A stretch of DNA of 64,000 nucleotides from Halorientalis sp. LT38. Lineage in GTDB: Archaea; Halobacteriota; Halobacteria; Halobacteriales; Haloarculaceae. A program made the translations under genes and the position numbers. The notes below the pieces were generated by a model. It was not told the origin of the DNA, ran no database searches, and saw nothing but the letters and a program-made list of their open reading frames with translations. Each line of letters begins with the position of its first letter. Within the stretch, counting starts at the first letter, position 1. Positions 1-64,000 of this stretch are shown piece by piece. The DNA lies in contig NZ_JAYEZN010000001.1 of assembly GCF_037031225.1 (NCBI RefSeq), forward strand, positions 1,240,001 to 1,304,000. The letters run 5' to 3'.

Positions 1-46
1 CCGGATTATAGACGCTGAGCTGACCAGTACCTCTTTTGTGAGATAG
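1..46 (+). other. Possible 3' end of an upstream gene
   Basis: One reading frame stays open from base 2 to a TAG at 44-46, and that stop shares one base with the GTG start at 46. This spacing is typical of coupled genes in this window. Only 14 residues are visible, so no family can be named. An asparagine-synthase-like (lasso B1/C) gene would be the expected neighbour, but that is inference. Confidence 0.25.
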
Positions 47-387
47 TGACAGTACGACGCATGGACGGCCGTGATGGCGACCGTGAACGGACGCTTCCAG
101 CCGATGCGGTCGTCCAGGCGACCGACGCGTGTCTGCACACGACCGTCGACGGCGAGGAGGTACTCCTCCAGACCGAGACCGGCGAGTACTACGGGCTCAA
201 CGCCGTCGGCACCCGGATCTGGGAGGCCGTTCAGGAACCACGGCGCGTCGCGGACGTCGAGGAGACGATCCGGGCGGAGTTCGACGTCTCGGCCGCCGCG
301 TGTCGCGAGGACGTCCAGGCGTTCCTGACGGACCTCCGGGAGGCACAGCTGCTCGAACTCGTCGAATCGGACGGGACGGAGACGTGA
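46..387 (+). CDS. PqqD-like peptide-recognition protein
   Basis: This 113-residue protein matches the PqqD/RRE family, which binds the leader of a ribosomally made peptide and presents it to a maturation enzyme. The family core is visible at about residues 38-60 (GEYYGLNAVGTRIW), followed by the usual V..V...I...FDV segment and a C-terminal helix ending in AQLLEL. The GTG at 46 is used here; an ATG at 61 would remove five residues. It overlaps the next gene by four bases, so the two are probably translationally coupled. Together with the B2-like protein it forms the split B1/B2 protease arrangement of lasso-peptide clusters. No precursor peptide is visible in the window. Confidence 0.8.
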   Translation: MTVRRMDGRDGDRERTLPADAVVQATDACLHTTVDGEEVLLQTETGEYYGLNAVGTRIWEAVQEPRRVADVEETIRAEFDVSAAACREDVQAFLTDLREAQLLELVESDGTET

Positions 388-830
388 CGGCGTCGGGTCA
401 CGCCAGACGAGCGCGACGGCTCGCGGTCCCCACGGGGCTCTTGCTGATCGTCGCCTCGGCCGGCCTGCGGTGGATTTCGGCAACGCGGGTCCGGACACAC
501 CTCCGACGAATGGCACGCGTCGTCGTCCTGGTGACATCCGGTTCCGTGGACGGACCGGTCGTCCGGGGTGCGGTCCGTCGGGCCGACGGCGCGATGCCGG
601 GGCAGCGGAGTTGTCTCGCCAAATCTCTCGTCGCCGCGGCGCTCCTCGAGGCGGCCGGTCGGGACGCGACCGTCCGACTCGGCGTCGCCAGGCCGGACGA
701 GGGATTTCAGGCCCACAGCTGGGTCGAGAGCGATGGATGGGTCGTCGTCGGCGACGACTACCGGCTCGAACAGTACGAGCCCCTGGGAACCCTGGCCGAC
801 GTCGACGCCGCGGACTACGAATTCGAGTAG
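384..830 (+). CDS. Lasso-peptide biosynthesis B2-type transglutaminase-like protease
   Basis: The family member is a cysteine protease that removes a leader peptide, working with a PqqD-like partner. The 148-residue protein has a hydrophobic N-terminal segment (about 15-30) followed by the family catalytic blocks: Cys77 in RSCLAKSLVAAALL, His111 in FQAHSWVE and acidic residues in VVVGDDY. All catalytic positions appear intact. The start is a GTG that overlaps the stop of the PqqD-like gene. Its next neighbour is a nucleotidyltransferase 12 bases downstream. In haloarchaea this trio is found inside glycan islands, so the substrate could be a lasso-like peptide or something else. The family call is firm; the substrate is unknown. 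Confidence 0.8.
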   Translation: MTASGHARRARRLAVPTGLLLIVASAGLRWISATRVRTHLRRMARVVVLVTSGSVDGPVVRGAVRRADGAMPGQRSCLAKSLVAAALLEAAGRDATVRLGVARPDEGFQAHSWVESDGWVVVGDDYRLEQYEPLGTLADVDAADYEFE

Positions 831-842
831 GAGGGACCAGTC

Positions 843-1958
843 GTGGACACAGCAGAGTCACCGGATCCGATGTCAGTCGTTCGGGAGTGCTGTCGGCAGG
901 CGCTCGGGACCAGCCGCGGGTCCCCGCCCGACCTCGACGATGAGTTCGCCCGGCGAACGCTTTCGGTCGCGCGCGCTCACGGCGTCGAGCCACTCGTGTC
1001 GTCGGTCCTGGCCGACTCCTCGGCGGGCGACGTCGCTGCCGTCGCGGACGAACGACGCCGGACGGCGCAGTCGAACCTCCAGGCCGTCGCCCAGGCGCGC
1101 ACCGTCGTCGACGCGTTCGCGGACCGCGGCATCGAGGCGCTCGTCTACAAGGGGCCCGTGCTCGCCGCGAGAGCCTATGGAGAGGTTGGCCGGCGAGCGT
1201 TCGACGACATCGACCTCCTCGTCGCGCCCGAGGATTTCGACGCCGCCCAGGACGTGCTCGCGTCCCGGAGATACCGCGTTGCGGAGCGCCTCGACGGCCT
1301 CCGAGAGGTCGCGTTCGCGCCGCCGGAGGGATATCACGTCGACCTCCACGCCACGCCGATCCCGCGCTACTTCCCCGGCGACCTCCCGTTCGAGGATCTC
1401 TGGGCTCGTCACGTCGACGTGGACGTCGCCGGAACGACGCTCCCCGGCCTCGCGCCGGCCGACCTGTTCGTCGTGCTGGCGATCCACGGCACCAAACACT
1501 GCTGGTATCGACTCTCCTGGATCTGTGACGTCGCGGCGCTGGCCGAGGGCGTGTCGTGGGCAACGGTCGCAGATCGGGCACGGGCGAGCAGGAGCCGCAG
1601 GATGGTCGCATCGGCGGTCGCGCTCGCCGAGGCGTGTCTCGGCGCTTCAGGGCCGCCGGCGCGCACTTTCGACGTCGAGCAGCCGGTCGCGGACCGCCTC
1701 GCGGATGCCTCGCTGGATCGCGTGCTCGACCCGGACCCAGAGCCGCCCGAGTGGGGCGACCGGATCCGCTATCAGCTGCAGGCGCTGGATAGCGCCGGTG
1801 ACAGCGCGCGCTTCCTCGGCTCGCTCGCGTTCGCGCCGACGGTCGCCGACCGGGAGTTCCTCGACCTGCCGACACCGCTGACGCCCCTGTACGCTGTCGT
1901 CCGGCCGGTTCGACTCGCGGTTCGGACGCTCCGTCGGGTCCTGTCGGGCAGTCCGTAG
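843..1958 (+). CDS. Nucleotidyltransferase family protein (NTP_transf_5-like)
   Basis: This 371-residue protein resembles the uncharacterised nucleotidyltransferases that accompany lasso-peptide and polysaccharide clusters. Residues 100-128 hold the signature: VYKGPVLA with Lys103, then RRAFDDIDLLV, where Asp122 and Asp124 would bind the metal. The start is GTG, 12 bases after the B2-like stop, which places it in the same transcript. In lasso clusters such enzymes can modify the peptide (for example by adding a phosphate), but the function here is inferred from context only. The gene ends eight bases from a convergent gene. Codon use is GC-rich, unlike the AT-rich block further right. Confidence 0.7.
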   Translation: MDTAESPDPMSVVRECCRQALGTSRGSPPDLDDEFARRTLSVARAHGVEPLVSSVLADSSAGDVAAVADERRRTAQSNLQAVAQARTVVDAFADRGIEALVYKGPVLAARAYGEVGRRAFDDIDLLVAPEDFDAAQDVLASRRYRVAERLDGLREVAFAPPEGYHVDLHATPIPRYFPGDLPFEDLWARHVDVDVAGTTLPGLAPADLFVVLAIHGTKHCWYRLSWICDVAALAEGVSWATVADRARASRSRRMVASAVALAEACLGASGPPARTFDVEQPVADRLADASLDRVLDPDPEPPEWGDRIRYQLQALDSAGDSARFLGSLAFAPTVADREFLDLPTPLTPLYAVVRPVRLAVRTLRRVLSGSP

Positions 1959-1965
1959 GGCAGGG

Positions 1966-2460
1966 CTATTCCATCGTGACGACCTCGCGCCGGAGCGTCG
2001 CGTCCGACGGCAGGTGCCTGAGCCGGACCGTGACGTTGGCCGGCCCGCGGAGCGAGAGCGTTCCGTCTGTCTTGGCGACGACCAGTTCACGCTCGCCGTC
2101 GAACTGGCTGACCGACGCGTTGGGGAGTGGCCGGTCGCCGGCGAACGCGCGGACGGTGACGCCGGACTGGGTATCGGTCCAGTTGCTCGACTCTTGCAGG
2201 ACGATCCCGTTCCCGCGGCTCCCGAGGACGATCTGGAGTTCGGAGAGCGGGATCGAGTCGCCGTCGACGTGGCGGATCGTGACCATCGAGACGCGACCCG
2301 GCTCGTTCAGGTCGTAGGTGGCCGGCGCATCCTCGATGGTCACGTCGGTTTCGGGTTCGATGGGATTCTCCGCGAGCGCGACGTATCCGAGCGAGGCGGC
2401 GATTCCCCCCACGACCAGCAGCGCGATCAACGCGAGCGTGCGGTGTTCGGAGACGTCCAT
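1966..2460 (-). CDS. Membrane-anchored protein with archaeal pilin-like domain
   Basis: This 164-residue protein starts with a short charged stretch, then one hydrophobic segment (about residues 8-29, ALIALLVVGGIAASLGYVAL), then an extracellular beta-rich part. The phrase VTIRHVDGDSIPLSELQI at about residues 60-78 matches the conserved block of archaeal type IV pilin-like proteins (DUF1628 type: I.H.GGD.I...L). Two N-glycosylation sequons (NWT, NAS) and a third near the C-terminus (NVT) fit a surface location. It converges with the nucleotidyltransferase. It could be a minor pilin or just an anchored protein using the same fold. No typical prepilin cleavage site stands out. Confidence 0.55.
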   Translation of the reverse strand: MDVSEHRTLALIALLVVGGIAASLGYVALAENPIEPETDVTIEDAPATYDLNEPGRVSMVTIRHVDGDSIPLSELQIVLGSRGNGIVLQESSNWTDTQSGVTVRAFAGDRPLPNASVSQFDGERELVVAKTDGTLSLRGPANVTVRLRHLPSDATLRREVVTME

Positions 2461-2599
2461 CGGTTCGGTGCGCTCCGCGGTTGCTCCCCGGAGCCGTTGC
2501 GAGTTCGATATGTCTGTACTCGATTAAATTGACCGATCCCGAGCTCGGCTCAGTATTGATTTTGGACTGGATTCGCGGTTGTGAGATCGGATTTGAGGG

Positions 2600-3580
2600 T
2601 TACACGCGCACGTCGCGATAGACGGATTCGGTCTCCCTGGCCGCTTTGGCCCAGGTGAACTGCTCGGCGCGTTCGTGGGCCTGCTGGGCCAGTTCACGAC
2701 GTTCGGCGTCGGTTTCGAGCAGTCGTTCGATCGCCTCCACATGAGCGTCGATGGCGTGGGGATTCCGAAGTACCGCGTGTTCACCGGTAACCTCGGGGAC
2801 AGAGTAGACGTCGGAGGTGACGACGGCCGTGTTGGCAGCCATCGCTTCGAGTACCGGGAGCCCGAACCCCTCGTGCCGGGTCGGGAAGTAGAACACGGCC
2901 GCGTCCTCGTAGAGCCGTATCAGTTCGTCTTCCGGGACGAATCCAGGGGTTTCGACGTTGGTCGCCGTTTCGGGGATGCGTTCGTCCCAGCCGCTTCCCG
3001 CGATCACCATCCGGTGGTCCAGTCGCTCCGCCACCTCGGCGACCGCCTCCGGGTTCTTCCGTGGTGCGGCCAGACTGACGTGGAGGACGAACGGGTCCCC
3101 GCTCGGTGTGTCGTCGTTGCGGTACGCGTCGTCGACGCCATGACGGACGACGTGGATCGGCGTCGAGTCGACGTGGCGTTCGAGTCGGCCGCGGACACTC
3201 TCGGAGATCGCTATCAGTGCGTCGGCTCGTTCGAAGAGCAGTCGCTGGAGGTGGTGGTTCAGCGGGTAGAGTCGCGGTCGAACGGTGAGATCGGGGTCGT
3301 CGCAGAAGTAGAGGTCGTCAGTGGAGATGACGAGCGATGTGTCCGATCGGATGATTCGGAGGAGTTTCGGAAACTGAAAGTTGCGAAGCGTATCCGCAGT
3401 GAGAAAGTTGACCTCGAAGAGGTGAACGACGTCGGCGTCGCGCCAATCGTCGACGGGGACGACGTTTCGCTCCGCGAGTGCCGGTTGTAGCTCCCCCATG
3501 TAGATGTGCTCGGACCCCTCGGTATCGGTGAGCGTGAAGAAGTGGACCTTCAGTGAGTCCGCCATCGACTGTTCGTTCAT
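2600..3580 (-). CDS. Family 4 glycosyltransferase
   Basis: GT-B fold retaining glycosyltransferase of 326 residues that would move a sugar from a nucleotide-sugar onto a growing surface glycan at the cytoplasmic face of the membrane. The C-terminal Rossmann half shows the family's sugar-nucleotide motif HEGFGLPVLEAMA with both glutamates of the E-x7-E pair, preceded by LHVSLAAPRKNPEAV and FYFPTRHEGF. The start could be the first ATG (3580) or the ATG five codons in (3565). It lies 48 bases downstream of the sulfatase-like gene on the same strand, so they are probably co-transcribed. Acceptor and sugar cannot be read from sequence. Confidence 0.85.
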   Translation of the reverse strand: MNEQSMADSLKVHFFTLTDTEGSEHIYMGELQPALAERNVVPVDDWRDADVVHLFEVNFLTADTLRNFQFPKLLRIIRSDTSLVISTDDLYFCDDPDLTVRPRLYPLNHHLQRLLFERADALIAISESVRGRLERHVDSTPIHVVRHGVDDAYRNDDTPSGDPFVLHVSLAAPRKNPEAVAEVAERLDHRMVIAGSGWDERIPETATNVETPGFVPEDELIRLYEDAAVFYFPTRHEGFGLPVLEAMAANTAVVTSDVYSVPEVTGEHAVLRNPHAIDAHVEAIERLLETDAERRELAQQAHERAEQFTWAKAARETESVYRDVRV

Positions 3581-3628
3581 CTGACCGTTTCTAAGGCGTT
3601 GTGATTTGGGCGAGGAGTACGATCGAGA

Positions 3629-4999
3629 TCACTTGTATCCGAGGTGCTCCAGTCGGTCCTGAATATCCTCGGGGACGTCCTCGTCATCGTCGGTCGATTC
3701 GCCGCTGAAATCACGTCGGTCGGCACGGATTCGTTCGACGCGATCGAGGAGTTCGTCTTCGCGTTCCGGTCGTTCGTCGCCACTTTCCGGGTCGATCACT
3801 CGGGTACCGTCACCGTCCACGATCAACATCGCGTCGTCGGTTCTGAGCATGTAGTGCTCCTGATCCCATTCGGCTGGGATGTTGGCGAGAACCCCCTTCG
3901 CGTCCGGCGAATACTGCCCGACGCCAGTACTCTCGGCATAGACCGCCCGATCGTCCGGAATCTCGTCCTCGAAGAGGTTGTATCCGCGAGCGTGTTCCGG
4001 TACGTCGATCCCCGCAATCTCCAGCAGGGTCCGATGAACGTCGAGGATGCTCGTGAGTTCGTCGGTCGTCCCTTCTGGGACTTCGCTCCCCAGTGCAACG
4101 GCGGGGACGTGAACCAGTTCTTCGTGGATACCGTACTCGTGTCCGCGGAGCCCGTCGTGTTCACCGAACAGTTCGCCGTGGTCCGAGATAATGAACAGAC
4201 AGTCCCAGTCGACGCCGTCGATGAGTTTCGGAAGTTCGTCGTCCAGGTAGCGTGCAGCACCAGTGTAGTTCTCCCAGTGACGCCGGTGTTCTTCGTCGGT
4301 TACAGGCTCGTCTCGCAGCGAAAGATGGAACGGTTGTTCGTCGAGCGGTTCGACCGGGGAGTACTCCTCCGGCGGTTCGTACGGGAAGTGGACCGGCATC
4401 AGGTTCGCGAAGAAGAAGAGGTCTTCCGGCGGGTCAGTCAGGTGGTTTTCGGCTGCATCGTGTGCCCAGTCGATGCCTCCGGTATGATCCATTGCGGTGC
4501 CCGAGCGGAGAAATTCGAGACCAGTGCGGAGTGTTGGTACAGTAGGAGCGTCACTGCTGACGATCCGTCGCAGAGCACGGAGATAGCGGAAGGGACCGTC
4601 GCCGATCGTCGAGAACAGTTCGTCCCAGTCGAACTCGCCAGTCTCTTCGTCGGGGCGGCCTTCGAGGTTGGGTCCCCTATGCAAGGTCTCGAATCCACGG
4701 TCGAAGCCGAAGAACGAATCGATGTGAACGTTGTTGCTCAGGGCTACCGTCTCGTAGTCGTCTGCGTCGAATCGTTCAGCCAACGTCTCGGAGTTGCTCG
4801 TGTAGTGGCGATTTCCGGCGTGGCTGCCGACTTCCGTCGGATAGAGACCTGTAAATAGTGAGGCGTGAGCTGGGACAGTCCACCGTGAACTCGAATAGAA
4901 ATTCGAGAACCTATGATCGGCGTACTCAGAGATCTGCGCCATCTCGTCGCGGAATGTACCGAGGCGTAGCGTATCGAGAACGACGAGTCCCACTCTCAT
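3629..4999 (-). CDS. Sulfatase-like hydrolase (alkaline phosphatase superfamily), Thr nucleophile
   Basis: The protein has the alkaline-phosphatase/sulfatase fold: an N-terminal metal-binding VVLDTLR block, an active-site block SRWTVPAHASLFTG, a central IISDHGELFGEHDG metal-binding block and the tail DRLEHLGYK typical of this group. The start chosen (4999, MRVGLVVLDTLR) fits the family; an upstream in-frame start at 5044 would add 15 residues in an AT-rich promoter-like stretch. Where true sulfatases carry the Cys or Ser that becomes formylglycine, this protein has Thr, nine residues before the TG of LFTG. Thr is used by phosphodiesterases and LtaS/EptA-type phosphotransferases. It may therefore add or remove a phosphoryl group on glycan rather than sulfate. 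Confidence 0.8.
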   Translation of the reverse strand: MRVGLVVLDTLRLGTFRDEMAQISEYADHRFSNFYSSSRWTVPAHASLFTGLYPTEVGSHAGNRHYTSNSETLAERFDADDYETVALSNNVHIDSFFGFDRGFETLHRGPNLEGRPDEETGEFDWDELFSTIGDGPFRYLRALRRIVSSDAPTVPTLRTGLEFLRSGTAMDHTGGIDWAHDAAENHLTDPPEDLFFFANLMPVHFPYEPPEEYSPVEPLDEQPFHLSLRDEPVTDEEHRRHWENYTGAARYLDDELPKLIDGVDWDCLFIISDHGELFGEHDGLRGHEYGIHEELVHVPAVALGSEVPEGTTDELTSILDVHRTLLEIAGIDVPEHARGYNLFEDEIPDDRAVYAESTGVGQYSPDAKGVLANIPAEWDQEHYMLRTDDAMLIVDGDGTRVIDPESGDERPEREDELLDRVERIRADRRDFSGESTDDDEDVPEDIQDRLEHLGYK

Positions 5000-5237
5000 T
5001 AACAGAGTAGTTGTAGCCGACCCAAGATATAATTTTAAATCCATAGTTCAGGTGCTGAATGTGTCCCAACACTGTCCTTTGAGAGATTGAGCTAAGATTG
5101 GCTAACCAAGTGTTCACAAACGAATTGCCTCAGCAATCACGATAGGTGTCTTTCCTCAATGTTGAAACGCGTCACTTATTCAGCAAATGTTTATTGATGA
5201 ATATGACAACATATAGATTCGACGTGCGATAATTGTT

Positions 5238-6062
5238 TCACAGTTTACGCTTCTGTGCGACATCTAAAAGCTTCAAGTAGTGACTTGCCCGCCGTTTGAG
5301 TTGTGATTTACTATATGTTCCGTCCTCAATATCTAAAGTTTTTGGTGTATATCCCCACTTTTCTTCAAAATACTGCTGGTCAATTTTCGGATCATAATTA
5401 TCATGGCGAGTACTTTCATTACCTTTGTACCCACCAGGTTCATGGATAAACTCCGCATCTAAGACGGTCAATATCGGCTCTTCTATCTCGCGTAGTTGCA
5501 TGAAGAAGTCCCACCACTCGAAGTAAAACCGGTATTCTGGATCGAATCCCACTTGATCCAGAACCTGCGTCTCAAGCATGACTTGCGGGGTCGAGAACTC
5601 TACCTCAACCGTTTCGAAGTCTTGGACGTCACCGTAGGAGATCGGTTTTTTGATTACGTTCCTTTCTACGGGGTCGAAATGGAGACTATTTCCAACGCGA
5701 CGGTAGAATTTATTGTAGTCGCTCCAAATTCCTGCAGCTACAGAGTATTCAGTATTCGTGAGTCTCGAGTGAAGGCGTTCCAAAGCCTGTGAATTCGCTG
5801 AAACGTCGGCATCAATAAATAGCGTTAGAGGGGTTTCTACGCTATCGGACAGGCGTTTACGTGCCTCTGAAGGACCGATTTTTTCCTCAACCTCAATAAC
5901 AGAAACATCATGCTTCTCAAGAACCGGATTTGCTCCTGGAGTATTACTGTTATCAAGCACAATCACTTCATCAGGTTGTTGGTTTCCAGAAAACAAAGCT
6001 TGCAAGCAGTTATCAAGTTTTTCCCACCGACTTACGACAGTGGTACACGCAGTCACATCCAT
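5238..6062 (-). CDS. Family 2 glycosyltransferase
   Basis: GT-A fold glycosyltransferase of 274 residues. The N-terminus (VTACTTVVSRWEKLDNCLQAL) and PDEVIVLDNS block are standard, and the metal-binding DxD is visible as FIDADVS at about residues 86-92. The C-terminal third carries EWWDFFMQLREIEEP, the usual acceptor-side acidic block. The gene is clearly richer in A+T than its neighbours and its codons end in A or T far more often, pointing to recent acquisition. About 240 AT-rich bases separate it from the sulfatase-like gene downstream. Sugar specificity is unknown. Confidence 0.8.
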   Translation of the reverse strand: MDVTACTTVVSRWEKLDNCLQALFSGNQQPDEVIVLDNSNTPGANPVLEKHDVSVIEVEEKIGPSEARKRLSDSVETPLTLFIDADVSANSQALERLHSRLTNTEYSVAAGIWSDYNKFYRRVGNSLHFDPVERNVIKKPISYGDVQDFETVEVEFSTPQVMLETQVLDQVGFDPEYRFYFEWWDFFMQLREIEEPILTVLDAEFIHEPGGYKGNESTRHDNYDPKIDQQYFEEKWGYTPKTLDIEDGTYSKSQLKRRASHYLKLLDVAQKRKL

Positions 6063-6336
6063 ACTTGCCCTAAATTTAGATTTTAGCTGTCAAATATTAA
6101 GTCATTGGATATCGGGATAGGGTTTGAGAGGTCAGGTTTTGTCTCGGCAGAGAACGACTTGTCCGGTAAGCTAACTGAATTCTGAATCAGACTCGATTAA
6201 TATGCTCTTTCGTCTCCTAAGTACCTATGATCTGGAATCAACGGTTGAAATGAAGCCATCGTCAAGCTGACTTCAAACCCGCATTCGTCGCCTGCGATTC
6301 CCGTCATGATGTTCCCTTGTCGGGCGACTCCGTTTT

Positions 6337-7284
6337 CTAAGCGCTCTGAACTTGGCACACTCCATCTCCAATATTGGCGAAGTTTATTTTCGGATGGTCT
6401 GAAAGACTGAACTCATACACACCCTTGTTTTTATGATAGGAATTTCCATAGAGCGTCGTGGGGACGTCAAATATCGAGGCAGTCAGGGCCACATGGAGGC
6501 GATCTGTGTAGATTTCGTTAGCATTCGCAATTCGAGAGACAAATTCCCGTATAGTCGATGCCTCGATGCTCACGTCTTCCTCCACCACGGGCCATTTTCC
6601 GGTTCCAAAATCAATTGTTTGCGATGTAAGCGCTGACTCTTTATCGGTCCGAAGAGCAACCAAAGTGTACTCAGATCCTGTATGACGGATATCGAAGTCT
6701 TCTGGGGTGAGGTGTAGTGCGGTGTCATTGGCCGTGCAAATTTCAAGATTGTCAACATCCTCTGCGATGTCGGCCATAATTTCGTTGCTATACATCTCCC
6801 TACAGAAGAACGTAACCTCACTTTCTATCGATTGGAATAGGCAGATGGGGTCCGTGTCCGCGAAGTTGCAGCTCGCGGGCCCGATCATGATTCGGCTATC
6901 GAAGTACTCGTCAGCGATTCTAAGAGCATCAGCCCCAATTCCCCAAATGTCGTTGAAATGCCCTCCACCATGAATATATACAATATCGGGGTTAGCGAAA
7001 TAACGGTGGTAGAAGTAGAGAGCTCTGGTTAGTAGGTCGTGCGCAAACATGGACGGTTCCGCCATCGAGGCATCGAACGGTACTCCGCGCAGGTTCTCTC
7101 GGAGAAAGTTCATATCGATGGCTGATGTCCTAAGGTCACTGTAGTTTATACCGACTTCCTTAGCCAGTTTCTCGAAACCACGGTATATCAGGACGTCACC
7201 GTAGTTACCACCAGGAGGAATTAATAAAAAAGACTGATCGGCCCGTTCGCGAAGTTCTTCCTCTAAACGGGTCCCGCTTCGCAT
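6337..7284 (-). CDS. Polysaccharide pyruvyl transferase family protein
   Basis: This 315-residue protein matches the CsaB/WcaK family (PF04230), whose members move pyruvate from PEP to a sugar to make a ketal on surface polysaccharide. Visible landmarks are PPGGNYGDVLIYRG near residue 25, YIHGGGHFNDIWG near 105, and IYTDRLHVALTA near 265, in the family order. It lies in the AT-rich block and is divergent from the next glycosyltransferase with only 44 bases between starts, so the two promoters share that gap. Some members of the family have other transferase roles, so the pyruvyl assignment is family-level only. Confidence 0.75.
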   Translation of the reverse strand: MRSGTRLEEELRERADQSFLLIPPGGNYGDVLIYRGFEKLAKEVGINYSDLRTSAIDMNFLRENLRGVPFDASMAEPSMFAHDLLTRALYFYHRYFANPDIVYIHGGGHFNDIWGIGADALRIADEYFDSRIMIGPASCNFADTDPICLFQSIESEVTFFCREMYSNEIMADIAEDVDNLEICTANDTALHLTPEDFDIRHTGSEYTLVALRTDKESALTSQTIDFGTGKWPVVEEDVSIEASTIREFVSRIANANEIYTDRLHVALTASIFDVPTTLYGNSYHKNKGVYEFSLSDHPKINFANIGDGVCQVQSA

Positions 7285-7328
7285 ATTCGTTTATCTAATC
7301 AGTCAGGCTAAAAAACCTACCATCTATA

Positions 7329-8258
7329 ATGTCTCATGTGACACCGACGGCCTCCGTAATAGTTCCAACCTATTACCGGAACGACGCCCTCGAAGATGCA
7401 CTCGAGAGCGTCCACCAACAGACACTTCCTCAATCTGAGATCGAAATTATTGTCGTCGATGGATCAGAAGATGATCAAAACGGTCGATCCATAGCAGAGC
7501 AATACGGTGCGGACTATTATTGTCCAACAGATGATCCAGGTCTCGCAGGCTGTCGAGATATTGGAATCGAAGCCGCAATGGGGGATTATATTCGATTACT
7601 CGACGACGATGATATGTTGATAGAAGATGCGATTGAGTCTCAGATCGATCTCTCGAAGTCGAAAGACTGTGGCGTAGTCTACGGTGGAATCGAATGGGAG
7701 AATGGACATCAGGTTCTCCCGGATACTGCTATCAAGGGAGATGTTCTTCGATATGCACTTTCGTTCCAAATGGCACCCTGTATTCCCTCTACCCTTCTCG
7801 TCGAACGGTCGTGTTTCGAGGAAATGCCGCTGCTAGAGTCCCTTCCCAGCGACGATCATGGAATGATGATCGAACTGGCAAAAGTGGCCGATTTTGACTT
7901 CATTGCCGATGTTGTAATAAAACGCGGCGGGGGAGATGAAGGTCTTGGCTCAGCCTCAAGAACCGTGAAAAACCGATTATCGACCATCGAGTCTTACGAA
8001 TCCTTGTACGAAGAGTATCCAGAGACGAAACGCAAAGCACTCGGCTATACTAATCTACTGGCTGCCCAATCGGAACTCAACGACGAAAAATGGTCGAAGT
8101 CTGCGATTTTCGATGCCTGGCGAGCGTTCTATTACTATCCAACTCTTGAAACAGGCGGGTTTGCTCTTGCTAGTATCGGTGGGCGACCGCTTCGGGATTT
8201 TGCTCGAAGAGTATACATGTCTTTCCAGTCTGACAACCACCGAGGGAAGATAGCATGA
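7329..8258 (+). CDS. Family 2 glycosyltransferase
   Basis: A 309-residue GT-A glycosyltransferase. The N-terminal ASVIVPTYYRNDALEDALES block, IIVVDGSEDDQN and the metal-binding DDDD cluster (YIRLLDDDDMLIEDA, about residues 94-108) place it in GT2. It faces away from the pyruvyltransferase-like gene and is followed after about 100 bases by the flippase on the same strand. Base composition is AT-rich at its start and moves toward the genome average near its end. The sugar and acceptor cannot be predicted. Confidence 0.8.
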   Translation: MSHVTPTASVIVPTYYRNDALEDALESVHQQTLPQSEIEIIVVDGSEDDQNGRSIAEQYGADYYCPTDDPGLAGCRDIGIEAAMGDYIRLLDDDDMLIEDAIESQIDLSKSKDCGVVYGGIEWENGHQVLPDTAIKGDVLRYALSFQMAPCIPSTLLVERSCFEEMPLLESLPSDDHGMMIELAKVADFDFIADVVIKRGGGDEGLGSASRTVKNRLSTIESYESLYEEYPETKRKALGYTNLLAAQSELNDEKWSKSAIFDAWRAFYYYPTLETGGFALASIGGRPLRDFARRVYMSFQSDNHRGKIA

Positions 8259-8356
8259 AGTATATTTTATCTGATTGATGTCGAACCGTGTGAGTCCCAC
8301 ACATAATATAGTTAATACCGACAATATATTGCTGCAGGAATGTCGAATTCCGATTA

Positions 8357-9892
8357 ATGTCTGAGGCGTCCGAAGAAGAGCAATCAGTCACTGATTCTCT
8401 TTCCACAGTATTTTCGGGTGGCTTACTCGTCTCAGCGGGAAAAGTCGTCGCTCTAGGCCTTGGATTTCTCACACAGGTCGCGATGGCACGTCTGCTGGCT
8501 GAAGGGGCATATGGACAGGTCGTCCTTACACTTTCCGTGATCAGTGTCGCTGGATTAGTGGCTAAACTCGGATTGGATAGTGGAGTCACGAGAAAGTATC
8601 CGCACCACGAAGGTGAGCCAGCGGAAGCGCTCGGTGTCGTCCGTTCAAGTCTTTTTATCGCAGGGATCTCGGGAGTTGCAGTCGGTTGTCTCGTATTCGT
8701 GTTAGCACCATTTATTGCTCAAAGGATTTTCAATGAACCGTCGCTAACGGTCCTGTTCCGTATTGCAGCAGTAATAATCCCATTTAATGCACTCAGCTGG
8801 GTCGCCGTTTCGTTAGCCCAAGGTGCGAGGAATGCCCGACCACATACATACGTAAAACAGCTGTTCCAGCCAATTGTTCGGTTCCTCGCTATCTCTGGTC
8901 TCTTGATTGGGGGGTTTGGGGCTGCCGGCGCAATAGCGGGTCAGACCACTGCCTTGGTTCTGGCAGCCATACTGGCACTTCTTCTCCTACACCGTAGTCT
9001 TCCAACGTTCGACACTACGCCGGTCCCCATGCACAAATCACTGCTTACGTTTTCCATTCCACTTTTAGCAGTTCAGGGGATGGGCTTTCTGAACACGAAC
9101 GTCGACATCTACATGGTAGGCTACTTTCTGGCGTCGTCCGATCTCGGGATCTACAACATCGCGCTGCAGATCGGAAATCTGGTGACTGCACTGCTATCTA
9201 CGGCTGGGTTCCTGCTGCCGCCGATGTTGACTCGGTTGCAGAAGAACGGCCAGACGGCCGAAATGCGGCGAACCTATCAGGTGCTCACGAAGTGGATGGT
9301 CGTTCTCATTCTACCGGGTGCAGTCGTTCTGTTTTTCGCCCCCGAACTGGTCATCGGCCTGTTGTTCGGGGAGAGATACGTCCCCGGAGTGACGGCGCTC
9401 CGGATTCTCCTGATCGGAAAAGTAGTTGCTATCGTTATGGGTCTGAACACGCAGGCATTGATCGCACTGGGTGAGAACCGATTTGTCTCGTATCTGGTGT
9501 TCTTCCAGACTGTAGTCAACGTGATTGTCAACTACTCACTAATTCCGATCATCGGAATTGAGGGTGCGGCGATCGGAATGATGGTAAGTGCGATACTTGG
9601 CGACGTGGTGGGTGTTGGTATTCTATACAGAGAGTACGAAGTGCACCCGCTTACGAAAGCTATCCTCGGCCCAGTGGGAGCGGTCTGTGCTGTAGCAGTG
9701 CTCGGCTACGCTCTCGTACAGGCAGCTAACCTACCGACGTACTTCGTTGTCGTTATCGTCGGTATCGCTTACGTCCCGATCGTTGCAACACTCGCCCCAG
9801 AACCGGAAGACGAGCAGTTACTGACGCGGGTCGAGGACCGAACGGGCTACGAGCTCACGTTCGTCCGGCGGGCGTTTCGGTTGGTCGGGTAG
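8357..9892 (+). CDS. Oligosaccharide flippase (Wzx/AglR-like)
   Basis: A 511-residue polytopic membrane protein with about 12-14 hydrophobic helices, matching the polysaccharide-biosynthesis MOP superfamily. The N-terminal helix block (LSTVFSGGLLVSAGKVVALGLGFLTQVAMARLLAEGAYGQV) is the family hallmark. It would move lipid-linked glycan from the cytoplasmic to the outer face of the membrane. The start follows an AT-rich stretch with TATA-like runs (about 8300-8335). The 3' end overlaps the convergent DUF2206-like gene by 38 bases, so both C-termini share DNA. The function is firm at family level and fits the surrounding glycosyltransferases. Confidence 0.85.
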   Translation: MSEASEEEQSVTDSLSTVFSGGLLVSAGKVVALGLGFLTQVAMARLLAEGAYGQVVLTLSVISVAGLVAKLGLDSGVTRKYPHHEGEPAEALGVVRSSLFIAGISGVAVGCLVFVLAPFIAQRIFNEPSLTVLFRIAAVIIPFNALSWVAVSLAQGARNARPHTYVKQLFQPIVRFLAISGLLIGGFGAAGAIAGQTTALVLAAILALLLLHRSLPTFDTTPVPMHKSLLTFSIPLLAVQGMGFLNTNVDIYMVGYFLASSDLGIYNIALQIGNLVTALLSTAGFLLPPMLTRLQKNGQTAEMRRTYQVLTKWMVVLILPGAVVLFFAPELVIGLLFGERYVPGVTALRILLIGKVVAIVMGLNTQALIALGENRFVSYLVFFQTVVNVIVNYSLIPIIGIEGAAIGMMVSAILGDVVGVGILYREYEVHPLTKAILGPVGAVCAVAVLGYALVQAANLPTYFVVVIVGIAYVPIVATLAPEPEDEQLLTRVEDRTGYELTFVRRAFRLVG

Positions 9893-12221
9893 AAGCGTTC
9901 GTCCGATTGAACGACGGTTTGTGGTAGATATGGTTGTACCCGCTGGTGTAGATTTGGTTGCCGTCGGTGAACTCACTCATATTCTTCCGATAGAAGTTGA
10001 ACTTGTAGCCGATCGGGAACCCACCCAGATCCGTGTTCCGTGGCTGCAGTACCAGATAGCTGTTCGACGGAACGTCTGTTTGGTTCATCTGAATCGGTAC
10101 GTACCCGAAGGTACCGTTCGGAGCGGCAGCCGTGATAGAACCACGATAGAAGTCGAGTTGGTTCTCGACGGTTATATCAGCGTAAGTCGCTTCACCTGGA
10201 GGAATTTTATTTCCAACCCAGGCGTGAGACTGAATGTTACATGGGACGCACTTGGTCGTCCGGAGGCGAAGCGGAGGGTTCTCGCTCTGTTCCAATCTGT
10301 GCTCACTGAGACTGTTACTCGGCGCCACGTCGTGGGTGACGGTCTCGGAGACGAATCCAATGTTGAGCAACAGGAAGACCGCCAACAGTACTGCCAGGGC
10401 GTGGATCGCCACGCTACCGGACGGCCACGGGACCCACCGCGATAACCGACCGATTCGCCGACCGAACCACCGCCCAGCCCCAGCCAGTTCCCGGACGCCG
10501 ACGACGGCGAAGGGGACGGCGAAGACGAAGATGATCATCATCACTCTGGCGACGGCGAAGGCGTTCCCGGAGGGCAGCAGCGATCCGATGAACATACTGA
10601 AGAAACCGGTACCGACCGCGAGGAATCCGGGATCGACGCGCTGGTCCCGGAAGACGACGAGCCTGATCGCCGTGGCCGCGATGCCGATCGCCATCAGCAG
10701 GCCGAAAACGACGTAGAGGTACTTCGAGATCGTGATCGCCTGTGCCTGATAGGACTGCTGGAAGCTCGTCGCTGCACTGCCGGTTACCTGCGTGTACAGC
10801 ACGCCGTACATGGCGTCGAGTACCTTCCGGGGGAGCGTGGCGAACTTGGCACCCTTCGCCGTGTACAGGTACCAGCTGATAGCCAGTGCGGCGTAGAATC
10901 CAATGAATGATGGCCGGAGGATCGACGGCGTCTCCAGATCGAGGTCGGCTTCGGACGTTCCGAACCACTCCGCCGGCGCTACTCGCCTGACTTGCTCGGA
11001 GATGGTGGTCGAAATGCCAAACCGGAACAGCAACTGTAGCGTCTTGAACGCGACGGCACCGACGACGAGCGCGAACATGACGACGTACGCCGTTCCGTAG
11101 TGTGAGACCGCGATACCGAATCCGAAAGCGAGCAGCGAAACGTGCTGCGTCCGTGGCGACAGTCGGTCGGTGCTAAACGCCAGCCCAAGTAACGCGAGGA
11201 AAATGACGGGCGTTGCAGCCCGGCCGGCAGTCGGATACAGGACGTAAAACGAGTACGACGAGACGAAGATGAAGACCGAGAGGAGAGCGGCTCTCGGAGA
11301 AAAGTACCGTCGGAACATCTCGTAGAGCGTGACGGGCAGAAACGACACGAGAAGCGGGTTCACGAGATTCCACTCGACTTCGATCGGCAGCCCAGTCACG
11401 ACCGCATACGAGGGGAAGAGGACACCGTTAGCGAGCAACGAACCGACGCCCGCGCCGTAGTTAGGAATCCAGCGCCCCTGCTCCATCGTGATCTGTGGCA
11501 GCGGCTGCGTAAAGGTATAGAACTGAATGACACGGCCGTGGTACAGGAGGGCGAGCGAGACACACCAGATGACCAGCGGGAAGTACCAGCTCTCGTCGCT
11601 GAAGGCGACGATACACACCGGAAGGAGGGCGATCACGAGCACGAGAGCCAGCAGTATCGAGTTGGTGCCGGTCTGGTGGTAATAGACCGATCCCAGAACG
11701 CTCAGGAACGGCAGCAGCAACAGCCCGAGCGTGACCGGGCTCACAAATTGGTCTCGCTCCAGGACCAGTGTGATATCGCCGTCGGATACCGCTGCACCGA
11801 GAGCAGCGAATCCGATGTAGCTCAGGGACAGGACAGGGAGTTCGATGACGCGAGCAATTCCGACTTCAGGAAGGACGATGCTCGCCACAGCGCCGACGAG
11901 CATGATCGAGATTAGACTGAGGCCGAACGCAAAGCACGCTGTAGTCGCGACCGATTCATCGGGATATCCGAGAACGACCAGGACGATCAGTCCTGGAACG
12001 AACGTGAGAAACACGATACCGAGGAGTTCCCGAAGGAGCGGAACGCTCCAGACGTAGGTTTCGACGACGGAAATCCCGTTGATCAGACCGACGAATGCGA
12101 CTGTCACCAACAGAAGATTCGTCCCGGTAAACCGGACTACCAGACTGTCCGCATCGAGTCGAACCGGGAGCGCGGACGCTATCGACGGCAGCCCATCGTC
12201 GAGCGCTGTGATCTCGCTCAT
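9855..12221 (-). CDS. Large polytopic membrane protein, DUF2206-like; candidate glycan transferase or polymerase
   Basis: This 788-residue protein has roughly 15-18 predicted membrane helices in the first 620 residues and a 150-residue extracellular C-terminal domain with four Cys-poor beta stretches and several N-x-S/T sequons. The layout resembles GT-C type enzymes and DUF2206 proteins found in archaeal glycan clusters. An acidic residue pair near the first extracellular loop, expected for GT-C catalysis, is not obvious, so the enzyme role is inference. It is the last gene of the six-gene minus-strand operon, overlapping the upstream glycosyltransferase by four bases. Alternatives are a Wzy-like polymerase or an O-antigen-ligase analogue. 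Confidence 0.6.
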   Translation of the reverse strand: MSEITALDDGLPSIASALPVRLDADSLVVRFTGTNLLLVTVAFVGLINGISVVETYVWSVPLLRELLGIVFLTFVPGLIVLVVLGYPDESVATTACFAFGLSLISIMLVGAVASIVLPEVGIARVIELPVLSLSYIGFAALGAAVSDGDITLVLERDQFVSPVTLGLLLLPFLSVLGSVYYHQTGTNSILLALVLVIALLPVCIVAFSDESWYFPLVIWCVSLALLYHGRVIQFYTFTQPLPQITMEQGRWIPNYGAGVGSLLANGVLFPSYAVVTGLPIEVEWNLVNPLLVSFLPVTLYEMFRRYFSPRAALLSVFIFVSSYSFYVLYPTAGRAATPVIFLALLGLAFSTDRLSPRTQHVSLLAFGFGIAVSHYGTAYVVMFALVVGAVAFKTLQLLFRFGISTTISEQVRRVAPAEWFGTSEADLDLETPSILRPSFIGFYAALAISWYLYTAKGAKFATLPRKVLDAMYGVLYTQVTGSAATSFQQSYQAQAITISKYLYVVFGLLMAIGIAATAIRLVVFRDQRVDPGFLAVGTGFFSMFIGSLLPSGNAFAVARVMMIIFVFAVPFAVVGVRELAGAGRWFGRRIGRLSRWVPWPSGSVAIHALAVLLAVFLLLNIGFVSETVTHDVAPSNSLSEHRLEQSENPPLRLRTTKCVPCNIQSHAWVGNKIPPGEATYADITVENQLDFYRGSITAAAPNGTFGYVPIQMNQTDVPSNSYLVLQPRNTDLGGFPIGYKFNFYRKNMSEFTDGNQIYTSGYNHIYHKPSFNRTNASTRPTETPAGRT

Positions 12222-13330
12222 ACGGACTCGTACACCTCGGAGAGGGACGCCACACGGTGAGACCAGGAAAATTCGTCCGCCAGCCGCTCGGCTGTGGCTC
12301 GCATCTCGGATCGCTGCGTTTCGTCCGAAAGGACGTTCTGGACCGCCGTGACGAACGATCCGTCCGATTGAACGGTCTTCGCTGCCCCCTCGTCGTCGAG
12401 TTTCGCTGCCACGCTCGGTCCCGCCGACAGAACCATCGGCAGTCCGAGCGCTGCGTAGTAGTAGATCTTCACCGGAGAGGACGCCCGTTGTAACGACGAC
12501 CGGTGCTGGGGGTTGATCGCGACGGCGGACCGGGAGAGGAGTCGAAACGCCTCGTCGTCGGGGAGATGGCCTTCGATTCGTAACGCGTCGAGCCCTCGCT
12601 CTTCTTTGCCGTCACGGAGTTCTTCTTCCTTGGCGCCGCTGCCGATGACGACCATCTCCTCCACCTCGGGGAGCGCGGCGATCTCGTAAATCGCCGTGGT
12701 ATCCAGTTTGGGGTGAAGCGTGCCGAGAAACGTCACACGCCCGGAGACCGTTTCGTCGGCCCGGTAGGGGCGGACGGTATCGGCGAAGTACCCGTTCGGA
12801 ATCACCCTGATCTTCTCGGCGGGCAGGTCCCACTCCTCACGGACGAGCCGCCTCATGTTCTCCGATACGACGACGATCGCACTGGCCGAGCGAACGGCTC
12901 TCCCCTCGATTCCCCGAATGACTCGCTGAACAGCCGACCCGAGCGGGAGATCACCATACAGTGGCGACGCGAAGGCGAGATCGTGCATGTCGAGAACGTA
13001 CTCCCGTTCTCCGAAGAACTGACCGACACCACCGAGCGTCGAATGTTCGAATTGAACGGTCCCACCGGAGTCGTTCGCCTGGGACCTGGCCCTGCGAGCG
13101 ATAGCAGCGGCACGGATCGGCTGGTCGACGACACCGGAGTTCGGCACCGAGACGAAGGAGGTGTCCAAGGCTTCCAATCGGTCCGGCAGCGTCCCGTCCG
13201 GCTCGGGTGCGACCAGCGTCACGTCGTGACCCTTCGCCGCCAGACCCGAAGCGAACGCAGATACCCGGTTCGTGCCACCGCTCTGGTGACTCAGATCACC
13301 ACCGTGAGCGATCACGATGGAGTCACTCAT
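12218..13330 (-). CDS. Family 4 glycosyltransferase with altered donor-site glutamate
   Basis: A 370-residue GT-B protein. The N-terminal GGDLSHQSGGTNRVSAFASGLAAKGHDV region and FLGTLHPKLDTTAIYEI block are typical of GT4. In the usual donor-binding motif the second Glu of E-x7-E is replaced: the segment reads SSPVKIYYYAALGLPMVLS where relatives of this subgroup have KIxEYMA. The first Glu is likewise missing (RSSLQRASSP). It may be inactive or use a different donor geometry. ATGA overlaps tie it to the sulfatase-like gene before it and the DUF2206-like gene after it. Confidence 0.8.
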   Translation of the reverse strand: MSDSIVIAHGGDLSHQSGGTNRVSAFASGLAAKGHDVTLVAPEPDGTLPDRLEALDTSFVSVPNSGVVDQPIRAAAIARRARSQANDSGGTVQFEHSTLGGVGQFFGEREYVLDMHDLAFASPLYGDLPLGSAVQRVIRGIEGRAVRSASAIVVVSENMRRLVREEWDLPAEKIRVIPNGYFADTVRPYRADETVSGRVTFLGTLHPKLDTTAIYEIAALPEVEEMVVIGSGAKEEELRDGKEERGLDALRIEGHLPDDEAFRLLSRSAVAINPQHRSSLQRASSPVKIYYYAALGLPMVLSAGPSVAAKLDDEGAAKTVQSDGSFVTAVQNVLSDETQRSEMRATAERLADEFSWSHRVASLSEVYESV

Positions 13331-14547
13331 ACGCCTTCGCCCCTGCCAACGTCGTCGACAGCCGAGACGATAGCGTCCCGTTCTCGGCGGTTCAGCTGAT
13401 GGCGAGCAAGGACGGGCGAGTCGCCACCCGGGGCAGACTCCGCGCTCCCGGAGACCGACTGCTGCAGAGACCCATCCGCCGTGTGGACTGCCACCGTCTG
13501 TCCGTCCCTGGTGTGGCTCACTTCGAACGCTGAAGCGAGGTCTGTTGGTGAGTCAGAACGGCTCGAAATCGATAGTAGCTCGCCAAGATTTGCCAGCGAT
13601 ATCGGATCGGAGACGGTCTCCTCACCGACACCGTCGACCACCAGCGGCACGTGAACGTTCTCCTCGTAGAGATACGGTTCGTGGCCGTACGTCCCGTGCT
13701 CGCCGAAGGCCTCACCGTGGTCGCCGTGGACGGCGATCACCGTATCGTCTCCGACGTCCCCGCGCAACCGTTCCAGAAAGGCATCTGAATACCGGATCGA
13801 GTCGTCGTACGCCGTCACCAGCCGCTCGTGAACCGGATCCTCGAACGGCGTCTCGTGGCTCTGGCGCCAGAACTCGAAGTTGGCGTGGAACTCCTTCCAC
13901 TTCGCCTGGGTCCGGTACTCGTCGCCCGCGAGGTACGGATTATGGGCGTCCATGAGGAACACCCAGAGGAAGTACGGCTCGTCCGTCCCCTCGACCCACT
14001 CCAGCATCTCGTCGTAGTAGGACTCCCAGGGCTTGAACACCTCCTCGCGCTGCCAGAAGTTCATGAACACCCGCGCCATCGACGACAGTCCGCTCTCATC
14101 GAGGAACCCCTGGAACACCTTCTGGTACACCGAGCCGCGATTCGACTCGTCCATGAAGTCCTGGAAGTGGTCGAACCCCTGGTCGAACCCGAAATGCCGC
14201 GACGTGAACGGGTTCGGCGTGAACGCGGCCGTCTCGTAGCCGAGCCGTTGCATCCGCTCTGGAAGCGTCTCCCGGGCTTCCATGTGAGCCTTGATCCGTT
14301 CGCGCCGGGCGGTCAGTTCCGAGTCCGCGTCGACGTCCCGATCCACAGGCCACTGGCCCGTGAAGATCACCGGCATCGATTCGGGCGTCGCCGGCCCCGG
14401 TGCTATCGCGTTCTCGAACACCAGCCCGTCCTCGGCCATCCGATCGAGCGTCGGCGTCGTATCCTCCCCGTAGCCGTGGAACCCGCAGTGGTCAGCCCGC
14501 AGACTGTCGACCGTCACCAGCACGATGTTCTCGCGGTCGTCGCTCAC
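13327..14547 (-). CDS. Sulfatase-like hydrolase (Thr-nucleophile type)
   Basis: Member of the alkaline phosphatase superfamily, 406 residues. Metal-binding blocks are VTVDSLRADHCG at the N-terminus and AVHGDHGEAFGEHGTYGH in the middle. The active-site block reads GPATPESMPVIFTG, with Thr nine residues before the TG, so the Cys or Ser needed for formylglycine is absent. The next gene upstream is a paralogue with the same organisation, which suggests tandem duplication. It overlaps both neighbours by four bases. A phosphodiesterase or phosphotransferase acting on the surface glycan fits the active site better than sulfate hydrolysis. Confidence 0.8.
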   Translation of the reverse strand: MSDDRENIVLVTVDSLRADHCGFHGYGEDTTPTLDRMAEDGLVFENAIAPGPATPESMPVIFTGQWPVDRDVDADSELTARRERIKAHMEARETLPERMQRLGYETAAFTPNPFTSRHFGFDQGFDHFQDFMDESNRGSVYQKVFQGFLDESGLSSMARVFMNFWQREEVFKPWESYYDEMLEWVEGTDEPYFLWVFLMDAHNPYLAGDEYRTQAKWKEFHANFEFWRQSHETPFEDPVHERLVTAYDDSIRYSDAFLERLRGDVGDDTVIAVHGDHGEAFGEHGTYGHEPYLYEENVHVPLVVDGVGEETVSDPISLANLGELLSISSRSDSPTDLASAFEVSHTRDGQTVAVHTADGSLQQSVSGSAESAPGGDSPVLARHQLNRRERDAIVSAVDDVGRGEGV

Positions 14548-15851
14548 AGATCCCCACCTCCGAGAACCTCGCCGATGCCATTGCGGATCGCACGTCGCTC
14601 TTGCTCGCTGGCGACGTGATGCTCGACAGCTAGACCGAAGGCCTCGGTCCCTTCCGCCCCGTCGTCGGCCAGGTCCGAACGTTCCTCGGGATCGGCCGCG
14701 AGATCGTACAGTTCCTCCCGGCCGGGTTCGGTGATGTACTTCCCCGACTGCGTCCGGATCGCGACGCGCCGGTCGCCCTCGGCGAACACCTTGGAGGTGA
14801 CCCAGGGTCGCTCAGACTCCTCGAACAACGACGGCGCCGTGAACGAGTGAGACGCGTCGCCCAGCTCGGCGATCGTCGGCGCCAATTGACGCAACGCGAC
14901 CGGTCGTTCGACGCGGTCCGACCGATCCACGTTCCCGATCACGAGCGGGACGTGCACCAGATCCTCGTACAGATCCGGCTGGTGGCCGTAGCGATCGTGG
15001 GTCCCGAACTCCTCGCCGTGGTCGGCGTGGACGAGGAAGGCCGGATCGTCGGCCGCGAAGTCCTCCTGGATCCGTTCGAGGAACGCGTCGCCGTACCGGA
15101 TCGAGTCGTCGTAGAGGTCGATCAGCCGCTGGCGGATCTCGGGGTCAAAGTCCGGGGACCAGCCACCGGTAAACATCTCGTAGTACTGGCGGAAGGCGCG
15201 GTACTTGTCCGACCGCGAACTCCACTGCTGGTACTCCGCGGGCGGCATCCACGGGTGGTGGGGCTCCAGCAGGAGCACCCACAGGAAGTACGGCTCCTCG
15301 GCGCGCTCGCGCCACGCCTGGATCTCCTCGTAGAAGTCCTCCCACGGCCGCAGGATCTCGTCTCTCGTCGCGACGTTCTTGAACAGCCGCACGTACGTCG
15401 AGAGCCCGCCGCCCTCGATGGAACTCTCGAAGATCCGGTTCATCGCCCGCTCGAAGACTCCCTCGTCCTCGGCCAGGAAGTCCTCGAACCAGTCGAACCC
15501 GTCGTCGAATCCGAAATAGGACGACGCTGGCGGATTCGGGGAGAGCGCGCCGGTCGTGTAGCCGGCGTCGGAGAGGACCTCGGCGATCGTCGGTCGCGAG
15601 GTCACCTGCTCGCGCTGCTCCGTATTGAAGCCGATCTCCGGACTGGCCAGGGAGTGTTCGCCGGTCATCACGCTGGTCATCGACGCGATGGTCGGGACCC
15701 CCGAGGCGACAGCGTTCTCGAACACCACGCCGTCCTCGGCCATCCGGTCCAGCGTCGGCGTCGTGTCGCGTTCGTACCCCCAGTGGCCGCAGTGATCGGC
15801 CCGCAAACTGTCGTACGTGATCAAAACGATGTTTCGTTGGTCCTCGCTCAT
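14544..15851 (-). CDS. Sulfatase-like hydrolase (Thr-nucleophile type), tandem paralogue
   Basis: A 435-residue paralogue of the gene that follows it, with ITYDSLRADHCGHWGY at the start, GVPTIASMTSVMTG as the active-site block and VHADHGEEFGTHDRYGH as the second metal block. The predicted nucleophile is again Thr. Compared with its twin it has a longer C-terminal domain containing RTQSGKYITEPGREELYDLAADPEE, the standard sulfatase C-terminal block that contacts substrate. It overlaps the GT4 gene upstream by four bases. Shared order and spacing indicate that both hydrolases act on the product of the same operon. Confidence 0.8.
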   Translation of the reverse strand: MSEDQRNIVLITYDSLRADHCGHWGYERDTTPTLDRMAEDGVVFENAVASGVPTIASMTSVMTGEHSLASPEIGFNTEQREQVTSRPTIAEVLSDAGYTTGALSPNPPASSYFGFDDGFDWFEDFLAEDEGVFERAMNRIFESSIEGGGLSTYVRLFKNVATRDEILRPWEDFYEEIQAWRERAEEPYFLWVLLLEPHHPWMPPAEYQQWSSRSDKYRAFRQYYEMFTGGWSPDFDPEIRQRLIDLYDDSIRYGDAFLERIQEDFAADDPAFLVHADHGEEFGTHDRYGHQPDLYEDLVHVPLVIGNVDRSDRVERPVALRQLAPTIAELGDASHSFTAPSLFEESERPWVTSKVFAEGDRRVAIRTQSGKYITEPGREELYDLAADPEERSDLADDGAEGTEAFGLAVEHHVASEQERRAIRNGIGEVLGGGDL

Positions 15852-17167
15852 CGTGCAACCTCCTCGTAGATCGTACAGAACTGCCGGGCGACGCCCCGCC
15901 AGGAGTATTCGGCGGCACGCTCGCGCGCCCGGTCGGCCATCCGCGATCGCTCGTCACCCTCGACCGAGAGTACCCGGTCGATCCCCGCGGCCAGGCCGTC
16001 GGGATCGTTCGGCGAAACGAGAGAACCCTGCTCGCCCTCGTCGACCAGTCGCGGAATCCCGCCGACATCGGTCGCAACGGTGGGCGTCCCCGCGGCCAGC
16101 GCCTCCGTGACGGTCATCCCGAAGCCTTCCTCGCGGGAGGGCAGGGCGAAGACGTCGGCCAGCGCGTACAGCGCCGGCAGGTCCTCGCCGGGGACGAACC
16201 CGGCGAACCGCACGACGTCGGCGACGCCAGCCTCGGCGGCCAGCTCCCGGACCTCCGCGGTGTACTCGCCGTCGAGGTCGTCTTCCCCGGCGACGACGAC
16301 CTGCAGGTCCTCGTACCCGTGCTCGGCGACCAGCCGTTCCGTCGCTCGCACCAGGTCGTCGACCCCCTTCCGGGGCATCACGGTACCGACGAACAGGACG
16401 ACCGGACTGTCGTCGAGGTCGTAGGCCCTCCGAACCTCGCGCTGCCGTTCGGCCGGGACGTCCCCGAACCGGTCGACGTCGACGCCGTTGGGGACGACCG
16501 TCAACCGATCTCGCGGGACGCCCCGATCGGCGAACACGTCCGCGACGTCCGGGTTCAGCACCGTCGTGTGCGCGACCCGATTCGCCAGGAAGGTGTCCGG
16601 CGAGGCGAGCGACAGCACGTCCGGTGCGTCGAGTCCGCCTGTCTCGTCGTCGCCGCTCGCTGCGTCCTCGCCCACTTCGACGGTCCCCCCGTCGGCGGCC
16701 GCCGCCCCCTGCTGATCGTCGGTGAGCGCGTCGAGTCGCAACTCGCCGAGGTGGGCGGTGTACACCAGCCGATCGCGCAGCCACGGCGCGACCGTCGCCA
16801 GCACCGAGGCGGCGAAGGGCAGGTGCACGTGGATCACGTCCGGGTCGAGATCTCGCAGGCGGAAGAACGCCGCTCGCGCGAAGTTCGTCCGGTCGCCGAC
16901 GAGCCGCGCGAGCCCCACCGGCGATTCCACGAGTTCGTAGGGCACTCGCTCCCAGGGCTCGTCCGCGCCGGTACTGAGGTCGAACCGCTCGAAGCGCACG
17001 CCCTCGTGGCTCGCCCGGGCCGGGAGCCCGTCCCACTGGCGCTCCAGCACCGTCACGTCGTGGCCGGCCGCAGCCGTCTCGCGGGCGACGTTCCAGAGGA
17101 CGTTCGGAACTGACCCGCGCCCGTCGTGAACACGCTCGTGTCCGTCGTAGACGTGAACGATCTCCAT
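15848..17167 (-). CDS. Family 4 glycosyltransferase
   Basis: A 439-residue GT-B glycosyltransferase. The start at 17167 gives MEIVHVYDGHERVHDG, the normal GT4 N-terminus; the frame stays open far upstream only because the DNA is GC-rich. The C-terminal half holds LFVGTVMPRKGVDDLVRAT and the donor motif SREEGFGMTVTEALAAGTP with both glutamates. An unusual acidic, Gly-rich stretch of about 45 residues (GAAAADGGTVEVGEDAASGDDETGG) is inserted in the N-terminal domain. It shares one base with the stop of the gene upstream (TGATG) and four with the one downstream. Confidence 0.85.
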   Translation of the reverse strand: MEIVHVYDGHERVHDGRGSVPNVLWNVARETAAAGHDVTVLERQWDGLPARASHEGVRFERFDLSTGADEPWERVPYELVESPVGLARLVGDRTNFARAAFFRLRDLDPDVIHVHLPFAASVLATVAPWLRDRLVYTAHLGELRLDALTDDQQGAAAADGGTVEVGEDAASGDDETGGLDAPDVLSLASPDTFLANRVAHTTVLNPDVADVFADRGVPRDRLTVVPNGVDVDRFGDVPAERQREVRRAYDLDDSPVVLFVGTVMPRKGVDDLVRATERLVAEHGYEDLQVVVAGEDDLDGEYTAEVRELAAEAGVADVVRFAGFVPGEDLPALYALADVFALPSREEGFGMTVTEALAAGTPTVATDVGGIPRLVDEGEQGSLVSPNDPDGLAAGIDRVLSVEGDERSRMADRARERAAEYSWRGVARQFCTIYEEVAR

Positions 17168-18303
17168 CAGAGCGTCACCTCCCGATCCACAGTCTGATCG
17201 GCGACGGCGGCGTACGTCGCCTCCGTCTGCGCCGCGATCCGGTCCCAGTCGTACCGCGACGCGCGTTCGACGCAGGCGTCGCCGTCCACCGACCGGGCCC
17301 GTTCGATACCCTGTGCCAGTGCGGCGGGCGTCTCGGCGGTCACGGCGCCGGTCTCGTCGTCGACGAGTTCCGTCGCCGCGTTCTGCGGGTGGTCGATCGT
17401 GACCACCGGCGTCCCGCAGGCAAGCGCCTCCAGTGCCGTGATGCCGAACCCTTCGCGCCGGGAGGGCAGGACGAACACCTCCGCGGCCTGCATCAGCGCG
17501 AGGACGTCCTCGTAGTCCTCGCGGAAGTCGAGCGTCGACACGTTTCCTTCGAGGGCACGGCGCTCGATCTCCTCGTCCACGGCTTCGCGTCGCGGGCCGT
17601 CGCCGACCAGCGTACACGACACGTCCGGCCAGCGGTCCCGGAGGTCGTCGATCGCCTCGACGAGCAGTTCCGGGTTCTTCTCCGGAATGAACCGTCCGGC
17701 GAACAGCACGTCCACGTCGCGGTCGGCCGGCGCCACCGACGCGATCTGTGCCTGATCGATGCCGTTCGGGACGTGGTACGTGTCGGCCACGCCGAGGCCG
17801 GCCAGATCCGCCTTCGTCCGGTCGGACACGGCCAGATGGGCGTCCGGGAGCGTCGCGACGGCGCGTTCGACGGCCTTCCCGAACAGCCCCTTGCGCCCGA
17901 GGTACTCGTACCAGTAGTCGCCCCAGACCTCGTGCCAGGTGAGACAGAGCGCCGCCTCCCCCAGCACGGAGGAGAGTTTGCTCGCAAAGGCCGGGAAATA
18001 CGGGAACTCCTGGCAGTCGATGACGTCGAACTCCGCGCCCGCCAGGGGACCGGCCAGTGCGGCGGTGAAGGAGAGCGCCTCGCCGATCGATCGCCGGTCG
18101 TCCATGTACAGGTCCGGCGGCTCTGCGACGCCGTGGAGCGTCACGCCCTCGCGCTCCGTCGTCGCCGGCCCGTCCCAGTACTTGAGGCCGTACCAGTGGA
18201 CGTCGTGGTCGTCGGCCAGGCGTCTCGCGATCTCCCACACCCGTTTCTGGACGCCACCCGTCTCCCACGGGTAGATCGCGTCGTACACGTAACAGATTCT
18301 CAT
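17167..18303 (-). CDS. Family 4 glycosyltransferase, first gene of a six-gene operon
   Basis: A 378-residue GT-B glycosyltransferase. RICYVYDAIYPWETGGVQKRVWEIARRL is the classical N-terminal block with its GG loop, and LPSRREGFGITALEALACGTPVV is the donor-binding motif with both glutamates. It is the first gene of the head-to-tail overlapping operon that runs down to 9855. About 100 bases separate it from the gene upstream and contain an AT-rich run near 18345-18355 that may be its promoter. It probably adds an early sugar, but that is inference from gene order only. Confidence 0.85.
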   Translation of the reverse strand: MRICYVYDAIYPWETGGVQKRVWEIARRLADDHDVHWYGLKYWDGPATTEREGVTLHGVAEPPDLYMDDRRSIGEALSFTAALAGPLAGAEFDVIDCQEFPYFPAFASKLSSVLGEAALCLTWHEVWGDYWYEYLGRKGLFGKAVERAVATLPDAHLAVSDRTKADLAGLGVADTYHVPNGIDQAQIASVAPADRDVDVLFAGRFIPEKNPELLVEAIDDLRDRWPDVSCTLVGDGPRREAVDEEIERRALEGNVSTLDFREDYEDVLALMQAAEVFVLPSRREGFGITALEALACGTPVVTIDHPQNAATELVDDETGAVTAETPAALAQGIERARSVDGDACVERASRYDWDRIAAQTEATYAAVADQTVDREVTL

Positions 18304-18399
18304 GTCCCCACCAGCGTGCCCACCTTTCGTTCGCCTCTAGATAGCTTACGATAACGTCATATCTGTTTTGGAACTGTCTCGAATTGCGCGACCGGCCGA

Positions 18400-18924
18400 T
18401 CAATCCGATAGCGGCCGGTTTCGGAGTCCCAGATACACCGCGAGGAAGGCGAGCGCGCTCGCGACGCCGCCGCCCTTGACGAACCCGTAGGTGTTGTGTC
18501 CCGGTCGGGGCGTCGCCGTCCGGAGCGACACCGGCGACCCCTCAAAGCGCAACCCCAGCAGGCCCTCGCCGAACACCGTCCGGACCGGATACTGGAGCCC
18601 GATCCCGGACTCGACGAACGGATACAGGAGCGGCACGGGCCCGCCGTCCACCAGGTCCAGCAGCAGGTGACTCCAGATCAGGCAAACGATCAGGAGCGAG
18701 TACTCCATCTCCCCGCGAAACTGTCGCTCGGCGCCGCCGACGACGAGCGAGATCCCGGCGAGCGACACGGCCGAGTGCAGGAGGCCGGGCATCCCGAGGA
18801 ACTTGTCGAAGTCGGACAGCAATCCGAAGCCGCCCAGAAGGAGGTACGGCGGCGACGGGAACAGGTCACGTCGGATGACGTAGGCCACCGTCAGCGGCAG
18901 CGTCAGGTGCGTCAGGAAGTCCAC
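18400..18924 (-). CDS. Membrane metal-dependent hydrolase (YdjM/DUF457 family)
   Basis: A 174-residue protein with four or five hydrophobic helices and the family's His/Asp pattern: DFLTHLTLPLTVAY at the N-terminus, GGFGLLSDFDKFLG, LLHSAV and IWSHLLLDLVDGGP. These histidines and aspartates are thought to bind a metal in the membrane-bound hydrolase family PF04307. The substrate is not known for haloarchaeal members. It lies just upstream of the glycan operon on the same strand, 19 bases after the small DNA-binding-like gene. Confidence 0.7.
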   Translation of the reverse strand: MDFLTHLTLPLTVAYVIRRDLFPSPPYLLLGGFGLLSDFDKFLGMPGLLHSAVSLAGISLVVGGAERQFRGEMEYSLLIVCLIWSHLLLDLVDGGPVPLLYPFVESGIGLQYPVRTVFGEGLLGLRFEGSPVSLRTATPRPGHNTYGFVKGGGVASALAFLAVYLGLRNRPLSD

Positions 18925-18943
18925 TGTGCCCTCTCCGTTCGGA

Positions 18944-19171
18944 CTACTTGTCGAGATAGCCCAGCGACTTCAGGCGGTCCTTGACCTCGTCCTCGTCGAC
19001 CTCCTCGAAGTCCTCGTCCTCGGTCTCCTGTTCGACCCGGTAGAGGACCTCTTCCATCACGAAGGTGACGTACTCGCCAGTGGAGTCGAACTCCGTCCGC
19101 GGGAGGCGCTGCTCGACGCGTTCGACGATCCGTTCCGGGAGTTCCACGTCCCGCACCTGCTGTTGACTCAT
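18944..19171 (-). CDS. Small ribbon-helix-helix-like protein with a sulfatase-type tail
   Basis: A 75-residue, strongly acidic protein. The first half (DVELPERIVERVEQRLPRTEFDSTGEYVTFVMEEVL) looks like a CopG/Arc-type ribbon-helix-helix unit: one beta strand followed by two helices with the family's VELPE start. The C-terminus ends VKDRLKSLGYLDK, closely resembling the tail DRLEHLGYK of the sulfatase-like protein at 3629-4999. It lies upstream of the membrane hydrolase and the glycan operon and may regulate them or bind a partner of the hydrolases. Both ideas are inference. Confidence 0.6.
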   Translation of the reverse strand: MSQQQVRDVELPERIVERVEQRLPRTEFDSTGEYVTFVMEEVLYRVEQETEDEDFEEVDEDEVKDRLKSLGYLDK

Positions 19172-19288
19172 GACGGTCTCTATCCGAGATATGATATGCT
19201 ACTCACATAATCGTTACCTTCTCGACCGATTTCTGACCGGTCCAGCCGCCGCCAGCGAATCGACCAATTCATCCTCGAAGGCTAAGGT

Positions 19289-19957
19289 TCAATCTAGACG
19301 GTCGAGTGAGCCGTAGAGTTCCGCGTTCTGAATGTGGGTGCAGAATTGCGCGCAGAGCCGACAACAGTCGGACGCATCGGTGAACGTCCGGATACTCGTA
19401 TCCCAGCGAGTGGAAACCGATCCAAGCATGGCACTCCGTACCGATGGTTCGGTCACCACCATCATGCGTTTGGACTGCTCAGGAGGGGTGGCAGCTGCTG
19501 CTGGACCAGCCATTCCATCGGTCGAAAGGAGCTCTTCGAGGACACTCCCGATTTCGATACCGACCCCGAGATTGTCGCCAACCTGTGGGGCGATGAAAAT
19601 CGTCGCGTTGCTCGCCCGCGCGAAGGCGATACTCTGTGTTGCGGCGTCCATCTCTTCCAGCGGAATGCCGACGTCGATCGCGAGAAACGCGTTGAAGCCT
19701 CGATCCCGAAGACAGTCACGTGTTTCTTGAAGCAGCCGCAAGACGTCGTCTTCCGCGTACTCGCCGCTGGATTCGTTCCACGTCGCGAACGACGGCGCAT
19801 CCGTTTCGGTATCGGCGTCATCGGGAAGCAGGGCATCGACATCGAACGTGCGATACGGACCCATCAGATACACGAGAAACCGTTCGCGTCGAACGGGTGA
19901 GAGCGCGTCCGAATCGCCAGTGGCCTCCGGAATATTGTCGATGATTCGATCGCGCAT
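19289..19957 (-). CDS. Uncharacterised protein, nucleoside 2-deoxyribosyltransferase/TIR-like look
   Basis: I do not recognise a named family. The protein has an alternating alpha/beta pattern beginning FLVYLMGPYRTFD, then a long helix-rich section, FNAFLAIDVGIPLEEMDAATQSIAFARASNATIFIAP, and LGVGIEIGSVLEEL. A short GPY motif near the start and an A..IFI.P..G...G.GIEIG end resemble the nucleotide-binding blocks of nucleoside 2-deoxyribosyltransferases and TIR-like NAD hydrolases. The start at 19957 is preferred because a TATA-like TTTATATG lies about 26-33 bases upstream (leaderless), whereas the ATG at 19984 sits inside that box. The C-terminus has a Cys cluster (DCCRLCAQFCTH). It faces a winged-helix regulator. 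Confidence 0.6.
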   Translation of the reverse strand: MRDRIIDNIPEATGDSDALSPVRRERFLVYLMGPYRTFDVDALLPDDADTETDAPSFATWNESSGEYAEDDVLRLLQETRDCLRDRGFNAFLAIDVGIPLEEMDAATQSIAFARASNATIFIAPQVGDNLGVGIEIGSVLEELLSTDGMAGPAAAATPPEQSKRMMVVTEPSVRSAMLGSVSTRWDTSIRTFTDASDCCRLCAQFCTHIQNAELYGSLDRLD

Positions 19958-19982
19958 TCGAGTGTTCGGTCGAGAGGGCCAC

Positions 19983-19990
19983 ATATAAAG
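19983..19990 (-). promoter_or_regulatory. TATA box of the 19289-19957 gene
   Basis: The minus strand reads TTTATATG here, centred about 30 bases before the ATG at 19957. This is the normal spacing for a leaderless haloarchaeal transcript and decides the start codon. Confidence 0.5.
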
Positions 19991-19999
19991 ACAGGTGTT

Positions 20000-20030
20000 C
20001 TAAGGAATATTCTACGAGAGAATACCTAAG
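20000..20030. promoter_or_regulatory. Imperfect inverted repeat between divergent genes, possible operator
   Basis: CTAAGGAATATTCT on the left and AGAATACCTAAG on the right pair imperfectly: the reverse complement of the right arm is CTTAGGTATTCT, two bases shorter with one mismatch. It lies between the winged-helix gene and the TIR-like gene, overlapping both likely promoter zones, so autoregulation by the winged-helix protein is plausible. Confidence 0.4.
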
Positions 20031-20065
20031 TACGTGGCGCGCACACTGTCACGTAGAGCCACCCG

Positions 20066-20458
20066 ATGGTCGAAACCGATCGCCGACCCACAGACGAGGT
20101 TCGCCAGCCCGAGCCCCCGCTCCCCGAAGAGAGTGGTCTTACGCTCGAGGAGTACCTCGCGATGCAACAGGCGATCGGGCACCCGACGCGCTTTCACATC
20201 CTCCGTACGCTCGAGGTCAACGACGAGTTGAGCGCTGCAGAACTCAAATCCGCAGTCGATGTGGAACCACACAATTTCCACTATCACCTCGACGAACTGG
20301 TCGACGTCGGACTCGTCGACAAGCGCCAGCGACAGACTGCCGACAGTCACGGTTTCTATACGTACTACCGACCGACTGGAATGGGGCGTGGGATCCTCGA
20401 ATATGGAGTCGCGGAGTTGATGCGCCGCGAACGCGAGTTCAACGACGCGTACTCCTGA
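20066..20458 (+). CDS. ArsR-type winged-helix transcriptional regulator
   Basis: A 130-residue DNA-binding protein. After an acidic, Pro-rich N-terminus, residues 27-110 form a winged helix: QQAIGHPTRFHILRTL, LSAAELKSAVDVEPHNFHYHLDELVDVGLVDKRQR, then a wing with GFYTYYRPT. The recognition helix is NFHYHLDEL. There is no cysteine pair for metal sensing. It is divergent from the TIR-like gene with an inverted repeat in the shared gap, so it probably controls itself and that gene. The C-terminal helix (ELMRREREFNDAYS) may serve dimerisation. Confidence 0.8.
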   Translation: MVETDRRPTDEVRQPEPPLPEESGLTLEEYLAMQQAIGHPTRFHILRTLEVNDELSAAELKSAVDVEPHNFHYHLDELVDVGLVDKRQRQTADSHGFYTYYRPTGMGRGILEYGVAELMRREREFNDAYS

Positions 20459-20566
20459 CCGAGCGCCATTCAGTTCGAGTGGGTGATCCCACCCCTCCGG
20501 GTCGATCGGGTATTCCTCGCCGAAACCATGCCAAGGATATTACGGATCGTTTCCCTATCGACCGCA

Positions 20567-21100
20567 ATGACAGATTCGACCGGGCTCGCCGTCGGCGACA
20601 CGGTACCGGACTTCACCGCGCAACTGGTCGACCCGGACGGGACCGAGCGGACGGTCGCGCTCTCGGAACTCCTCGAAGACAAACCGGTCTTGCTCAACTT
20701 CTACACGGCCGACTTCAGCCCGGACTGCGTCGACGAGTGGTGTTCGTTCCGCGACTTCGACTGGTTCGCCTCGGGCGAGCAGGTGCAGGTCGTCGGCGCC
20801 AGCAAGTCCGGGCCCGCCCTCCACAAACGATTCATCGACTACCTGGATCTGGGCTTTCCCCTCTACGCCGATCCGGACCTGGAGATCGCCGAGGCGCTGG
20901 GCGTCCGGTATCGCGCGTTCAAGATCACCAGCCGTGCGCGCCGCTCGTGTTTCCTGATCGATCAGGACCAGCGCGTCCGGTACAAGTGGCTCTCCGAGCA
21001 CTGGCTCGATCCCACCCGGGACACGCCGCCGGTCCGTGAGATGCACGAGGCGATCGTCGAAGAACTCGGCGGCGAACCCGAGAGCTTCGGGATGGCCTAG
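20567..21100 (+). CDS. Redoxin / peroxiredoxin-like protein (AhpC-TSA superfamily)
   Basis: A 177-residue thioredoxin-fold protein. GDTVPDFTAQLVDPDG is the family N-terminus and LLNFYTADFSPDCVDEWCSF holds the candidate peroxidatic Cys in an unusual SPDCVDEWC context instead of the common TPVC or TxxC. RSCFLIDQDQRVRYKW is the typical C-terminal strand. The ATG at 20567 is chosen because an AT-rich GGATATTACG lies about 25-32 bases upstream. The stop codon shares the palindrome CTAG with the stop of the convergent lipoate ligase. A role in peroxide reduction is inferred. Confidence 0.8.
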   Translation: MTDSTGLAVGDTVPDFTAQLVDPDGTERTVALSELLEDKPVLLNFYTADFSPDCVDEWCSFRDFDWFASGEQVQVVGASKSGPALHKRFIDYLDLGFPLYADPDLEIAEALGVRYRAFKITSRARRSCFLIDQDQRVRYKWLSEHWLDPTRDTPPVREMHEAIVEELGGEPESFGMA

Positions 21101-21912
21101 GTCGGGTCTACCCCCTCGCGATTCCAGGCGGTCGCCTCGTACTTCTCCGCCGCGCGCTCGCGTGCCCGTTCGAGTTCCTCGTCCGTCCAGCCGCCCGCCT
21201 CGGCGTCGGCCCACTCGGCGAGCGCGTCCTCGAGAGCGGTCACGGCTTCGGCGCGCGAACAATCGCACGCTTCGTCGATGGCACCGACTCGCGCCGCGAA
21301 CGCCTCGGGAGTCACGTCGAGGCCGGCGAAGACGGCGAGGTGACGGTCGGGTCGTGCGGCGTAGGTCAGCGAGCCGTGCTGGACGATACTGTCCTTGCGG
21401 CGGTACTGGGCGTTCCCGCTGAGTTTCCGCCCGTCGGTCGCCGACACGACGTCGTGGGCCGGATGGAGCGCCCGGAGGTAGCAGGCGGGCTGGTAGACGG
21501 CGGGCTGCTTCTCGTCGGCGAACTGTGCCGGGACGCCCAGGCGCTCGAAGGCGTCCAGCACGGGCTCACAGCACAGTTCGTAGGATTTCAGCAGATCACC
21601 GGGTAACTCGTCGGCCGGCGCGATGATGGAGTAGGAGACGTCGCCGACGGAATCGTGGTAGATGCCGCCCCCGCCCGTCGGGCGGCGGGTGACGGTGACC
21701 CCTTCGCGGTCGCAGTACTCCCAGTCCACGGTATCGGGATCCTGGCTGTATCCCAGCGAGAGGGTGCTCGGCTCCCAGCGGTAGACTCTGAGCGTCCGGG
21801 GTCCGCCCGCGGCGGCGGTCTCGGCGGCGATCTCGTCGAGGGCCATGTTCATCGGACCATCCCAGGGCTCCTCGCGGATCAGCCGCCACTCCCGGTCGGC
21901 GAGGTCGGTCAT
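21097..21912 (-). CDS. Lipoate-protein ligase A family protein
   Basis: Biotin/lipoate ligase fold of 271 residues that attaches lipoyl groups to 2-oxoacid dehydrogenase E2 or glycine-cleavage H protein. Motifs in order are EEPWDGPMNMALDEI, RVYRWEPSTLSLGYSQ, VTRRPTGGGGIYHD (the RRxxGGGxxxHD signature) and GRKLSGNAQYRRKDSIVQHGSL with the catalytic Lys. The start at 21912 (MTDLADREWRLI) fits family length; the longer open frame upstream lacks similarity. It converges on the redoxin gene, and the two stops overlap in a palindromic CTAG. Confidence 0.85.
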   Translation of the reverse strand: MTDLADREWRLIREEPWDGPMNMALDEIAAETAAAGGPRTLRVYRWEPSTLSLGYSQDPDTVDWEYCDREGVTVTRRPTGGGGIYHDSVGDVSYSIIAPADELPGDLLKSYELCCEPVLDAFERLGVPAQFADEKQPAVYQPACYLRALHPAHDVVSATDGRKLSGNAQYRRKDSIVQHGSLTYAARPDRHLAVFAGLDVTPEAFAARVGAIDEACDCSRAEAVTALEDALAEWADAEAGGWTDEELERARERAAEKYEATAWNREGVDPT

Positions 21913-21981
21913 ATCACCGCATGGTGCCGGGCGGTCAAATCGGTTCTCCTGTCGACCGGGGCAGCCTTTCCTACACGGGAG

Positions 21982-21992
21982 TAAATATAAAT
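21982..21992 (+). promoter_or_regulatory. Promoter (TATA-like) of the Bat-type regulator
   Basis: The run TAAATATAAAT lies 46-56 bases before the ATG at 22038. A start of transcription 24-28 bases further on would leave a leader of about 20 bases and would exclude the TTG at 22011 as the start codon. Confidence 0.45.
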
Positions 21993-22037
21993 GAGGAAAC
22001 CAATCACTAGTTGTCACGAGAACGGGACTGGGTTCAC

Positions 22038-23960
22038 ATGGGAAGAACGGACGAGACACGGCGTGAATCCGGGGCCAGAGCGGGCGGTTCGCGACGCGGG
22101 GGGCCGGCTGAGGAGCTGGTCGTCGACCCGGCGGCGGGCGCCGAGAGCGAGCCCATCGTCGTCGCGCTGGTCGACGACAACCCCGACTGGCTGTCGATGC
22201 AGGCGAAACTCTTAGAGCGTCGCGACGACCGGTTCGCGGTCGAGGCGACCACCGATCCCCTGACGGTGACCGACACGGTCGACGCGGTCGACTGCGTCGT
22301 CAGCGACTACGACATGGGTCCGCTGGACGGCCTCGACCTGCTATCGCGGGTCCGGGAAGCGCGCCCGACGATCCCCTTCATCCTCACGACGGGCCGGGGC
22401 GACGAGTCGGTCGCGAGCCGGGCCATCTCCGCGGGCGTGACCGACTACGTCGTCAAGGAACCGGGCACCGACCAGTCGGCAGTGCTCGCGGCCCGCATCC
22501 GCAAAGCGGTCACCAGACAGCGGACGGAGCGCCGACTGGCCGAGAGCCGGCAGCGTTTCGCGGAACTGTTCGAGGCGATCCCCGAACCCGTCGCCATCGC
22601 CGACGCGGACGGGCATATCGAGTCGACGAACCCCGCCTACGAGGCGACCTTCGGAGATATCGATCGGCTCCCCGCCGCGGTCCGCGACGCGCCGCTGGGC
22701 GAGCAGTGCGAACTCGAGTGCCAGACGACCGAGGGCCGGCAGGTGTTCCTCCACCGCGGGGCGCGCCTGACCGGTGCCGACCGCCGCTGTCACACCTTCA
22801 CGACTATCACGGCCCGTGCCGAGCGGGAGGCCGCCCGCGAACTCGAACTGGCGACGCGCGAGGGCGTCCGCGAGGCGCTGCTCTCGGCGTCGACCCGTAG
22901 CGGGCTCGAACGGGCCTTCTGCGAGCGACTTTCCGCCGTCCGCGACGACGCGCTCGTCTGGATCGGCGACCACGACGCGGACGGCTCGCCCGTCGTCCGC
23001 GAGGCGGCCGGGCCCGCCACTGCCTACCTCGACGCGGTGCGGGCGGGGGCCGCGGCCGACCCCGGGGTGCGCGCGCTCGAGACCCGGGAGCCCGTCTTCG
23101 CCGCGGCCCCGGACCTCCCGGACGCCGCGGCCGAGACGTCGATCGCTGCGGGCGGCGCGATCCCCCTGCGCCGCGACGGTTTGCCTTTCGGCGTCGTCGC
23201 CGCGTACACGACCGAGCCCGGAGCCTTCGACGCCGGCTGGCGGGAGATGCTCTCGGATCTCGCCGACCAGCTGGCGTACGCCATCGCGTTCGTCTCGTTC
23301 CAGCGGGCGCTGTTCAGCGGCGAACGCGTCGCGGTTACGCTCACGCTCCCCGCCGAGTCCTACCCCGTCACCGACCTGTTCGACGCACCGGTCACCGTCG
23401 ACGGGACCGTCCCCTACGACGACGAGACGGTCCAGCACGTCGTCTCGATCCCGGACCCCGTCGACCCGGTGCCGGATCCGGAGTCGGTCCCGGGCGTCGA
23501 GGCGGTGCGCCGCGTGGGCAGCGACGGGGACGCGGTGCGACTGGGCGTCGTCCTCTCGCGGCCGACCGTCGACTCCCTGCTCGTCGACCGCGGCGGTCGC
23601 ATCGAGTCCGTCGCGCTCCGCGACGACCGGCTCGCAGTCGTCGCCTCCTTCCACGCGCGCGACGACGTGCAGGGGGCCGTCAGGTGCGTGACCGACGCCC
23701 TCCCCGAGGCCTCCGTCGCCTCGTATCGCACCGTCGACCGCCTCGACGAGGATCGCGGGGCGGACCCGACCGCCGCCCTGACCGAGCGCCAGCGGACGGC
23801 CCTGGAGACGGCCTACCGCGGCGGCTACTTCGAGCGTCCCAAACGCTGCAACTCCGAGGAACTCGCCGAGACCCTGGGCGTCAGCCGGTCGACGTTCCTC
23901 CAGCATCTCCGGGCCGCCCAGCGGAAACTGTTCGACGCGGTGCTCGACTCGGCCCGGTGA
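22038..23960 (+). CDS. Bacterio-opsin-activator-like multidomain regulator (receiver-PAS-GAF-Bat-HTH_10)
   Basis: A roughly 640-residue regulator. Domains in order: a receiver domain (about 40-150, with IVVALVDDNPDWL, the phosphoacceptor VVSDYDMGPLDG, and a VKEPG loop); a short PAS domain (about 170-270); a GAF-like domain (about 280-420); the Bat-type beta-rich domain (about 430-560); and a C-terminal HTH_10 helix-turn-helix (LTERQRTALETAYRGGYFERPKRCNSEELAETLGVSRSTFLQHLRAAQRKL). Such proteins respond to light or redox and activate transcription. There is no bacteriorhodopsin gene in the window, so the targets lie elsewhere. The HTH_10 call is very strong. Confidence 0.85.
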   Translation: MGRTDETRRESGARAGGSRRGGPAEELVVDPAAGAESEPIVVALVDDNPDWLSMQAKLLERRDDRFAVEATTDPLTVTDTVDAVDCVVSDYDMGPLDGLDLLSRVREARPTIPFILTTGRGDESVASRAISAGVTDYVVKEPGTDQSAVLAARIRKAVTRQRTERRLAESRQRFAELFEAIPEPVAIADADGHIESTNPAYEATFGDIDRLPAAVRDAPLGEQCELECQTTEGRQVFLHRGARLTGADRRCHTFTTITARAEREAARELELATREGVREALLSASTRSGLERAFCERLSAVRDDALVWIGDHDADGSPVVREAAGPATAYLDAVRAGAAADPGVRALETREPVFAAAPDLPDAAAETSIAAGGAIPLRRDGLPFGVVAAYTTEPGAFDAGWREMLSDLADQLAYAIAFVSFQRALFSGERVAVTLTLPAESYPVTDLFDAPVTVDGTVPYDDETVQHVVSIPDPVDPVPDPESVPGVEAVRRVGSDGDAVRLGVVLSRPTVDSLLVDRGGRIESVALRDDRLAVVASFHARDDVQGAVRCVTDALPEASVASYRTVDRLDEDRGADPTAALTERQRTALETAYRGGYFERPKRCNSEELAETLGVSRSTFLQHLRAAQRKLFDAVLDSAR

Positions 23961-24200
23961 CGGCCGGCGGTTTTGCGGTTCGAGCGTCGCGCGGTACCGG
24001 ATCATGCGGGTATGACTTATTAGCCGCTACCGGACAGTGTAGCGGGTACGAACGCGGTGGCAGCGGGGTGTGGTGGCCGTCCGACGACGACCCTCCAGAC
24101 GCGGGTGCCCGACCGGGTGGGACTGGTTCGATCCGACGCCCGCGCGCCGAGTCGCGAGTGTGACTGCCGTCTGCCGCGGGTTCGCCAATAGACAGGAGCC

Positions 24201-24791
24201 ATGTCACGATCGCAACTTGCACACGACGGTGCGGCGGCAGACCTGGGCGAGGAGACTCTTGAGTCGCTCGACGAGACGGTCGTCCACGAGGTGCTGAGCA
24301 ACGAGCGGCGACGACGCGTGCTGGGGCTGCTCCGGGAGGACGCGCCGCGCGAGCTGTCCGTCCTGGCCGAGGAGATCGCCACCGCGGAGACCGACCAGCG
24401 ACCGCCGCCGCGGAACAAGCGCAACAGCGTCTACGTCACCCTCCACCAGACCCACCTCCCGAAACTCGACCGCCTCGACGTCGTGGCCTACGATGACCGG
24501 GAGAAGGTGGTCGACCTCGGGCCACGGGCCGAAGACGTCCTCGAATCGAGCGGGGACAGCTCCGACCATGGCGCCGGCGACTCGTCGTCCTGGACCGCGG
24601 CGTACGCGACCCTCGTCGCCCTCGGTCTGTCGGTCGCCGGCGCGAGCGAGTTCGGCCTCCCGCCGTTCGAAGCCGTATCGAGCGGTACCGCGGCCGTCGC
24701 GACGCTCGTCGTCCTCATGGCCGTCCTCGCCTACCGGGTCGGCGCCGCGGGCGTCGGCCTCCCCGCCTCGTTTTTCGAGCGTTTCCGCTAA
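24201..24791 (+). CDS. DUF7344-type winged-helix protein with two membrane helices
   Basis: A 196-residue protein. Residues 20-110 form a winged-helix domain (VLSNERRRRVLGLLRE, LSVLAEEIATAE, RNSVYVTLHQTHLPKLDRLDVVAYDDREKVVDLG), the pattern of the haloarchaeal DUF7344 family. Residues about 130-185 hold two hydrophobic helices, so the DNA-binding part faces the cytoplasm while the protein sits in the membrane. AGGAG lies just before the ATG. It converges on a second DUF7344 gene and precedes the SipW-type surface cluster, so it is a candidate regulator of that cluster. Confidence 0.75.
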   Translation: MSRSQLAHDGAAADLGEETLESLDETVVHEVLSNERRRRVLGLLREDAPRELSVLAEEIATAETDQRPPPRNKRNSVYVTLHQTHLPKLDRLDVVAYDDREKVVDLGPRAEDVLESSGDSSDHGAGDSSSWTAAYATLVALGLSVAGASEFGLPPFEAVSSGTAAVATLVVLMAVLAYRVGAAGVGLPASFFERFR

Positions 24792-24818
24792 CTGCAGCGC
24801 TCCGTTCGGTTCGACCAC

Positions 24819-25352
24819 TCAGTCCGCCAGCGCGCGCAACACGACCCAGCGGCGCGACCAGAGCTGGTAGGTCGTCGACGCCCCGAGAACGAGCAAAAAG
24901 AGAATCAGCAGCGGCAGCGCTCCGATGGCACCGAGCAGCGCGACCTCGAGTTCGGCGGCCAGCAGGGCGAGCAGGGCGACGGTCGTGAGCGTCCGGTAGT
25001 ACCCCGCCCAGGTGATGCCGTACGGGGTGATCACCTCCATGTAGAGGTCGACCTCGCTCGCGGGGTCGTCGAGGCGAACCGTCTTCCGGTCGCTGTCGTA
25101 GACGACGATCCCCTCCCGGTCGAGTTTCGGGAGATGCGTCTGGTGCAAGGAGTTGTAGACGCTCTGCCGGAGATTCGTCGGCGGCGGGGACTCCCCCGCC
25201 TCGGACTCGGCGACCGACACCGACAGCTCCCGCACGGACATCGACCCCACCGACTCGCGGAGCAGTTCCAGTACCGCCCGCCGACGCGAGTTGCGCAGGA
25301 TGTCGTGAATCTCCTCGTCCGACACCGTGCGTTCGCGACTGAGTACCCCCAT
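24819..25352 (-). CDS. DUF7344-type winged-helix protein with two membrane helices
   Basis: A 177-residue relative of the convergent gene. The DNA-binding part is EIHDILRNSRRRAVLELLRE, MSVRELSVSVAE and RQSVYNSLHQTHLPKLDREGIVVYDSDRKTVRL, nearly identical in pattern to its partner. Two hydrophobic helices follow (WAGYYRTLTTVALLALLAAELEV and ALPLLILFLLVLGAS). The start at 25352 (MGVLSRERTVSD) is preferred over 25367. It is divergent from the first SipW-type surface gene, an arrangement typical of a local regulator. Confidence 0.75.
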   Translation of the reverse strand: MGVLSRERTVSDEEIHDILRNSRRRAVLELLRESVGSMSVRELSVSVAESEAGESPPPTNLRQSVYNSLHQTHLPKLDREGIVVYDSDRKTVRLDDPASEVDLYMEVITPYGITWAGYYRTLTTVALLALLAAELEVALLGAIGALPLLILFLLVLGASTTYQLWSRRWVVLRALAD

Positions 25353-25655
25353 CGTTCTCCACCCCATCTCGGTGGGCCTGTTGCTTAGTTATCAACTCGC
25401 TTGAGCTACAGGACCGGGAGGAACCCCCTCCCGGTCGTTCTCGGCCCGCTCTAACCGGTGGTTCAACCGTTCGATGGTGGATCGACGTCGATCAAACCAC
25501 TCGTTCAACGATTCCGAGCCGGTCGCAAGTACGGCTAACGAGTCGTTGAACGGCGTGGAATCGGCCGTTTGCACAGCGAGGTGGCAATTATCTAACGGGG
25601 TATAGTTCGTGGGGTCGGTCGAGTCCGCACCGGTCACCGGGCGGGCGAATACACA
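25353..25655. promoter_or_regulatory. Intergenic control region upstream of the surface-protein cluster
   Basis: No convincing gene is seen in these 303 bases. It carries three GTTCAAC-type sites: GGTTCAACCG at about 25460-25469, CGTTCAACGA at 25502-25511, and its exact reverse complement TCGTTGAACG at 25543-25552. The last two extend to a 12-of-13 inverted match. They could bind one of the DUF7344 regulators. An AT-rich CAATTATCT near 25586-25594 may be the TATA box of the first surface gene. Confidence 0.45.
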
Positions 25656-26435
25656 ATGTCAGAGGAACACATCGGACTGTCCCGCCGGCGCCTGCTCGCC
25701 GGACTCGGCACCGTCGGCGTCGCGTCCGCGGGTGCGGGGCTGGGGACCAGTGCACTGTTCAGCGACGAGGAATCGTTCGAGGACAACACGATCACGGCCG
25801 GGACGCTCGACATGGAAGTGACGGCGACGGTCGAGGCGGCCAGCGAGTACTGGAGCGAGGCCGTCGACCTCAGCGCGACGGCGGACGGCGAGGCCGTCTC
25901 CGGCATCTCGATCGACGACGTCAAGCCCGGCGACTGGGGGATCATCTGCTTCGACATCTCCATCGCTGACAACCCGGGCTACGTCAACGTCAGCACGGCC
26001 GATCTCGTCTCCGAGGAGAACGGCTACACCGAGCCCGAACCGGAAGACGACAACGGCGAGGGCGAACTCGAGGAGAACATCGTCGCGGAGATCTACGGCG
26101 AGTTCGACGAGTCCGTCAGTTCCGAGGAACCCCGGGACTACCTGAGCGATCTGGACTCGACGACGCCCGCTGGCACGACCCTCGAAGAGGCGTTCTCGAC
26201 CTACGAGGGCGGCGTCACCCTCGGCGGCAGCGAGGACCCCACCGAAGTCGGCGACGGCGAGGACGCCGTCGAGTTCTGCCTGCTGCTCGAGATCCCCGAG
26301 ACGGTCGGCAACGAGATCCAGGGGGACTCGCTGACCTTCGATCTCCTGTTCGAGTCCGAGCAGGTCCGCAACAACGACGATCCCTTCGACAGCGGGACGC
26401 CGGACAGCACGCCGAGTGGCACGCCCGGTACCTGA
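25656..26435 (+). CDS. SipW-type signal-peptide surface protein 1 (TasA/CalY-like)
   Basis: A 259-residue secreted protein. The N-terminus has the haloarchaeal SipW-cognate signal pattern: LSRRRLLAGLGTVGVASAGAG, then SALFSDEESFEDNTITAGTLDMEV. Cleavage is expected near the ALFSD. The mature part is acidic and beta-rich with DVKPGDWGIICFDISIADNPGYVNV, and it ends in a block ETVGNEIQGDSLTFDLLFESEQVRNN shared with the next two genes. In bacteria, proteins of this type assemble into extracellular fibres; that role here is inference. A Thr/Pro-rich tail (SGTPDSTPSGTPGT) follows. Confidence 0.7.
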   Translation: MSEEHIGLSRRRLLAGLGTVGVASAGAGLGTSALFSDEESFEDNTITAGTLDMEVTATVEAASEYWSEAVDLSATADGEAVSGISIDDVKPGDWGIICFDISIADNPGYVNVSTADLVSEENGYTEPEPEDDNGEGELEENIVAEIYGEFDESVSSEEPRDYLSDLDSTTPAGTTLEEAFSTYEGGVTLGGSEDPTEVGDGEDAVEFCLLLEIPETVGNEIQGDSLTFDLLFESEQVRNNDDPFDSGTPDSTPSGTPGT

Positions 26436-26499
26436 TCAGGACAGCCCCGTCTCCGCCGCTCTCGGATCACCCACGTCGGCGCTCGTCGCCTCCCGCGAC

Positions 26500-26544
26500 G
26501 ACGGCGGTTCGACTCCGCCGGTGGGCCTCGCCCGGACCCCGGGC
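26500..26544 (+). promoter_or_regulatory. Duplicated leader element: T-arm-like hairpin plus second hairpin
   Basis: Arms GGCGG and CCGCC enclose TTCGACT, the exact geometry of a tRNA T-arm. It lies in a 26-base stretch (26500-26525) repeated without change at 27429-27454. A second hairpin follows, GCCCGG and CCGGGC around ACC (26530-26544), just before the ATG at 26552. It may control translation or processing between the cistrons. Confidence 0.6.
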
Positions 26545-26551
26545 ACAAACC

Positions 26552-27382
26552 ATGACACAGGACGACACCCGCGGCACGCGGCTCTCGCGCCGGTCGCTAC
26601 TGGCCGGTCTCGGGACCGTCGGCGTCGCCAGCGTCGGCGCCGGACTCGGGACGAGCGCGCTGTTCAGCGACGAGGAATCGTTCGACGACAACCAGCTCAC
26701 CGCCGGCGCGCTGAACATGCGCGTCAGCGTGGACAACGTGGTCCACAGCACCGATATCGTGCGTGACAACACGACGATCACGCCCAAGGACACAGCCGAC
26801 GGCCAGGCGGTGACCGTCTCGGTGGCCGACCTGAAGCCGGGCGACTGGCTCATCCTCGAGTGGAACGCCGAGGTCGTCGGCAACCCCGGCCACGTCCAGG
26901 TCACCTCCGTCGACGACGACTACGTGAACGCCGAGGGTGCCAATCCCGAATCGGAGACCGACACCGCCTCGCCCGGGGACCTGGGCGACGCCCTGCTCTC
27001 GACGGTCTGGGCGACCTACGACAATCTGGGTGACGACCGGCAGTACCTCGAAGGCCTCGATTCCACGACCGACAACGCGAACAGCGGCCTGGCCGCCTAC
27101 GAGGAGCCGACGGACCTCGACGGCACCACGCCCGGTGGCGCGCACTACACGACGATGAACGAGGCCCACGCCGTCTACGAGACGGGCGTCACCCTGCGGG
27201 ACGGCAACGGCGATCCGATGGCGGTCGAGACCAACGGCACCGGCAACGCGGCGTGGTTCTACCAGTGCCTCGAGCTACCCGTGGGTGTCGGCAACGAGAT
27301 CCAGGGCGACGAGCTGACGTTCACGATGCGGTTCGACGCCGAGCAGGTCCGCAACAACCCGACGCCGTTCGACGGGTCCTGA
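26552..27382 (+). CDS. SipW-type signal-peptide surface protein 2
   Basis: A 276-residue paralogue of the gene before it. It starts TRLSRRSLLAGLGTVGVASVGAG, followed by SALFSDEESFDDNQLTAGALNMRV, and shares LKPGDWLILEWNAEVVGNPGHVQV and the C-terminal GVGNEIQGDELTFTMRFDAEQVRNN. The middle part is unrelated in length and sequence, with a segment rich in Asn, Asp and Thr. It lies 116 bases downstream of gene 1, and its leader contains the duplicated hairpin unit. Signal type and operon place it as a secreted, probably fibre-forming or cell-surface protein. Confidence 0.7.
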   Translation: MTQDDTRGTRLSRRSLLAGLGTVGVASVGAGLGTSALFSDEESFDDNQLTAGALNMRVSVDNVVHSTDIVRDNTTITPKDTADGQAVTVSVADLKPGDWLILEWNAEVVGNPGHVQVTSVDDDYVNAEGANPESETDTASPGDLGDALLSTVWATYDNLGDDRQYLEGLDSTTDNANSGLAAYEEPTDLDGTTPGGAHYTTMNEAHAVYETGVTLRDGNGDPMAVETNGTGNAAWFYQCLELPVGVGNEIQGDELTFTMRFDAEQVRNNPTPFDGS

Positions 27383-27428
27383 GGTGCGACGCCCACGCTG
27401 GCACCTCGACCGCGCACACGCGGTCGCG

Positions 27429-27468
27429 GACGGCGGTTCGACTCCGCCGGTGGGTTTCCCCGCGAGGG
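27429..27468 (+). promoter_or_regulatory. Second copy of the T-arm-like leader element
   Basis: The same 26 bases as at 26500-26525 occur here, followed by CCCC GCGA GGGG, a hairpin with a GNRA-type tetraloop, a few bases before the ATG at 27476. The hairpin sequences after the shared 26 bases differ between the copies while the hairpin itself is kept, which suggests that structure is selected. Confidence 0.6.
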
Positions 27469-27475
27469 GGTACAC

Positions 27476-28942
27476 ATGACCGACGACAACATTCAGCTTT
27501 CGCGGCGACGCGTCCTGGCCGGCCTCGGTACGGCGGGCCTCGCCAGCGCCGGTGCCGGCCTCGGCACGAGCGCGCTGTTCAGCGACACGGAATCGTTCGA
27601 GAACAACACCCTGACCGCCGGCACGCTCGACCTGAAGGTCGACTGGCAGCAGATCTACGCCGGCCCGACCGAACAGCCGGAGTTCGTCAACGCCCACCCC
27701 GACCACGACGGCGACGGCGAGCAGTCCCTGCAGGTTCAGGACGGCGTGGTGCGCTACAGCGACGAGAGCCGCAACATCGTCGACCACCTCACCTGCCAGA
27801 ACCTCAGCGGCGACTACGAGGAGAACTTCGGCGACCAGGCGAACCTGGTGTCGCTCTCGGACGTCAAGCCCGGTGACGAGGGCGAGATCACGTTCAGCCT
27901 CCACCTCTGTGACAACCCCGGCTACATCTGGCTCACGGCCGACGACTTCAGCCAGTCCGGCGGCGCGACCACGGAGCCGGAGGAGGCCGAACTCGACGAC
28001 GGTGCGACGGACGACGGCGAACTCGCCGAGAACACCTTCGTCGAGATCTGGTACGACGAGGACTGCGACAACCAGCTCGACCGCAGCAGCGAGGAGGAGG
28101 GCCAGGAACTGGAGGTCGCCCTCGTCAGCGACGTCTCCGGTTCGATGACCGACTCGATCGGCGACCTGCAAGTGGCAGCGACGAACTTCGTCGACCAGCT
28201 CGCCGCGCCCGACGAGGCGGCCGCCGTCTCGTTCGCGAGTAGCGCGAGCGTCGACCAGCCGCTGACCACCGACTACCAGGCGGTCAAAGACGAGATCAAC
28301 AACTACACGGCGAACGGCTCGACGAACATGGACGGCGGAATCGACGAAGCCGCCGACGAGTTGCTGAACGGGACCAACGCGACCGCGGGCGCGAACAAGG
28401 TCATGATCGTCCTCGGCGACGGCACGCCGGACTCCGAGTCAGCGACCGCGGCGGCCGCCACCGCGGCGAAGGACGACGGCATCCGCGTGTTCACCATCGC
28501 CCTCGGCAGCAACGTCAACCAGACGTTCATGGAGAGCATCGCCTCGAGTCCGGACGACGCCTACGTCGCCCCGAGCGCTTCGGACCTGCAGAGCATCTAC
28601 GCGGACATCGCCCAGGTCGTGACCTCGGGCGAGCAGGTCATCCTCGGCGTGGGCGACGGCGAACACGACTCGCCCGTCACGCTCGCCGAAGCGATGTCCA
28701 TCATCGAGAACAACGACGGGATGGTGCCCCTCGACGGCACCGGCGAGATGGGCTACGGGGCAGGCGACACCGCAGAGGAGCGCGACTGCTTCGCGGCCCA
28801 GACCAGCCACTGCATCGGCGTGCGCTGGTGGGTCCCGCTCGAGGTCGGCAACGAGATCCAGGGCGACGAAGTGAGCTTCGACCTCGGCTTCTACACCGAG
28901 CAGTGCCGCAACAACGACGGCGCCCGCTCGGTCCAGAGCTGA
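27476..28942 (+). CDS. SipW-type surface protein 3 with inserted von Willebrand A domain
   Basis: A 488-residue secreted protein. Residues 1-50 carry the SipW-type signal (LSRRRVLAGLGTAGLASAGAG ... ALFSDTESFENNTLTAGTLDLKV). Residues 50-205 are the same fibre-type fold as its neighbours (DVKPGDEGEITFSLHLCDNPGYIWL, EIWYDEDCDNQLD). A vWA domain occupies about 211-380 with a complete MIDAS: DVSGSM near 219, NGSTNMDGGI near 280 and LGDGTPDS near 313. The original fold then resumes and ends EVGNEIQGDEVSFDLGFYTEQCRNN. The vWA is therefore an insertion into a loop, not a fusion at an end. Metal-dependent adhesion is the likely role. Confidence 0.75.
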   Translation: MTDDNIQLSRRRVLAGLGTAGLASAGAGLGTSALFSDTESFENNTLTAGTLDLKVDWQQIYAGPTEQPEFVNAHPDHDGDGEQSLQVQDGVVRYSDESRNIVDHLTCQNLSGDYEENFGDQANLVSLSDVKPGDEGEITFSLHLCDNPGYIWLTADDFSQSGGATTEPEEAELDDGATDDGELAENTFVEIWYDEDCDNQLDRSSEEEGQELEVALVSDVSGSMTDSIGDLQVAATNFVDQLAAPDEAAAVSFASSASVDQPLTTDYQAVKDEINNYTANGSTNMDGGIDEAADELLNGTNATAGANKVMIVLGDGTPDSESATAAAATAAKDDGIRVFTIALGSNVNQTFMESIASSPDDAYVAPSASDLQSIYADIAQVVTSGEQVILGVGDGEHDSPVTLAEAMSIIENNDGMVPLDGTGEMGYGAGDTAEERDCFAAQTSHCIGVRWWVPLEVGNEIQGDEVSFDLGFYTEQCRNNDGARSVQS

Positions 28943-28963
28943 ACCACCACGAGCGACGCACTC

Positions 28964-28968
28964 GTTTT
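28964..28968 (+). terminator. T-tract after the vWA surface gene
   Basis: A short TTTTT run lies 22 bases after the stop. Archaeal termination uses such tracts, but the run is short and transcription probably continues in part. Confidence 0.3.
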
Positions 28969-29138
28969 TCGCGATCCCGCTCCGATCGGCACGTAGGGCA
29001 CCGAGTCCAGCGATTCGGCGCGCGTTTTCCACCCACCCGTTTCGCCGCGAATCCGGTTTAACCTCGCGCTAAACCGGCTCAAACGAGGGAATAGATATGA
29101 TCGAACCGTCCTGAATATCGGTCGAGTAACAGGTGGCT

Positions 29139-30137
29139 ATGGGGAACGATTCGATCTCACGCAGACAGGTGCTCCGCGCGGTCGCGGGGGCGGGGGTGCT
29201 GGGGGCCGGGGTCGGCGGGACGGCCGGGATGCTGACCGACGGCGAGTCCGTCGACGGCGTCTCGGTCGCCGCCGGCAGCCTGGACCTCGAGACCTGCTGG
29301 ACCCACGACGACTGCGACCGACCGCTGTCCATCGTGGTCGGCCCCGACGCCGGCTCGACCGGCTCGGAGACGGTCGAGTACCGACTCCCCGAGTACACCA
29401 ATCCCGCCTATCTCCACGTCCGCACGACCTGTCCGCCCGAGGCCTGCGGGCTCGCCGACCGACTCGAACTCACCGTCTCGGACGGACCCTGCGGCCGCGC
29501 CGGCCGGACGCTCGAACGCGGCCGACTCTGTGACGTCCTCTCGGCGCTCCGCGCCGGGACGGCGCTGGCCGATGGCCGTGCAGTGGACGCCGGCGAGACG
29601 CGCTGTCTGGACCTCGAATGGTCGCTCGAGGAATCCCTCGAGGAGGACGCGAGCGTGGAGATCGGCGTCGAGTTCCACGCCACACAGGCGCGCAACGTGG
29701 CGAACGCCGCCGCGGTGGCGCCCTGGGAGGGGGCGACCTGCGCCGTCGACTGCGCGGAGACGAGCGACTGCGACGACCCGCCGACCGGGCGCGATATCAG
29801 CTGGGTCGGATTCTGCGCCGAGTCAGGCACGACCATCCGGGACGAGGATCTCGACTTCGAGGTCGACGGCGACACGCTGACCCTCCAGACGGCCCCCGAC
29901 TCGCTGGCTACGGTCCTGCTGAAACACGGCCCCGCGCTCGACGTCTTCCGCGACGCTGGTCCGGGCACGTTCGTCACCGGAGGGGGCGACGACACGTACG
30001 AGCAGCAGGGGTCCGCATTCCCCGATAGCGAGACGGATCCGCCCCGCTCGAATCCGAGGCCCTGTCCCGGGCGTTCCGGCCTGAAGTACGAGGGGGACTT
30101 CGAGACGCCGAGCGACGGGGGTGATCGCGATGCCTGA
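29139..30137 (+). CDS. Cys-rich SipW-type surface protein 4
   Basis: A 332-residue protein. ISRRQVLRAVAGAGVLGAGVGGTAGMLTDGESVDGVSVAAGSLDLE is a variant of the SipW-type signal: the FSD is replaced by LTD and the spacing is kept. The mature part is unusually rich in cysteine, with pairs such as CWTHDDCD, CPPEACG, CAVDCAETSDCDD and CPGRS, which suggests disulfide cross-links outside the cell. A separate C-terminal beta unit (ISWVGFCAESGTTIRDEDLDFEVDGDTLTL) follows. The ATG at 29139 is preferred to a GTG six bases earlier. It overlaps the signal peptidase gene, so its expression is coupled to it. Confidence 0.65.
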   Translation: MGNDSISRRQVLRAVAGAGVLGAGVGGTAGMLTDGESVDGVSVAAGSLDLETCWTHDDCDRPLSIVVGPDAGSTGSETVEYRLPEYTNPAYLHVRTTCPPEACGLADRLELTVSDGPCGRAGRTLERGRLCDVLSALRAGTALADGRAVDAGETRCLDLEWSLEESLEEDASVEIGVEFHATQARNVANAAAVAPWEGATCAVDCAETSDCDDPPTGRDISWVGFCAESGTTIRDEDLDFEVDGDTLTLQTAPDSLATVLLKHGPALDVFRDAGPGTFVTGGGDDTYEQQGSAFPDSETDPPRSNPRPCPGRSGLKYEGDFETPSDGGDRDA

Positions 30138-31539
30138 GGCGCCCGAGCAACGAGACGAACTGGAGCCACGGGAAGATGTGGAATCGCAGGACGAAACGGT
30201 ATCAGTCGACCGGGCGCGGGCCCGGTTCGCCGACTGGTCGCCCGCCGAGACCGTCTCGGCGTGGACCGCACGGGACGTCCTGCGCGTCCTCGCGGTCGTC
30301 GTGTTCGTCGCCCTGGTCGCGCCGTTCGTGGTGTTCGCGATCCCGCAACTGGCCGGCGCCCAGCACAGTTTCGTCGTGCTCAGCGGGAGCATGGAGCCGA
30401 CCATCGAGACCGGCTCGGTGATCCTGGTCGCGGAGACCGCCCCCGAATCCATCGAGAGCGGCGACGTGATCACCTTCGGCGGCAGCGCGAGCGCGCCCCC
30501 GACGACCCACCGGGTGATCGAAGTCCAGGAGACCGGCGACGGCCGTGAGTTCGTCACCAAGGGGGACAACAACGAGAACGCGGACCGCGGGACCGTCCAG
30601 GCCGCCGATCTCGTCGGCAGGGTGCCGTCCGTCGACGTGCCCGGCGTCGGGCCGATCCTCTTCTCGATCCCGCTCGTGGGTCACTTCATCACCTTCGGCG
30701 GGACGAAACTCGGAATGCTCCTGCTGGTGATCGTCCCATTCGGGCTGCTGGCGGTCGACAGCGCGATCCGGACCGTTCGGTCCGCGGATGCCGGCCGCGC
30801 CGACGGCGGATCGCCCGCGGACCCCCACACCGACCGTGCGGTCGACGACTGGGGCGAGGGACCGCCGTCCGACGGCGACGGCGCCCCGCCCGACCCCTCC
30901 GGCCCCTCGAACGCCTCCGCGTCATCCGATGACGGCGGCCTGACGGTCAGCTCCCTGACGCTCCTGGTGGCCGCGGTGGGGCTTGGCGCCGCCGGCCTCC
31001 TGGCGGGCTGGGTCGGCCTCCGCAACGAGTCGGTCGCCGCAACGACCGTGGGGACCGGCCTGTTCACCGCGGGGCTACTGGCCGGGCTCGTCCTGTACGC
31101 CGACCGCCGTCTCGACGACGGGGAGGACCGGGGGGCGACGCGAGCGCCGGCACCGATCGCCGTCGGACGGGTGCCCGATCGGCTGCGGACGTGGCCGGTG
31201 CTCGAGGTCGACTCGGCGGCGTCGCTCAGAGAGTCGAGCGCGGCCGACGGCTCGGTCGTCGTCCGCGACCCCGACGCCGATCGCCTGTTCCTCTTCCGGG
31301 ACGGCGTGGCCTACACGCCCTGCACCGACGGGACCGGCGACCGCGAGACCGTCGTCGACTACCTCCCGGACCACCTCACCGACGACGGTTCTCCGGACGG
31401 TGACGACGCGGACGGCACCGCCGAGCCGGACTGGAACGAGATCACGGGCCCGCGAGAGGGCGGCGAGGTCGCCGCCTCGAAGCCGCCCGAGACACACGAT
31501 CACGCCCGCAACGGCAACGGAGGCACGGATGACGAGTAG
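30130..31539 (+). CDS. SipW-like signal peptidase I with long C-terminal extension
   Basis: An S26 family protease of about 469 residues. After one N-terminal membrane helix, VVLSGSMEPTI carries the catalytic Ser87 and TTHRVIEV carries His127 in the position where bacterial enzymes have Lys; Ser/His is the archaeal, ER and SipW type. A second helix lies at about 185-210. The rest (about 215-469) is an extension with two further helices, an acidic linker and a soluble domain not needed for catalysis. Its place beside four SipW-type substrates suggests it is their dedicated processing enzyme. It overlaps the gene upstream by eight bases and the one downstream by eleven. Confidence 0.8.
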   Translation: MPEAPEQRDELEPREDVESQDETVSVDRARARFADWSPAETVSAWTARDVLRVLAVVVFVALVAPFVVFAIPQLAGAQHSFVVLSGSMEPTIETGSVILVAETAPESIESGDVITFGGSASAPPTTHRVIEVQETGDGREFVTKGDNNENADRGTVQAADLVGRVPSVDVPGVGPILFSIPLVGHFITFGGTKLGMLLLVIVPFGLLAVDSAIRTVRSADAGRADGGSPADPHTDRAVDDWGEGPPSDGDGAPPDPSGPSNASASSDDGGLTVSSLTLLVAAVGLGAAGLLAGWVGLRNESVAATTVGTGLFTAGLLAGLVLYADRRLDDGEDRGATRAPAPIAVGRVPDRLRTWPVLEVDSAASLRESSAADGSVVVRDPDADRLFLFRDGVAYTPCTDGTGDRETVVDYLPDHLTDDGSPDGDDADGTAEPDWNEITGPREGGEVAASKPPETHDHARNGNGGTDDE

Positions 31540-32758
31540 CCAGCCCCTCCCGCTGCGGACCGTGCTGACGCTCGGGCTGGCGGTCGCACTCGTGTTCGCC
31601 GGCAGCGGCGTGCTCGCGTTCGCCATCGCGAACCCCGAGGGAACCGGCGCGTTCCTCACCGACGGCGAGAACCTGACGGTCAGTTTCAGCGGGACCGCAC
31701 CCGTCGACGGGCTGTCGCTGGGCAATGTGACCGCTTCGAACGCCACCGACGGGAACGCCTCCAGCCCGGACGGCCTCGGGGTGGCCCAGCACGGGGGCGC
31801 CGCCGACAGTTCCGAGAAGAACGATTCGAACGGCAGTAACTCGGCAGACACCGGGTCGATCGGCAACACCTCGGACGCGACCGACGCCGCGAACGGCACG
31901 GACGCGGAGCCCGACGACGACGGTAACCAGACCGACGACGCTCCGTCCGGGGACGGCGAGGAGGCGTCGAAGCCGGTCGGCCTGCCACGGGCGGTAATCG
32001 GGGACAGCGATGGATCCGAGACGACGCCGACCACTGACTCGCCGGACGATGCCGAGGGCGCAGACGGTGACCAGGCGACCGACTCCGACGACGGACAAGA
32101 TGATGCCCACGAAGGCAGTAACGACGAACCCGTCGACGATGGCGAGACGGCGAGTGACGAGGGAGACACGACGCCCGACGACGGGACCACCGATTCCGAC
32201 ACCGGGTCGACCGAGACCGACAGATCCGGTGACGCGGACGGCAGCGAGACGGCCGATGGAGCCGACGACGGCGGTGACGACACCGACTCCACGGACATTG
32301 GCGACGACACTGGCACGACCGCCGACGATTCGACCACTGACGGAACCACCACTGACAGTACAACCGACGATTCCACCACTGACGATAGCACTTCTTCTGG
32401 CGACACCAGCTCGGACGATTCCACCACTGACGATAGCACTTCTTCTGGCGACACCAGCTCGGACGATTCCACCACTGACGATAGCACTTCTTCTGGCGAC
32501 ACCAGCTCGGACGATTCCACCACCGACGGCAGCACAGACGATTCCACCACCGACGGCAGCACAGACGATTCCACCACCGACGGCAGCACAGACGATTCCA
32601 CCACCGACGGCAGCACAGACGATTCCACCACTGAGGATAGCTCTTCTTCTGGCGACACCACCTCGAACGGCAGCACCACAGATGGGACGACTGACGACAC
32701 CACCACTGACGGCAGCAAAGACGACAGCACCTCGGGCACCGATACCGACGACGGCTAG
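31529..32758 (+). CDS. Acidic Ser/Thr/Asp-rich repeat surface protein
   Basis: A 409-residue secreted protein. One hydrophobic N-terminal segment (VLTLGLAVALVFAGSGVLAFAIA) is followed by EGTGAFLTDGENLTVSF, a further SipW-like cleavage context. The rest is low-complexity, built of D, S, T and G, with several N-x-S/T sequons (NAT, NAS, NGS, NGT), so it is probably heavily glycosylated. The C-terminal half holds tandem repeats of two sizes. No lipobox, transmembrane C-terminus or PGF-CTERM motif is visible, so it may be released or held by ionic contacts. It overlaps the signal peptidase gene and is the last gene of the cluster. Confidence 0.65.
   Translation: MTSSQPLPLRTVLTLGLAVALVFAGSGVLAFAIANPEGTGAFLTDGENLTVSFSGTAPVDGLSLGNVTASNATDGNASSPDGLGVAQHGGAADSSEKNDSNGSNSADTGSIGNTSDATDAANGTDAEPDDDGNQTDDAPSGDGEEASKPVGLPRAVIGDSDGSETTPTTDSPDDAEGADGDQATDSDDGQDDAHEGSNDEPVDDGETASDEGDTTPDDGTTDSDTGSTETDRSGDADGSETADGADDGGDDTDSTDIGDDTGTTADDSTTDGTTTDSTTDDSTTDDSTSSGDTSSDDSTTDDSTSSGDTSSDDSTTDDSTSSGDTSSDDSTTDGSTDDSTTDGSTDDSTTDGSTDDSTTDGSTDDSTTEDSSSSGDTTSNGSTTDGTTDDTTTDGSKDDSTSGTDTDDG
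32366..32509 (+). repeat. Three perfect 48-base tandem repeats
   Basis: Units begin at 32366, 32414 and 32462 with GACGATTCCACCACTGACG and encode a 16-residue D/S/T/G peptide each. The length is a multiple of three, so copy number can change without breaking the frame. The near identity of the copies suggests recent expansion. Confidence 0.85.
32510..32617 (+). repeat. Four 27-base tandem repeats nested after the 48-base set
   Basis: Units begin at 32510, 32537, 32564 and 32591, each starting GACGATTCCACCACCGACGG. The first 12 bases are the same as in the 48-base unit, so the shorter unit probably arose by internal deletion or a new slippage register. All are in frame. Confidence 0.85.
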
Positions 32759-32813
32759 CCGGCGCGATCACGGGGACGGCAGAGGGGCATGACGCAGGCG
32801 GTCGCCACCGTTT

Positions 32814-34679
32814 CTAGTCCGTCGCTCGCTCGGTGAACTCCACGCCCTCGATGTCGATCCGGAATCCGCCGCCGTCGGCGTCCCGGGCGGTGAGGTCCCA
32901 CTCGTGGGCGTCGGCGATCTGTTCGACGACGTGCAGCCCGAGGCCGGTCCCGTCGGCGTCGGTCGAGAAGCCCGGATCGAACACCGTCGTCGGGTCGCCG
33001 TCGAACCCCGCTCCGTCGTCGGCCACGTAGAGGCCGTCTCTGTCGGCCAGTTCGCCGACGCGTATCGTGACAGCGGGATCGGTCTCCCCGGTGGCCTCGT
33101 CGGCTGCCGAGGGGCCGGTCGTCGTGCTGTGCTCGACGTTGTTCTGACGATCCTGCGAGTCAGGGTTCGGAGAGCCGTGCTCCACGGCGTCATCGGACGT
33201 CGTCCGATGGCCTGTCGAACCGTGTTCGACAGCGTTCCGGAACAGGTTCTCGAAGAGCTGTCCGAGGGCGTCGGGATCAGCGGTGACGGTGGCGTCGGTC
33301 TCGACGGTCAGGGCCGCGGCCTCGGCGTCGACGTACGACCAGGCGTCGCCAGCCGCGTCCGCGACGGCGACCGGTCGCGGCTCGGAGATGGTCCGGCCGC
33401 TACGAGCCAGTCGGAGAACGTTCTCCAGCAGTCGGCCCATCCGGGTCGTGGTGGCCTCGATGGTGTCGAGGTGGTCCTCGTCGCCGGTCTCGCGGGCCAG
33501 TCGGGCGTGGCCGGCGACGACGTCGAGCGGGTTCCGGAGGTCGTGGGCCACGACGTTGGCGAACTCGTCCAGGCGCTCGTTGCGGCGTCGGACCTCCCGG
33601 AGCGACTCCTCGCGGGCGGTCACGTCGCGGAAGAGGACGACCCAGCCCCGTCGTCGCCCGTCCCGTTCGAGCGGCGAGCGGCGAGCCTCCACGTACCGTT
33701 TCCGGCCCCGGCTATCGAACGTGAGCGTCACCGATTCCCCCGGGTCGTCGCCGAGGCGTTCGTACTCCGGCAGGACGGCGGCCGCCGTCCTGCCGATAGC
33801 CCCGTCGTCGGATCCCGCTGGTCGGTCGGACTCGCCCGCGTCGGCGTCGGCGAGCAGTCGCCGCGCCGCGTCGTTCGTCCCGACGACGCGTTCGGCCGCG
33901 TTCAGGACGACGACGCCCTCGCGGACGTGCTCGTAGACCGTCCTGCGAGCGACCGGCTGGAGGTCGAACAACCGGTAGCGGAACAGCGCAATGCCGAACA
34001 GGAGTGCCGATATCGACAGCGACACTGGCGTGTAGTTGATCCCAGGGCTACCCAGCGGCGTGACGCCGGTCATCTCGACCAGGTTGAAGCCCAGGGGCAC
34101 GGTCGCACCGGCCAGCAGGAGCGCGGACTGTGCGCTGTAGAGGCGCTCGCCACTGAGCGCGGCGCCCGCGACGAGCGCGCTCCCGGCCAGCAACAGGACG
34201 TAGGAGTACGCCAGGAAGAGCTGGTAGACCGGCCCGGTTCCCGTCTCCAGGGACACGATACCACCGACTCGAACCAGTCGAACGTCGGTCACCGCGAGTG
34301 ACCATGGGTTCGTCGGGAGCGTGACCAACAACGCCGCGGGGACGACCAGCAACGCGCCAACCGTGACGGGAGTGATCCATCGGTCGCGATCAGCGTAGGC
34401 CGCGGCGAAGACGACCCACGCCGGCGGCACCAGGACCCCGCCAATGTGGAGGAGGTTGTACGCGACGGTCTTGGCCGCGAGCGTCGGGCTGGCGACCTGC
34501 ACCGCGTAGACGAGCGCCCACTCCGCGACGGCCAGGTTGAGGACCACGAACGCCGCCACCAGGAGCGAGCGCCCCGACCGCCGGAGCGCGAGGAGCCCGT
34601 AGGACGCGATGCCCGTCGACAGGACCCCCGCCGCCAGCAACAGAAGCATGGACGGCGCGTATTGCCAGGCCACGTCCAT
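32814..34679 (-). CDS. Seven-helix membrane histidine kinase (HisKA_7TM, PAS, HisKA, HATPase)
   Basis: A sensor kinase of about 621 residues. Residues 1-215 hold seven membrane helices of the HisKA_7TM type; the ATG at 34679 (MDVAWQYAPSM) fits the family start, though ATGs at 34691 and 34700 are in frame. A PAS domain follows (RTVYEHVREGVVVLNAAERV), then HisKA with phosphoacceptor HDLRNPLDVV, and an ATPase domain with an LFRNAVEH N-box, DDGAGFDGD and GTGLGLHVV. Between the N-box and the next strand lies a 45-residue polar insert that repeats VEHG/VEHS elements. No response regulator gene is next to it. The stimulus is unknown. Confidence 0.85.
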   Translation of the reverse strand: MDVAWQYAPSMLLLLAAGVLSTGIASYGLLALRRSGRSLLVAAFVVLNLAVAEWALVYAVQVASPTLAAKTVAYNLLHIGGVLVPPAWVVFAAAYADRDRWITPVTVGALLVVPAALLVTLPTNPWSLAVTDVRLVRVGGIVSLETGTGPVYQLFLAYSYVLLLAGSALVAGAALSGERLYSAQSALLLAGATVPLGFNLVEMTGVTPLGSPGINYTPVSLSISALLFGIALFRYRLFDLQPVARRTVYEHVREGVVVLNAAERVVGTNDAARRLLADADAGESDRPAGSDDGAIGRTAAAVLPEYERLGDDPGESVTLTFDSRGRKRYVEARRSPLERDGRRRGWVVLFRDVTAREESLREVRRRNERLDEFANVVAHDLRNPLDVVAGHARLARETGDEDHLDTIEATTTRMGRLLENVLRLARSGRTISEPRPVAVADAAGDAWSYVDAEAAALTVETDATVTADPDALGQLFENLFRNAVEHGSTGHRTTSDDAVEHGSPNPDSQDRQNNVEHSTTTGPSAADEATGETDPAVTIRVGELADRDGLYVADDGAGFDGDPTTVFDPGFSTDADGTGLGLHVVEQIADAHEWDLTARDADGGGFRIDIEGVEFTERATD

Positions 34680-34835
34680 GTGAACGAGCATACTTGTCAT
34701 TGCAGTACAAAAAGCGTGCCCTTCACGGCCCCTTTCACGCGGGTCGGGCAGGATTCGATATCGCGCCATGCGATTTACGACCGCCAGAAGGCGGACGCGT
34801 CGGGCTTTTACGGATCGGGCCGCTACGCCCCTGTA

Positions 34836-35747
34836 ATGGTCGAAAACGTCGCCCCGCTGATGCGGGAGCTCGAACCCGAGGATTTCCACCTGCTCTCGGG
34901 CATAGAGCAGGGGATGCGCTTCTCGGAGTGGGTGGCGCGGGGGAAGCTCCCGGAGTTCTCGCGGCTCTCGCCGGAGAACGTCGACTACCGGCTGGACCGC
35001 TGTGAAGACCGCGGGCTGATCGAACGAAAGACGATCCAGTACCAGGGGTTCAAGCTCACCTTCGAGGGCTACGACGCCCTGGCGCTGCACACCTTCATCG
35101 AACGCGAGTCTGTCTCCGAGTTCGGCGCGCCCCTGGGCGTCGGCAAGGAGAGCGACGTCTACGAGGTCCGATCGTACAAGCCCCTGGCCCTGAAGTACCA
35201 CCGCGAGGGGTACACCAACTTCCGGGAAGTGATGAAAGAGCGGGACTACACCTCGGATCGGGACCACGTCTCCTGGCAGTACACCGCCCGGAAAGCGGCC
35301 GAACGTGAGTACGACGCCCTCGAGACGCTCTATCCCGACGTGAGCGTCCCGCGACCGGTGGATCAGAACCGCCACGCCATCGTGATGGAGCGCATCGACG
35401 CGACCGAGCTCTCGCGGACGAAACTCGAACCCGAGCAGGTCGTCCCGGTCCTGGACCTGATCCTGGCGGAACTGGAGACGGCCTACGAGGAGGGGTACGT
35501 CCACGCGGACATGAGCGAGTACAACGTCTTCGTCGGCGAAGACGGCGTGACCGTCTTCGACTGGCCCCAGGCCGTCCCGACCGACCACGAGAACGCCCGC
35601 GAGTTCCTGGCCCGGGACGTCGAGAACCTCGCGTCCTACTTCAAGCGGAAGTACCCCCAGCAGATCGGCGACGTCGAGATCGACGACCTCGCCAGGGCCA
35701 TCGCCGAGGGCGCCTTCGAGACCGTCGCCGACCACCGGTCCGAGTGA
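34836..35747 (+). CDS. rio2: RIO-type serine/threonine kinase Rio2
   Basis: A 303-residue atypical kinase that acts in maturation of the small ribosomal subunit. Residues 1-90 form the Rio2 winged helix (ENVDYRLDRCEDRGLIERKTIQYQGFKLTFEGYDAL), then comes the kinase domain with the nucleotide loop PLGVGKESDVYEV, catalytic Lys in LALKYHREG, HADMSEYNVFV with the catalytic Asp, and the metal-binding VFDWPQAV. The ATG at 34836 is preferred: a TATA-like CTTTTAC lies near 34805-34811 and the protein begins as in relatives. It is divergent from the histidine kinase. Confidence 0.92.
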   Translation: MVENVAPLMRELEPEDFHLLSGIEQGMRFSEWVARGKLPEFSRLSPENVDYRLDRCEDRGLIERKTIQYQGFKLTFEGYDALALHTFIERESVSEFGAPLGVGKESDVYEVRSYKPLALKYHREGYTNFREVMKERDYTSDRDHVSWQYTARKAAEREYDALETLYPDVSVPRPVDQNRHAIVMERIDATELSRTKLEPEQVVPVLDLILAELETAYEEGYVHADMSEYNVFVGEDGVTVFDWPQAVPTDHENAREFLARDVENLASYFKRKYPQQIGDVEIDDLARAIAEGAFETVADHRSE

Positions 35748-36050
35748 GCGGTCAGACGCACTGAATCGCCAGTTTTCGGACGGAAGAAGCGTTTTTCTGG
35801 TGTTCTGCCCACCCCGAGTGGACTCGCGCGTAACATACCGATAAATCACAGATCGCTATATCAAATGTGAGACCAGGGGCGCAGCCCGCGGTGTTCCGAG
35901 ACCGTTCGAGAGTCGTCGATAGTGGTTCTCCGGCCCGTTCGACTGGTCCCGGCGCTCGAGGTGTCCTGCTTTCGCGGTGATGACGTCGCTCACGGTCGGT
36001 AAACGGTCGAAACGGAAGACTCGAATCGCCGAAAACCGAACGGCGACGGT
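35748..36050. other. Intergenic stretch without a recognised gene
   Basis: 303 bases between Rio2 and RNase J. A TTTTT run near 35792 could end the Rio2 transcript. An AT-rich patch (about 35840-35870, ACCGATAAATC and CTATATCAAATG) looks like a promoter but no gene follows it in either direction. I see no RNA gene. Confidence 0.5.
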
Positions 36051-37394
36051 CTAGACCAGCTGGATCGTGTTGCCGTTCGAGGTGACGTGGAGGTCGCGGC
36101 CCAGGTCGTACCCCTTGTGTCCGGCCAGGTCGACGTAGCCGGAGAACCCTTTCATGTCCTGGTGGGCGGGGATGACGTGCTGGGGTTCGAGCGCGTCCAG
36201 CATCTGGTAGTGGCCCTCCTGACGGAGGTGGCCCGAGACGTGCACGTCGTCGTAGATCCGGGCGCCCTGCATCCCGAGGAGTTTCTCGGACTGGTAGCGC
36301 TGGCCCTCGTTGGTCGGTTCCGGGATGACGCGCGCGCTGAAGATGACCTTGTCACCCTCGGTCAGTTCGTACGGCGTCTCGCCGCGGCCCATCCGGGTGA
36401 GCATCGCCCGGGGTTCGCCCTGGTGACCCGTCACGACGGGGAGGAAGTTCTCCTTGCCCTCGTTCATGATCCGCTTGAAGGTTCGATCGACGGATTTCCG
36501 GTGGCCGTACATCCCCAGGTCGTCGGGGAACGACGCCGCACCGATCCGTTCGGCGGTGCCGGAGTACTTCTCCATCGAGCGACCCAGCAGGACGGGCTGG
36601 CGGCCGATGTCCTCGGCGAACTCGACGAGCGAGGTGACCCGCGCGATGTGGCTAGAGAAGGTGGTGGCGACGATGCCGCCGTCGTAGTCCTCGAGGGAGT
36701 ACATCACGTCTTTGAGCTGGCGCCGGGCGACGGCCTCGCTCGGGGTGCGGCCCTTCTTGTTCGCGTTCGTGCAGTCCTCGATGTAACAGAGGACGCCGTT
36801 TCCTTCCCGGCCGATCTCGCGGAAGCGCTTCATGTCGATCGGGTCGCCGATCACGGGGGTGTGATCCATCCGCTTGTCCAGCCCGTAGACGACGGCGCCT
36901 TCGGGGGTGTGGAGGACGGGGTTGATCGCGTCGATGATCGAGTGGGTCACGTTGACGAACTCGAGTTCGGTGCGCTCGCCGATGGACATCGTCTCGCCGG
37001 CCTCCATCTCGATCAGGTCGTTCTGGACGTCGAACTTGCCCTCGTCGTTGATCTCCTCTTTGACGAGTTCGAGGGTAAAGGGGGTCGCCACGATCGGTGC
37101 GTCGTAGCGGTGGGCCAGTTTCGAGATGGCGCCGATGTGGTCGAGGTGACCGTGGGTCGGCACGATGGCCTTGACCTCGCCCTCGAGGTCGCGCATCACC
37201 CGGTCGTCGGGGATGGCGCCCATGTCGATCAGGTCCAGGCTATGCATCCGCTCGGTCTCGACGTTGTCGTGAATCAGGACCTTCGAGAGGTTCAACCCCA
37301 TGTCGAAGACGACGATGTCCTCGCCCGCACGCACCGCAGTCATCTGCCGCCCGACCTCCTCGTAACCGCCGATCGTCGCGATTTCAATTTCCAC
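36051..37394 (-). CDS. rnj: Archaeal RNase J (beta-CASP metallo-beta-lactamase ribonuclease)
   Basis: A 447-residue exoribonuclease that degrades RNA 5' to 3'. The N-terminus [20 protein letters not shown], the metal motif [16 protein letters not shown] (HxHxDH), the beta-CASP block [21 protein letters not shown] and the [14 protein letters not shown] and VIPAHQD ends are standard for the archaeal family. The start is GTG. The full set of metal ligands is present, so it should be active. FttA, another beta-CASP protein, lies 1.7 kb away, but the two are not in one operon. Confidence 0.92.
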
Positions 37395-37662
37395 TGTTGG
37401 AGTCCGATCAGCACAGTCCCAGAACTCGGTGGAGTGCGCCTGTGAAGGAGGTTCGGGCGTAAACGTATCGCGGACGAAGAACGAGGGCGTCCCGCGTTCG
37501 ACCGACCGCGCGTCACGCCCGTCCCGGGGACGGCGCGTCTTTCAGGTACCTAGCCTTCGGGGCCGCGACGTAAATACCCGAGGATGACGGTCCCAGGGCC
37601 CACCGGCGTCGCGGTCGAGTGTGGGCGTGTGACTTTCCCGCGCACGCGTCGTACCGTCGTCC

Positions 37663-37890
37663 ATGGAGGGGACCGTCAGCGAGGCCGAGACCGCGACCGA
37701 ACTGGCCGAAGCGTACGCCGACGAGCACTGCGTCGGCGAACTCGGCGACGTCCTCGACGTGGAGCGCGCGGAGGGGGTCTGGGTCGTGGAGTTCCGGACG
37801 CACACCTACGCGGACGCCTACGACCACCGGGTCCGGATCACGACCGAGGGGGACGTCTTCGGACACGAGCGACTCGATCGGTCGTCGTGA
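37663..37890 (+). CDS. Small acidic conserved-looking protein
   Basis: A 75-residue protein of no family that I recognise. It is highly acidic, with a helix (SEAETATELAEAYADEHC) and a beta-hairpin-like half (GVWVVEFRTHTYADAYDHRVRITTEGDVFG), reminiscent of PepSY-like small folds. Codon third positions are strongly G/C, as in real genes here. It is followed by a macro-domain remnant on the same strand. Confidence 0.55.
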   Translation: MEGTVSEAETATELAEAYADEHCVGELGDVLDVERAEGVWVVEFRTHTYADAYDHRVRITTEGDVFGHERLDRSS

Positions 37891-37927
37891 GACGGCGGGC
37901 CCGCCCTCCGGATTTTAGTGGCCGCAG

Positions 37928-38089
37928 GTGGGAGCCGCGGGCCACGCCTTCGCCGACGGCGCCCGGACCGTCTGCCACGCCGTGTGGGCGTTACGAGCCG
38001 ACACGTTGTCGGACGTGCGCGTCATCGCTTACTCGAAGGAGGAGTACGAGACGGTCCAAGGGATCACCGCCGAGGTACGGAGCGACTGA
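37928..38089 (+). pseudogene. C-terminal remnant of a macro-domain (ADP-ribose-binding) protein
   Basis: The frame from a GTG at 37928 (or from TGG at 37919) encodes about 53 residues: GAAGHAFADGARTVCHAVWAL, then DTLSDVRVIAYSKEEYETVQ. This matches the last two helices and strand of haloarchaeal macro-domain proteins (typical pattern GAR.I...I......L.DVR.IAYS..EYET). The whole N-terminal part, with the ADP-ribose loops, is absent and a stop codon lies three codons upstream of the preserved part. It is probably a truncated relic. An alternative is a short stand-alone protein. Confidence 0.5.
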
Positions 38090-38101
38090 CGGCAGTTCGG
38101 G

Positions 38102-38767
38102 TCACTCGCCGACCGGACGGCCGACGGCCGCGCGCGTCGAGCGCAGGTCCGTCTCGAAGCGCCCGTCGGCGCGTTTCGTGACCCAGCAGACGCGGTCGGC
38201 CGTCTCCGCGACCGTCGAGACCGTGTCTTCGTCGTGGGCCGTGTAATCGAGGGCGAACACCGCCAGCCCGTCGGCGGTCCGAAGTCCGGAGATCCGATCG
38301 AGGACGTCGGTGACCCGGGCCGTCGACGCGGCCGAAAGCATCGGCGAGAGCGACCGGACCACGAGGTGGCGCTCCCCGTCGATCACTTTGCGCCCGGTCA
38401 GTTCCGAGAGCGCCAGCACCAGCCGCTCGGTGTCGCCCTGCGAGGGCGTGAAGACGGTCGGCACCTCGCCGTAGGTGGCCGAGATGGACTGGCCCTCCGA
38501 GACCATGTCGACGACGCGAAGCGACGGGGTCGAATCGGCCGGGGCGAGCGAGTCGTACCGCTCGATGGTCGGTTCGGCGCCGCGCGTCGTGGTCACGACG
38601 ACCGCGTCGTCCTCGGGGCCGCCGAACTGCGCGAGCGCGCGAAGGCCCAGCGCGTACTCGGTCGGGTCGAACCCGCAGAGCAGGACCGTGGTCCCGGTGG
38701 CGACGGATTCGGGGAACTCGATCGGAGCGTCCGTGCCGTCGATCTCCGGGTCGGGGTTCGAACTCAT
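38102..38767 (-). CDS. DUF7504-type protein (degenerate RecA/KaiC-like fold)
   Basis: A 221-residue haloarchaeal protein that resembles KaiC/RecA-like ATPases without a clear Walker A. Visible blocks are TVLLCGFDPTEYALGLRALAQFG, AVVVTTTRGAEPTIERYDSL, a SVDGxx-less middle, HLVVRSLSPMLSAASTARVTDVLDRI and GLAVFALDYTAHDEDTVSTVAETADRVCWV. Such proteins are often encoded near sensors and may act as signal transducers. The start at 38767 (MSSNPDPEIDG) is preferred to 38791. Function is unknown. Confidence 0.6.
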   Translation of the reverse strand: MSSNPDPEIDGTDAPIEFPESVATGTTVLLCGFDPTEYALGLRALAQFGGPEDDAVVVTTTRGAEPTIERYDSLAPADSTPSLRVVDMVSEGQSISATYGEVPTVFTPSQGDTERLVLALSELTGRKVIDGERHLVVRSLSPMLSAASTARVTDVLDRISGLRTADGLAVFALDYTAHDEDTVSTVAETADRVCWVTKRADGRFETDLRSTRAAVGRPVGE

Positions 38768-39087
38768 CCCGGCCCACCACCGCGGGGGCACGGGTCGCTG
38801 GGGGCTGCGCTACTGTCGGACTGGGGGAGGTGGTTGTCACGTGTCATTGCTGTTCCTGGGGGCGGTCGCGTCGACGTCCCGGCGGAGCGGCCGGTGGCAG
38901 CGAAGCGGCGCACAAACGGTCGGCACGTACGTTTTCAGCACAGTGCCACCGGGTGCGACGGCGGCCAACGGCGAGCGCAGAAAGGACGGGACCGAACGCC
39001 CGACTGGGTAGGACTAGTCAGCAGGGCCGTAAAAGCCTTCTCCCGGACGGGTCGCCTGCGAGCGACCTCGCCGACCGACGCCGCCGC
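38768..39087. other. Intergenic stretch without a recognised gene
   Basis: 320 bases between the DUF7504-type gene and FttA, both on the minus strand. It contains only short overlapping frames without family resemblance. A palindromic ACTAGT near 39012 and the short run GTAAAAG (about 39029) are the only AT-rich elements. No RNA gene is visible. Confidence 0.5.
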
Positions 39088-41001
39088 TCACTCGAGGCGG
39101 AACGTCTCGAGGTTCTTCGGGGCGTAGGTCCGGCAGTCGAGTTTCTGGTACAGCGCCGAGGAGAACTGGTCGGTTGCCGTCTCGTCGCCGTGGACGCAGA
39201 GCACCTCGTGGGGCCGCGGGTTCATCGTGCGCACGAAGTTCAGCAGGCCGTTGCGGTCGGCGTGGCCGGAGAAACCGCTGACCGACTCGACGTCGAGTTG
39301 CAGTTCGAGGCGGTCCGGCCCGCCCCGGCCGTCGTTCAGCGTGATCTCGCGGTTGCCGCCCTGGATCTGGCGGCCGAGCGTCCCCTCGGCCTGGTAGCCG
39401 ACGAAGATCATCCGGTTTTCGGGGTCGTGCGCGAGCAGTTCCAGCCAGGACATGATCGGGCCACCGGTGACCATCCCCGAGGTCGAGAGGATGACGCAGG
39501 GCCCCTCGCTCGCGATCTCCTCGCGCATCTCGGCGCCGCCGTCGACCTGCTGGAACTGCTCGGCCAGGAACGGGTTGTCGTCCTGGTGGAGGATCCGGTC
39601 GGTGAGGCCGTCTCGGAGGAACTCGGGGTAGGCGGTGTGGATCGCCGTCGCCTCCCGGATCATCCCGTCGAGGTAGACCGGCATCTCGGGCACCCGCCCC
39701 TCGCGCATGGCCTCTTCGAGCACCAGCATCATCTCCTGGGAGCGCCCCACCGCGAAGGCGGGGATGACGACCTTCCCGCCCCGGTCGTGGGTCTCCGAGA
39801 TCAACTGACAGAGCTTGCGTTCCGAGTCCTCCTGGTCGGTCTGGTAATCGCCCTTCCGACCGTACGTCGACTCCATGATCAGCGTCTCGACGCGCGGGAA
39901 ATCGTTCTCGGCGCCGTTGAAAAGTCGGGTATCGTCGTAGTGAATGTCGCCGGAGAAGACGACGTTGTGCATCCCGTTGCCGATGTGGAAGTGCGAGACG
40001 GCGCTGCCGAGGATGTGCCCGGCGTTGTGCATCGTGAGCTTGACGTCCGGCGCGATGTCGGTCACGTCGCCGTAGTCGATCGGGATCGTGTGCTTGAGCG
40101 TCTCCCGGACCATCTCGCTCTCGTAGGGCGGGGTGCGGCCCTGCTTGGCGGCGACGTCGAGGTAGTCCAGTTGCAGGAGGCCCATCAGGTCACGCGTGGG
40201 CGCGGTGGTGTAGATCGGGCCGTCGTAGCCGTACTTGAAGAGGAGCGGGAGCAGGGCGCTGTGGTCGAGGTGGGCGTGGGTGAGCACCACCGCGTCCAGG
40301 TCGGCGATGGGGTTCGCCTCCTCCATCTGGAGGTAGGGGACCTCGCCCTCGGCGCCCGGTTTGTCCCCGCAGTCGACGAGAATCCGGGTGTTGGCCGTAC
40401 TCAGGATGAAGGCGGCCCGGCCGACCTCACGGCAGCAGCCGAGGGTGGTGATCCGGACCCACTCGGGGTCGTCCGCCGAATGGCCGTAGATGTCCGCACC
40501 GATGTCTTCGAGCAGTTCGCGGCGCTCGGCGCGTTCCTGGACGAGGAAGTTCCGGACGTTGGCGACGGTCGAGGACTCCATCGGTGGCGTCCGGAGGACC
40601 TCCGGCGTCCAGCCGATCTCCCGGGTGATCTCGTCGAGTTTGCTCGCGCGCCGTCCGATGACGAGGCCGGGCTTTTCGGCCTCGATCAGCACCTCGCCCG
40701 TCTCGGGGTAGAACTCGAGGTTGTTGACGCCGGCCTCCTCGGGCAGGAGTTCGAGCAACTGGGTCCGGGCGGTCTCCTGGTCGGTTCGGCTCCCCTGGGT
40801 CGGGCGGACGGTGATCCGCTTGCGGAGCGTGCTCGCCAGCTTCGGGATGACCCCGTCGGCGTCGGCGAACTTGCGGGGCGTGTCCGTGTAGAGGACCAGT
40901 TTCGGCCCCTCGTAGGTGACCCGGGCGACCGACAGGTCGTCGGGTATCTCCGCCGCGATCTGCTGTCGAAGGTCATCGAACTCGGATTCGTTCGTACTCA
41001 T
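39088..41001 (-). CDS. fttA: Transcription termination factor FttA (aCPSF1), KH-MBL-beta-CASP nuclease
   Basis: A 637-residue archaeal cleavage and termination factor, the counterpart of CPSF73. Two KH-type domains occupy about residues 1-150 (ARVTYEGPKLVLYTDTPRKFADADG, VNNLEFYPETGEVLIEAEKPGLVIGRRASKLDEI). The metallo-beta-lactamase part starts VRITTLGCCREVGRAAFIL and carries VVLTHAHLDHSALLP. The beta-CASP part has TYGRKGDYQ, VVIPAFAVGRSQEM and ends with SGFSGHADRNGLLNFV. All metal ligands are present. It cuts nascent RNA behind U-rich tracts. Strongly conserved in archaea. Confidence 0.95.
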   Translation of the reverse strand: MSTNESEFDDLRQQIAAEIPDDLSVARVTYEGPKLVLYTDTPRKFADADGVIPKLASTLRKRITVRPTQGSRTDQETARTQLLELLPEEAGVNNLEFYPETGEVLIEAEKPGLVIGRRASKLDEITREIGWTPEVLRTPPMESSTVANVRNFLVQERAERRELLEDIGADIYGHSADDPEWVRITTLGCCREVGRAAFILSTANTRILVDCGDKPGAEGEVPYLQMEEANPIADLDAVVLTHAHLDHSALLPLLFKYGYDGPIYTTAPTRDLMGLLQLDYLDVAAKQGRTPPYESEMVRETLKHTIPIDYGDVTDIAPDVKLTMHNAGHILGSAVSHFHIGNGMHNVVFSGDIHYDDTRLFNGAENDFPRVETLIMESTYGRKGDYQTDQEDSERKLCQLISETHDRGGKVVIPAFAVGRSQEMMLVLEEAMREGRVPEMPVYLDGMIREATAIHTAYPEFLRDGLTDRILHQDDNPFLAEQFQQVDGGAEMREEIASEGPCVILSTSGMVTGGPIMSWLELLAHDPENRMIFVGYQAEGTLGRQIQGGNREITLNDGRGGPDRLELQLDVESVSGFSGHADRNGLLNFVRTMNPRPHEVLCVHGDETATDQFSSALYQKLDCRTYAPKNLETFRLE

Positions 41002-41198
41002 GTGCTCTCGGTCGCGTCGCGTGGAAGTCGTCGAATAGGCATGTGCTGTGGGTCGCGTCGAGATAACCGCGTCTGCGGGAGAACGAAACCGTTCGCCGCA
41101 ATCTGCTTAGGCATTCCAGCCGTCGCTTATATGTGTTCTGTTCCCGGCGTCCCGCGCTCGGCGTGCGCGCCGTCGCGGGTCTCGGTCGACGGGACCGC

Positions 41199-43040
41199 TC
41201 AGAGCCCCCAGCCGAGGACGATGCCGGCCGTGGCGACGACTGCGAGCAGGAGCTGCAGCGGGCCGCCGACCCGAAGGAAGTCGGTGAATTTGTAGCCGCC
41301 GGGGCCGTACACCATCAGATTCGTCTGGTAGCCGACGGGCGTCATGAACGAGGTCGCGGAGGCGAACATCACCGCGAGCAGGAACGCGAACTCGTTGGCC
41401 CCGAGGCGGGCGGCGGCGTCGATCCCGACCGGGATCATCAACACCGCCGTCGCCACGGGCGTGATGACGCTCGCCAGCAGTCCCGCGACGAGGTAGAGGA
41501 CGAAGAGCACGCCGACCGGGGGGAGGAGGTCGCCCGTCGACACGAGGAACTCCGAGACGACCGCGGCACCGCCCGTGGACTCGAGCGCCAGGCCGAGCGG
41601 GATGACGCCGGCCAGGAGGAAGATGACGTTCCACGAGACCGCGTCGTAGGCGTCGGCGGTGGTCAGACAGCCGGTGACGACCATCGCGACGACGCCACCC
41701 AGCGCCGCGATCACGATGGGGAGCCCGTCGATGGCCGCCAGCCCGACGACGCCCGCGAGGATCGCGATCGCGACCGGCGTCTTCTCCGAGAGGGGTGCGA
41801 TCTCGGCGGCCGGCTTCGACGCGAACCCGTCCACGGCGCGTTCGTCCGCGACGACGAGGTCGCCCGTGTCGGTGAAGTAGTCGATGGCCGCCGGGGTGGT
41901 CCGCACCAGCAGCAGGTCGCCGGCCTCGAGGGTCCGGTCCGCGAGGTCCGTCCGGTAGAGGTCGCCGCCGCGGCGGACGGCGAGCACCGTCGTCTCGTGG
42001 AAGTCGTGGAACCCCGCCTCTCCGACCGTCGCGCCCACGTACCGGGAGTGGTCCGGGACGACGGCCTTCGCGAGGGTGCCGTCCGTCTCCGCCGTATCGA
42101 AGGTGTCCTCGGTCACGGACTGTCGGCCACGCTGTGCGAGGTCAGCCTCGTCGCAGAACCGGTCGACCGTCTCCACCGAGCCGTGGACCACGAGCCTGTC
42201 CCCGGCCTCGACGAGTCGGTCGGAGTGGGGCCCCGCGTATGCTTCGCCGTCGCGGCGCGCCTGCAGGATGCGTACGCTCGGATGGGCGTCGTCGAACGCC
42301 TCGACGGTGAGGCCGACGCCCGGGGAGGACGGCCGCACCTGCACGACGGTGAGGTAGTCGTCGAGGTCGAACTCGGACACCGAGTCGCCGTCCACGGGGA
42401 CCCGCGCGGGCGTCAGTCGCCAACCGACGGTCAGGAGGTAGGTGAGCCCGACGATCAGCAGGACGGCGCCGAGGGCAGTGAACTCGAACATCCCGATCCC
42501 GTCGCGGCCGTCGATGAGGAGCCGGGCGAAGTCGCTGGCGAGGATGTTCGTCGACGTCCCGATGAGCGTGAGCGTCCCGCCGAGGATCGCGGCGTAGGAG
42601 AGCGGCAAGAGGAGCTTCGACGGGCTCAGGTTCGTGTTCTCCGCGAGGTCGGTCACCATCGGGACGAAGACGGCGACGACGGGCGTGTTGTTCACGAAAC
42701 CGGCGATGGGACCGGTCGTGCAGACCGTCGCGACGAGCGCGCGGTACTCCTCGCCGTCGACGAAGTCGGCCAGGTAGACGCCGAGGCGTTCGACGATCCC
42801 GGTCTCCTGCACGCCGGCGCTGAGCATGTACATCGCGATGATGGTGACCGTCGCGGGGTTCGCGAACCCGGAGATCGCGGTGCGGGCGCCCACGCCGGTC
42901 CAGGGCTCGAGGACGACGAGCGCCGCGACGACGCTGATCGCGGTGACGTCGTTCGGGACGACCTCGGTGAGGAAGGCGACGAGCACCGCGAGGATGAGCG
43001 CGAAGACGACCAGGACGCCCGACACCTCGAAGATCGGCAT
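41199..43040 (-). CDS. SLC13-family permease with two TrkA-C regulatory domains
   Basis: A 613-residue divalent-anion or sulfate-type transporter. About 11 membrane helices flank a cytoplasmic block (about residues 200-390) containing two TrkA-C domains: VVQVRPSSPGVGLTVEAFDDAHPSVRILQARRDGEAYAG and LAKAVVPDHSRYVGATVGEAGFHDFHETTVLAVRRGGDLYR. The helical repeats carry AISGFANPATVTIIAMYMLS, FVNNTPVVAVFVP, LPLSYAAILGGTLTLIGTSTNILA and, in the second half, SFMTPVGYQTNLMVYGPGGY, the SNT/TNL signatures of SAC1-like transporters. The ATG at 43040 is preferred to a GTG at 43052. It is divergent from the cytochrome oxidase cluster. Confidence 0.85.
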   Translation of the reverse strand: MPIFEVSGVLVVFALILAVLVAFLTEVVPNDVTAISVVAALVVLEPWTGVGARTAISGFANPATVTIIAMYMLSAGVQETGIVERLGVYLADFVDGEEYRALVATVCTTGPIAGFVNNTPVVAVFVPMVTDLAENTNLSPSKLLLPLSYAAILGGTLTLIGTSTNILASDFARLLIDGRDGIGMFEFTALGAVLLIVGLTYLLTVGWRLTPARVPVDGDSVSEFDLDDYLTVVQVRPSSPGVGLTVEAFDDAHPSVRILQARRDGEAYAGPHSDRLVEAGDRLVVHGSVETVDRFCDEADLAQRGRQSVTEDTFDTAETDGTLAKAVVPDHSRYVGATVGEAGFHDFHETTVLAVRRGGDLYRTDLADRTLEAGDLLLVRTTPAAIDYFTDTGDLVVADERAVDGFASKPAAEIAPLSEKTPVAIAILAGVVGLAAIDGLPIVIAALGGVVAMVVTGCLTTADAYDAVSWNVIFLLAGVIPLGLALESTGGAAVVSEFLVSTGDLLPPVGVLFVLYLVAGLLASVITPVATAVLMIPVGIDAAARLGANEFAFLLAVMFASATSFMTPVGYQTNLMVYGPGGYKFTDFLRVGGPLQLLLAVVATAGIVLGWGL

Positions 43041-43141
43041 GTCAGATCCCACTCGGGTCGGATCCTTGACTGTTGCCTTCGGCCGCCGACCGAAGCCGCG
43101 ACCGACCGGAGCGTTTTCAGGCGGGACGTGGAACGGGTGCC

Positions 43142-43951
43142 ATGGTCGAGACTGCGACCGGGACCGACCACGGCGGTCACGAGGAGGGCGAACACCGGAG
43201 CCGGTGGCCGTTCGTCGCGGCGATGGGCGCGGGTGCGCTGTACGCCGGCGTCGCGCTCTACGTCCTCACGGCGCGGACGGGCGTCGCGCCGCGGGCGATC
43301 GGTGCGGGCATGGCAGTCCTCGGTTTCGTCGGGCTCTGCGTCGGCCTGGCCGGCTGGGTCGTCGAGGCGTTCTTCGGTCATCCCGGCCCGGGAGACCGGG
43401 GGGCGATCTACCGGCTGGCGACGATCCTCTTTCTCGGGACGGACGTGGCGACGTTCGGCGCGGGCTTCGTCTACTACTTCTTCGTCCGGCTGAGCGCGTG
43501 GCCGCCCAGCGAGTTGCCCCACCTGCTCGGGTCGCTCGTCCTCCTGAACACCGCGATCCTCGTGGCGAGCAGTTTCACATTACACTTCGCCCACGAGGGC
43601 CTCGAACACGGGAACCGCCGCCGGTTCGTCGGCCTCCTGGGAGTCACCGTCGCGCTCGGCGTGATCTTCCTCGTGGGGCAGGCCGTCGAGTACTACGAAC
43701 TGCTCGTCGCGGAGGGCTTTTCCCTGCAGACGGGCGTGCTCGGCAGCGCCTTCTACGGGCTGACTGGCCTGCACGGCTTCCACGTCTTCCTCGGCGTCGT
43801 GCTCCTGGGACTCGCGTTCGGGCGGGCGCTCCGGGGCGACTACGACGCCGAGTGGGACACCTCGATCGCGACGACGTCGCTGTACTGGCACTTCGTCGAC
43901 GGGGTCTGGCTCTTCCTGGTGGTCGTCCTCTACGCCGGCGCGACGCTGTGA
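43142..43951 (+). CDS. Haem-copper oxidase subunit III
   Basis: A 269-residue membrane protein with seven hydrophobic helices matching cytochrome c oxidase subunit III. Signatures are RLATILFLGTDVATFGAGFVYYFFVRL, SFTLHFAHEGLEHGNRRRF, GQAVEYYELLVAEGFSLQTGVLGSAFYGLTGLHGFHVFLG and a final LYWHFVDGVWLFLVVVLY. The ATG at 43142 is chosen; an upstream ATG adds 23 residues with no similarity. It converges on the unknown membrane gene and subunit I. Together they form a terminal oxidase that reduces oxygen and pumps protons. Confidence 0.88.
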   Translation: MVETATGTDHGGHEEGEHRSRWPFVAAMGAGALYAGVALYVLTARTGVAPRAIGAGMAVLGFVGLCVGLAGWVVEAFFGHPGPGDRGAIYRLATILFLGTDVATFGAGFVYYFFVRLSAWPPSELPHLLGSLVLLNTAILVASSFTLHFAHEGLEHGNRRRFVGLLGVTVALGVIFLVGQAVEYYELLVAEGFSLQTGVLGSAFYGLTGLHGFHVFLGVVLLGLAFGRALRGDYDAEWDTSIATTSLYWHFVDGVWLFLVVVLYAGATL

Positions 43952-44479
43952 TCAACCATCCTCGCGCTGGCGACGCTCGAAGGCGAGATAGCGCCGGTAC
44001 AGCGGCGGGGTGAGGACGCCCACGACGCCGAGCAGCCCAGCGGCCAGCCCGAGCGGGAGGAGGAGCGGGCTGACCTGCGGACACCGGTCGTCGGTCGCGA
44101 GGGTCACGTACCGGGTCTCGTTCTCGGCGACGACGAGGACGCCGCGCCGGAAGGCGTCGCGATTGGGGAAGGAGCCCTCGACCGTACCCTCGGTATCGGG
44201 GTCTTCGATGCCGGCCTCGACCGCTCGACGTTCGGCGGGGGAGAGGTCCGCAAACCGCAGCCGGGGGACGTTCGGGCCGCCAGCGGGGGTGAACCCCTCG
44301 CGGACGCGCTCGGTCTCCTCGGCGCTTGCGACCGAGAGTTCGGGCTGCCCGCAGCGGTCGGTCTGCTCCTGGAAGAGGGCGTAGCCGCCCATGACGCCCC
44401 CGGCGATGCCGACCGCGAGGAGGACCGAGCCGACGAACGGGACGCCGTAGGTCAGGAAGGCCGCGCGCACGTCACTCAC
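43952..44479 (-). CDS. Unknown two-helix membrane protein in the oxidase cluster
   Basis: A 175-residue protein with a helix near each end (PFVGSVLLAVGIAGGVMGGYAL and LLLPLGLAAGLLGVVGVLTPPLY) and an extracellular acidic domain between. FADLSPAERRAVEAGIEDPDTEGTVEG is a small helical motif found in several haloarchaeal membrane proteins of unknown role. The start is GTG, overlapping the stop of subunit I by eight bases, so it is translated with the oxidase. Two cysteines (DRCGQPEL and DDRCPQ) may form a disulfide. It could be an accessory or assembly subunit. Confidence 0.6.
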   Translation of the reverse strand: MSDVRAAFLTYGVPFVGSVLLAVGIAGGVMGGYALFQEQTDRCGQPELSVASAEETERVREGFTPAGGPNVPRLRFADLSPAERRAVEAGIEDPDTEGTVEGSFPNRDAFRRGVLVVAENETRYVTLATDDRCPQVSPLLLPLGLAAGLLGVVGVLTPPLYRRYLAFERRQREDG

Positions 44480-46736
44480 CCACCGTCCGGCGGTATTCGG
44501 CGTAGCGGATCGTCCCCGCCAGCCCGAGGCCGTAGAGCCAGTGCGCCACGAGGACGAACCCGAGGTAGCCGACGAGTTCCAGCCCGGACTGACCGGTGTA
44601 GAAGGCGATCATGAACCCGGTGGACATGATCGTCGCGTAGGAGAGCCCGGAGACGACGAGCACCTGGCCGGGGAGGAACTCCGCGATGGCCCGGAAGAGG
44701 ATGGCCCAGGTCGTGACGCCGCCGACGATGAAGAGCAGGTAGCCGGCGAGTGCACTCTCGCGCAGGCCGACCAGCCCGGCGAGTTCGGCGAACGCCGCCA
44801 CGTCGAAGACGCCGATGAAGGCCGCGGTGAACAGCACGCCAGACATTGCGAGCGTGCCCAGCAGGCCGCCGATCGCCCCGTAGAGCGTGTCGTCGAGCAC
44901 CGATCGGACGAGGCCGCGGGGGTCGGCCAGGACGTGCGGACTCCCGCGCTCGGGATCGGTGGTGGAGGCGGGGCGGACCGACTCGGGTTCGGTCGGGGTG
45001 ACGTTGTACTCGCGTTCGAGGCGGCCTTCGAGCCACTGCCACTCCGCGGTGAACTGGCCGGTCTCCTTGAGGTCCCAGACGTCGGCGTCGTCGATCGGGT
45101 CGCCGTTCCAGTACGACCAGATCATGTTGTAGAGCCAGAGGATCGCCGAGAGGCCGATCACGTACGAGCCGACGGTCGCGACCTGCTGGAGCGGCGCGAA
45201 GGCGGCCGGGTAGTTGGCGTACCGGCGGGGGAGCGACTGGAAGCCAAGGGCCAGCAGGATGCCGAAGGTGACGACCGACCCGACCACGAGGAGGCCGACC
45301 TGGAAGCGCGCCAGCCGGCGGTCGTACCACCGGCGGGTGATGAGCGGGTACCAGTAGTAGGAGGCCGCGATCATCATCATCGGGATGATGCCGACGGTGA
45401 TGAGGTGGAAGTGACCGACGATGTAGTAGGTGCCGTGGTAGAAGATGTCGACTGGGACGGCGGCCAGGAAGACGCCGGTGACGCCTCCGACGACGAAGGT
45501 GCCGATGGAACCGATACAGAGCAGGCCGGGCGCGGCCATGCGGAGGCGGCCGTCCCAGATGGTCGTGATCCAGTTGAACACCTTGATCGCCGAGGGGACG
45601 GCGATGGCGACGGAGACGGCCATGAAGGAGGCGGAGAGTCGCGGATTCATGCTCGTCGTGAACATGTGGTGGGCCCAGACGCCGAAGGAGAGGACGCCGA
45701 TCGCCAGGGTGGAGTAGACGATGTAGCGAAAGCCAAAGAGCGCGCGACCGACCATCTTGGGGAGGATCAAGCTCATCAGGCCGGTAGCGGGCAGAAAGAG
45801 GATGTACACCTCGGGATGGCCGAAGAACCAGAACAGGTGTTGCCAGAGGATCGGGTCGCCGCCGCCGACGGTGAAGAAGGTGGTCCCGAGGTTGCGGTCT
45901 GCCAGCAGCATGAGCAGGGCGCTGCCGAGCAAGGGGAAGGCGAAGAGGACGATCCCGCTGGTCGTGAGCATGGTCCAGGAGAAGATGTCGAGGGTTGCCC
46001 AGTCGGTGTCCGGCCCGCGCTCGTAGAAGACGGTCACGACGAAGTTGATCGCGCCGACGGTGGTCGCGATGCCCGAGAGGTGCAGGCCCAGCAGGACCAG
46101 GTCGATCTGGGGGTTCGCCGTCACGGTCGAGAGGGGCGTGTAGAGGGTCCAGCCGATCCCTGGCTCCTCCAGCGCGGCGAAAAAGTCGACCAGTGGCCCT
46201 TCGACCAGTGCGCCCAGCACCTGTGCGGCGACCTGCGAGGGGAGGCCGGCCCGGGTGATCAGGAGCGCCGGCGGGAGGAGCCAGAACCCGATCGCGTTGA
46301 CCCGGGGGAAGGCCATGTCGTCGGCGCCGATCAAGAGCGGGAGGAAGTAGTTCCCGATGCCGAAGAAGACCGGCGTGACGAAGAAAAACAGCATCGTGAT
46401 CCCGTGCGTGGTAAAGAGGGCGTTGTAGGTCGCCTCCGACCAGACGTCGGCGGCGGGGGTGAGCAGCTCCGTCCGCATCATCATCGCGTCGACGCCGCCC
46501 CACAGCGCGGCCAGCGTGCCGAAGGCGATGTAGAGCAGGCCGACGTCCCTGTGGTCGGTGGTGGTCGTCCACCTGACGACGCCCGCCCGGAGGACGGACG
46601 GGTCGAGCAGCGAGCTGCGCTGGCGGTACCCACCGTCGGCGCGGGGGCCGCCGGCCCGACGGGCGACGGCGACGAACCCGACGAGGAGGACGGCGAGCGC
46701 ACAGAGCGCGCCGAACTCGACGAGCGCCCGATTCAT
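44472..46736 (-). CDS. Haem-copper oxidase subunit I, long form
   Basis: A 754-residue subunit I of an A-type terminal oxidase. The haem a ligand region FTTHGITMLFFFVTPVFFG, the Cu-B and cross-linked Tyr block FWFFGHPEVYILFLPATG, the HHMFTT segment and the second-His block HGTYYIVGHFHLITVG are intact. The family usually has 12 helices; here an N-terminal helix precedes the core and a C-terminal extension (from about residue 615) adds four or five helices after a polar linker. The ATG at 46736 is clear. It is divergent from subunit II and overlaps the unknown gene after it. Confidence 0.92.
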   Translation of the reverse strand: MNRALVEFGALCALAVLLVGFVAVARRAGGPRADGGYRQRSSLLDPSVLRAGVVRWTTTTDHRDVGLLYIAFGTLAALWGGVDAMMMRTELLTPAADVWSEATYNALFTTHGITMLFFFVTPVFFGIGNYFLPLLIGADDMAFPRVNAIGFWLLPPALLITRAGLPSQVAAQVLGALVEGPLVDFFAALEEPGIGWTLYTPLSTVTANPQIDLVLLGLHLSGIATTVGAINFVVTVFYERGPDTDWATLDIFSWTMLTTSGIVLFAFPLLGSALLMLLADRNLGTTFFTVGGGDPILWQHLFWFFGHPEVYILFLPATGLMSLILPKMVGRALFGFRYIVYSTLAIGVLSFGVWAHHMFTTSMNPRLSASFMAVSVAIAVPSAIKVFNWITTIWDGRLRMAAPGLLCIGSIGTFVVGGVTGVFLAAVPVDIFYHGTYYIVGHFHLITVGIIPMMMIAASYYWYPLITRRWYDRRLARFQVGLLVVGSVVTFGILLALGFQSLPRRYANYPAAFAPLQQVATVGSYVIGLSAILWLYNMIWSYWNGDPIDDADVWDLKETGQFTAEWQWLEGRLEREYNVTPTEPESVRPASTTDPERGSPHVLADPRGLVRSVLDDTLYGAIGGLLGTLAMSGVLFTAAFIGVFDVAAFAELAGLVGLRESALAGYLLFIVGGVTTWAILFRAIAEFLPGQVLVVSGLSYATIMSTGFMIAFYTGQSGLELVGYLGFVLVAHWLYGLGLAGTIRYAEYRRTVGE

Positions 46737-46892
46737 TGGTCCGAACGGGAGGGAGGGGCGACTGGGCGGGCTGGCATGGACGGGTGGTCCACGGACACGG
46801 CCAAAAAGCCTCAGACCGGTCGCAGCGCTGACCTCTGTCCGGTTCGAGAGGTCGGCGGAAGCTTTTGGGAGTCGACGTGGACGCCTCAGTCG

Positions 46893-47660
46893 ATGGGGTC
46901 CCCTGCAGTCAGGCGCACCGCGTTCGCCCTCGCGAGTCTGCTGGCGCTCGCGCTGCTCTGTGCGACGCCAGCGGCCGCCCAGTCGGTCAACCGGAACCTG
47001 ATCCGGGAGCTGAACACGCAGTTGCTGTACGTCGCGCTGCCGCTCGCGGTGTTCGTCGAGGTGATCCTCCTCTACGCCGTGATCCGGTTCCGGAACAATC
47101 CGGACCCCCGGCCGACGATCGACTCGCCGAACCTGGAGATCACCTGGACGGCCGCGACGGGGATCATCCTGCTGTTCGTCGGCGTCTCCGCGTACGTCGT
47201 CCTCGGGACGCCCTATCTCTCACCGGGCGCGGGCGCGCAGTCGATCGACGCCGCGGACGGGTCCGCGGCCGAGGGGGACGCCGTCGTCGTCCGCGGCCTG
47301 GCCTACCGGTACGACTGGGAGTTCGAGTATCCGGCGTCGAACGTGACGACGCGCGGCCTCCTCGTACTCCCGGCCGAGCGGGACGCGGTCCTCAGGCTCT
47401 CCTCGGCGGACGTGATTCACTCCCTGTACGTCCCCGACCTCGGGGTCAAGCAGGACGCCTTCCCCGGCCAGTACACGAGGATCCGGACGCGACCGACACA
47501 GACGGGGACCTACCGGGGCTACTGTACGGAGCTCTGCGGCGTGGGCCACTCGCGGATGCGCGCGGACGTGGTCGTCCTCTCGCAGTCGGCCTACGAGGAC
47601 TGGCTCGCGAGCCACGAGGGCGAATCCAACGTGACGGCGGCCCCCGAGCCGAGGAACTGA
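46893..47660 (+). CDS. Haem-copper oxidase subunit II (Cu-A)
   Basis: A 255-residue subunit with a signal peptide (ALASLLALALLCATPAAA), two membrane helices and a periplasm-side cupredoxin domain. Cu-A ligands are visible as DVIHSLYVPDLGVKQDAFPG and YCTELCGVGHSRM, with both Cys, the His pair and the Met. The ATG at 46893 (MGSPAVRRTAF) gives the expected family length. It accepts electrons from a small copper protein, probably halocyanin, and passes them to subunit I. It is transcribed opposite to subunit I from a shared gap of about 155 bases. Confidence 0.9.
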   Translation: MGSPAVRRTAFALASLLALALLCATPAAAQSVNRNLIRELNTQLLYVALPLAVFVEVILLYAVIRFRNNPDPRPTIDSPNLEITWTAATGIILLFVGVSAYVVLGTPYLSPGAGAQSIDAADGSAAEGDAVVVRGLAYRYDWEFEYPASNVTTRGLLVLPAERDAVLRLSSADVIHSLYVPDLGVKQDAFPGQYTRIRTRPTQTGTYRGYCTELCGVGHSRMRADVVVLSQSAYEDWLASHEGESNVTAAPEPRN

Positions 47661-47890
47661 GGCGCTTCCGTCCGGATTCGACGCCACAGCCGGCCTCGAG
47701 AACGGCATCCGGTGACCGGTCCCCAGCCGTATCGAAACCACATGTCGCTATAGCAAATCGTCCGGGCGGACCGTGCTCGACGGATCGACCAGGCGGACTC
47801 GGAGTTTCGACCGCTCCCCGAGTCGGTATCGACAGTGACTGGCGCTCGAGGCGACGGCCCGCGGTCACGGCCGAACGGCGGAGTTCGAAG
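47661..47890. other. Intergenic stretch upstream of the L15e leader
   Basis: No gene is recognised between the end of subunit II and the leader of L15e. Short open frames in both strands have no family resemblance. Confidence 0.45.
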
Positions 47891-48051
47891 TGTTTAACCC
47901 CGGGACCGGGAAAGGAGGGAGTAACTCGCTGGTCGACGGGCACCAGCGGGCACCTGCCGGCACCGAGGTCCGAGACCTCGCTATCGCCCACAGGACGGGA
48001 TGTGATTCCCCGACGGGGAATTGAACCACTCGACGCCCGTGGTGATAGCCC
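47891..48051 (+). promoter_or_regulatory. Promoter and hairpin-rich leader of the L15e gene
   Basis: A TATA-like GTTTAACC (about 47891-47898) would start a transcript near 47920, leaving a leader of about 130 bases, which is long for haloarchaea. It folds into three perfect hairpins: CGCTGGT/ACCAGCG with an 8-base loop (47927-47948), CGAGGTC/GACCTCG around CGA (47964-47980), and ATTCCCC/GGGGAAT around GAC (48005-48021). GGTGAT lies before the ATG as a ribosome binding site. Autoregulation by a ribosomal protein is a possible role. Confidence 0.55.
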
Positions 48052-48642
48052 ATGACACGAAGCTTCTACTCCCACATCAAGGAAGCGTGGGAGAACCCAG
48101 ACGACGGACAGCTCGCGGAACTACAGTGGCAGCGCCAGCAGGAGTGGCGCGACCAGGGCGCGCTCGAGCGCATCGAGCGGCCGACCCGACTCGACAAGGC
48201 CCGCTCGCTCGGCTACAAGGCCAAGCAGGGCGTCGTGGTCGTCCGCGCCAGCATCCGCAAGGGTGGCGCGCGCAAGCAGCGGTTCACGGCCGGCCGGCGC
48301 TCGAAGCGCCAGGGCGTGACCCGCGTCACCCGCCGGAAGAACCTCCAGCGGGTCGCCGAGGAGCGCGCCACCCGGAAGTACCGGAACCTGCGCGTGCTCA
48401 ACTCCTACGCCGTCGGCCAGGACGGCCGACAGAAGTGGTTCGAGGTCATCCTGCTCGACCCCGAACACCCGGCGATCGAGAACGACGACGACCTCAACTG
48501 GATCTGCGAGGACGACCAGCGCGGGCGGGCCTACCGCGGCCTGACCAGCGCGGGTCAGTCCAACCGCGGCCTCGACAAGAAGGGCAAGGGCACCGAGCAC
48601 AACCGCCCGAGCAACCACGGCGGCACCGGCCGCGCGAAGTAA
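48052..48642 (+). CDS. rpl15e: Ribosomal protein L15e
   Basis: A 196-residue large-subunit protein found only in archaea and eukaryotes. The N-terminal YSHIKEAW, LEWQRQQEW-like block and RPTRLDKARSLGYKAKQGVVVVRASIRKGGARKQ are diagnostic, followed by the basic GRRSKRQGVTRVTRRKNLQRVAEERA and RKYRNLRVLNSYAVGQDGRQKWFEVILLDP. It binds the domain I-III region of 23S rRNA. Codon use is strongly biased as expected for a highly expressed gene. A T-tract follows the stop. Confidence 0.97.
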   Translation: MTRSFYSHIKEAWENPDDGQLAELQWQRQQEWRDQGALERIERPTRLDKARSLGYKAKQGVVVVRASIRKGGARKQRFTAGRRSKRQGVTRVTRRKNLQRVAEERATRKYRNLRVLNSYAVGQDGRQKWFEVILLDPEHPAIENDDDLNWICEDDQRGRAYRGLTSAGQSNRGLDKKGKGTEHNRPSNHGGTGRAK

Positions 48643-48662
48643 CGCGGCCGCCGGCGACGCGA

Positions 48663-48668
48663 TTTTTT
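48663..48668 (+). terminator. Poly-T terminator after rpl15e
   Basis: A run of six T lies about 20 bases after the stop codon in otherwise GC-rich DNA, the usual archaeal termination signal. It also marks the boundary to the converging L10e gene. Confidence 0.5.
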
Positions 48669-48795
48669 GCTCGAATGCGATTCGATCCGACACGGAGCGG
48701 CCGCTGCGTCGATCGACGGCGGAAATCGGATCTCGACGACGGTGGACAGAGAGACGGCTCTCGACGACCGGAAAATCGGAAAAGTGGGGCCCGCC

Positions 48796-49326
48796 TCAGG
48801 CGATCAGCAGTTCCTCGCCGCGTTCGACCGTGATGCGGCACGGCGGCGAGATCTTGTTGTACGCGCGGCGGAAGGCCTCCTTGACTTCCTCGGCCTGGTC
48901 GACGTCGCAGTAGGCCGTGAAGAGGCGCTCGCCCTTCTGGATGCGGGCGGCGGTGCCGACGATCTTCCCGAAGGACTGGCGCATCCCGTCGGAGACACGG
49001 TCCGCACCTGCACCGGTCGCCTGCTTGTTCTCCCGGATGACCTGGTGGGGGAACTTCCGCAGGACCATCTTGTAGTTCTTCTCGCCGAGCTCCTGGATCA
49101 GGTAGCGGTTGGCCGACAGGCGGGAGGCCTCGAGCGAGCCGTGGCGGATCTGGACCTCTTCCTCCACGCTGAGGCTGATCTGGACGGGGTAGTCCTCGGC
49201 GTTTGCCTGTTTGTCTCCCATCTTGTGCTGTGCGACTTTCGAACCGGGAATGCCGGTGATGTACTCGCGGCGGGTGTACGACGGCTTGTCGATTTCCCGG
49301 TACATCGAGGCAGGCTTGTCCGACAT
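48796..49326 (-). CDS. rpl10e: Ribosomal protein L10e (uL16 family)
   Basis: A 176-residue protein of the large subunit, the archaeal member of uL16. It starts [27 protein letters not shown], then has [57 protein letters not shown] and ends [21 protein letters not shown]. The ATG at 49326 gives the family start. It converges on L15e. The open frame upstream of it is an antisense shadow of the glutathione-transferase-like gene. Confidence 0.97.
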
Positions 49327-49421
49327 AGATTCTCTTGGCAGATCCGAGGCCAAGCGCGTACAAAAACCCGTCGAACTGTTCCGTCGCCGGCCCCCGGCGC
49401 GCCGGCCGTTAGTTCGAACGG

Positions 49422-49440
49422 AATATTTTAGTAAATTAAC
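49422..49440 (+). promoter_or_regulatory. AT-rich promoter of the small secreted gene
   Basis: AATATTTTAGTAAATTAAC lies 20-37 bases before the ATG at 49459. The AATATTTTA part is at TATA-box distance for a leaderless transcript. It also lies between that gene and the divergent L10e gene. Confidence 0.45.
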
Positions 49441-49458
49441 CGGACAAGGATCGATCGC

Positions 49459-49671
49459 ATGGCACCGACACGGTTCGACGCGTACGGCGTCGTCGCACAG
49501 CACTCCCAGAAGATCCTGCTCGCCGGGCTGCTCGTCGTGCTCCTGACGATCGGGGCCGCGGGCGAGGCCGTCGCGCACAACCCGGCCGGCCACGCCGTCC
49601 CGGGCTGTGAGAACGGCGCGGACGTGGTCGGGGCGAAGAACCCCAACTGCCACGACGCCTCGACCGCGTAA
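49459..49671 (+). CDS. Small secreted or membrane-anchored protein
   Basis: A 70-residue protein with one hydrophobic segment ([21 protein letters not shown], about residues 19-39) and a short exported C-terminus with two cysteines ([10 protein letters not shown] and NPNCHDAS). The segment ending [11 protein letters not shown] looks like a signal peptide followed by a cleavage site. The upstream promoter and G/C-biased third positions support a real gene. No family is recognised; the His and Cys residues suggest metal or redox chemistry. Confidence 0.6.
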
Positions 49672-49755
49672 CGACCGGTGAGACCGACCGGGAATCCGCC
49701 CGGTTACACCGATATTACTGCCTCGCTTTTGGGCCCGGAGTCCCAACTGTGTCCT

Positions 49756-50754
49756 ATGAATCAACTCGTCGACGGCGAGTGGCAGACGGAAGCGTACGAA
49801 TCCACCAACGAGGAGGGCGAGTTCGAGCGGGGCACCACGACCTTCCGGGACCGCATTCAGGACGATCCGGACGCGCGGTTCCCCGCCGAGGCCGGCCGCT
49901 ATCACCTCTACGTCTCCTACGCGTGCCCGTGGGCCCACCGGACGCTGCTGGTGCGGGCGCTCAAGGGACTCGAAGACGCGATCACGGTGGACGTGGTCGA
50001 CCCCTACCGCGCCGAGGACGGCTGGCAGTTCACGCCCGAAAAGGAGGGCTGCACCCCCGACTCGATCAACGGGTTCGACTACCTGCGGGAGGCCTACGTC
50101 GAGGCCGACCCGGAGGCCACGGGCCGCGTGACGGTGCCGGTTCTGTGGGACAAACAGGAAGGGACGATCGTCAACAACGAGTCCGCGGAGATCCTGCGGA
50201 TGCTCGACACCGAGATGGGGTCGGTCGCGGACCGGAACGTGGACCTCTATCCGGAGGGCTACCGCGAGGCGGTCGACCGGATCATCGAGGAGATCTACGA
50301 ACCGATCAACAACGGCGTCTACCGCGCCGGGTTCGCGAAGAGCCAGTCGGCCTACGACGACGCAGTCGCCGACCTGTTCGACGCACTCGATCACTGGGAC
50401 GAGGTGCTCGGCGAGCAGCGCTACCTCGCCGGCGACCGCCTGACCGAGGCGGACGTCTGCATGTTCACGACTCTCGTCCGGTTCGACGAGGTCTACCACA
50501 CCCACTTCATGTGCAACAAGCGGCACATCCACGAGTACGACAATCTCTGGCCGTATCTGCGCGACCTCTACCAGACGCCGGGCATCGCAGAGACCGTGGA
50601 CATGGACCACATCAAGGAGCACTACTACACGACCCACCCGGACGTGACCCCCTCGGGAATCGTCGCCGTCGGTCCCGATCTGGACTTCGACGCCGAACAC
50701 GACCGCGACGAGTTGCCGGGGGCGCCGCCCGAGGACCTGCTACCGCTGGCCTGA
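49756..50754 (+). CDS. Glutathionyl-hydroquinone reductase-like protein (Xi-class GST)
   Basis: A 332-residue protein of the Xi-class glutathione transferase family (YqjG/ECM4). The N-terminal block [31 protein letters not shown] contains the catalytic Cys (SYACPWAHR), and [24 protein letters not shown] is the typical GSH-domain end. The helical C-terminal domain has [15 protein letters not shown]-like and [24 protein letters not shown] elements. The ATG at 49756 ([10 protein letters not shown]) is used. Haloarchaea use gamma-glutamylcysteine rather than glutathione, so the reductant may differ. Its end overlaps the convergent methyltransferase by 15 bases. Confidence 0.88.
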
Positions 50755-52818
50755 GTCCTCGCGGACCAGCGGGGCGGCGCCACATTGGTCCGACTCGACG
50801 CGGCGCTCGACCATCTCCGTTCTGAGGCGTCGACACGCATCGACCCCGAGGCCCGAATCGATGGCCGCCAGAACCAGTCGGTCCAGGCGGTCGTGCGCGG
50901 CGGACTCGCCCGCCAGCAGATCGTCCGTCGCGGCGACGACCTCGCTGCGGGTGTCGGCGTCGAACGCCAGCGGGTCGGGGATCGGGAGCGTCTCCAGTTC
51001 GTAGGTCATCACCTGGAGGGCGCCGCCGCCCTCGCTGCGGCCCCAGCACTCCAGAATCGCGGCGGTGACGGTCGCGTTGAGCACGCCCAGCGTCGCCCGC
51101 TCCAGTTCGCCGGAGCCAATCGAGCGGTCCTGGGGCGGGTCGTCGACGCGGAGGCAGTCGACGGCGTTGCTCGCCAGCAGGCCGTCGGGGTTGGCGATCA
51201 CCGGCACTCGCTCGTCGAAGAACTTCGGGACGAACACGTCGGGCGCCGAGCGGTCGCCGAGGTCGAACCAGACGCGCCGGGCCGCACAGGACGTTCGTTC
51301 GTGGAATCCCCGGCGCTCGCCCCACGCCACGTAGTCGGCGAGGGCGTCGTATCCGTCCCGTTCGAGCGCCGCCCGGACGGCATGGGCCGGATCGTCGGAG
51401 TCGCGCTCTTCCAGCACCTCGACCACGTAGTCGTGGACGTCAAGCAGGTACCGGTCGGTGTCGGCGGCGGTGACGACCCGGCCGTCGACGTCGCGGATGC
51501 TCTTGATGGCCGGGGCGAGAAAGCGGTCGTCGATGGCCGCGGCGCGGCCGTCGGCGTCGAGGAAGAAGAAGTCGTTCGCGCCGGTCATGATCCCGCGGTG
51601 GACGGTGCAGCGCTCGCCCAGCGGGACGAGCGAGTCGTTGGCGAGCAGGCGGATGATCGGTGCCGGGGCGTCCAGATAGGGGGCGAGTTTCGCGGACTCG
51701 CGGTCGGCGAGTCGCTCCTGTCGGACGGTGACGCGACGGGCGTCGTCGGTCCTGTGGCTGGTCAGGCCGTCGTCGCGGGCCGTCGCGTCCGCGCCCTCGA
51801 TCAGGTCGAGCAGGCGGGAGACCGAGACCTGCTCGTCGAGGCGGACGAACCGAGCAGGGCTGGCTCGGCGGCGGTCGGGGTCGGCGCATCGCTCGGCCAG
51901 GAGGAGGACGGCGTCGACGACGGCGTCGTCGAACACCGGTGCGCCGAAGCCGACGACGGCGGCGAGCCGGTAGTGGTCGAAGATGAACCGCTGGAAGGTG
52001 GCCCCGTATCGCGTGGTGAGCCACTTGTTCGGGACGACGACGGCCAGGCGGCCCCCGTCGCGGAGGAAGCGGGTGGCGTGGGTCACGAAGTAGACGTAGG
52101 CGTCGCTGCGCCGGCTCAGCGCGCGGTCGCCGTCGCGGTAGGGGCGGTCGCCGTCGGGGCCGAACGAAGCGAGGTGCGCCCGGAGGCGGTCGACGTCGGC
52201 GTCCTCCTGGCGGACGTAGGGCGGATTGGCGACGACGGCGTCGAAGCGGCCGGCGACCACGCCCTCGTCGGTCACCGCGACCGAGCGGTCGGCGTCGGGC
52301 TCGACGGCGAAGAAGTCCGTCTCGTAGAGGCGACAGCGGGCGTCCGGGCCCGCGTCGGTCGCGTCGAGCAGGCGGTGGGCGGACAGCGAGAGCGCGACCG
52401 GGTCGGTGTCGACGCCGACGACCCGCCGGAGCCGGTCGGCCGGCGACAGCTCCGGGTGGAGGGCGGCGAGTCGGCGCGTAGCGGCGACGGGGAAGGCGCC
52501 GCTCCCGACCGCCGGGTCGAGGACGCGCGGCGGACGGTCGTCCGGCCGCGGCCGGATCGCCCAGCGACAGAGCGCCGTCGCGACGACCGGATCGGTGACG
52601 AAGTGGCCGTCGGCGCGGCGGCGCTCGGCGGAGAGCGAGCGCTGGTAGCCGTCGGCCACGTCGTCTGTAGCAATCGTCTCGGCGAGGTTCGCGAGTCGCT
52701 GGCGAACCGCCGCGGCGTCGGTGGCCGTCGCGAGCCAGTCGGGCCGGGACCGGTCGCCCGCGGCGTCGGCGACGGCCGCGACCCGCGCGTCGAGCGCCTC
52801 GGTCGGCTGCTCGGACAT
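50740..52818 (-). CDS. N6-adenine DNA methyltransferase, Eco57I/TaqI-like, apparently without a partner nuclease
   Basis: A 692-residue protein. Motif I VLDPAVGSGAFPVAATRRL and motif IV DAVVANPPYVRQ (NPPY) define an N6-adenine methyltransferase. The C-terminal half (about 330-690) is a target-recognition region of Eco57I type with LFFHRG-like and ERDGYDALADYVAWGER segments. The start at 52818 (MSEQPTEALDARV) is preferred to 52884. No nuclease motif (PD..ExK) is seen in it, and no restriction gene stands next to it in this window, so it may be an orphan methylase. Its end overlaps the transferase gene by 15 bases. Confidence 0.8.
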   Translation of the reverse strand: MSEQPTEALDARVAAVADAAGDRSRPDWLATATDAAAVRQRLANLAETIATDDVADGYQRSLSAERRRADGHFVTDPVVATALCRWAIRPRPDDRPPRVLDPAVGSGAFPVAATRRLAALHPELSPADRLRRVVGVDTDPVALSLSAHRLLDATDAGPDARCRLYETDFFAVEPDADRSVAVTDEGVVAGRFDAVVANPPYVRQEDADVDRLRAHLASFGPDGDRPYRDGDRALSRRSDAYVYFVTHATRFLRDGGRLAVVVPNKWLTTRYGATFQRFIFDHYRLAAVVGFGAPVFDDAVVDAVLLLAERCADPDRRRASPARFVRLDEQVSVSRLLDLIEGADATARDDGLTSHRTDDARRVTVRQERLADRESAKLAPYLDAPAPIIRLLANDSLVPLGERCTVHRGIMTGANDFFFLDADGRAAAIDDRFLAPAIKSIRDVDGRVVTAADTDRYLLDVHDYVVEVLEERDSDDPAHAVRAALERDGYDALADYVAWGERRGFHERTSCAARRVWFDLGDRSAPDVFVPKFFDERVPVIANPDGLLASNAVDCLRVDDPPQDRSIGSGELERATLGVLNATVTAAILECWGRSEGGGALQVMTYELETLPIPDPLAFDADTRSEVVAATDDLLAGESAAHDRLDRLVLAAIDSGLGVDACRRLRTEMVERRVESDQCGAAPLVREDSGQR

Positions 52819-53192
52819 CGTTACCGTGTGTCGTGCTCCAGCTGCATATAGCTCACAGCGATCCGTGAGTCGCGGGAGCGACACCTCGTCGTCGGCAGGA
52901 ACGCGTCGTCAGGCCCGCGGGGTGCGGTGACTCAGCACCTGTTCGTCGTGGTCAGTCCGGCTCCCTGTCTCGGGTCGTTCCGCGACCAGCGGAACGACCG
53001 GCGCCCCCGTGTTCTCGGCGTCCGTGTAGCGTCGTGTCATGGATACTCCCGGCGACGGACGGGACCCCCCAGCCCCACCGATCGTCGCCGTAGTCTATCA
53101 CGAACGTTCATTCGATATAAACGTATCCATCTCTCGCGGCGCAATTAAAGATTCGAGCCAACATCTTTCCGGGTCGCGACCGCAGGGGACGC
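52819..53192. other. Intergenic stretch without a recognised gene
   Basis: 374 bases between the methyltransferase and the aldo/keto reductase. The only features are AT-rich segments near 53113-53124 (CGATATAAACG) and 53141-53150 (AATTAAAG), one of which probably serves the reductase gene. No RNA gene or repeat was recognised. Confidence 0.5.
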
Positions 53193-54044
53193 ATGATCGA
53201 GAACCGCAGCGACACCTTCGACGTCGGCGGCGAACTGACCGTCCACCGGCTCGGATTCGGGGCGATGCGCCTCTGCGGTGAGGGGATCGTCGGCCCGCCC
53301 GCAGACGAGGGGCGGGCCCGCGCGGTCGTCCAGCGCGCGGTCGAACTCGGCGTCGACTTCGTCGACACGGCCGACTCCTACGGGCCGGGCGTCAGCGAGC
53401 GGCTCATCCGCGAGGCCGGCGTGACCGAGGACGTCGCGGTCGCGACGAAGGCCGGCCTCCTGCGCAACCGCGACGGCGACTGGCTCCCCCACGGCGACCC
53501 GGACTATATTCGCAACCAGGTGCTCGTGAGTCTGGATCGACTGGGCGTCGACGAGATCGACCTCTACCAGTTCCACCGGCCCGACCCGGACACGCCCTTC
53601 GAGGAGTCGGTCGAAGCCTTCGCCGAACTGAAAGACGAGGGGCTGGTCCGCCACGTCGGCCTGAGCAACGTCGACGTCGAGCAACTGGAGACCGCCCGCG
53701 ACGTGGTGGACGTGGCGACCGTCCAGAACGAGTACAACCCCGGCGACAGGGAGGGCGATAGGGGCTCGGCGAGAGTGCTGGACGCCTGCGAGGAGTACGG
53801 CATCGGCTTCATCCCGTGGTTCCCGCTCGGCGGCGGCGAACTCGACGAGAAGGCGGACGTGATCGCGGACGTCGCGGAAGAGCGCGACGCCACCCCCGAG
53901 CAGGTCACGCTGGCCTGGCACCTGCAGCACTCGCCGGTGACTCTGCCGATCCCGGGGACCTCGAGCGTCGAGCACCTCGAGGAGAACGTCGCTGCCACCG
54001 AGATCAGGTTGACCGACGAGGAACTCGCCCGGATCGGCGAGTGA
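53193..54044 (+). CDS. Aldo/keto reductase
   Basis: A 283-residue TIM-barrel NADPH-dependent oxidoreductase. FGAMRLCGEG, VDFVDTADSYGPGVSERLIREAG (catalytic Tyr and Asp), VATKAGLLRN (catalytic Lys), LYQFHRPDP (His), VGLSNVDVEQLE and WHLQHSPVTLPIPGTSSVEHLEENV are all in order. All four catalytic residues are present. The gene starts after an AT-rich promoter patch and converges on the cupin. The physiological aldehyde or ketone cannot be told from sequence. Confidence 0.92.
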   Translation: MIENRSDTFDVGGELTVHRLGFGAMRLCGEGIVGPPADEGRARAVVQRAVELGVDFVDTADSYGPGVSERLIREAGVTEDVAVATKAGLLRNRDGDWLPHGDPDYIRNQVLVSLDRLGVDEIDLYQFHRPDPDTPFEESVEAFAELKDEGLVRHVGLSNVDVEQLETARDVVDVATVQNEYNPGDREGDRGSARVLDACEEYGIGFIPWFPLGGGELDEKADVIADVAEERDATPEQVTLAWHLQHSPVTLPIPGTSSVEHLEENVAATEIRLTDEELARIGE

Positions 54045-54392
54045 TCACTCCTCGCGGTCGGTCCAGAAGTCGAAGGAGCGCCCGGGCGTGAAGATATCGA
54101 GGCCCACCGCGGTCTCCTCGCCCGTGTTCTCGACGCGGTGGGACTCCCAGGGTTCGAGATACACCGAGTCGTACTGTTCCAGGGTCGCCGCGTCGTCCTC
54201 GGTGTGAACTGTGAGTTCGCCGGCGAGGACGAGACAGACCTGGCCGTTCTCGTGGTCGTGCATCGGCGAGGAGTGCCCCGGCGGTTTCTCGAACCACTCC
54301 AGGCTGGCGTCGTCGCTGCCGGCGAGGGCGACGCGCCGCCAGCCCGCGTCGGGTTCGTACGTCTCGGCCGCGTCGAAGTCCACGCGTTCCAT
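54045..54392 (-). CDS. Cupin-domain protein
   Basis: A 115-residue single-domain cupin. The two cupin blocks are visible: HSSPMHDHENGQVCLVLAGELTVH (with G.....HxH...E-type ligands, here HDH and a Gln in place of Glu) and SVYLEPWESHRVENTGEETAVGLDIF (H of the second block). The metal site thus has a Gln where a Glu is most common. It converges with the aldo/keto reductase, and the two stops touch. Such proteins range from sugar isomerases to regulators, so no reaction is assigned. Confidence 0.8.
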   Translation of the reverse strand: MERVDFDAAETYEPDAGWRRVALAGSDDASLEWFEKPPGHSSPMHDHENGQVCLVLAGELTVHTEDDAATLEQYDSVYLEPWESHRVENTGEETAVGLDIFTPGRSFDFWTDREE

Positions 54393-54507
54393 GACCGGCG
54401 ATTCGGCCGGGCGGTCGGAGTAGCCTTCGATTCGAAGCGTCGGACCGCATGCCAGGCGTCAGACGGCCCCCGGTGATTTTTGGGCGCTCGGCCGCTCTCT
54501 CCGAGTA

Positions 54508-55254
54508 ATGACCGAGGAGAGGCGGTACCTCGGTGTCGTCGAGACCGACGGCGAGTGGCTGGCGGTCGCCTTCGCCGCGGACGGGTTCGACCACGCCGAC
54601 GTGTTCCCGGAGATCGGCAGCGTCTGGGCGCGCTACGAGGAGATCGCCGAGTCGATCCTGGTCGACGTCCCGATCGGCCTCCGCGAGGCGGGTGACGGAC
54701 CACGGCCGGCCGATGCCGCGGCCCGTGCGGTCCTCGGGCCGCGGGCCGAGGCCGTCGTCGACCCGCCGGTCCGGGAGGCGGCGCGGAAACGGCGCTATCC
54801 GGCGGCCGCACGGGTCATGGAACGCAAGACCGGGCGCGAACTCTCGCGGCCGGCCTTCGAGCGAAGCGACGCGATCGTCGCGCTCGACGACCTCCTGCAG
54901 GAGGTGTCGGCGGCCCGACCGGTGTTCGTGGAGGCGGACCCGGAGGTCTGTTTCCGGGCTTTCGCCGGGACGACATTGGAAGAAGATCCAGACACCGCCG
55001 CGGGCTACGCCGAACGGATGCGTGCGCTGGCGACGTTCGACCGGGACGCGCCGCCGGTCGTGCAGGAAGCCGCCGAGGCCACTGCGGGCCACGCCGTCAG
55101 CGTCCGCGACGTGCTCGACGCGGTGGCGCTGGGGTACACCGCCCGTCCCGGCCCCGGTTCGCTCCGGCGGCTCCCGGCGGACCCCCCGACGGACCCGACG
55201 GGGCTCCCGCTGGGGACGGTCTACCGGGCGGAGACGCCGCTCGAGGAGGCGTAA
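54508..55254 (+). CDS. DUF429 protein, predicted RNase H-like nuclease
   Basis: A 248-residue protein of the DUF429 family. YLGVVETDGEWLAVAF, ILVDVPIGLREAG (the Asp at the start of the fold's central strand), PRPADAAARAVLG, FVEADPEVCFRAF and VRDVLDAVALGYTA follow the family's order. DUF429 proteins have the RNase H-like fold and may be nucleases; the acidic residues expected for metal binding are D in VDVP, E in EADPE and D in VLDAVAL. No relation to the neighbours is apparent. Confidence 0.75.
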   Translation: MTEERRYLGVVETDGEWLAVAFAADGFDHADVFPEIGSVWARYEEIAESILVDVPIGLREAGDGPRPADAAARAVLGPRAEAVVDPPVREAARKRRYPAAARVMERKTGRELSRPAFERSDAIVALDDLLQEVSAARPVFVEADPEVCFRAFAGTTLEEDPDTAAGYAERMRALATFDRDAPPVVQEAAEATAGHAVSVRDVLDAVALGYTARPGPGSLRRLPADPPTDPTGLPLGTVYRAETPLEEA

Positions 55255-55317
55255 GCGCGCGAGCGATCGGCAGCGCTGTCGCTCAGAGCCTGATAAATGA
55301 AGAACGCTGTCGACAGA

Positions 55318-55512
55318 TTACAGGCGGGTGACGTTGGTCGCCCGCGGACCCTTGTCGGCCTGCTCGATGTCGAATTCGACTTCCTGTCCCTCTTCGAGGT
55401 CCGGGCCGCCGACGTCTTCCATGTGGAAGAATACGTCCTCGTCCGCGTCCTCTGTGTCGATGAAACCGTAACCGCCTGTGTCGTTGAAGAAATCAACCGT
55501 ACCGTTTGCCAT
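55318..55512 (-). CDS. cspA: Cold-shock domain protein
   Basis: A 64-residue single-stranded nucleic-acid-binding protein. GTVDFFNDTGGYGFIDTEDADEDVFFHMEDVGG contains the RNP1 (GYGFID) and RNP2 (DVFFH) motifs, and EGQEVEFDIEQADKGPRATNV completes the beta barrel. A TATA box 27-33 bases upstream of 55512 supports this start and leaderless transcription. It is strongly acidic, as haloarchaeal cold-shock proteins are. Confidence 0.95.
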   Translation of the reverse strand: MANGTVDFFNDTGGYGFIDTEDADEDVFFHMEDVGGPDLEEGQEVEFDIEQADKGPRATNVTRL

Positions 55513-55537
55513 TGCTCTTGAACACATGCGAGCGACT

Positions 55538-55545
55538 CTTATAAC
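55538..55545 (-). promoter_or_regulatory. TATA box of the cold-shock gene
   Basis: The minus strand reads GTTATAAG, centred about 29 bases before the ATG at 55512. The neighbouring sequence is GC-rich, so the box stands out. Confidence 0.55.
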
Positions 55546-55640
55546 CCTTCCGAGACAGCAAGTACCGTGCCTTCGAGGGTAATATGCCGCCGTCGACGTC
55601 GAGGGCCAGTACTACGGCGCCCGGCCTCGAAGGACGAGGC

Positions 55641-55958
55641 GTGCCGGAAGACACCGACGACGTCGATCCGGGGACGATGGACCGGAGCGAGCTCGCCGCT
55701 GCGCTCCACGCCCACCTGGCCGCGACCGAGCAGTTGCCGATCGATCCCACAGCGAACCGGTGGCTCGGCGAAGCGCAGGCCGCGGCCGCCGACGTGGCCG
55801 ACGGGACGGCCCCCGACCGGGCAGTCGAGAAGCGAGCCCGACAGGTGCGGCGGCTCCTGGAGAACGCGGGTGATCCCGCCAACGCCGACGCCGTCCGGCA
55901 CCTCGACGCGGCGTCGGCGATCGCAGAGGAACTGATCGCTCGGGCCGACGACGCGTAG
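55641..55958 (+). CDS. Small helical protein of unknown function
   Basis: A protein of about 105 residues, mostly helical: SELAAALHAHLAATEQLPIDPTANRWLGEAQAAAADVADG and AVEKRARQVRRLLENAGDPANADAVRHLDAASAIAEELI. GTG at 55641, ATG at 55677 and an earlier ATG at 55584 are all possible starts; the first of these seems best because it keeps the acidic lead that fits the rest. No family is recognised. It lies divergent to the cold-shock gene. Confidence 0.5.
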   Translation: MPEDTDDVDPGTMDRSELAAALHAHLAATEQLPIDPTANRWLGEAQAAAADVADGTAPDRAVEKRARQVRRLLENAGDPANADAVRHLDAASAIAEELIARADDA

Positions 55959-55993
55959 GAGCGGTCGGGCGTTCGTGAAGCTGGTTGATGAGT

Positions 55994-56332
55994 TTATGGT
56001 CGCAGGTAGGCGTAGCCCTCGTCCTGAAGGCGAGTCACCTCGACGGCGCCCTCGGGGACGGTCTCGACGCCCTCGACGAGGTCCGATTCGTCCATGTCCA
56101 TCATCTCGAGCGTGTTCGAGCAGGCGCTGACCGCGACGTCGTCGTCGAGCAGCGCCCGTACCGTCTCGGCGTTCTCGCCGTCGGCCACGATCGACTGCAC
56201 CCCACCGGCCTGGACGACGATGGCGACGTCGTCGATGCTACCCGACTCGTCGTCGAGGAGGTTGCGAGCGATCGCGAGGCCGGTCTCCTGTTCGCCCTCG
56301 TCGCCGGAGACTAGGTGGACCACTGTTCGCAT
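55994..56332 (-). CDS. DsrE family protein
   Basis: A 112-residue protein of the DsrE/F fold. The N-terminus TVVHLVSGDEGEQETGLAIARNLL and VAIVVQAGGVQSIVADGENAETVRALLDDDVAVSACSNTLEMMDMDESDLVEGVETV are typical; the Cys of VSACSNTLE is at the active-site position of these sulfur-relay proteins. No partner (DsrF/H or TusA) is adjacent, so it is likely a stand-alone redox or sulfur carrier. Confidence 0.8.
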   Translation of the reverse strand: MRTVVHLVSGDEGEQETGLAIARNLLDDESGSIDDVAIVVQAGGVQSIVADGENAETVRALLDDDVAVSACSNTLEMMDMDESDLVEGVETVPEGAVEVTRLQDEGYAYLRP

Positions 56333-56421
56333 GGCTCACCATCCGCTCTCGATGGGGGAATGCGTGCTGCCTGCACATCCCGGCCGGGGGCGACGATCGT
56401 CGAGCAACCGACTGGTCGGGG

Positions 56422-57087
56422 TCAGACGTGGGGGATGATCTCGTCGAGGACGTACTCGAGGTAGCTGGTCGAGTCGAACTCCGTCGGGCGGTAGACCTCG
56501 ACGTAGCCACTCCGGGAGGCAGTCATCTTCACCTGCGCGTCCCCGTAGGCGTGGGACAGTCCGAGCTGGTTGAGCGTCGACTCTTCGAGGATGGCCTCGA
56601 GGTCGTAGTCGGTCCGGAGGTCCGCGCCGTGGACGGTGCCGTTGACGGCGTCGTCACCGGTGCCGTAGAACCCCGCTTTCCACGGCGTCGCGCCGTCCTT
56701 GCGGTCGAAGAAACCGTCGAGGTCCACCGTCGCCCGGGACACGTCGGTGCCGGTCTCCGCGCCGATGAGGTCGAACGCGAAGGTTCCGTCGCCGCTGCCG
56801 ACCACGACGAACTCGCCGGGGACGCCGACGAACTCGGTGTGGCGCGTCACCGTCTCCTCACGGTCGGTGACGGTGATCTCCCCGCCGTCGATCGACGCCC
56901 GAGTCCGGTCCGCGAGCACGTCTGCCGCGCCGCGGCCGGCGAAGGCCACCTCCCCGCCCGAGAGCGAAAACACGCGATCGATCACGAGACACCGCTCCAG
57001 GTCGTGATCGTCCTCGGTGACCGTCTCCGTGACCGAGTTGATCGCGTCGAACGAGCCATCGACAACGCCGAGCACTCCCGCTTTCAT
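56422..57087 (-). CDS. Haloarchaeal protein of unknown function
   Basis: A 221-residue acidic, beta-rich protein. I do not recognise a family. It begins KAGVLGVVDGSFDAINSVTETVTEDDHDLERCLVIDRVFSLSGGEVAFAG and has a second part SYLEYVLDEIIPHV at the end. The ATG at 57087 is favoured because a TATA-like GTTATATC on the minus strand (57114-57121) is about 30 bases upstream, whereas the ATG at 57102 is too near that box. It is probably a leaderless transcript. Confidence 0.55.
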   Translation of the reverse strand: MKAGVLGVVDGSFDAINSVTETVTEDDHDLERCLVIDRVFSLSGGEVAFAGRGAADVLADRTRASIDGGEITVTDREETVTRHTEFVGVPGEFVVVGSGDGTFAFDLIGAETGTDVSRATVDLDGFFDRKDGATPWKAGFYGTGDDAVNGTVHGADLRTDYDLEAILEESTLNQLGLSHAYGDAQVKMTASRSGYVEVYRPTEFDSTSYLEYVLDEIIPHV

Positions 57088-57113
57088 TTGTACCTGCCAC
57101 ATCAAAGCCGGAT

Positions 57114-57121
57114 GATATAAC
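57114..57121 (-). promoter_or_regulatory. TATA box of the 56422-57087 gene
   Basis: The minus strand reads GTTATATC about 30 bases before the ATG at 57087, and this decides between two possible start codons. Confidence 0.5.
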
Positions 57122-57319
57122 GGTTGACCCCGACTTGGGCAGCCGAGCGCGGTGACGATCACCGCTGAGCGCGTGGTGCAGAATCCGCTCGGCGTCGTTT
57201 CAGTGGCACCACACGTCGTTCGCAGGAACGTGCGGCCTCGGATTTGAACCGCTGCTTGTGAGTCCGGGCGTGCGACCCTCCTGGCCGTTCCGGACCGGAC
57301 ACGACGTGATGTCAGCCGC

Positions 57320-57348
57320 GGGCGAGTCCGCAGGCGACTCGCCCGCGC
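57320..57348 (-). terminator. 11-bp hairpin at the end of the oxidoreductase gene
   Basis: Arms GCGGGCGAGTC (57320-57330) and GACTCGCCCGC (57338-57348) enclose a 7-base loop. The hairpin begins at the base after the stop codon of the minus-strand gene at 57349-57750. No T-run follows, so it may protect the 3' end or slow polymerase rather than end transcription alone. Confidence 0.5.
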
Positions 57349-57750
57349 TCAGTCCGGACTGCGCTCTACGACTCGTCGGGGTTCGATCTCCAGTATCACC
57401 CGGGTCAGATCCGCGTGGAGACCCTCCGGTTTCCCGCGGTCTTTGTACCGACGCCAGAGTTTGTCGTCGTGTTCGTCTGCGCCCTCCTCGGTGATCGCCA
57501 CGCACTCCCCGCGTACCTCCACGTATCGTCCGGGGTCGTCGGGGTCGGTCACGAGCACGTCGACCCGTGGGTCGCGCTCTACGTTCTTCACCTTCCGGCG
57601 GCCCCGAGCGGTGTTTACGAGGATGCGGTCGCCGTCGTGGTCCACCCACACGACCGACTGCTGGGGGGACCCGTCGGGATTGAGCGTCGCGATGACGCCG
57701 TGGGCGGTACTCTCGAACAGTTCGACGAACTGGTCTGAGATTCGCTCCAT
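57349..57750 (-). CDS. PPOX-type F420/FMN-dependent oxidoreductase
   Basis: A 133-residue split-barrel flavin or F420 binding protein of the pyridoxamine-phosphate-oxidase-like group. TAHGVIATLNPDGSPQQSVVWVDHDGDRILVNTARGRRKVKNVERDPRVDVLVTDPDDPGRYVEVRGE is the typical sequence, with the RRKVKN cofactor-binding stretch. The C-terminal YVEVRGECVAITEEGADEHDDKLWRRYKD follows. Haloarchaea have F420, so F420 dependence is plausible but not proven here. Confidence 0.85.
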   Translation of the reverse strand: MERISDQFVELFESTAHGVIATLNPDGSPQQSVVWVDHDGDRILVNTARGRRKVKNVERDPRVDVLVTDPDDPGRYVEVRGECVAITEEGADEHDDKLWRRYKDRGKPEGLHADLTRVILEIEPRRVVERSPD

Positions 57751-57889
57751 TGGCGCCTAATCGTAACGGGGGGTTGTAAACGTACTCTCGGACGGGGAAC
57801 GCGTCGATCGCAGATCGGCACGGCTGCTCCCGGTCATCGATCGACCGGTGAGCGGATGCCGGCTTTCAGCGAGGACGAGAGCGGGGGGC

Positions 57890-58267
57890 TCAGTCGTGTG
57901 GCAGGAGTACGATCATCTTCCAGCCATCCCCGGTCCGCCGGAAGACGTGGGTCGTGACCAGGCGTTCGAGCACCGCGTCGTCGCCCGTGTACCGCACCCA
58001 GTCGACCCGAACGCGGGCCCTGTCGTCGGCGACGACCTCGACGTCGACTTCCTCGGCCTCCGAATACGCGTACCCCCGCTCTTCCAGCGAGTCGAGGATG
58101 GCCCCGAAGAGGTCCGCGACGGCGTCCCGGCTTTCGAGCATGTGAACCCTCTCCGCCACCAGCAGCGCCGGTTCGTGGAAGTGCGCGGCGATGGCTTCGG
58201 GGTCGCCGTCTGAGAAGGTTTCGGCGTAGTCGTGGACGAACTCGCGGACCGCCCGTTCGGTATCCAT
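57890..58267 (-). CDS. NTF2-like/SnoaL-like small protein
   Basis: A 125-residue cone-shaped alpha+beta protein. FVHDYAETFSDGDPEAIAAHFHEPALLVAERVHMLESRDAVADLFGAILDSLEERGYAYSEAEEVDVEVVADDRARVRVDWVRYTGDDAVLERLVTTHVFRRTGDGWKMIVLLPHD has the NTF2-like helix-strand order. The ATG at 58267 (MDTERAVREFVHDYAETF) is used. No catalytic pattern is clear; many members are ligand-binding or enzymes acting on ring compounds. Confidence 0.8.
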   Translation of the reverse strand: MDTERAVREFVHDYAETFSDGDPEAIAAHFHEPALLVAERVHMLESRDAVADLFGAILDSLEERGYAYSEAEEVDVEVVADDRARVRVDWVRYTGDDAVLERLVTTHVFRRTGDGWKMIVLLPHD

Positions 58268-58585
58268 ACTCCCAACACGTCCCCGCCGGTGAAGGTTCTG
58301 TCCGTCGGGGCCGGCAGTGGCGCTTTGACGGGGAACGGCAGCGGTGGTCGGGGCGCGAATCCGAGTGAATCCGGGATTCCGCTCCCCGGATCGTGTACCT
58401 GGAGCAGCGGTCCTCAGTCGAGTGCGCACCCGGTCCGAGTTCCGGTCGCGGCGACGACGGTGGAACGGCCGAGAGTCGACCACCGAAACCGACGGCCGGG
58501 ATCGTCAGTCACTGCCTGGATGGCGCCGGCCAGTTCCGCTCCGGTGGACGGACGAGTACAAGGGCACGGAACACGAAGTGAGGGT
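58268..58585. other. Intergenic stretch without a recognised gene
   Basis: 318 bases between the NTF2-like gene and the small membrane gene. It is GC-rich without clear TATA boxes or repeats, and the frames on both strands lack family resemblance. Confidence 0.45.
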
Positions 58586-58921
58586 ATGGAACTGCCACAG
58601 TATCTCGGCGACCGTAACCGGCTCACTCGCGCACTCCTCGCCGTCGGCCTGGCGGTGTACGCGCTCCTGTCGCTTCGGAAGGGCAAGCGCCTGCGTGGCG
58701 GGCTGGCGGGACTCGGTGCGGTAGCGCTCGGGTACGCCACGGCGACCGAGTCCGGCGACGTCACGGAATCCTTTGCGGCGGGTCTCGGTACGGAGTCGAC
58801 GACAGAGTCCGGACAGCTTCGCTGTGCGATGTGTGGTGAACCCATCGTCCCGGGGCAACGCCGTCAGCCGAACGAGAACGACGAGACCGTCCACGAGGCC
58901 TGTCTCGAAGCGCCCGCGTGA
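58586..58921 (+). CDS. Small membrane protein with a zinc-finger-like C-terminus
   Basis: A 111-residue protein with two hydrophobic segments in the first half (ALLAVGLAVYALLSL and GLAGLGAVALGYATA). The C-terminus carries CAMCGEPIVPGQRRQPNENDETVHEACLEA, a CxxC...HxxC arrangement that may bind zinc. The ATG at 58586 is the likely start. Codon bias is typical. No family is recognised with certainty. Confidence 0.55.
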   Translation: MELPQYLGDRNRLTRALLAVGLAVYALLSLRKGKRLRGGLAGLGAVALGYATATESGDVTESFAAGLGTESTTESGQLRCAMCGEPIVPGQRRQPNENDETVHEACLEAPA

Positions 58922-59087
58922 GTGACCGACGCCCGTTCCGATCACGGGTCCGTCGGGAGAACGTCCGTCGACGTGTCGCCACACGGTTGGCTCCACGCTG
59001 GCCCTCGGGCGTCGAGCACCTGCAGACGTATGCCGCCTCCCGGATAGTGAGCTTCCGAAAGAATTCGCTCCGCTCGCGGGGTAGTGT

Positions 59088-59777
59088 TCAGAGTAGTTGA
59101 TTCCATGCGAAGGCGAACGATTGGATCCAGTCGTCAGCTGTGTCTCGCTCGGCGTTGCTGAAACAGTTTGCGAACGAGGAGGTACGACGTTTTGCCTCAC
59201 GGATGATATGTTCGACGGCATTCCGGTTTCCATGGCGTTCGTATCTGAAATCGAGGCCGTGTCGCTGGCAGGCGTCTTCCAGCGGTGCCGCGCCATCGAC
59301 GAGAAACACGGCCTTCACGAGAACAGAGTTCTCGTGCAGCCCATTAGAACGCAAAGCGTTCTAAGGACGTCGTCAACGTCGTGTTTCTCGCGAAGTTCGG
59401 CAAAAATGGGCGAGCGATACCGTTTGTTCTGGTCGGTTCAAGCGTTGTATCTAGTAATTCGTTCGTGTCGAGATCGACCGCAGCGTACAGCCAATATTGC
59501 TCGTCGTTGCGTCGAATCACGGTCTCGTCAACAGCAACATGATCCGGACTACACCCAGTTTCGGGCTGTAGATCTGCCTCGTGAACCCAATTATGCACGG
59601 TGGATCGCGCTCGCTCGACACCGAATACCTCGAGAATCGAAACGGTATTCGAAAGTGAGAGTCCGGCGAGATGCAGCTGAATACCGAGTTTCATCAGCAG
59701 TCACGGTGTCGCCTCGCGTTCAACAAACTCTACGTCGATCTGGTCGATAAACCGCCGAGGCGTTTGTTTTCGGGCAT
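59088..59777 (-). pseudogene. IS6-family transposase, disrupted
   Basis: Fragments give a recognisable DDE transposase: an N-terminal MPENKRLGG piece from 59777, then FIDQIDVEFVEREATP, KLGIQLHLAGLSLSNTVSILEVFGV, VAVDETVIRRNDEQYWLYAAVDLDTNELL (first two acidic residues), FLAELREKHDVDD, and RYERHGNRNAVEHIIREAKRRTSSFANCFSNAE with the final Glu. It is broken by a frameshift near 59748, a TGA at 59701-59703 in place of a sense codon, and a 56-59 base insert at 59310-59368. It cannot be translated as one protein. Confidence 0.8.
59313..59368. mobile_element. 56-base double-hairpin insert inside the transposase
   Basis: Removing these bases (or 59310-59368) restores DVDD(A)VFLVDG, the usual transposase sequence. 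The insert is made almost entirely of two perfect hairpins: CACGAGAAC and GTTCTCGTG around AGA (59316-59336), and TTAGAACGC and GCGTTCTAA around AAA (59344-59364). Hairpins near the ends are the hallmark of IS200/IS605 elements and their PATE derivatives, but this one is far shorter. Confidence 0.6.
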
Positions 59778-59830
59778 GGACACGTAGAAAACACACCGCC
59801 TCGCTATTCATCCGTATCTGAAAACCGCCC

Positions 59831-60383
59831 TCCGCACGGAGTCAAAGCGGGAACGCAGCTGGTAACGGAATCGTCACGCAGGTACTGTTCTATCATTTCC
59901 ATGTAAATATACGTACGAAGGCACTGTCAAAACGAGATACTGTAGGACGCGAGTAGTTCGGCGGTTCGAATGTCCACGCGAACCGAGAAACGTCTCAGAA
60001 AGTCGCTGAAAACGGTGAATACCGGATAGTAAGAGTGTGAGAGGATTGGCGACGTGGGCGGGAGCAATCTCGAAGTCGATAATCACCAATAATGGAAATA
60101 ATACACAAGTCTATCTGGCGTGGGCTAATCCCCGACCTGAATTGAGCGGGTCTCAAAGCTTTAACTGCAGCCATCGACTGCTCACCCGTTCGTAGTATAG
60201 TACTAAATTGCCATTACTACGGTTACCAAAGACTCCCGATCGGTCGGCGGACGAACGGCGGCAAAAGGTATACTAGAATAGATAGTATCAATTTGCTTCG
60301 TATGGATTCCGAGTGTCACGTGGCGGCTGAGTTCGACCACGTCGGAATCGACGGGCCGATCGGGATGAGTACGACCGGGGAGG
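59831..60383. other. AT-rich intergenic stretch
   Basis: 553 bases with lower G+C than the surroundings and no gene I can support. It contains TATA-like runs (near 60195-60210, AGTATAGTACTAAAT, and 60265-60295) and short imperfect palindromes. It lies between the decayed insertion sequence and the aminotransferase and may be debris of past insertions. Confidence 0.4.
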
Positions 60384-61568
60384 CTACACTCGGAGTTCGT
60401 CTTCGATCATGGCCTCGATGCGGTCGAAACCGAGTTCGATCCGATCCCGACTGTTGGCGAAGCTGATCCGGAGGTAGCCGCTTCCGGCGTCGCCGAAGCC
60501 CTCGCCAGGGGCGGTGACGACGCCGTACTCGTCGAGGAGTCGCCTGGCGATCTCGACGCTGGTGCCGGACAGCGCTTCGACGTCGAGGAACGCGTAGATG
60601 GCACCTTCGGGTGTGGGGGCCGCGATCTCGGGGATTTCGGCGAGTCGGTCGACGACGTAGTTCCGGCGCTCGGCGAAGGCCTCGGCCATCCGCTCGGCCG
60701 GCTCCTGGGGACCGGTCAGGGCGGCGACGGCGGCGTGCTGGGAGACGCTGGGGGCGCACGCCGAGGTGTACCCGTGGACCTTCGCGGTCGCGTCCGCGAC
60801 GTCGGCCGGTCCGGCGAGCCAGCCGATCCGCCAGCCCGTCATCGCGTAGGTCTTCGAGACGGAGTTGATCGTGATGACGTCGTCGTACTCAGTATACGTG
60901 GCGATGCCGGTGGGGTGATCGCCGTAGGTGATGCGGTCGTACACTTCGTCGGCGACGACGTAGCAGTCGTGGGCCGCCGCGGCCTCCACGACCTCCGTGA
61001 CGGCATCCTGCGAGAAGACGCGACCCGTCGGATTGCACGGGGACGAGAGGACGACAGCCGCCGTGTCCTCGCCGATCTGCTCGGCGACGCGGTCGGGCTC
61101 CAGGTCGAAGCCGTCCTCGGCCGGAAGCGCCACCTCGACAGGCTCCGCGCCGGCGAGACGAATCTGCGTGAAGTAGTTGGGCCACCCGGGCGTGGGGACG
61201 ACGACCTCGTCACCAGGTCCGGCGATCGCCTGTAGCGTGAGGTACAGCGCCTCCATGCCGCCGGTCGTAACGGTGATCTGCGTCTCGGGATCGAACTGGC
61301 CGTCCGCGCCGGTCCGGTCGGCGATCGCTTCCCGTAGCTCCGGCATTCCGGCCGAGGAGGTGTAGTGTGTCCCCCCGGCCTCCGCAGCCGCCATCGCGTC
61401 CTCGACCACGTGGGTGGGCGTGTCGAAGTCCGGTTCGCCGATCTCCAGGTGGACGAGGTCCCTATCTTCGTACTCGGCGGCCCGTTCGAACATGTCCCGG
61501 ATCGCCGAGTGTTCGACCGACCGTGCCCGCTCCGTGATCCGTTTCGACTGTTCGTCAGTTGCGACCAT
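60384..61568 (-). CDS. PLP-dependent class I/II aminotransferase
   Basis: A 394-residue fold-type I aminotransferase. HLEIGEPDFDTPTHVVE, TTGGMEALYLTLQAI, PTPGWPNYFTQI, LSSPCNPTGRVF (Asn and Pro of the substrate site), VADEVYDRITYGDH (Asp binding the pyridine N) and SVSKTYAMTGWRIGWLAGP with the Schiff-base Lys are all present. The C-terminal Arg of FANSRDR helps bind carboxylate. The ATG at 61568 (MVATDEQSKR) is preferred to 61610. It resembles aspartate or alanine aminotransferases; the exact substrate is not settled. Confidence 0.9.
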   Translation of the reverse strand: MVATDEQSKRITERARSVEHSAIRDMFERAAEYEDRDLVHLEIGEPDFDTPTHVVEDAMAAAEAGGTHYTSSAGMPELREAIADRTGADGQFDPETQITVTTGGMEALYLTLQAIAGPGDEVVVPTPGWPNYFTQIRLAGAEPVEVALPAEDGFDLEPDRVAEQIGEDTAAVVLSSPCNPTGRVFSQDAVTEVVEAAAAHDCYVVADEVYDRITYGDHPTGIATYTEYDDVITINSVSKTYAMTGWRIGWLAGPADVADATAKVHGYTSACAPSVSQHAAVAALTGPQEPAERMAEAFAERRNYVVDRLAEIPEIAAPTPEGAIYAFLDVEALSGTSVEIARRLLDEYGVVTAPGEGFGDAGSGYLRISFANSRDRIELGFDRIEAMIEDELRV

Positions 61569-61692
61569 ATCCAGGAGCGATGCCCGGTGGGGTAATAAGT
61601 CGATCCACACGGTCTCGATACGTCACCGTGGCTACGAACGTCGTCGCCACGGCGTACCGACAGCACGGGACGGGACTGCCCGCCGCCGTCGG

Positions 61693-62190
61693 TCACCTGG
61701 GCTCGAAGACGTGCAGCGGCCACTCGCGCTCGTAGGACACTGCAGCTGACAACTCGGCCTCGGTCGGTTCGCGGGTCGTGAGCCTGACCCGATCGCCGAT
61801 GGACACGTCCGCATAGTCGGCGTCGACGCGGCCGAACAGCCGACCGCCGGAGGCGAGTTCGACCACCGCGAGGGTGTAGGGCGCGTCGTCTTCGAACGCC
61901 GGCGGCGGCGTGTGCACCTCGGTGTAACTGTAGACCTCGCCCTCGCGAGGCTGTTCGCGGACCGACACGTCCCGGCTCCCACAGGCGTAGCAGGCCGGCC
62001 GAGGTGGCAAGAGCACCTCGCCGCAGTCGCCACAGACGCCGCCGAGGAGGTCGCCGTCGGCGAGTGCGTCGAAAAAACCCGGCAGCGTCAGCGGGCTGTC
62101 GGCGTCGAGTTCGCCGGGACCGACCCCGCCGTCGGTCGAACTGGAATCGCCCTCCGTGCCCGTCTCGTCCCGGCCACGATCACCCGTCAT
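61693..62190 (-). CDS. DUF35 Zn-ribbon/OB-fold partner of the thiolase
   Basis: A 165-residue protein. After an acidic low-complexity lead (about 1-35), PGFFDALADGDLLGGVCGDCGEVLLPPRPACYACGS carries the CxxC...CxxC rubredoxin-like zinc ribbon, followed by an OB-fold (VYSYTEVHTPPPAFEDDAPYTLAVVELASGGRLFGRVD). In archaea DUF35 proteins bind acyl-CoA thiolase and HMG-CoA synthase and channel the intermediate. Its start overlaps the thiolase stop by four bases, so the two are co-translated. Confidence 0.88.
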   Translation of the reverse strand: MTGDRGRDETGTEGDSSSTDGGVGPGELDADSPLTLPGFFDALADGDLLGGVCGDCGEVLLPPRPACYACGSRDVSVREQPREGEVYSYTEVHTPPPAFEDDAPYTLAVVELASGGRLFGRVDADYADVSIGDRVRLTTREPTEAELSAAVSYEREWPLHVFEPR

Positions 62191-63356
62191 TCTGCCACCT
62201 CCGCTTCGAGGACGTGCGAGACCGTCATCGCGTCGGCGAGGCCACCCTCGTTGATCAGCAACGCCGTGTCGGCGTCGGCCACCGATCGGTCGCCCGCCTC
62301 ACCGGTGAGCTGTTCGTAGGCCTCGATCGCCTGGTAGAGGCCGGTCGCACCGACGGGGTGCCCCCGGGCCTTCAGTCCGCCGCTCGTCGAGAGCGTGACG
62401 TCGGTCCAGCCGTCGGCGCGCTCGGTCTGGGGTCGGTGGCTCTGGTAGCCGGTCCCCGGTGGCGCGAACCCGGCGGCCTCCGCGAGTAGCGCCTCGGAGA
62501 CGGTGAACGCGTCGTGGACTTCGGCGACGTCGACGTCCGCGGCCGTGACGCCCGCCTCGTCGTAGGCCGTCTCGACGGCGGCCTGGGCGCCTTCGAGGTG
62601 GGTCATGTCTTTCTCGGCGACGCCGATGCCGCCTGCGGCCGCACCGGTGCCGGTCACGGCGACCGCCGGCGCGTCCAGATCGGCGGCGAGTTCGGGCGTG
62701 GTCACGAGGGCAACCGCCGCACCGTCCCCGACGGGGGCACAGTCGTAGCGTTTCAGCGGTTGGGCCACCGGTGGCGACTCGAGGACGTCCTCGATGGCGA
62801 CTTCCTTCCGGAACTGCGCACGCGGGTTCGCCAGCGCGTTGTCGTGGTTCTTGACGGCGATGGCGGCGAGGTCGCGCTCGGTCGCGTCGGTCTCGTGGAG
62901 GTACCGGCGGGCCAGCAACGCGTACTGGCTGGGCGCGGTCGCGCCCGAGCGCTGTTCGATCGGTCGGTCGAACGCCGCCGAGAGCGACTCGGTCGCGCCG
63001 CCGGTGCCACCGGCGGACATCTTCTCGAGGCCGCAGGCGAGGACGGCGTCGTGTTCGCCCGTCCGCACGTCCTTGACCGCGTGGCGGAGCGCGAGCGCGC
63101 CCGCAGCGGCACAGGCTTCGACGCGCTCGGCGGGCACGTTGCGCAGCCCCGCCCACTCCGCGAGCACCGATCCCTGCATGATCTGATGTTCGTATCGCTC
63201 GGACTGTGCGCCGACGTACACTGCCTCGACCAGGTCCGCTGGATCGGGCAACCCGTCGAAAGCCTCCGCGAGTGCGACCGAGAACATGTCCCGTCCCGGG
63301 AGGTCGGACGTCTCGACCGGCGGTGCACCGACCGCCGCGATCATGGGCGTCGTCAT
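62187..63356 (-). CDS. Thiolase family acetyl-CoA acetyltransferase
   Basis: A 389-residue thiolase of the archaeal/SCP2 type. The nucleophile Cys lies in VEACAAAGALALRHAV, with AVYVGAQSERYEHQIMQGSVLAEWAGL before it. The second-half blocks VTGTGAAAGGIGVAEKDMTHLEGAQAAVETAYDEAG, VDVAEVHDAFTVSEALL (catalytic His), and GGLKARGHPVGATGLYQAIEAYEQL (Gly-loop with His) are in family order. Paired with DUF35, it would condense acetyl-CoA to acetoacetyl-CoA for the mevalonate pathway or lipid metabolism. HMG-CoA synthase is not next to it in this window. Confidence 0.9.
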   Translation of the reverse strand: MTTPMIAAVGAPPVETSDLPGRDMFSVALAEAFDGLPDPADLVEAVYVGAQSERYEHQIMQGSVLAEWAGLRNVPAERVEACAAAGALALRHAVKDVRTGEHDAVLACGLEKMSAGGTGGATESLSAAFDRPIEQRSGATAPSQYALLARRYLHETDATERDLAAIAVKNHDNALANPRAQFRKEVAIEDVLESPPVAQPLKRYDCAPVGDGAAVALVTTPELAADLDAPAVAVTGTGAAAGGIGVAEKDMTHLEGAQAAVETAYDEAGVTAADVDVAEVHDAFTVSEALLAEAAGFAPPGTGYQSHRPQTERADGWTDVTLSTSGGLKARGHPVGATGLYQAIEAYEQLTGEAGDRSVADADTALLINEGGLADAMTVSHVLEAEVAE

Positions 63357-63410
63357 GTTCGCCGACTTCGGCCCGGTCGCTAATAGACCTTCTCTTGCCC
63401 GGAACGACGG

Positions 63411-63578
63411 TCACTCGACGTCCGTCAGGTCCGCTGGCCGATCCACGTCGCGGTGGACCCCGTAATCGCCCGTTTCGACGGCGACTGCGCCTTCCGCCGG
63501 GGTCAGCAGCGCCGCCGCCCGCAGTTCGAGGACGGTTTCGACGGCGGCCTCGCGCCAGCACATGTCGTCGTGGGTCAT
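63411..63578 (-). CDS. Small acidic protein of unknown function
   Basis: A 55-residue protein, MTHDDMCWREAAVETVLELR, then AALLTPAEGAVAVETGDYGVHRDVDRPADLTDVE. The ATG at 63578 is the likely start since it gives a compact acidic protein; a longer frame reaches 63644. Codon third positions are G/C. It is 54 bases downstream of the thiolase start but on the same strand, so it may be a separate transcript running toward it. No family is recognised. Confidence 0.45.
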   Translation of the reverse strand: MTHDDMCWREAAVETVLELRAAALLTPAEGAVAVETGDYGVHRDVDRPADLTDVE

Positions 63579-63936
63579 TGCCCCGCAGTAACGGGCACGT
63601 GCCGAAAAATACCGTCGACCGCCCACCGCCGGCCCGAATATCATCGAATAAACTATAATCTGTAGGTGATATGTATGACCGGAAATCGGCCTACCTGGTC
63701 CGCGACGGGCGGGACAGTTTGTGGGCGGCGAACTCTACACAGGCTCGTCCGACATTATCGAACGCGATCGGAACGCCAGCGAGGCCCGTGACGCCCGGGA
63801 GAAACCGACTCGAAGTCGGGCCAGGCACGCAGATGATGGGGGTGACAGCCAATCGCCACTCCTCGAGTGATCGGAACCCGGTCAACTGTGGCCGCCTCGA
63901 AAACCTGTACGTTAGGACATAATATGTGCCATGTGT
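63579..63936. other. Intergenic stretch, mainly non-coding
   Basis: 358 bases with a minus-strand frame of about 90 codons that I do not believe. An AT-rich patch near 63646-63672 and a second near 63912-63925 (TTAGGACATAATATG) could be promoters. No RNA gene is visible. Confidence 0.4.
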
Positions 63937-64000
63937 ATGAATAAAAATACTATCGAGGGTAATACGCTCCACCTCGGTTCTGCACTCGTCGCGTCCGCTG
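63937..64000 (+). CDS. Possible start of a secreted protein, cut by the window edge
   Basis: From the ATG at 63937 the frame is open to the end: MNKNTIEGNTLHLGSALVASA. A charged start followed by a hydrophobic stretch resembles a signal peptide, and an AT-rich promoter-like patch precedes it. An ATG six bases earlier is in frame. Only 21 codons are visible, so this stays tentative. Confidence 0.35.
   Translation, partial: MNKNTIEGNTLHLGSALVASA

Follow-up and report, generated by a model that had tools for sequence, protein, structure and literature searches.

Predicted tRNA-like processing elements in the spacers of a conserved haloarchaeal TasA-type surface-protein operon

We describe a conserved TasA-type operon in a 64-kb window (the whole stretch of DNA analyzed) of the Halorientalis sp. 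LT38 genome, in which small RNA elements between the substrate genes probably serve as intercistronic cutting sites for tRNase Z (and RNase P), yielding monocistronic mRNAs. On balance we also lean toward a broader reading, an archaeal tRNA punctuation of mRNAs in which t-elements carve operons into hairpin-capped monocistronic mRNAs and set the stoichiometry of the subunits. A covariance model (R1) built solely from substrate spacers links these elements to a known processing signal, since it recovered three matches in this genome: the two spacers described here and an element before a 5S rRNA.

Gene calls and profile searches confirmed all of the cluster genes (Table 1), in agreement with an initial annotation that had described a secretion and matrix-protein cluster here. 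A paralogous cluster with the same gene order lies elsewhere in the genome, and the layout recurs across the Halobacteriales in the haloarchaeal loci that we fetched, with the number of substrate genes differing between genomes; the second same-order copy and this recurrence indicate that the cluster is more than a chance arrangement. The initial annotation had found the combination of a vWA protein and a Cys-rich protein unfamiliar from the bacterial system and had proposed a search for the gene set in other haloarchaea; both parts are real, but the gene set is conserved, and the combination is a common haloarchaeal locus rather than one peculiar to this genome. A literature search for SipW in haloarchaea or Haloferax gave no report.

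Table 1. Features of the cluster and its left flank (window positions)
Feature	Position	Strand	Evidence
DUF7344 winged-helix protein, likely membrane-bound regulator	24201-24791	+	PF24035, E=1.6e-26; C-terminal hydrophobic segment 158-176
Second DUF7344 protein, divergent from substrate genes	24819-25367	-	PF24035, E=1.1e-27; C-terminal hydrophobic segment
Substrate 1, TasA-like, Tat-like RR and SipW-type signal	25656-26435	+	TIGR04088; Peptidase_M73/camelysin; AF2 model
tRNA-like element 1	26468-26528	+	R1 match, 42.6 bits; fold (26470-26474 paired with 26521-26525 as acceptor-type stem, additional hairpin at 26483-26501, T-arm with TTCGACT loop at 26502-26520); tRNase Z predicted to cut after 26528
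Predicted processed 5' leader, gene 2	26529-26551	+	Hairpin 26530-26544 (fold)
Substrate 2, TasA-like	26552-27382	+	TIGR04088 above cut-off
tRNA-like element 2	27390-27457	+	R1 match, 42.4 bits, at 27413-27457; acceptor placed manually at 27390; fold (27391-27396 paired with 27450-27455 as acceptor-type stem, additional hairpin, T-arm at 27431-27449); tRNase Z predicted to cut after 27457
Predicted processed 5' leader with hairpin, gene 3	27458-27475	+	Fold
Substrate 3, TasA-like with inserted vWA domain	27476-28942	+	PF00092; TIGR04088 above cut-off; flanks align to substrate 1
Substrate 4, Cys-rich, last before peptidase	29139-30137	+	AF2 model, top match TasA
Sec11/SipW-type signal peptidase, two-helix C-terminal extension	30130-31539	+	TIGR02228; alignment; hydrophobic segments
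Acidic D/S/T-rich repeat protein	31529-32758	+	Composition; tandem repeats

The substrates form a putative SipW-dependent cluster in which the first three proteins carry SipW-type signals above the TIGR04088 cut-off and match PF12389 above its cut-off; substrates 1 and 2 share 45% identity (BLAST). Four proteins with such signals had been proposed, and this holds for three of them; substrate 4 falls below the TIGR04088 cut-off and had no family match in profile searches, though its predicted structure has a TasA-type jellyroll core, followed by a C-terminal beta domain. Its description as Cys-rich is borne out by 12 Cys in 332 amino acids, as is that of a vWA protein by the PF00092 match in substrate 3 (E=1.9e-20, residues 214 to 375) and a MIDAS-like motif, DVSGS. 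Substrate 1 aligns at both of its ends to sequence outside this domain, which indicates that the vWA has been inserted into a TasA-like protein. The three best structural matches of the substrate 1 AF2 model, a TasA/camelysin-like jellyroll, are all TasA chains (Z of 9.0, 8.8, and 8.4), with the next unrelated match at 7.4, while for substrate 4 TasA ranks first at Z 7.7 without clear separation from unrelated jellyrolls close behind. Since the predicted structures of both proteins match TasA best, the TasA-like reading is supported in fold, and the comparison with bacterial TasA/TapA/SipW drawn by the initial annotation, whose overall reading is partly supported, stands for fold and gene content. 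A Tat-like RR/KR motif precedes the SipW-type junction in 337 of 354 substrates. The NCBIfam TafA match was sub-threshold only, and we found nothing relevant to it in the literature.

The signal peptidase is of the ER/archaeal type I and is clustered with its putative substrates; it matches TIGR02228 above the cut-off (E=3e-30) and NF046067, SipW of Bacillus, below it (E=2e-27). Its motifs SGSMEP, THR, and GD are invariant in an alignment with 15 relatives, and the predicted Ser/His enzyme with a 250-residue extra region is thereby recovered: the C-terminal region of about 250 residues contains two further hydrophobic segments and is alignable in relatives. The repeat-rich acidic surface protein likewise matches its description, with 26% D+E, 1% K+R, and near-exact 48-nt and 27-nt repeats in the gene, and it has an N-terminal hydrophobic segment and a SipW-like FLTDGE motif; in the paralogous cluster an acidic ORF also lies 3' of the peptidase. 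Two membrane-bound winged-helix regulators had been placed at a left edge of 25353, and while both exist, their coordinates put them almost wholly beyond that edge. Divergent DUF7344 genes repeatedly adjoin the clusters in haloarchaeal loci, and the matches flanking the two clusters of this genome make up 4 of its 26.

The initial annotation overlooked the most unusual feature of the locus, namely the RNA elements within its spacers. Their consensus is an acceptor-type stem stacked on a T-arm (7 + 6 bp) with a conserved GG motif and the canonical T-loop, TTCGAYT, as in t-elements. At 13 bp, the stack exceeds that of ordinary tRNAs by one pair, which we count against processing. In alignment A3, 96.8% of the cells are paired and 10 of 13 pairs have changed on both sides, with a covariation of 0.360 compared to 0.145 after shuffling (0/500) and 0.04 to 0.12 with slid partners, and RNAalifold recovers the same structure. 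Because the sequences in A3 were chosen for pairing, its covariation alone is biased, and we therefore ran a motif-only control; here the outer T-stem pairs reached 0.963 with their own partners and 0.839 with swapped ones (maximum, 0.865). For the acceptor strand, at least 6 Watson-Crick pairs were found in 86 of 141 own and ∼54 of 141 swapped combinations, a modest difference attributable to the consensus shared by most acceptors and to the wide upstream window. Leader hairpins occur in 82 of 96 cases (∼21 after shuffling) and end in a G-run close to the start codon; the predicted leaders are mostly 15 to 35 nt long. Rfam gave no match for the elements, its tRNA model had none at 25300-29200, and ARAGORN found no tRNA, and thus no full cloverleaf of a tRNA gene, in the window. 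Plain tRNA copies are disfavored, as the R1 matches in this genome include no ordinary tRNA. A terminator considered after substrate 3 was rejected, a pattern scan finding none and the stretch folding no better than shuffled sequence.

Our scan recovered ∼150 distinct copies. Nearly all of them lie between substrate genes that run in the same direction, and most T-arms are about 30 nt upstream of the next start codon. Substrate-substrate spacers hold 116 elements and a further 8 precede the last substrate, compared to none at 87 substrate-peptidase junctions, and elements occur only in spacers of at least 66 nt. No element was recognized in the paralogous cluster of this genome, nor in 41 of 110 multi-substrate loci, and both absences weigh against the processing reading. 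A few precede S-layer-like and small unplaced ORFs, which suggests wider use.

The match to 5S rRNA elements points to a function. The R1 match in this genome lies directly at the 5' end of the 5S rRNA and stops one base before it, and the model matched five 5S elements in L166, L167, and L169, each ending one base before the 5S; matches at 28 to 32 bits outside 5S or substrate context were counted as chance. The same model thus recognizes spacer and 5S elements. In H. volcanii the 5S-upstream element is cut by tRNase Z, and t-elements serve to release RNAs via RNase P and tRNase Z (PMC3296008, PMC4326828, PMC7714728). Because the spacer elements match this cutting signal, we suggest that the enzymes of tRNA processing divide the shared transcript into single-gene messages. 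Hoelzle et al. reportedly described additional tRNA-like structures of H. volcanii in 2012, and the examples tested are said not to have been cut in vitro, which would speak against processing.

Within the polycistronic mRNA, each element would fold as an acceptor-type stem stacked on the T-arm, with the GG motif possibly docking on the T-loop; tRNase Z would act immediately 3' of the acceptor stem and RNase P on its 5' side, freeing the downstream gene as an mRNA whose short leader begins in a stem-loop. Separate hairpin-led messages would let mRNA stability and translation be set individually for each subunit. Export of the substrates may then rely on their Tat-like signals; the SipW-type peptidase of the cluster would process them, and they would assemble at the cell surface, perhaps into fibers. 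To our knowledge, few mRNA endonuclease sites are understood in archaea. If cleavage is confirmed, the elements would constitute a defined RNA signal for processing archaeal polycistronic mRNAs and would tie tRNA processing to surface-protein dosage; they are small, show conservation of both sequence and structure, and resemble the t-elements that already serve as tools in Haloferax, so that they can be tested directly.

Other readings of the elements are less probable. An uncut cis-acting translation element, acting with the small pre-start hairpin in ribosome recruitment, reinitiation, or sensing, seems unlikely to us, although it would account for the nearly constant spacing to the start codon, the G-run near it, and some 10 loci with a copy ahead of the first recognized gene, a position that requires no intercistronic cutting and thus counts against processing; but a fixed leader left by cutting explains the spacing equally well, and the matched 5S elements are processing signals with no translated gene behind them. 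A role as DNA recombination sites (attC-like, or similar to the tRNA ends that are common integrase targets) through which substrate genes are shuffled as cassettes is highly improbable. Arrays of related genes with an element before or after each and the variable gene number fit such sites, but copies from a single cluster diverge in both stems while pairing is kept, as in L081, where five copies have different acceptor or T-stem sequences, and the elements accompany one gene family and 5S rRNA rather than unrelated cassettes. We give almost no credence to functionless remnants of a duplicated tRNA or 5S leader spread by tandem gene duplication, which the identical 23-nt core of both window copies and their position between paralogues would favor, since compensatory changes across many genera and constant placement are unexpected for debris.

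As for the proteins, the locus might make an adhesive or protective coat rather than TasA-like fibers, the jellyroll being merely a common fold. We consider this possible but doubtful: neither vWA insertions nor Cys-rich C-terminal domains are typical of known TasA proteins, the best profile hit, to the archaeal bundling protein AbpX, is weak (E=0.03), and unrelated jellyrolls crowd the TasA match of substrate 4, but the TasA chains stand clear of the remaining matches for substrate 1, and a peptidase and SipW-type signals accompany the substrates.

Our comparison system is the tapA-sipW-tasA operon of Bacillus subtilis (PMC9674648). Both systems have TasA-fold substrates, SipW-type signals, and a clustered Sec11-like peptidase. 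The genes described here form a coherent, conserved haloarchaeal TasA-type surface system in which the vWA insertion, Tat-like signals, extended peptidase, and DUF7344 regulators are new; these, together with the Cys-rich last substrate, acidic repeat protein, and tRNA-like spacers, distinguish the haloarchaeal side, and we know of no Tat-like RR/KR motif in TasA. Jellyroll subunits are shared with Pyrobaculum bundling pili (AbpA/AbpX; 7ueg, Z 5.5 for substrate 1) and Pyrodictium cannulae (CanA, Z 6.8 for substrate 4), for neither of which do we know of vWA or Cys-rich partners. At the RNA level, the acceptor-type stem, GG motif, and T-arm with a TTCGANT loop are shared with the haloarchaeal 5S t-element, but the spacer copies lie between protein-coding genes, often carry an extra hairpin in the anticodon-arm position, and are followed by a leader hairpin, and their cutting is predicted. 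In mitochondrial tRNA punctuation and in MALAT1/mascRNA, RNase P and RNase Z excise tRNAs or tRNA-like structures and so separate messages; the spacer elements differ in that they are not true tRNAs, are archaeal, and belong mainly to one surface-protein operon family.

All genes named in the initial annotation, which had proposed a SipW-like secretion and matrix-protein cluster, were found in the window, part of a two-contig, 3.58-Mb Halobacteriales genome. Of the four SipW-type signals proposed, those of substrates 1 to 3 score over the curated cut-off, but that of substrate 4 falls below it, though the predicted core of this protein is of the TasA type. The clustered signal peptidase falls in TIGR02228 and has a further match to the Bacillus SipW model, under that model's cut-off, and both regulators at the left edge proved to be DUF7344 proteins. 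Substrates 1 and 4 were modelled with AlphaFold (mean pLDDT 71.7, higher in the core, and 71.0, respectively), and the models were compared with the PDB; for substrate 1, TasA was the first match in Foldseek (probability 1.00, E 2e-3) and held the top three rows in VIA-align (Z 9.0, 8.8, and 8.4), and for substrate 4 VIA-align placed the model nearest to TasA (Z 7.7), with CanA at Z 6.8, a weaker assignment because unrelated jellyrolls score close to both. The vWA domain of substrate 3 is flanked by two stretches that align by BLAST with the two ends of substrate 1. Candidate roles for the proteins are biofilm, adhesion, and a surface coat. Other features of the window include a large regulator adjoining the DUF7344 genes and a low-G+C stretch that may be an integrated element.

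Matches to TIGR04088 are present in 109 of 293 Halobacteriales genomes (51 of 87 genera), and a search for the gene set in other haloarchaea, which the initial annotation had suggested, showed that the layout recurs in fetched and named-genome loci: divergent DUF7344 genes, several substrates, often with vWA in one or two of them, a Cys-containing last substrate, and a C-terminally extended peptidase. A shorter form also exists, in which one or two substrates accompany a ~190-amino-acid peptidase, and the genome of the window has a paralogous second cluster (L007) in the same gene order. An RR or KR motif stands just upstream of the SipW-type junction in 337 of 354 distinct proteins with such a junction; by sequence, the substrate signal is Tat-like. 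A SipW-type substrate is likewise paired with a Sec11-like peptidase in some bacteria of candidate phyla, including Moraniibacteriota, Levybacteria, Gottesmanbacteria, and others (L142, L144 to L147, and L150).

Features of the window and of the fetched loci
Feature	Sequence	Position	Remarks
Low-G+C stretch	Window	4001-10000	G+C 0.48-0.52 vs ~0.66-0.70 over most of window
Large regulator	Window	22011-23960	Response-regulator receiver, GAF, BAT, HTH_10
Substrate 1	Window	25656-26435
Spacer element	Window	26468-26528	Predicted cut 26528/26529; leader 23 nt
Substrate 2	Window	26552-27382
Spacer element	Window	27390-27457	Predicted cut 27457/27458; leader 18 nt
Substrate 3	Window	27476-28942
Substrate 4	Window	29139-30137	Overlaps peptidase gene
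Peptidase	Window	30130-31539	Residues ~360-400: short C-terminal domain beyond two-helix extension, alignable in some relatives only (L037, L058, L060)
Acidic repeat protein	Window	31529-32758	Overlaps peptidase gene
Paralogous cluster	L007 (G000:C1:1999000-2012000)	3076-12858	Two DUF7344 genes, substrates including two vWA proteins, Cys-rich protein, peptidase, acidic protein
Third R1 match	Own genome (L169)	2355841-2355884	Ends one base upstream of 5S rRNA
Element before surface-protein-like ORF	L165	3468-3513	47 bits; ~96 nt upstream of ORF resembling S-layer-type protein
Element before small ORF	L177	1552-1594
Element before small ORF	L183	1482-1524
Element before small ORF	L204	1534-1577
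Element before small ORF	L211	1474-1515
Element before first recognised substrate gene	L031	6366
Element before first recognised substrate gene	L041	9583	Reverse strand
Element before first recognised substrate gene	L092	4006
Element before first recognised substrate gene	L099	2622
Element before first recognised substrate gene	L101	2265
Element before first recognised substrate gene	L135	814

The last three genes of the cluster overlap, and the gaps between substrates 1, 2, and 3 are 116 and 93 nt long. In these spacers an identical 23-nt sequence, GGCGGTTCGACTCCGCCGGTGGG, precedes substrates 2 and 3; no further copy was found in the rest of the genome with up to three mismatches. Within these 23 nt lies a tRNA T-arm. 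A scan of all fetched loci for 5-bp stems enclosing the loop TTCGANT yielded 149 distinct contexts, a few of them true tRNAs; nearly all are on the coding strand between codirectional substrate genes, and in most the T-arm stands ~30 nt upstream of the next start codon. Among 129 deduplicated loci, the element occupies 116 spacers between two substrate genes and 8 in front of the last substrate, all at least 66 nt long, and none of 87 substrate-peptidase junctions; it is present in 69 of 110 multisubstrate loci. The paralogous cluster, with short spacers, has no recognised tRNA-like element, and cleavage is therefore not required in all such operons.

Upstream of the T-arm, a complementary strand supplies the other half of an acceptor-type stem, usually GACCCAC/GTGGGTC. 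Immediately after it come a short segment bearing a GG motif (CTGG, CCGG, or TCGG) and, in many copies, one or more extra hairpins ahead of the T-arm. When 51 short copies were aligned without fitting to the structure, 96.8% of cells were paired, two-sided changes occurred in 7 of 7 acceptor and 3 of 6 T-stem pairs, and the covariation score was 0.360, against 0.145 when shuffled and 0.04 to 0.12 with slid partners; RNAalifold returned the identical structure. Because pairing had guided the choice of this set, we added a motif-only control with 141 copies located by GGTTCGANTCC downstream of a substrate stop, where outer T-stem pairing was 0.963 with own and 0.839 with swapped partners (maximum 0.865 in 500 swaps); 33 motif matches elsewhere paired far less. 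The predicted fold of both window copies comprises acceptor, extra hairpin, and T-arm, with a separate hairpin after them (z about -2). No Rfam family matched the elements, and ARAGORN called no tRNA in the window.

R1, a covariance model built from the spacer copies alone, matched in 66 of 146 whole genomes. Its three matches in this genome are the two window spacers and a site beside a 5S rRNA gene placed by Rfam, and in L166 and L167 the match ends exactly at the 5S start, tandem 5S genes included. We fetched and read 80 match regions; by our own reading, matches of at least ~33 bits adjoin substrate-type genes or directly precede 5S rRNA. About seven depart from this pattern (L165, L177, L179, L180, L183, L190, and L204), and two of these stand before surface-protein-like ORFs. 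The R1-type elements in L177, L183, L204, and L211 precede small ORFs of unknown type that may come from viruses or plasmids.

By analogy with 5S rRNA, we infer that tRNase Z would cleave the spacers at the R1 model end and that a hairpin at the new 5' end would be expected to shield the processed mRNA. Most of 96 predicted leaders are 15 to 35 nt long, and most start with a pyrimidine and C-C-C. Hairpins with four or more Watson-Crick pairs occur in 82 of them, compared with ~21 when shuffled. In L152, L153, L154, L157, and L170 the element ends just a few bases upstream of the ATG, so that the predicted cut would give a nearly leaderless mRNA; the majority of H. volcanii transcripts are leaderless (PMC3986360). 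In about ten loci the element lies upstream of the first recognised gene, possibly within a 5' leader, which leaves room for a leader role. In Haloferax volcanii, the element before 5S rRNA is itself a published tRNase Z substrate, and t-elements of this kind have been placed around RNAs so that RNase P and tRNase Z set them free in vivo (PMC3296008, PMC4326828, PMC7714728).
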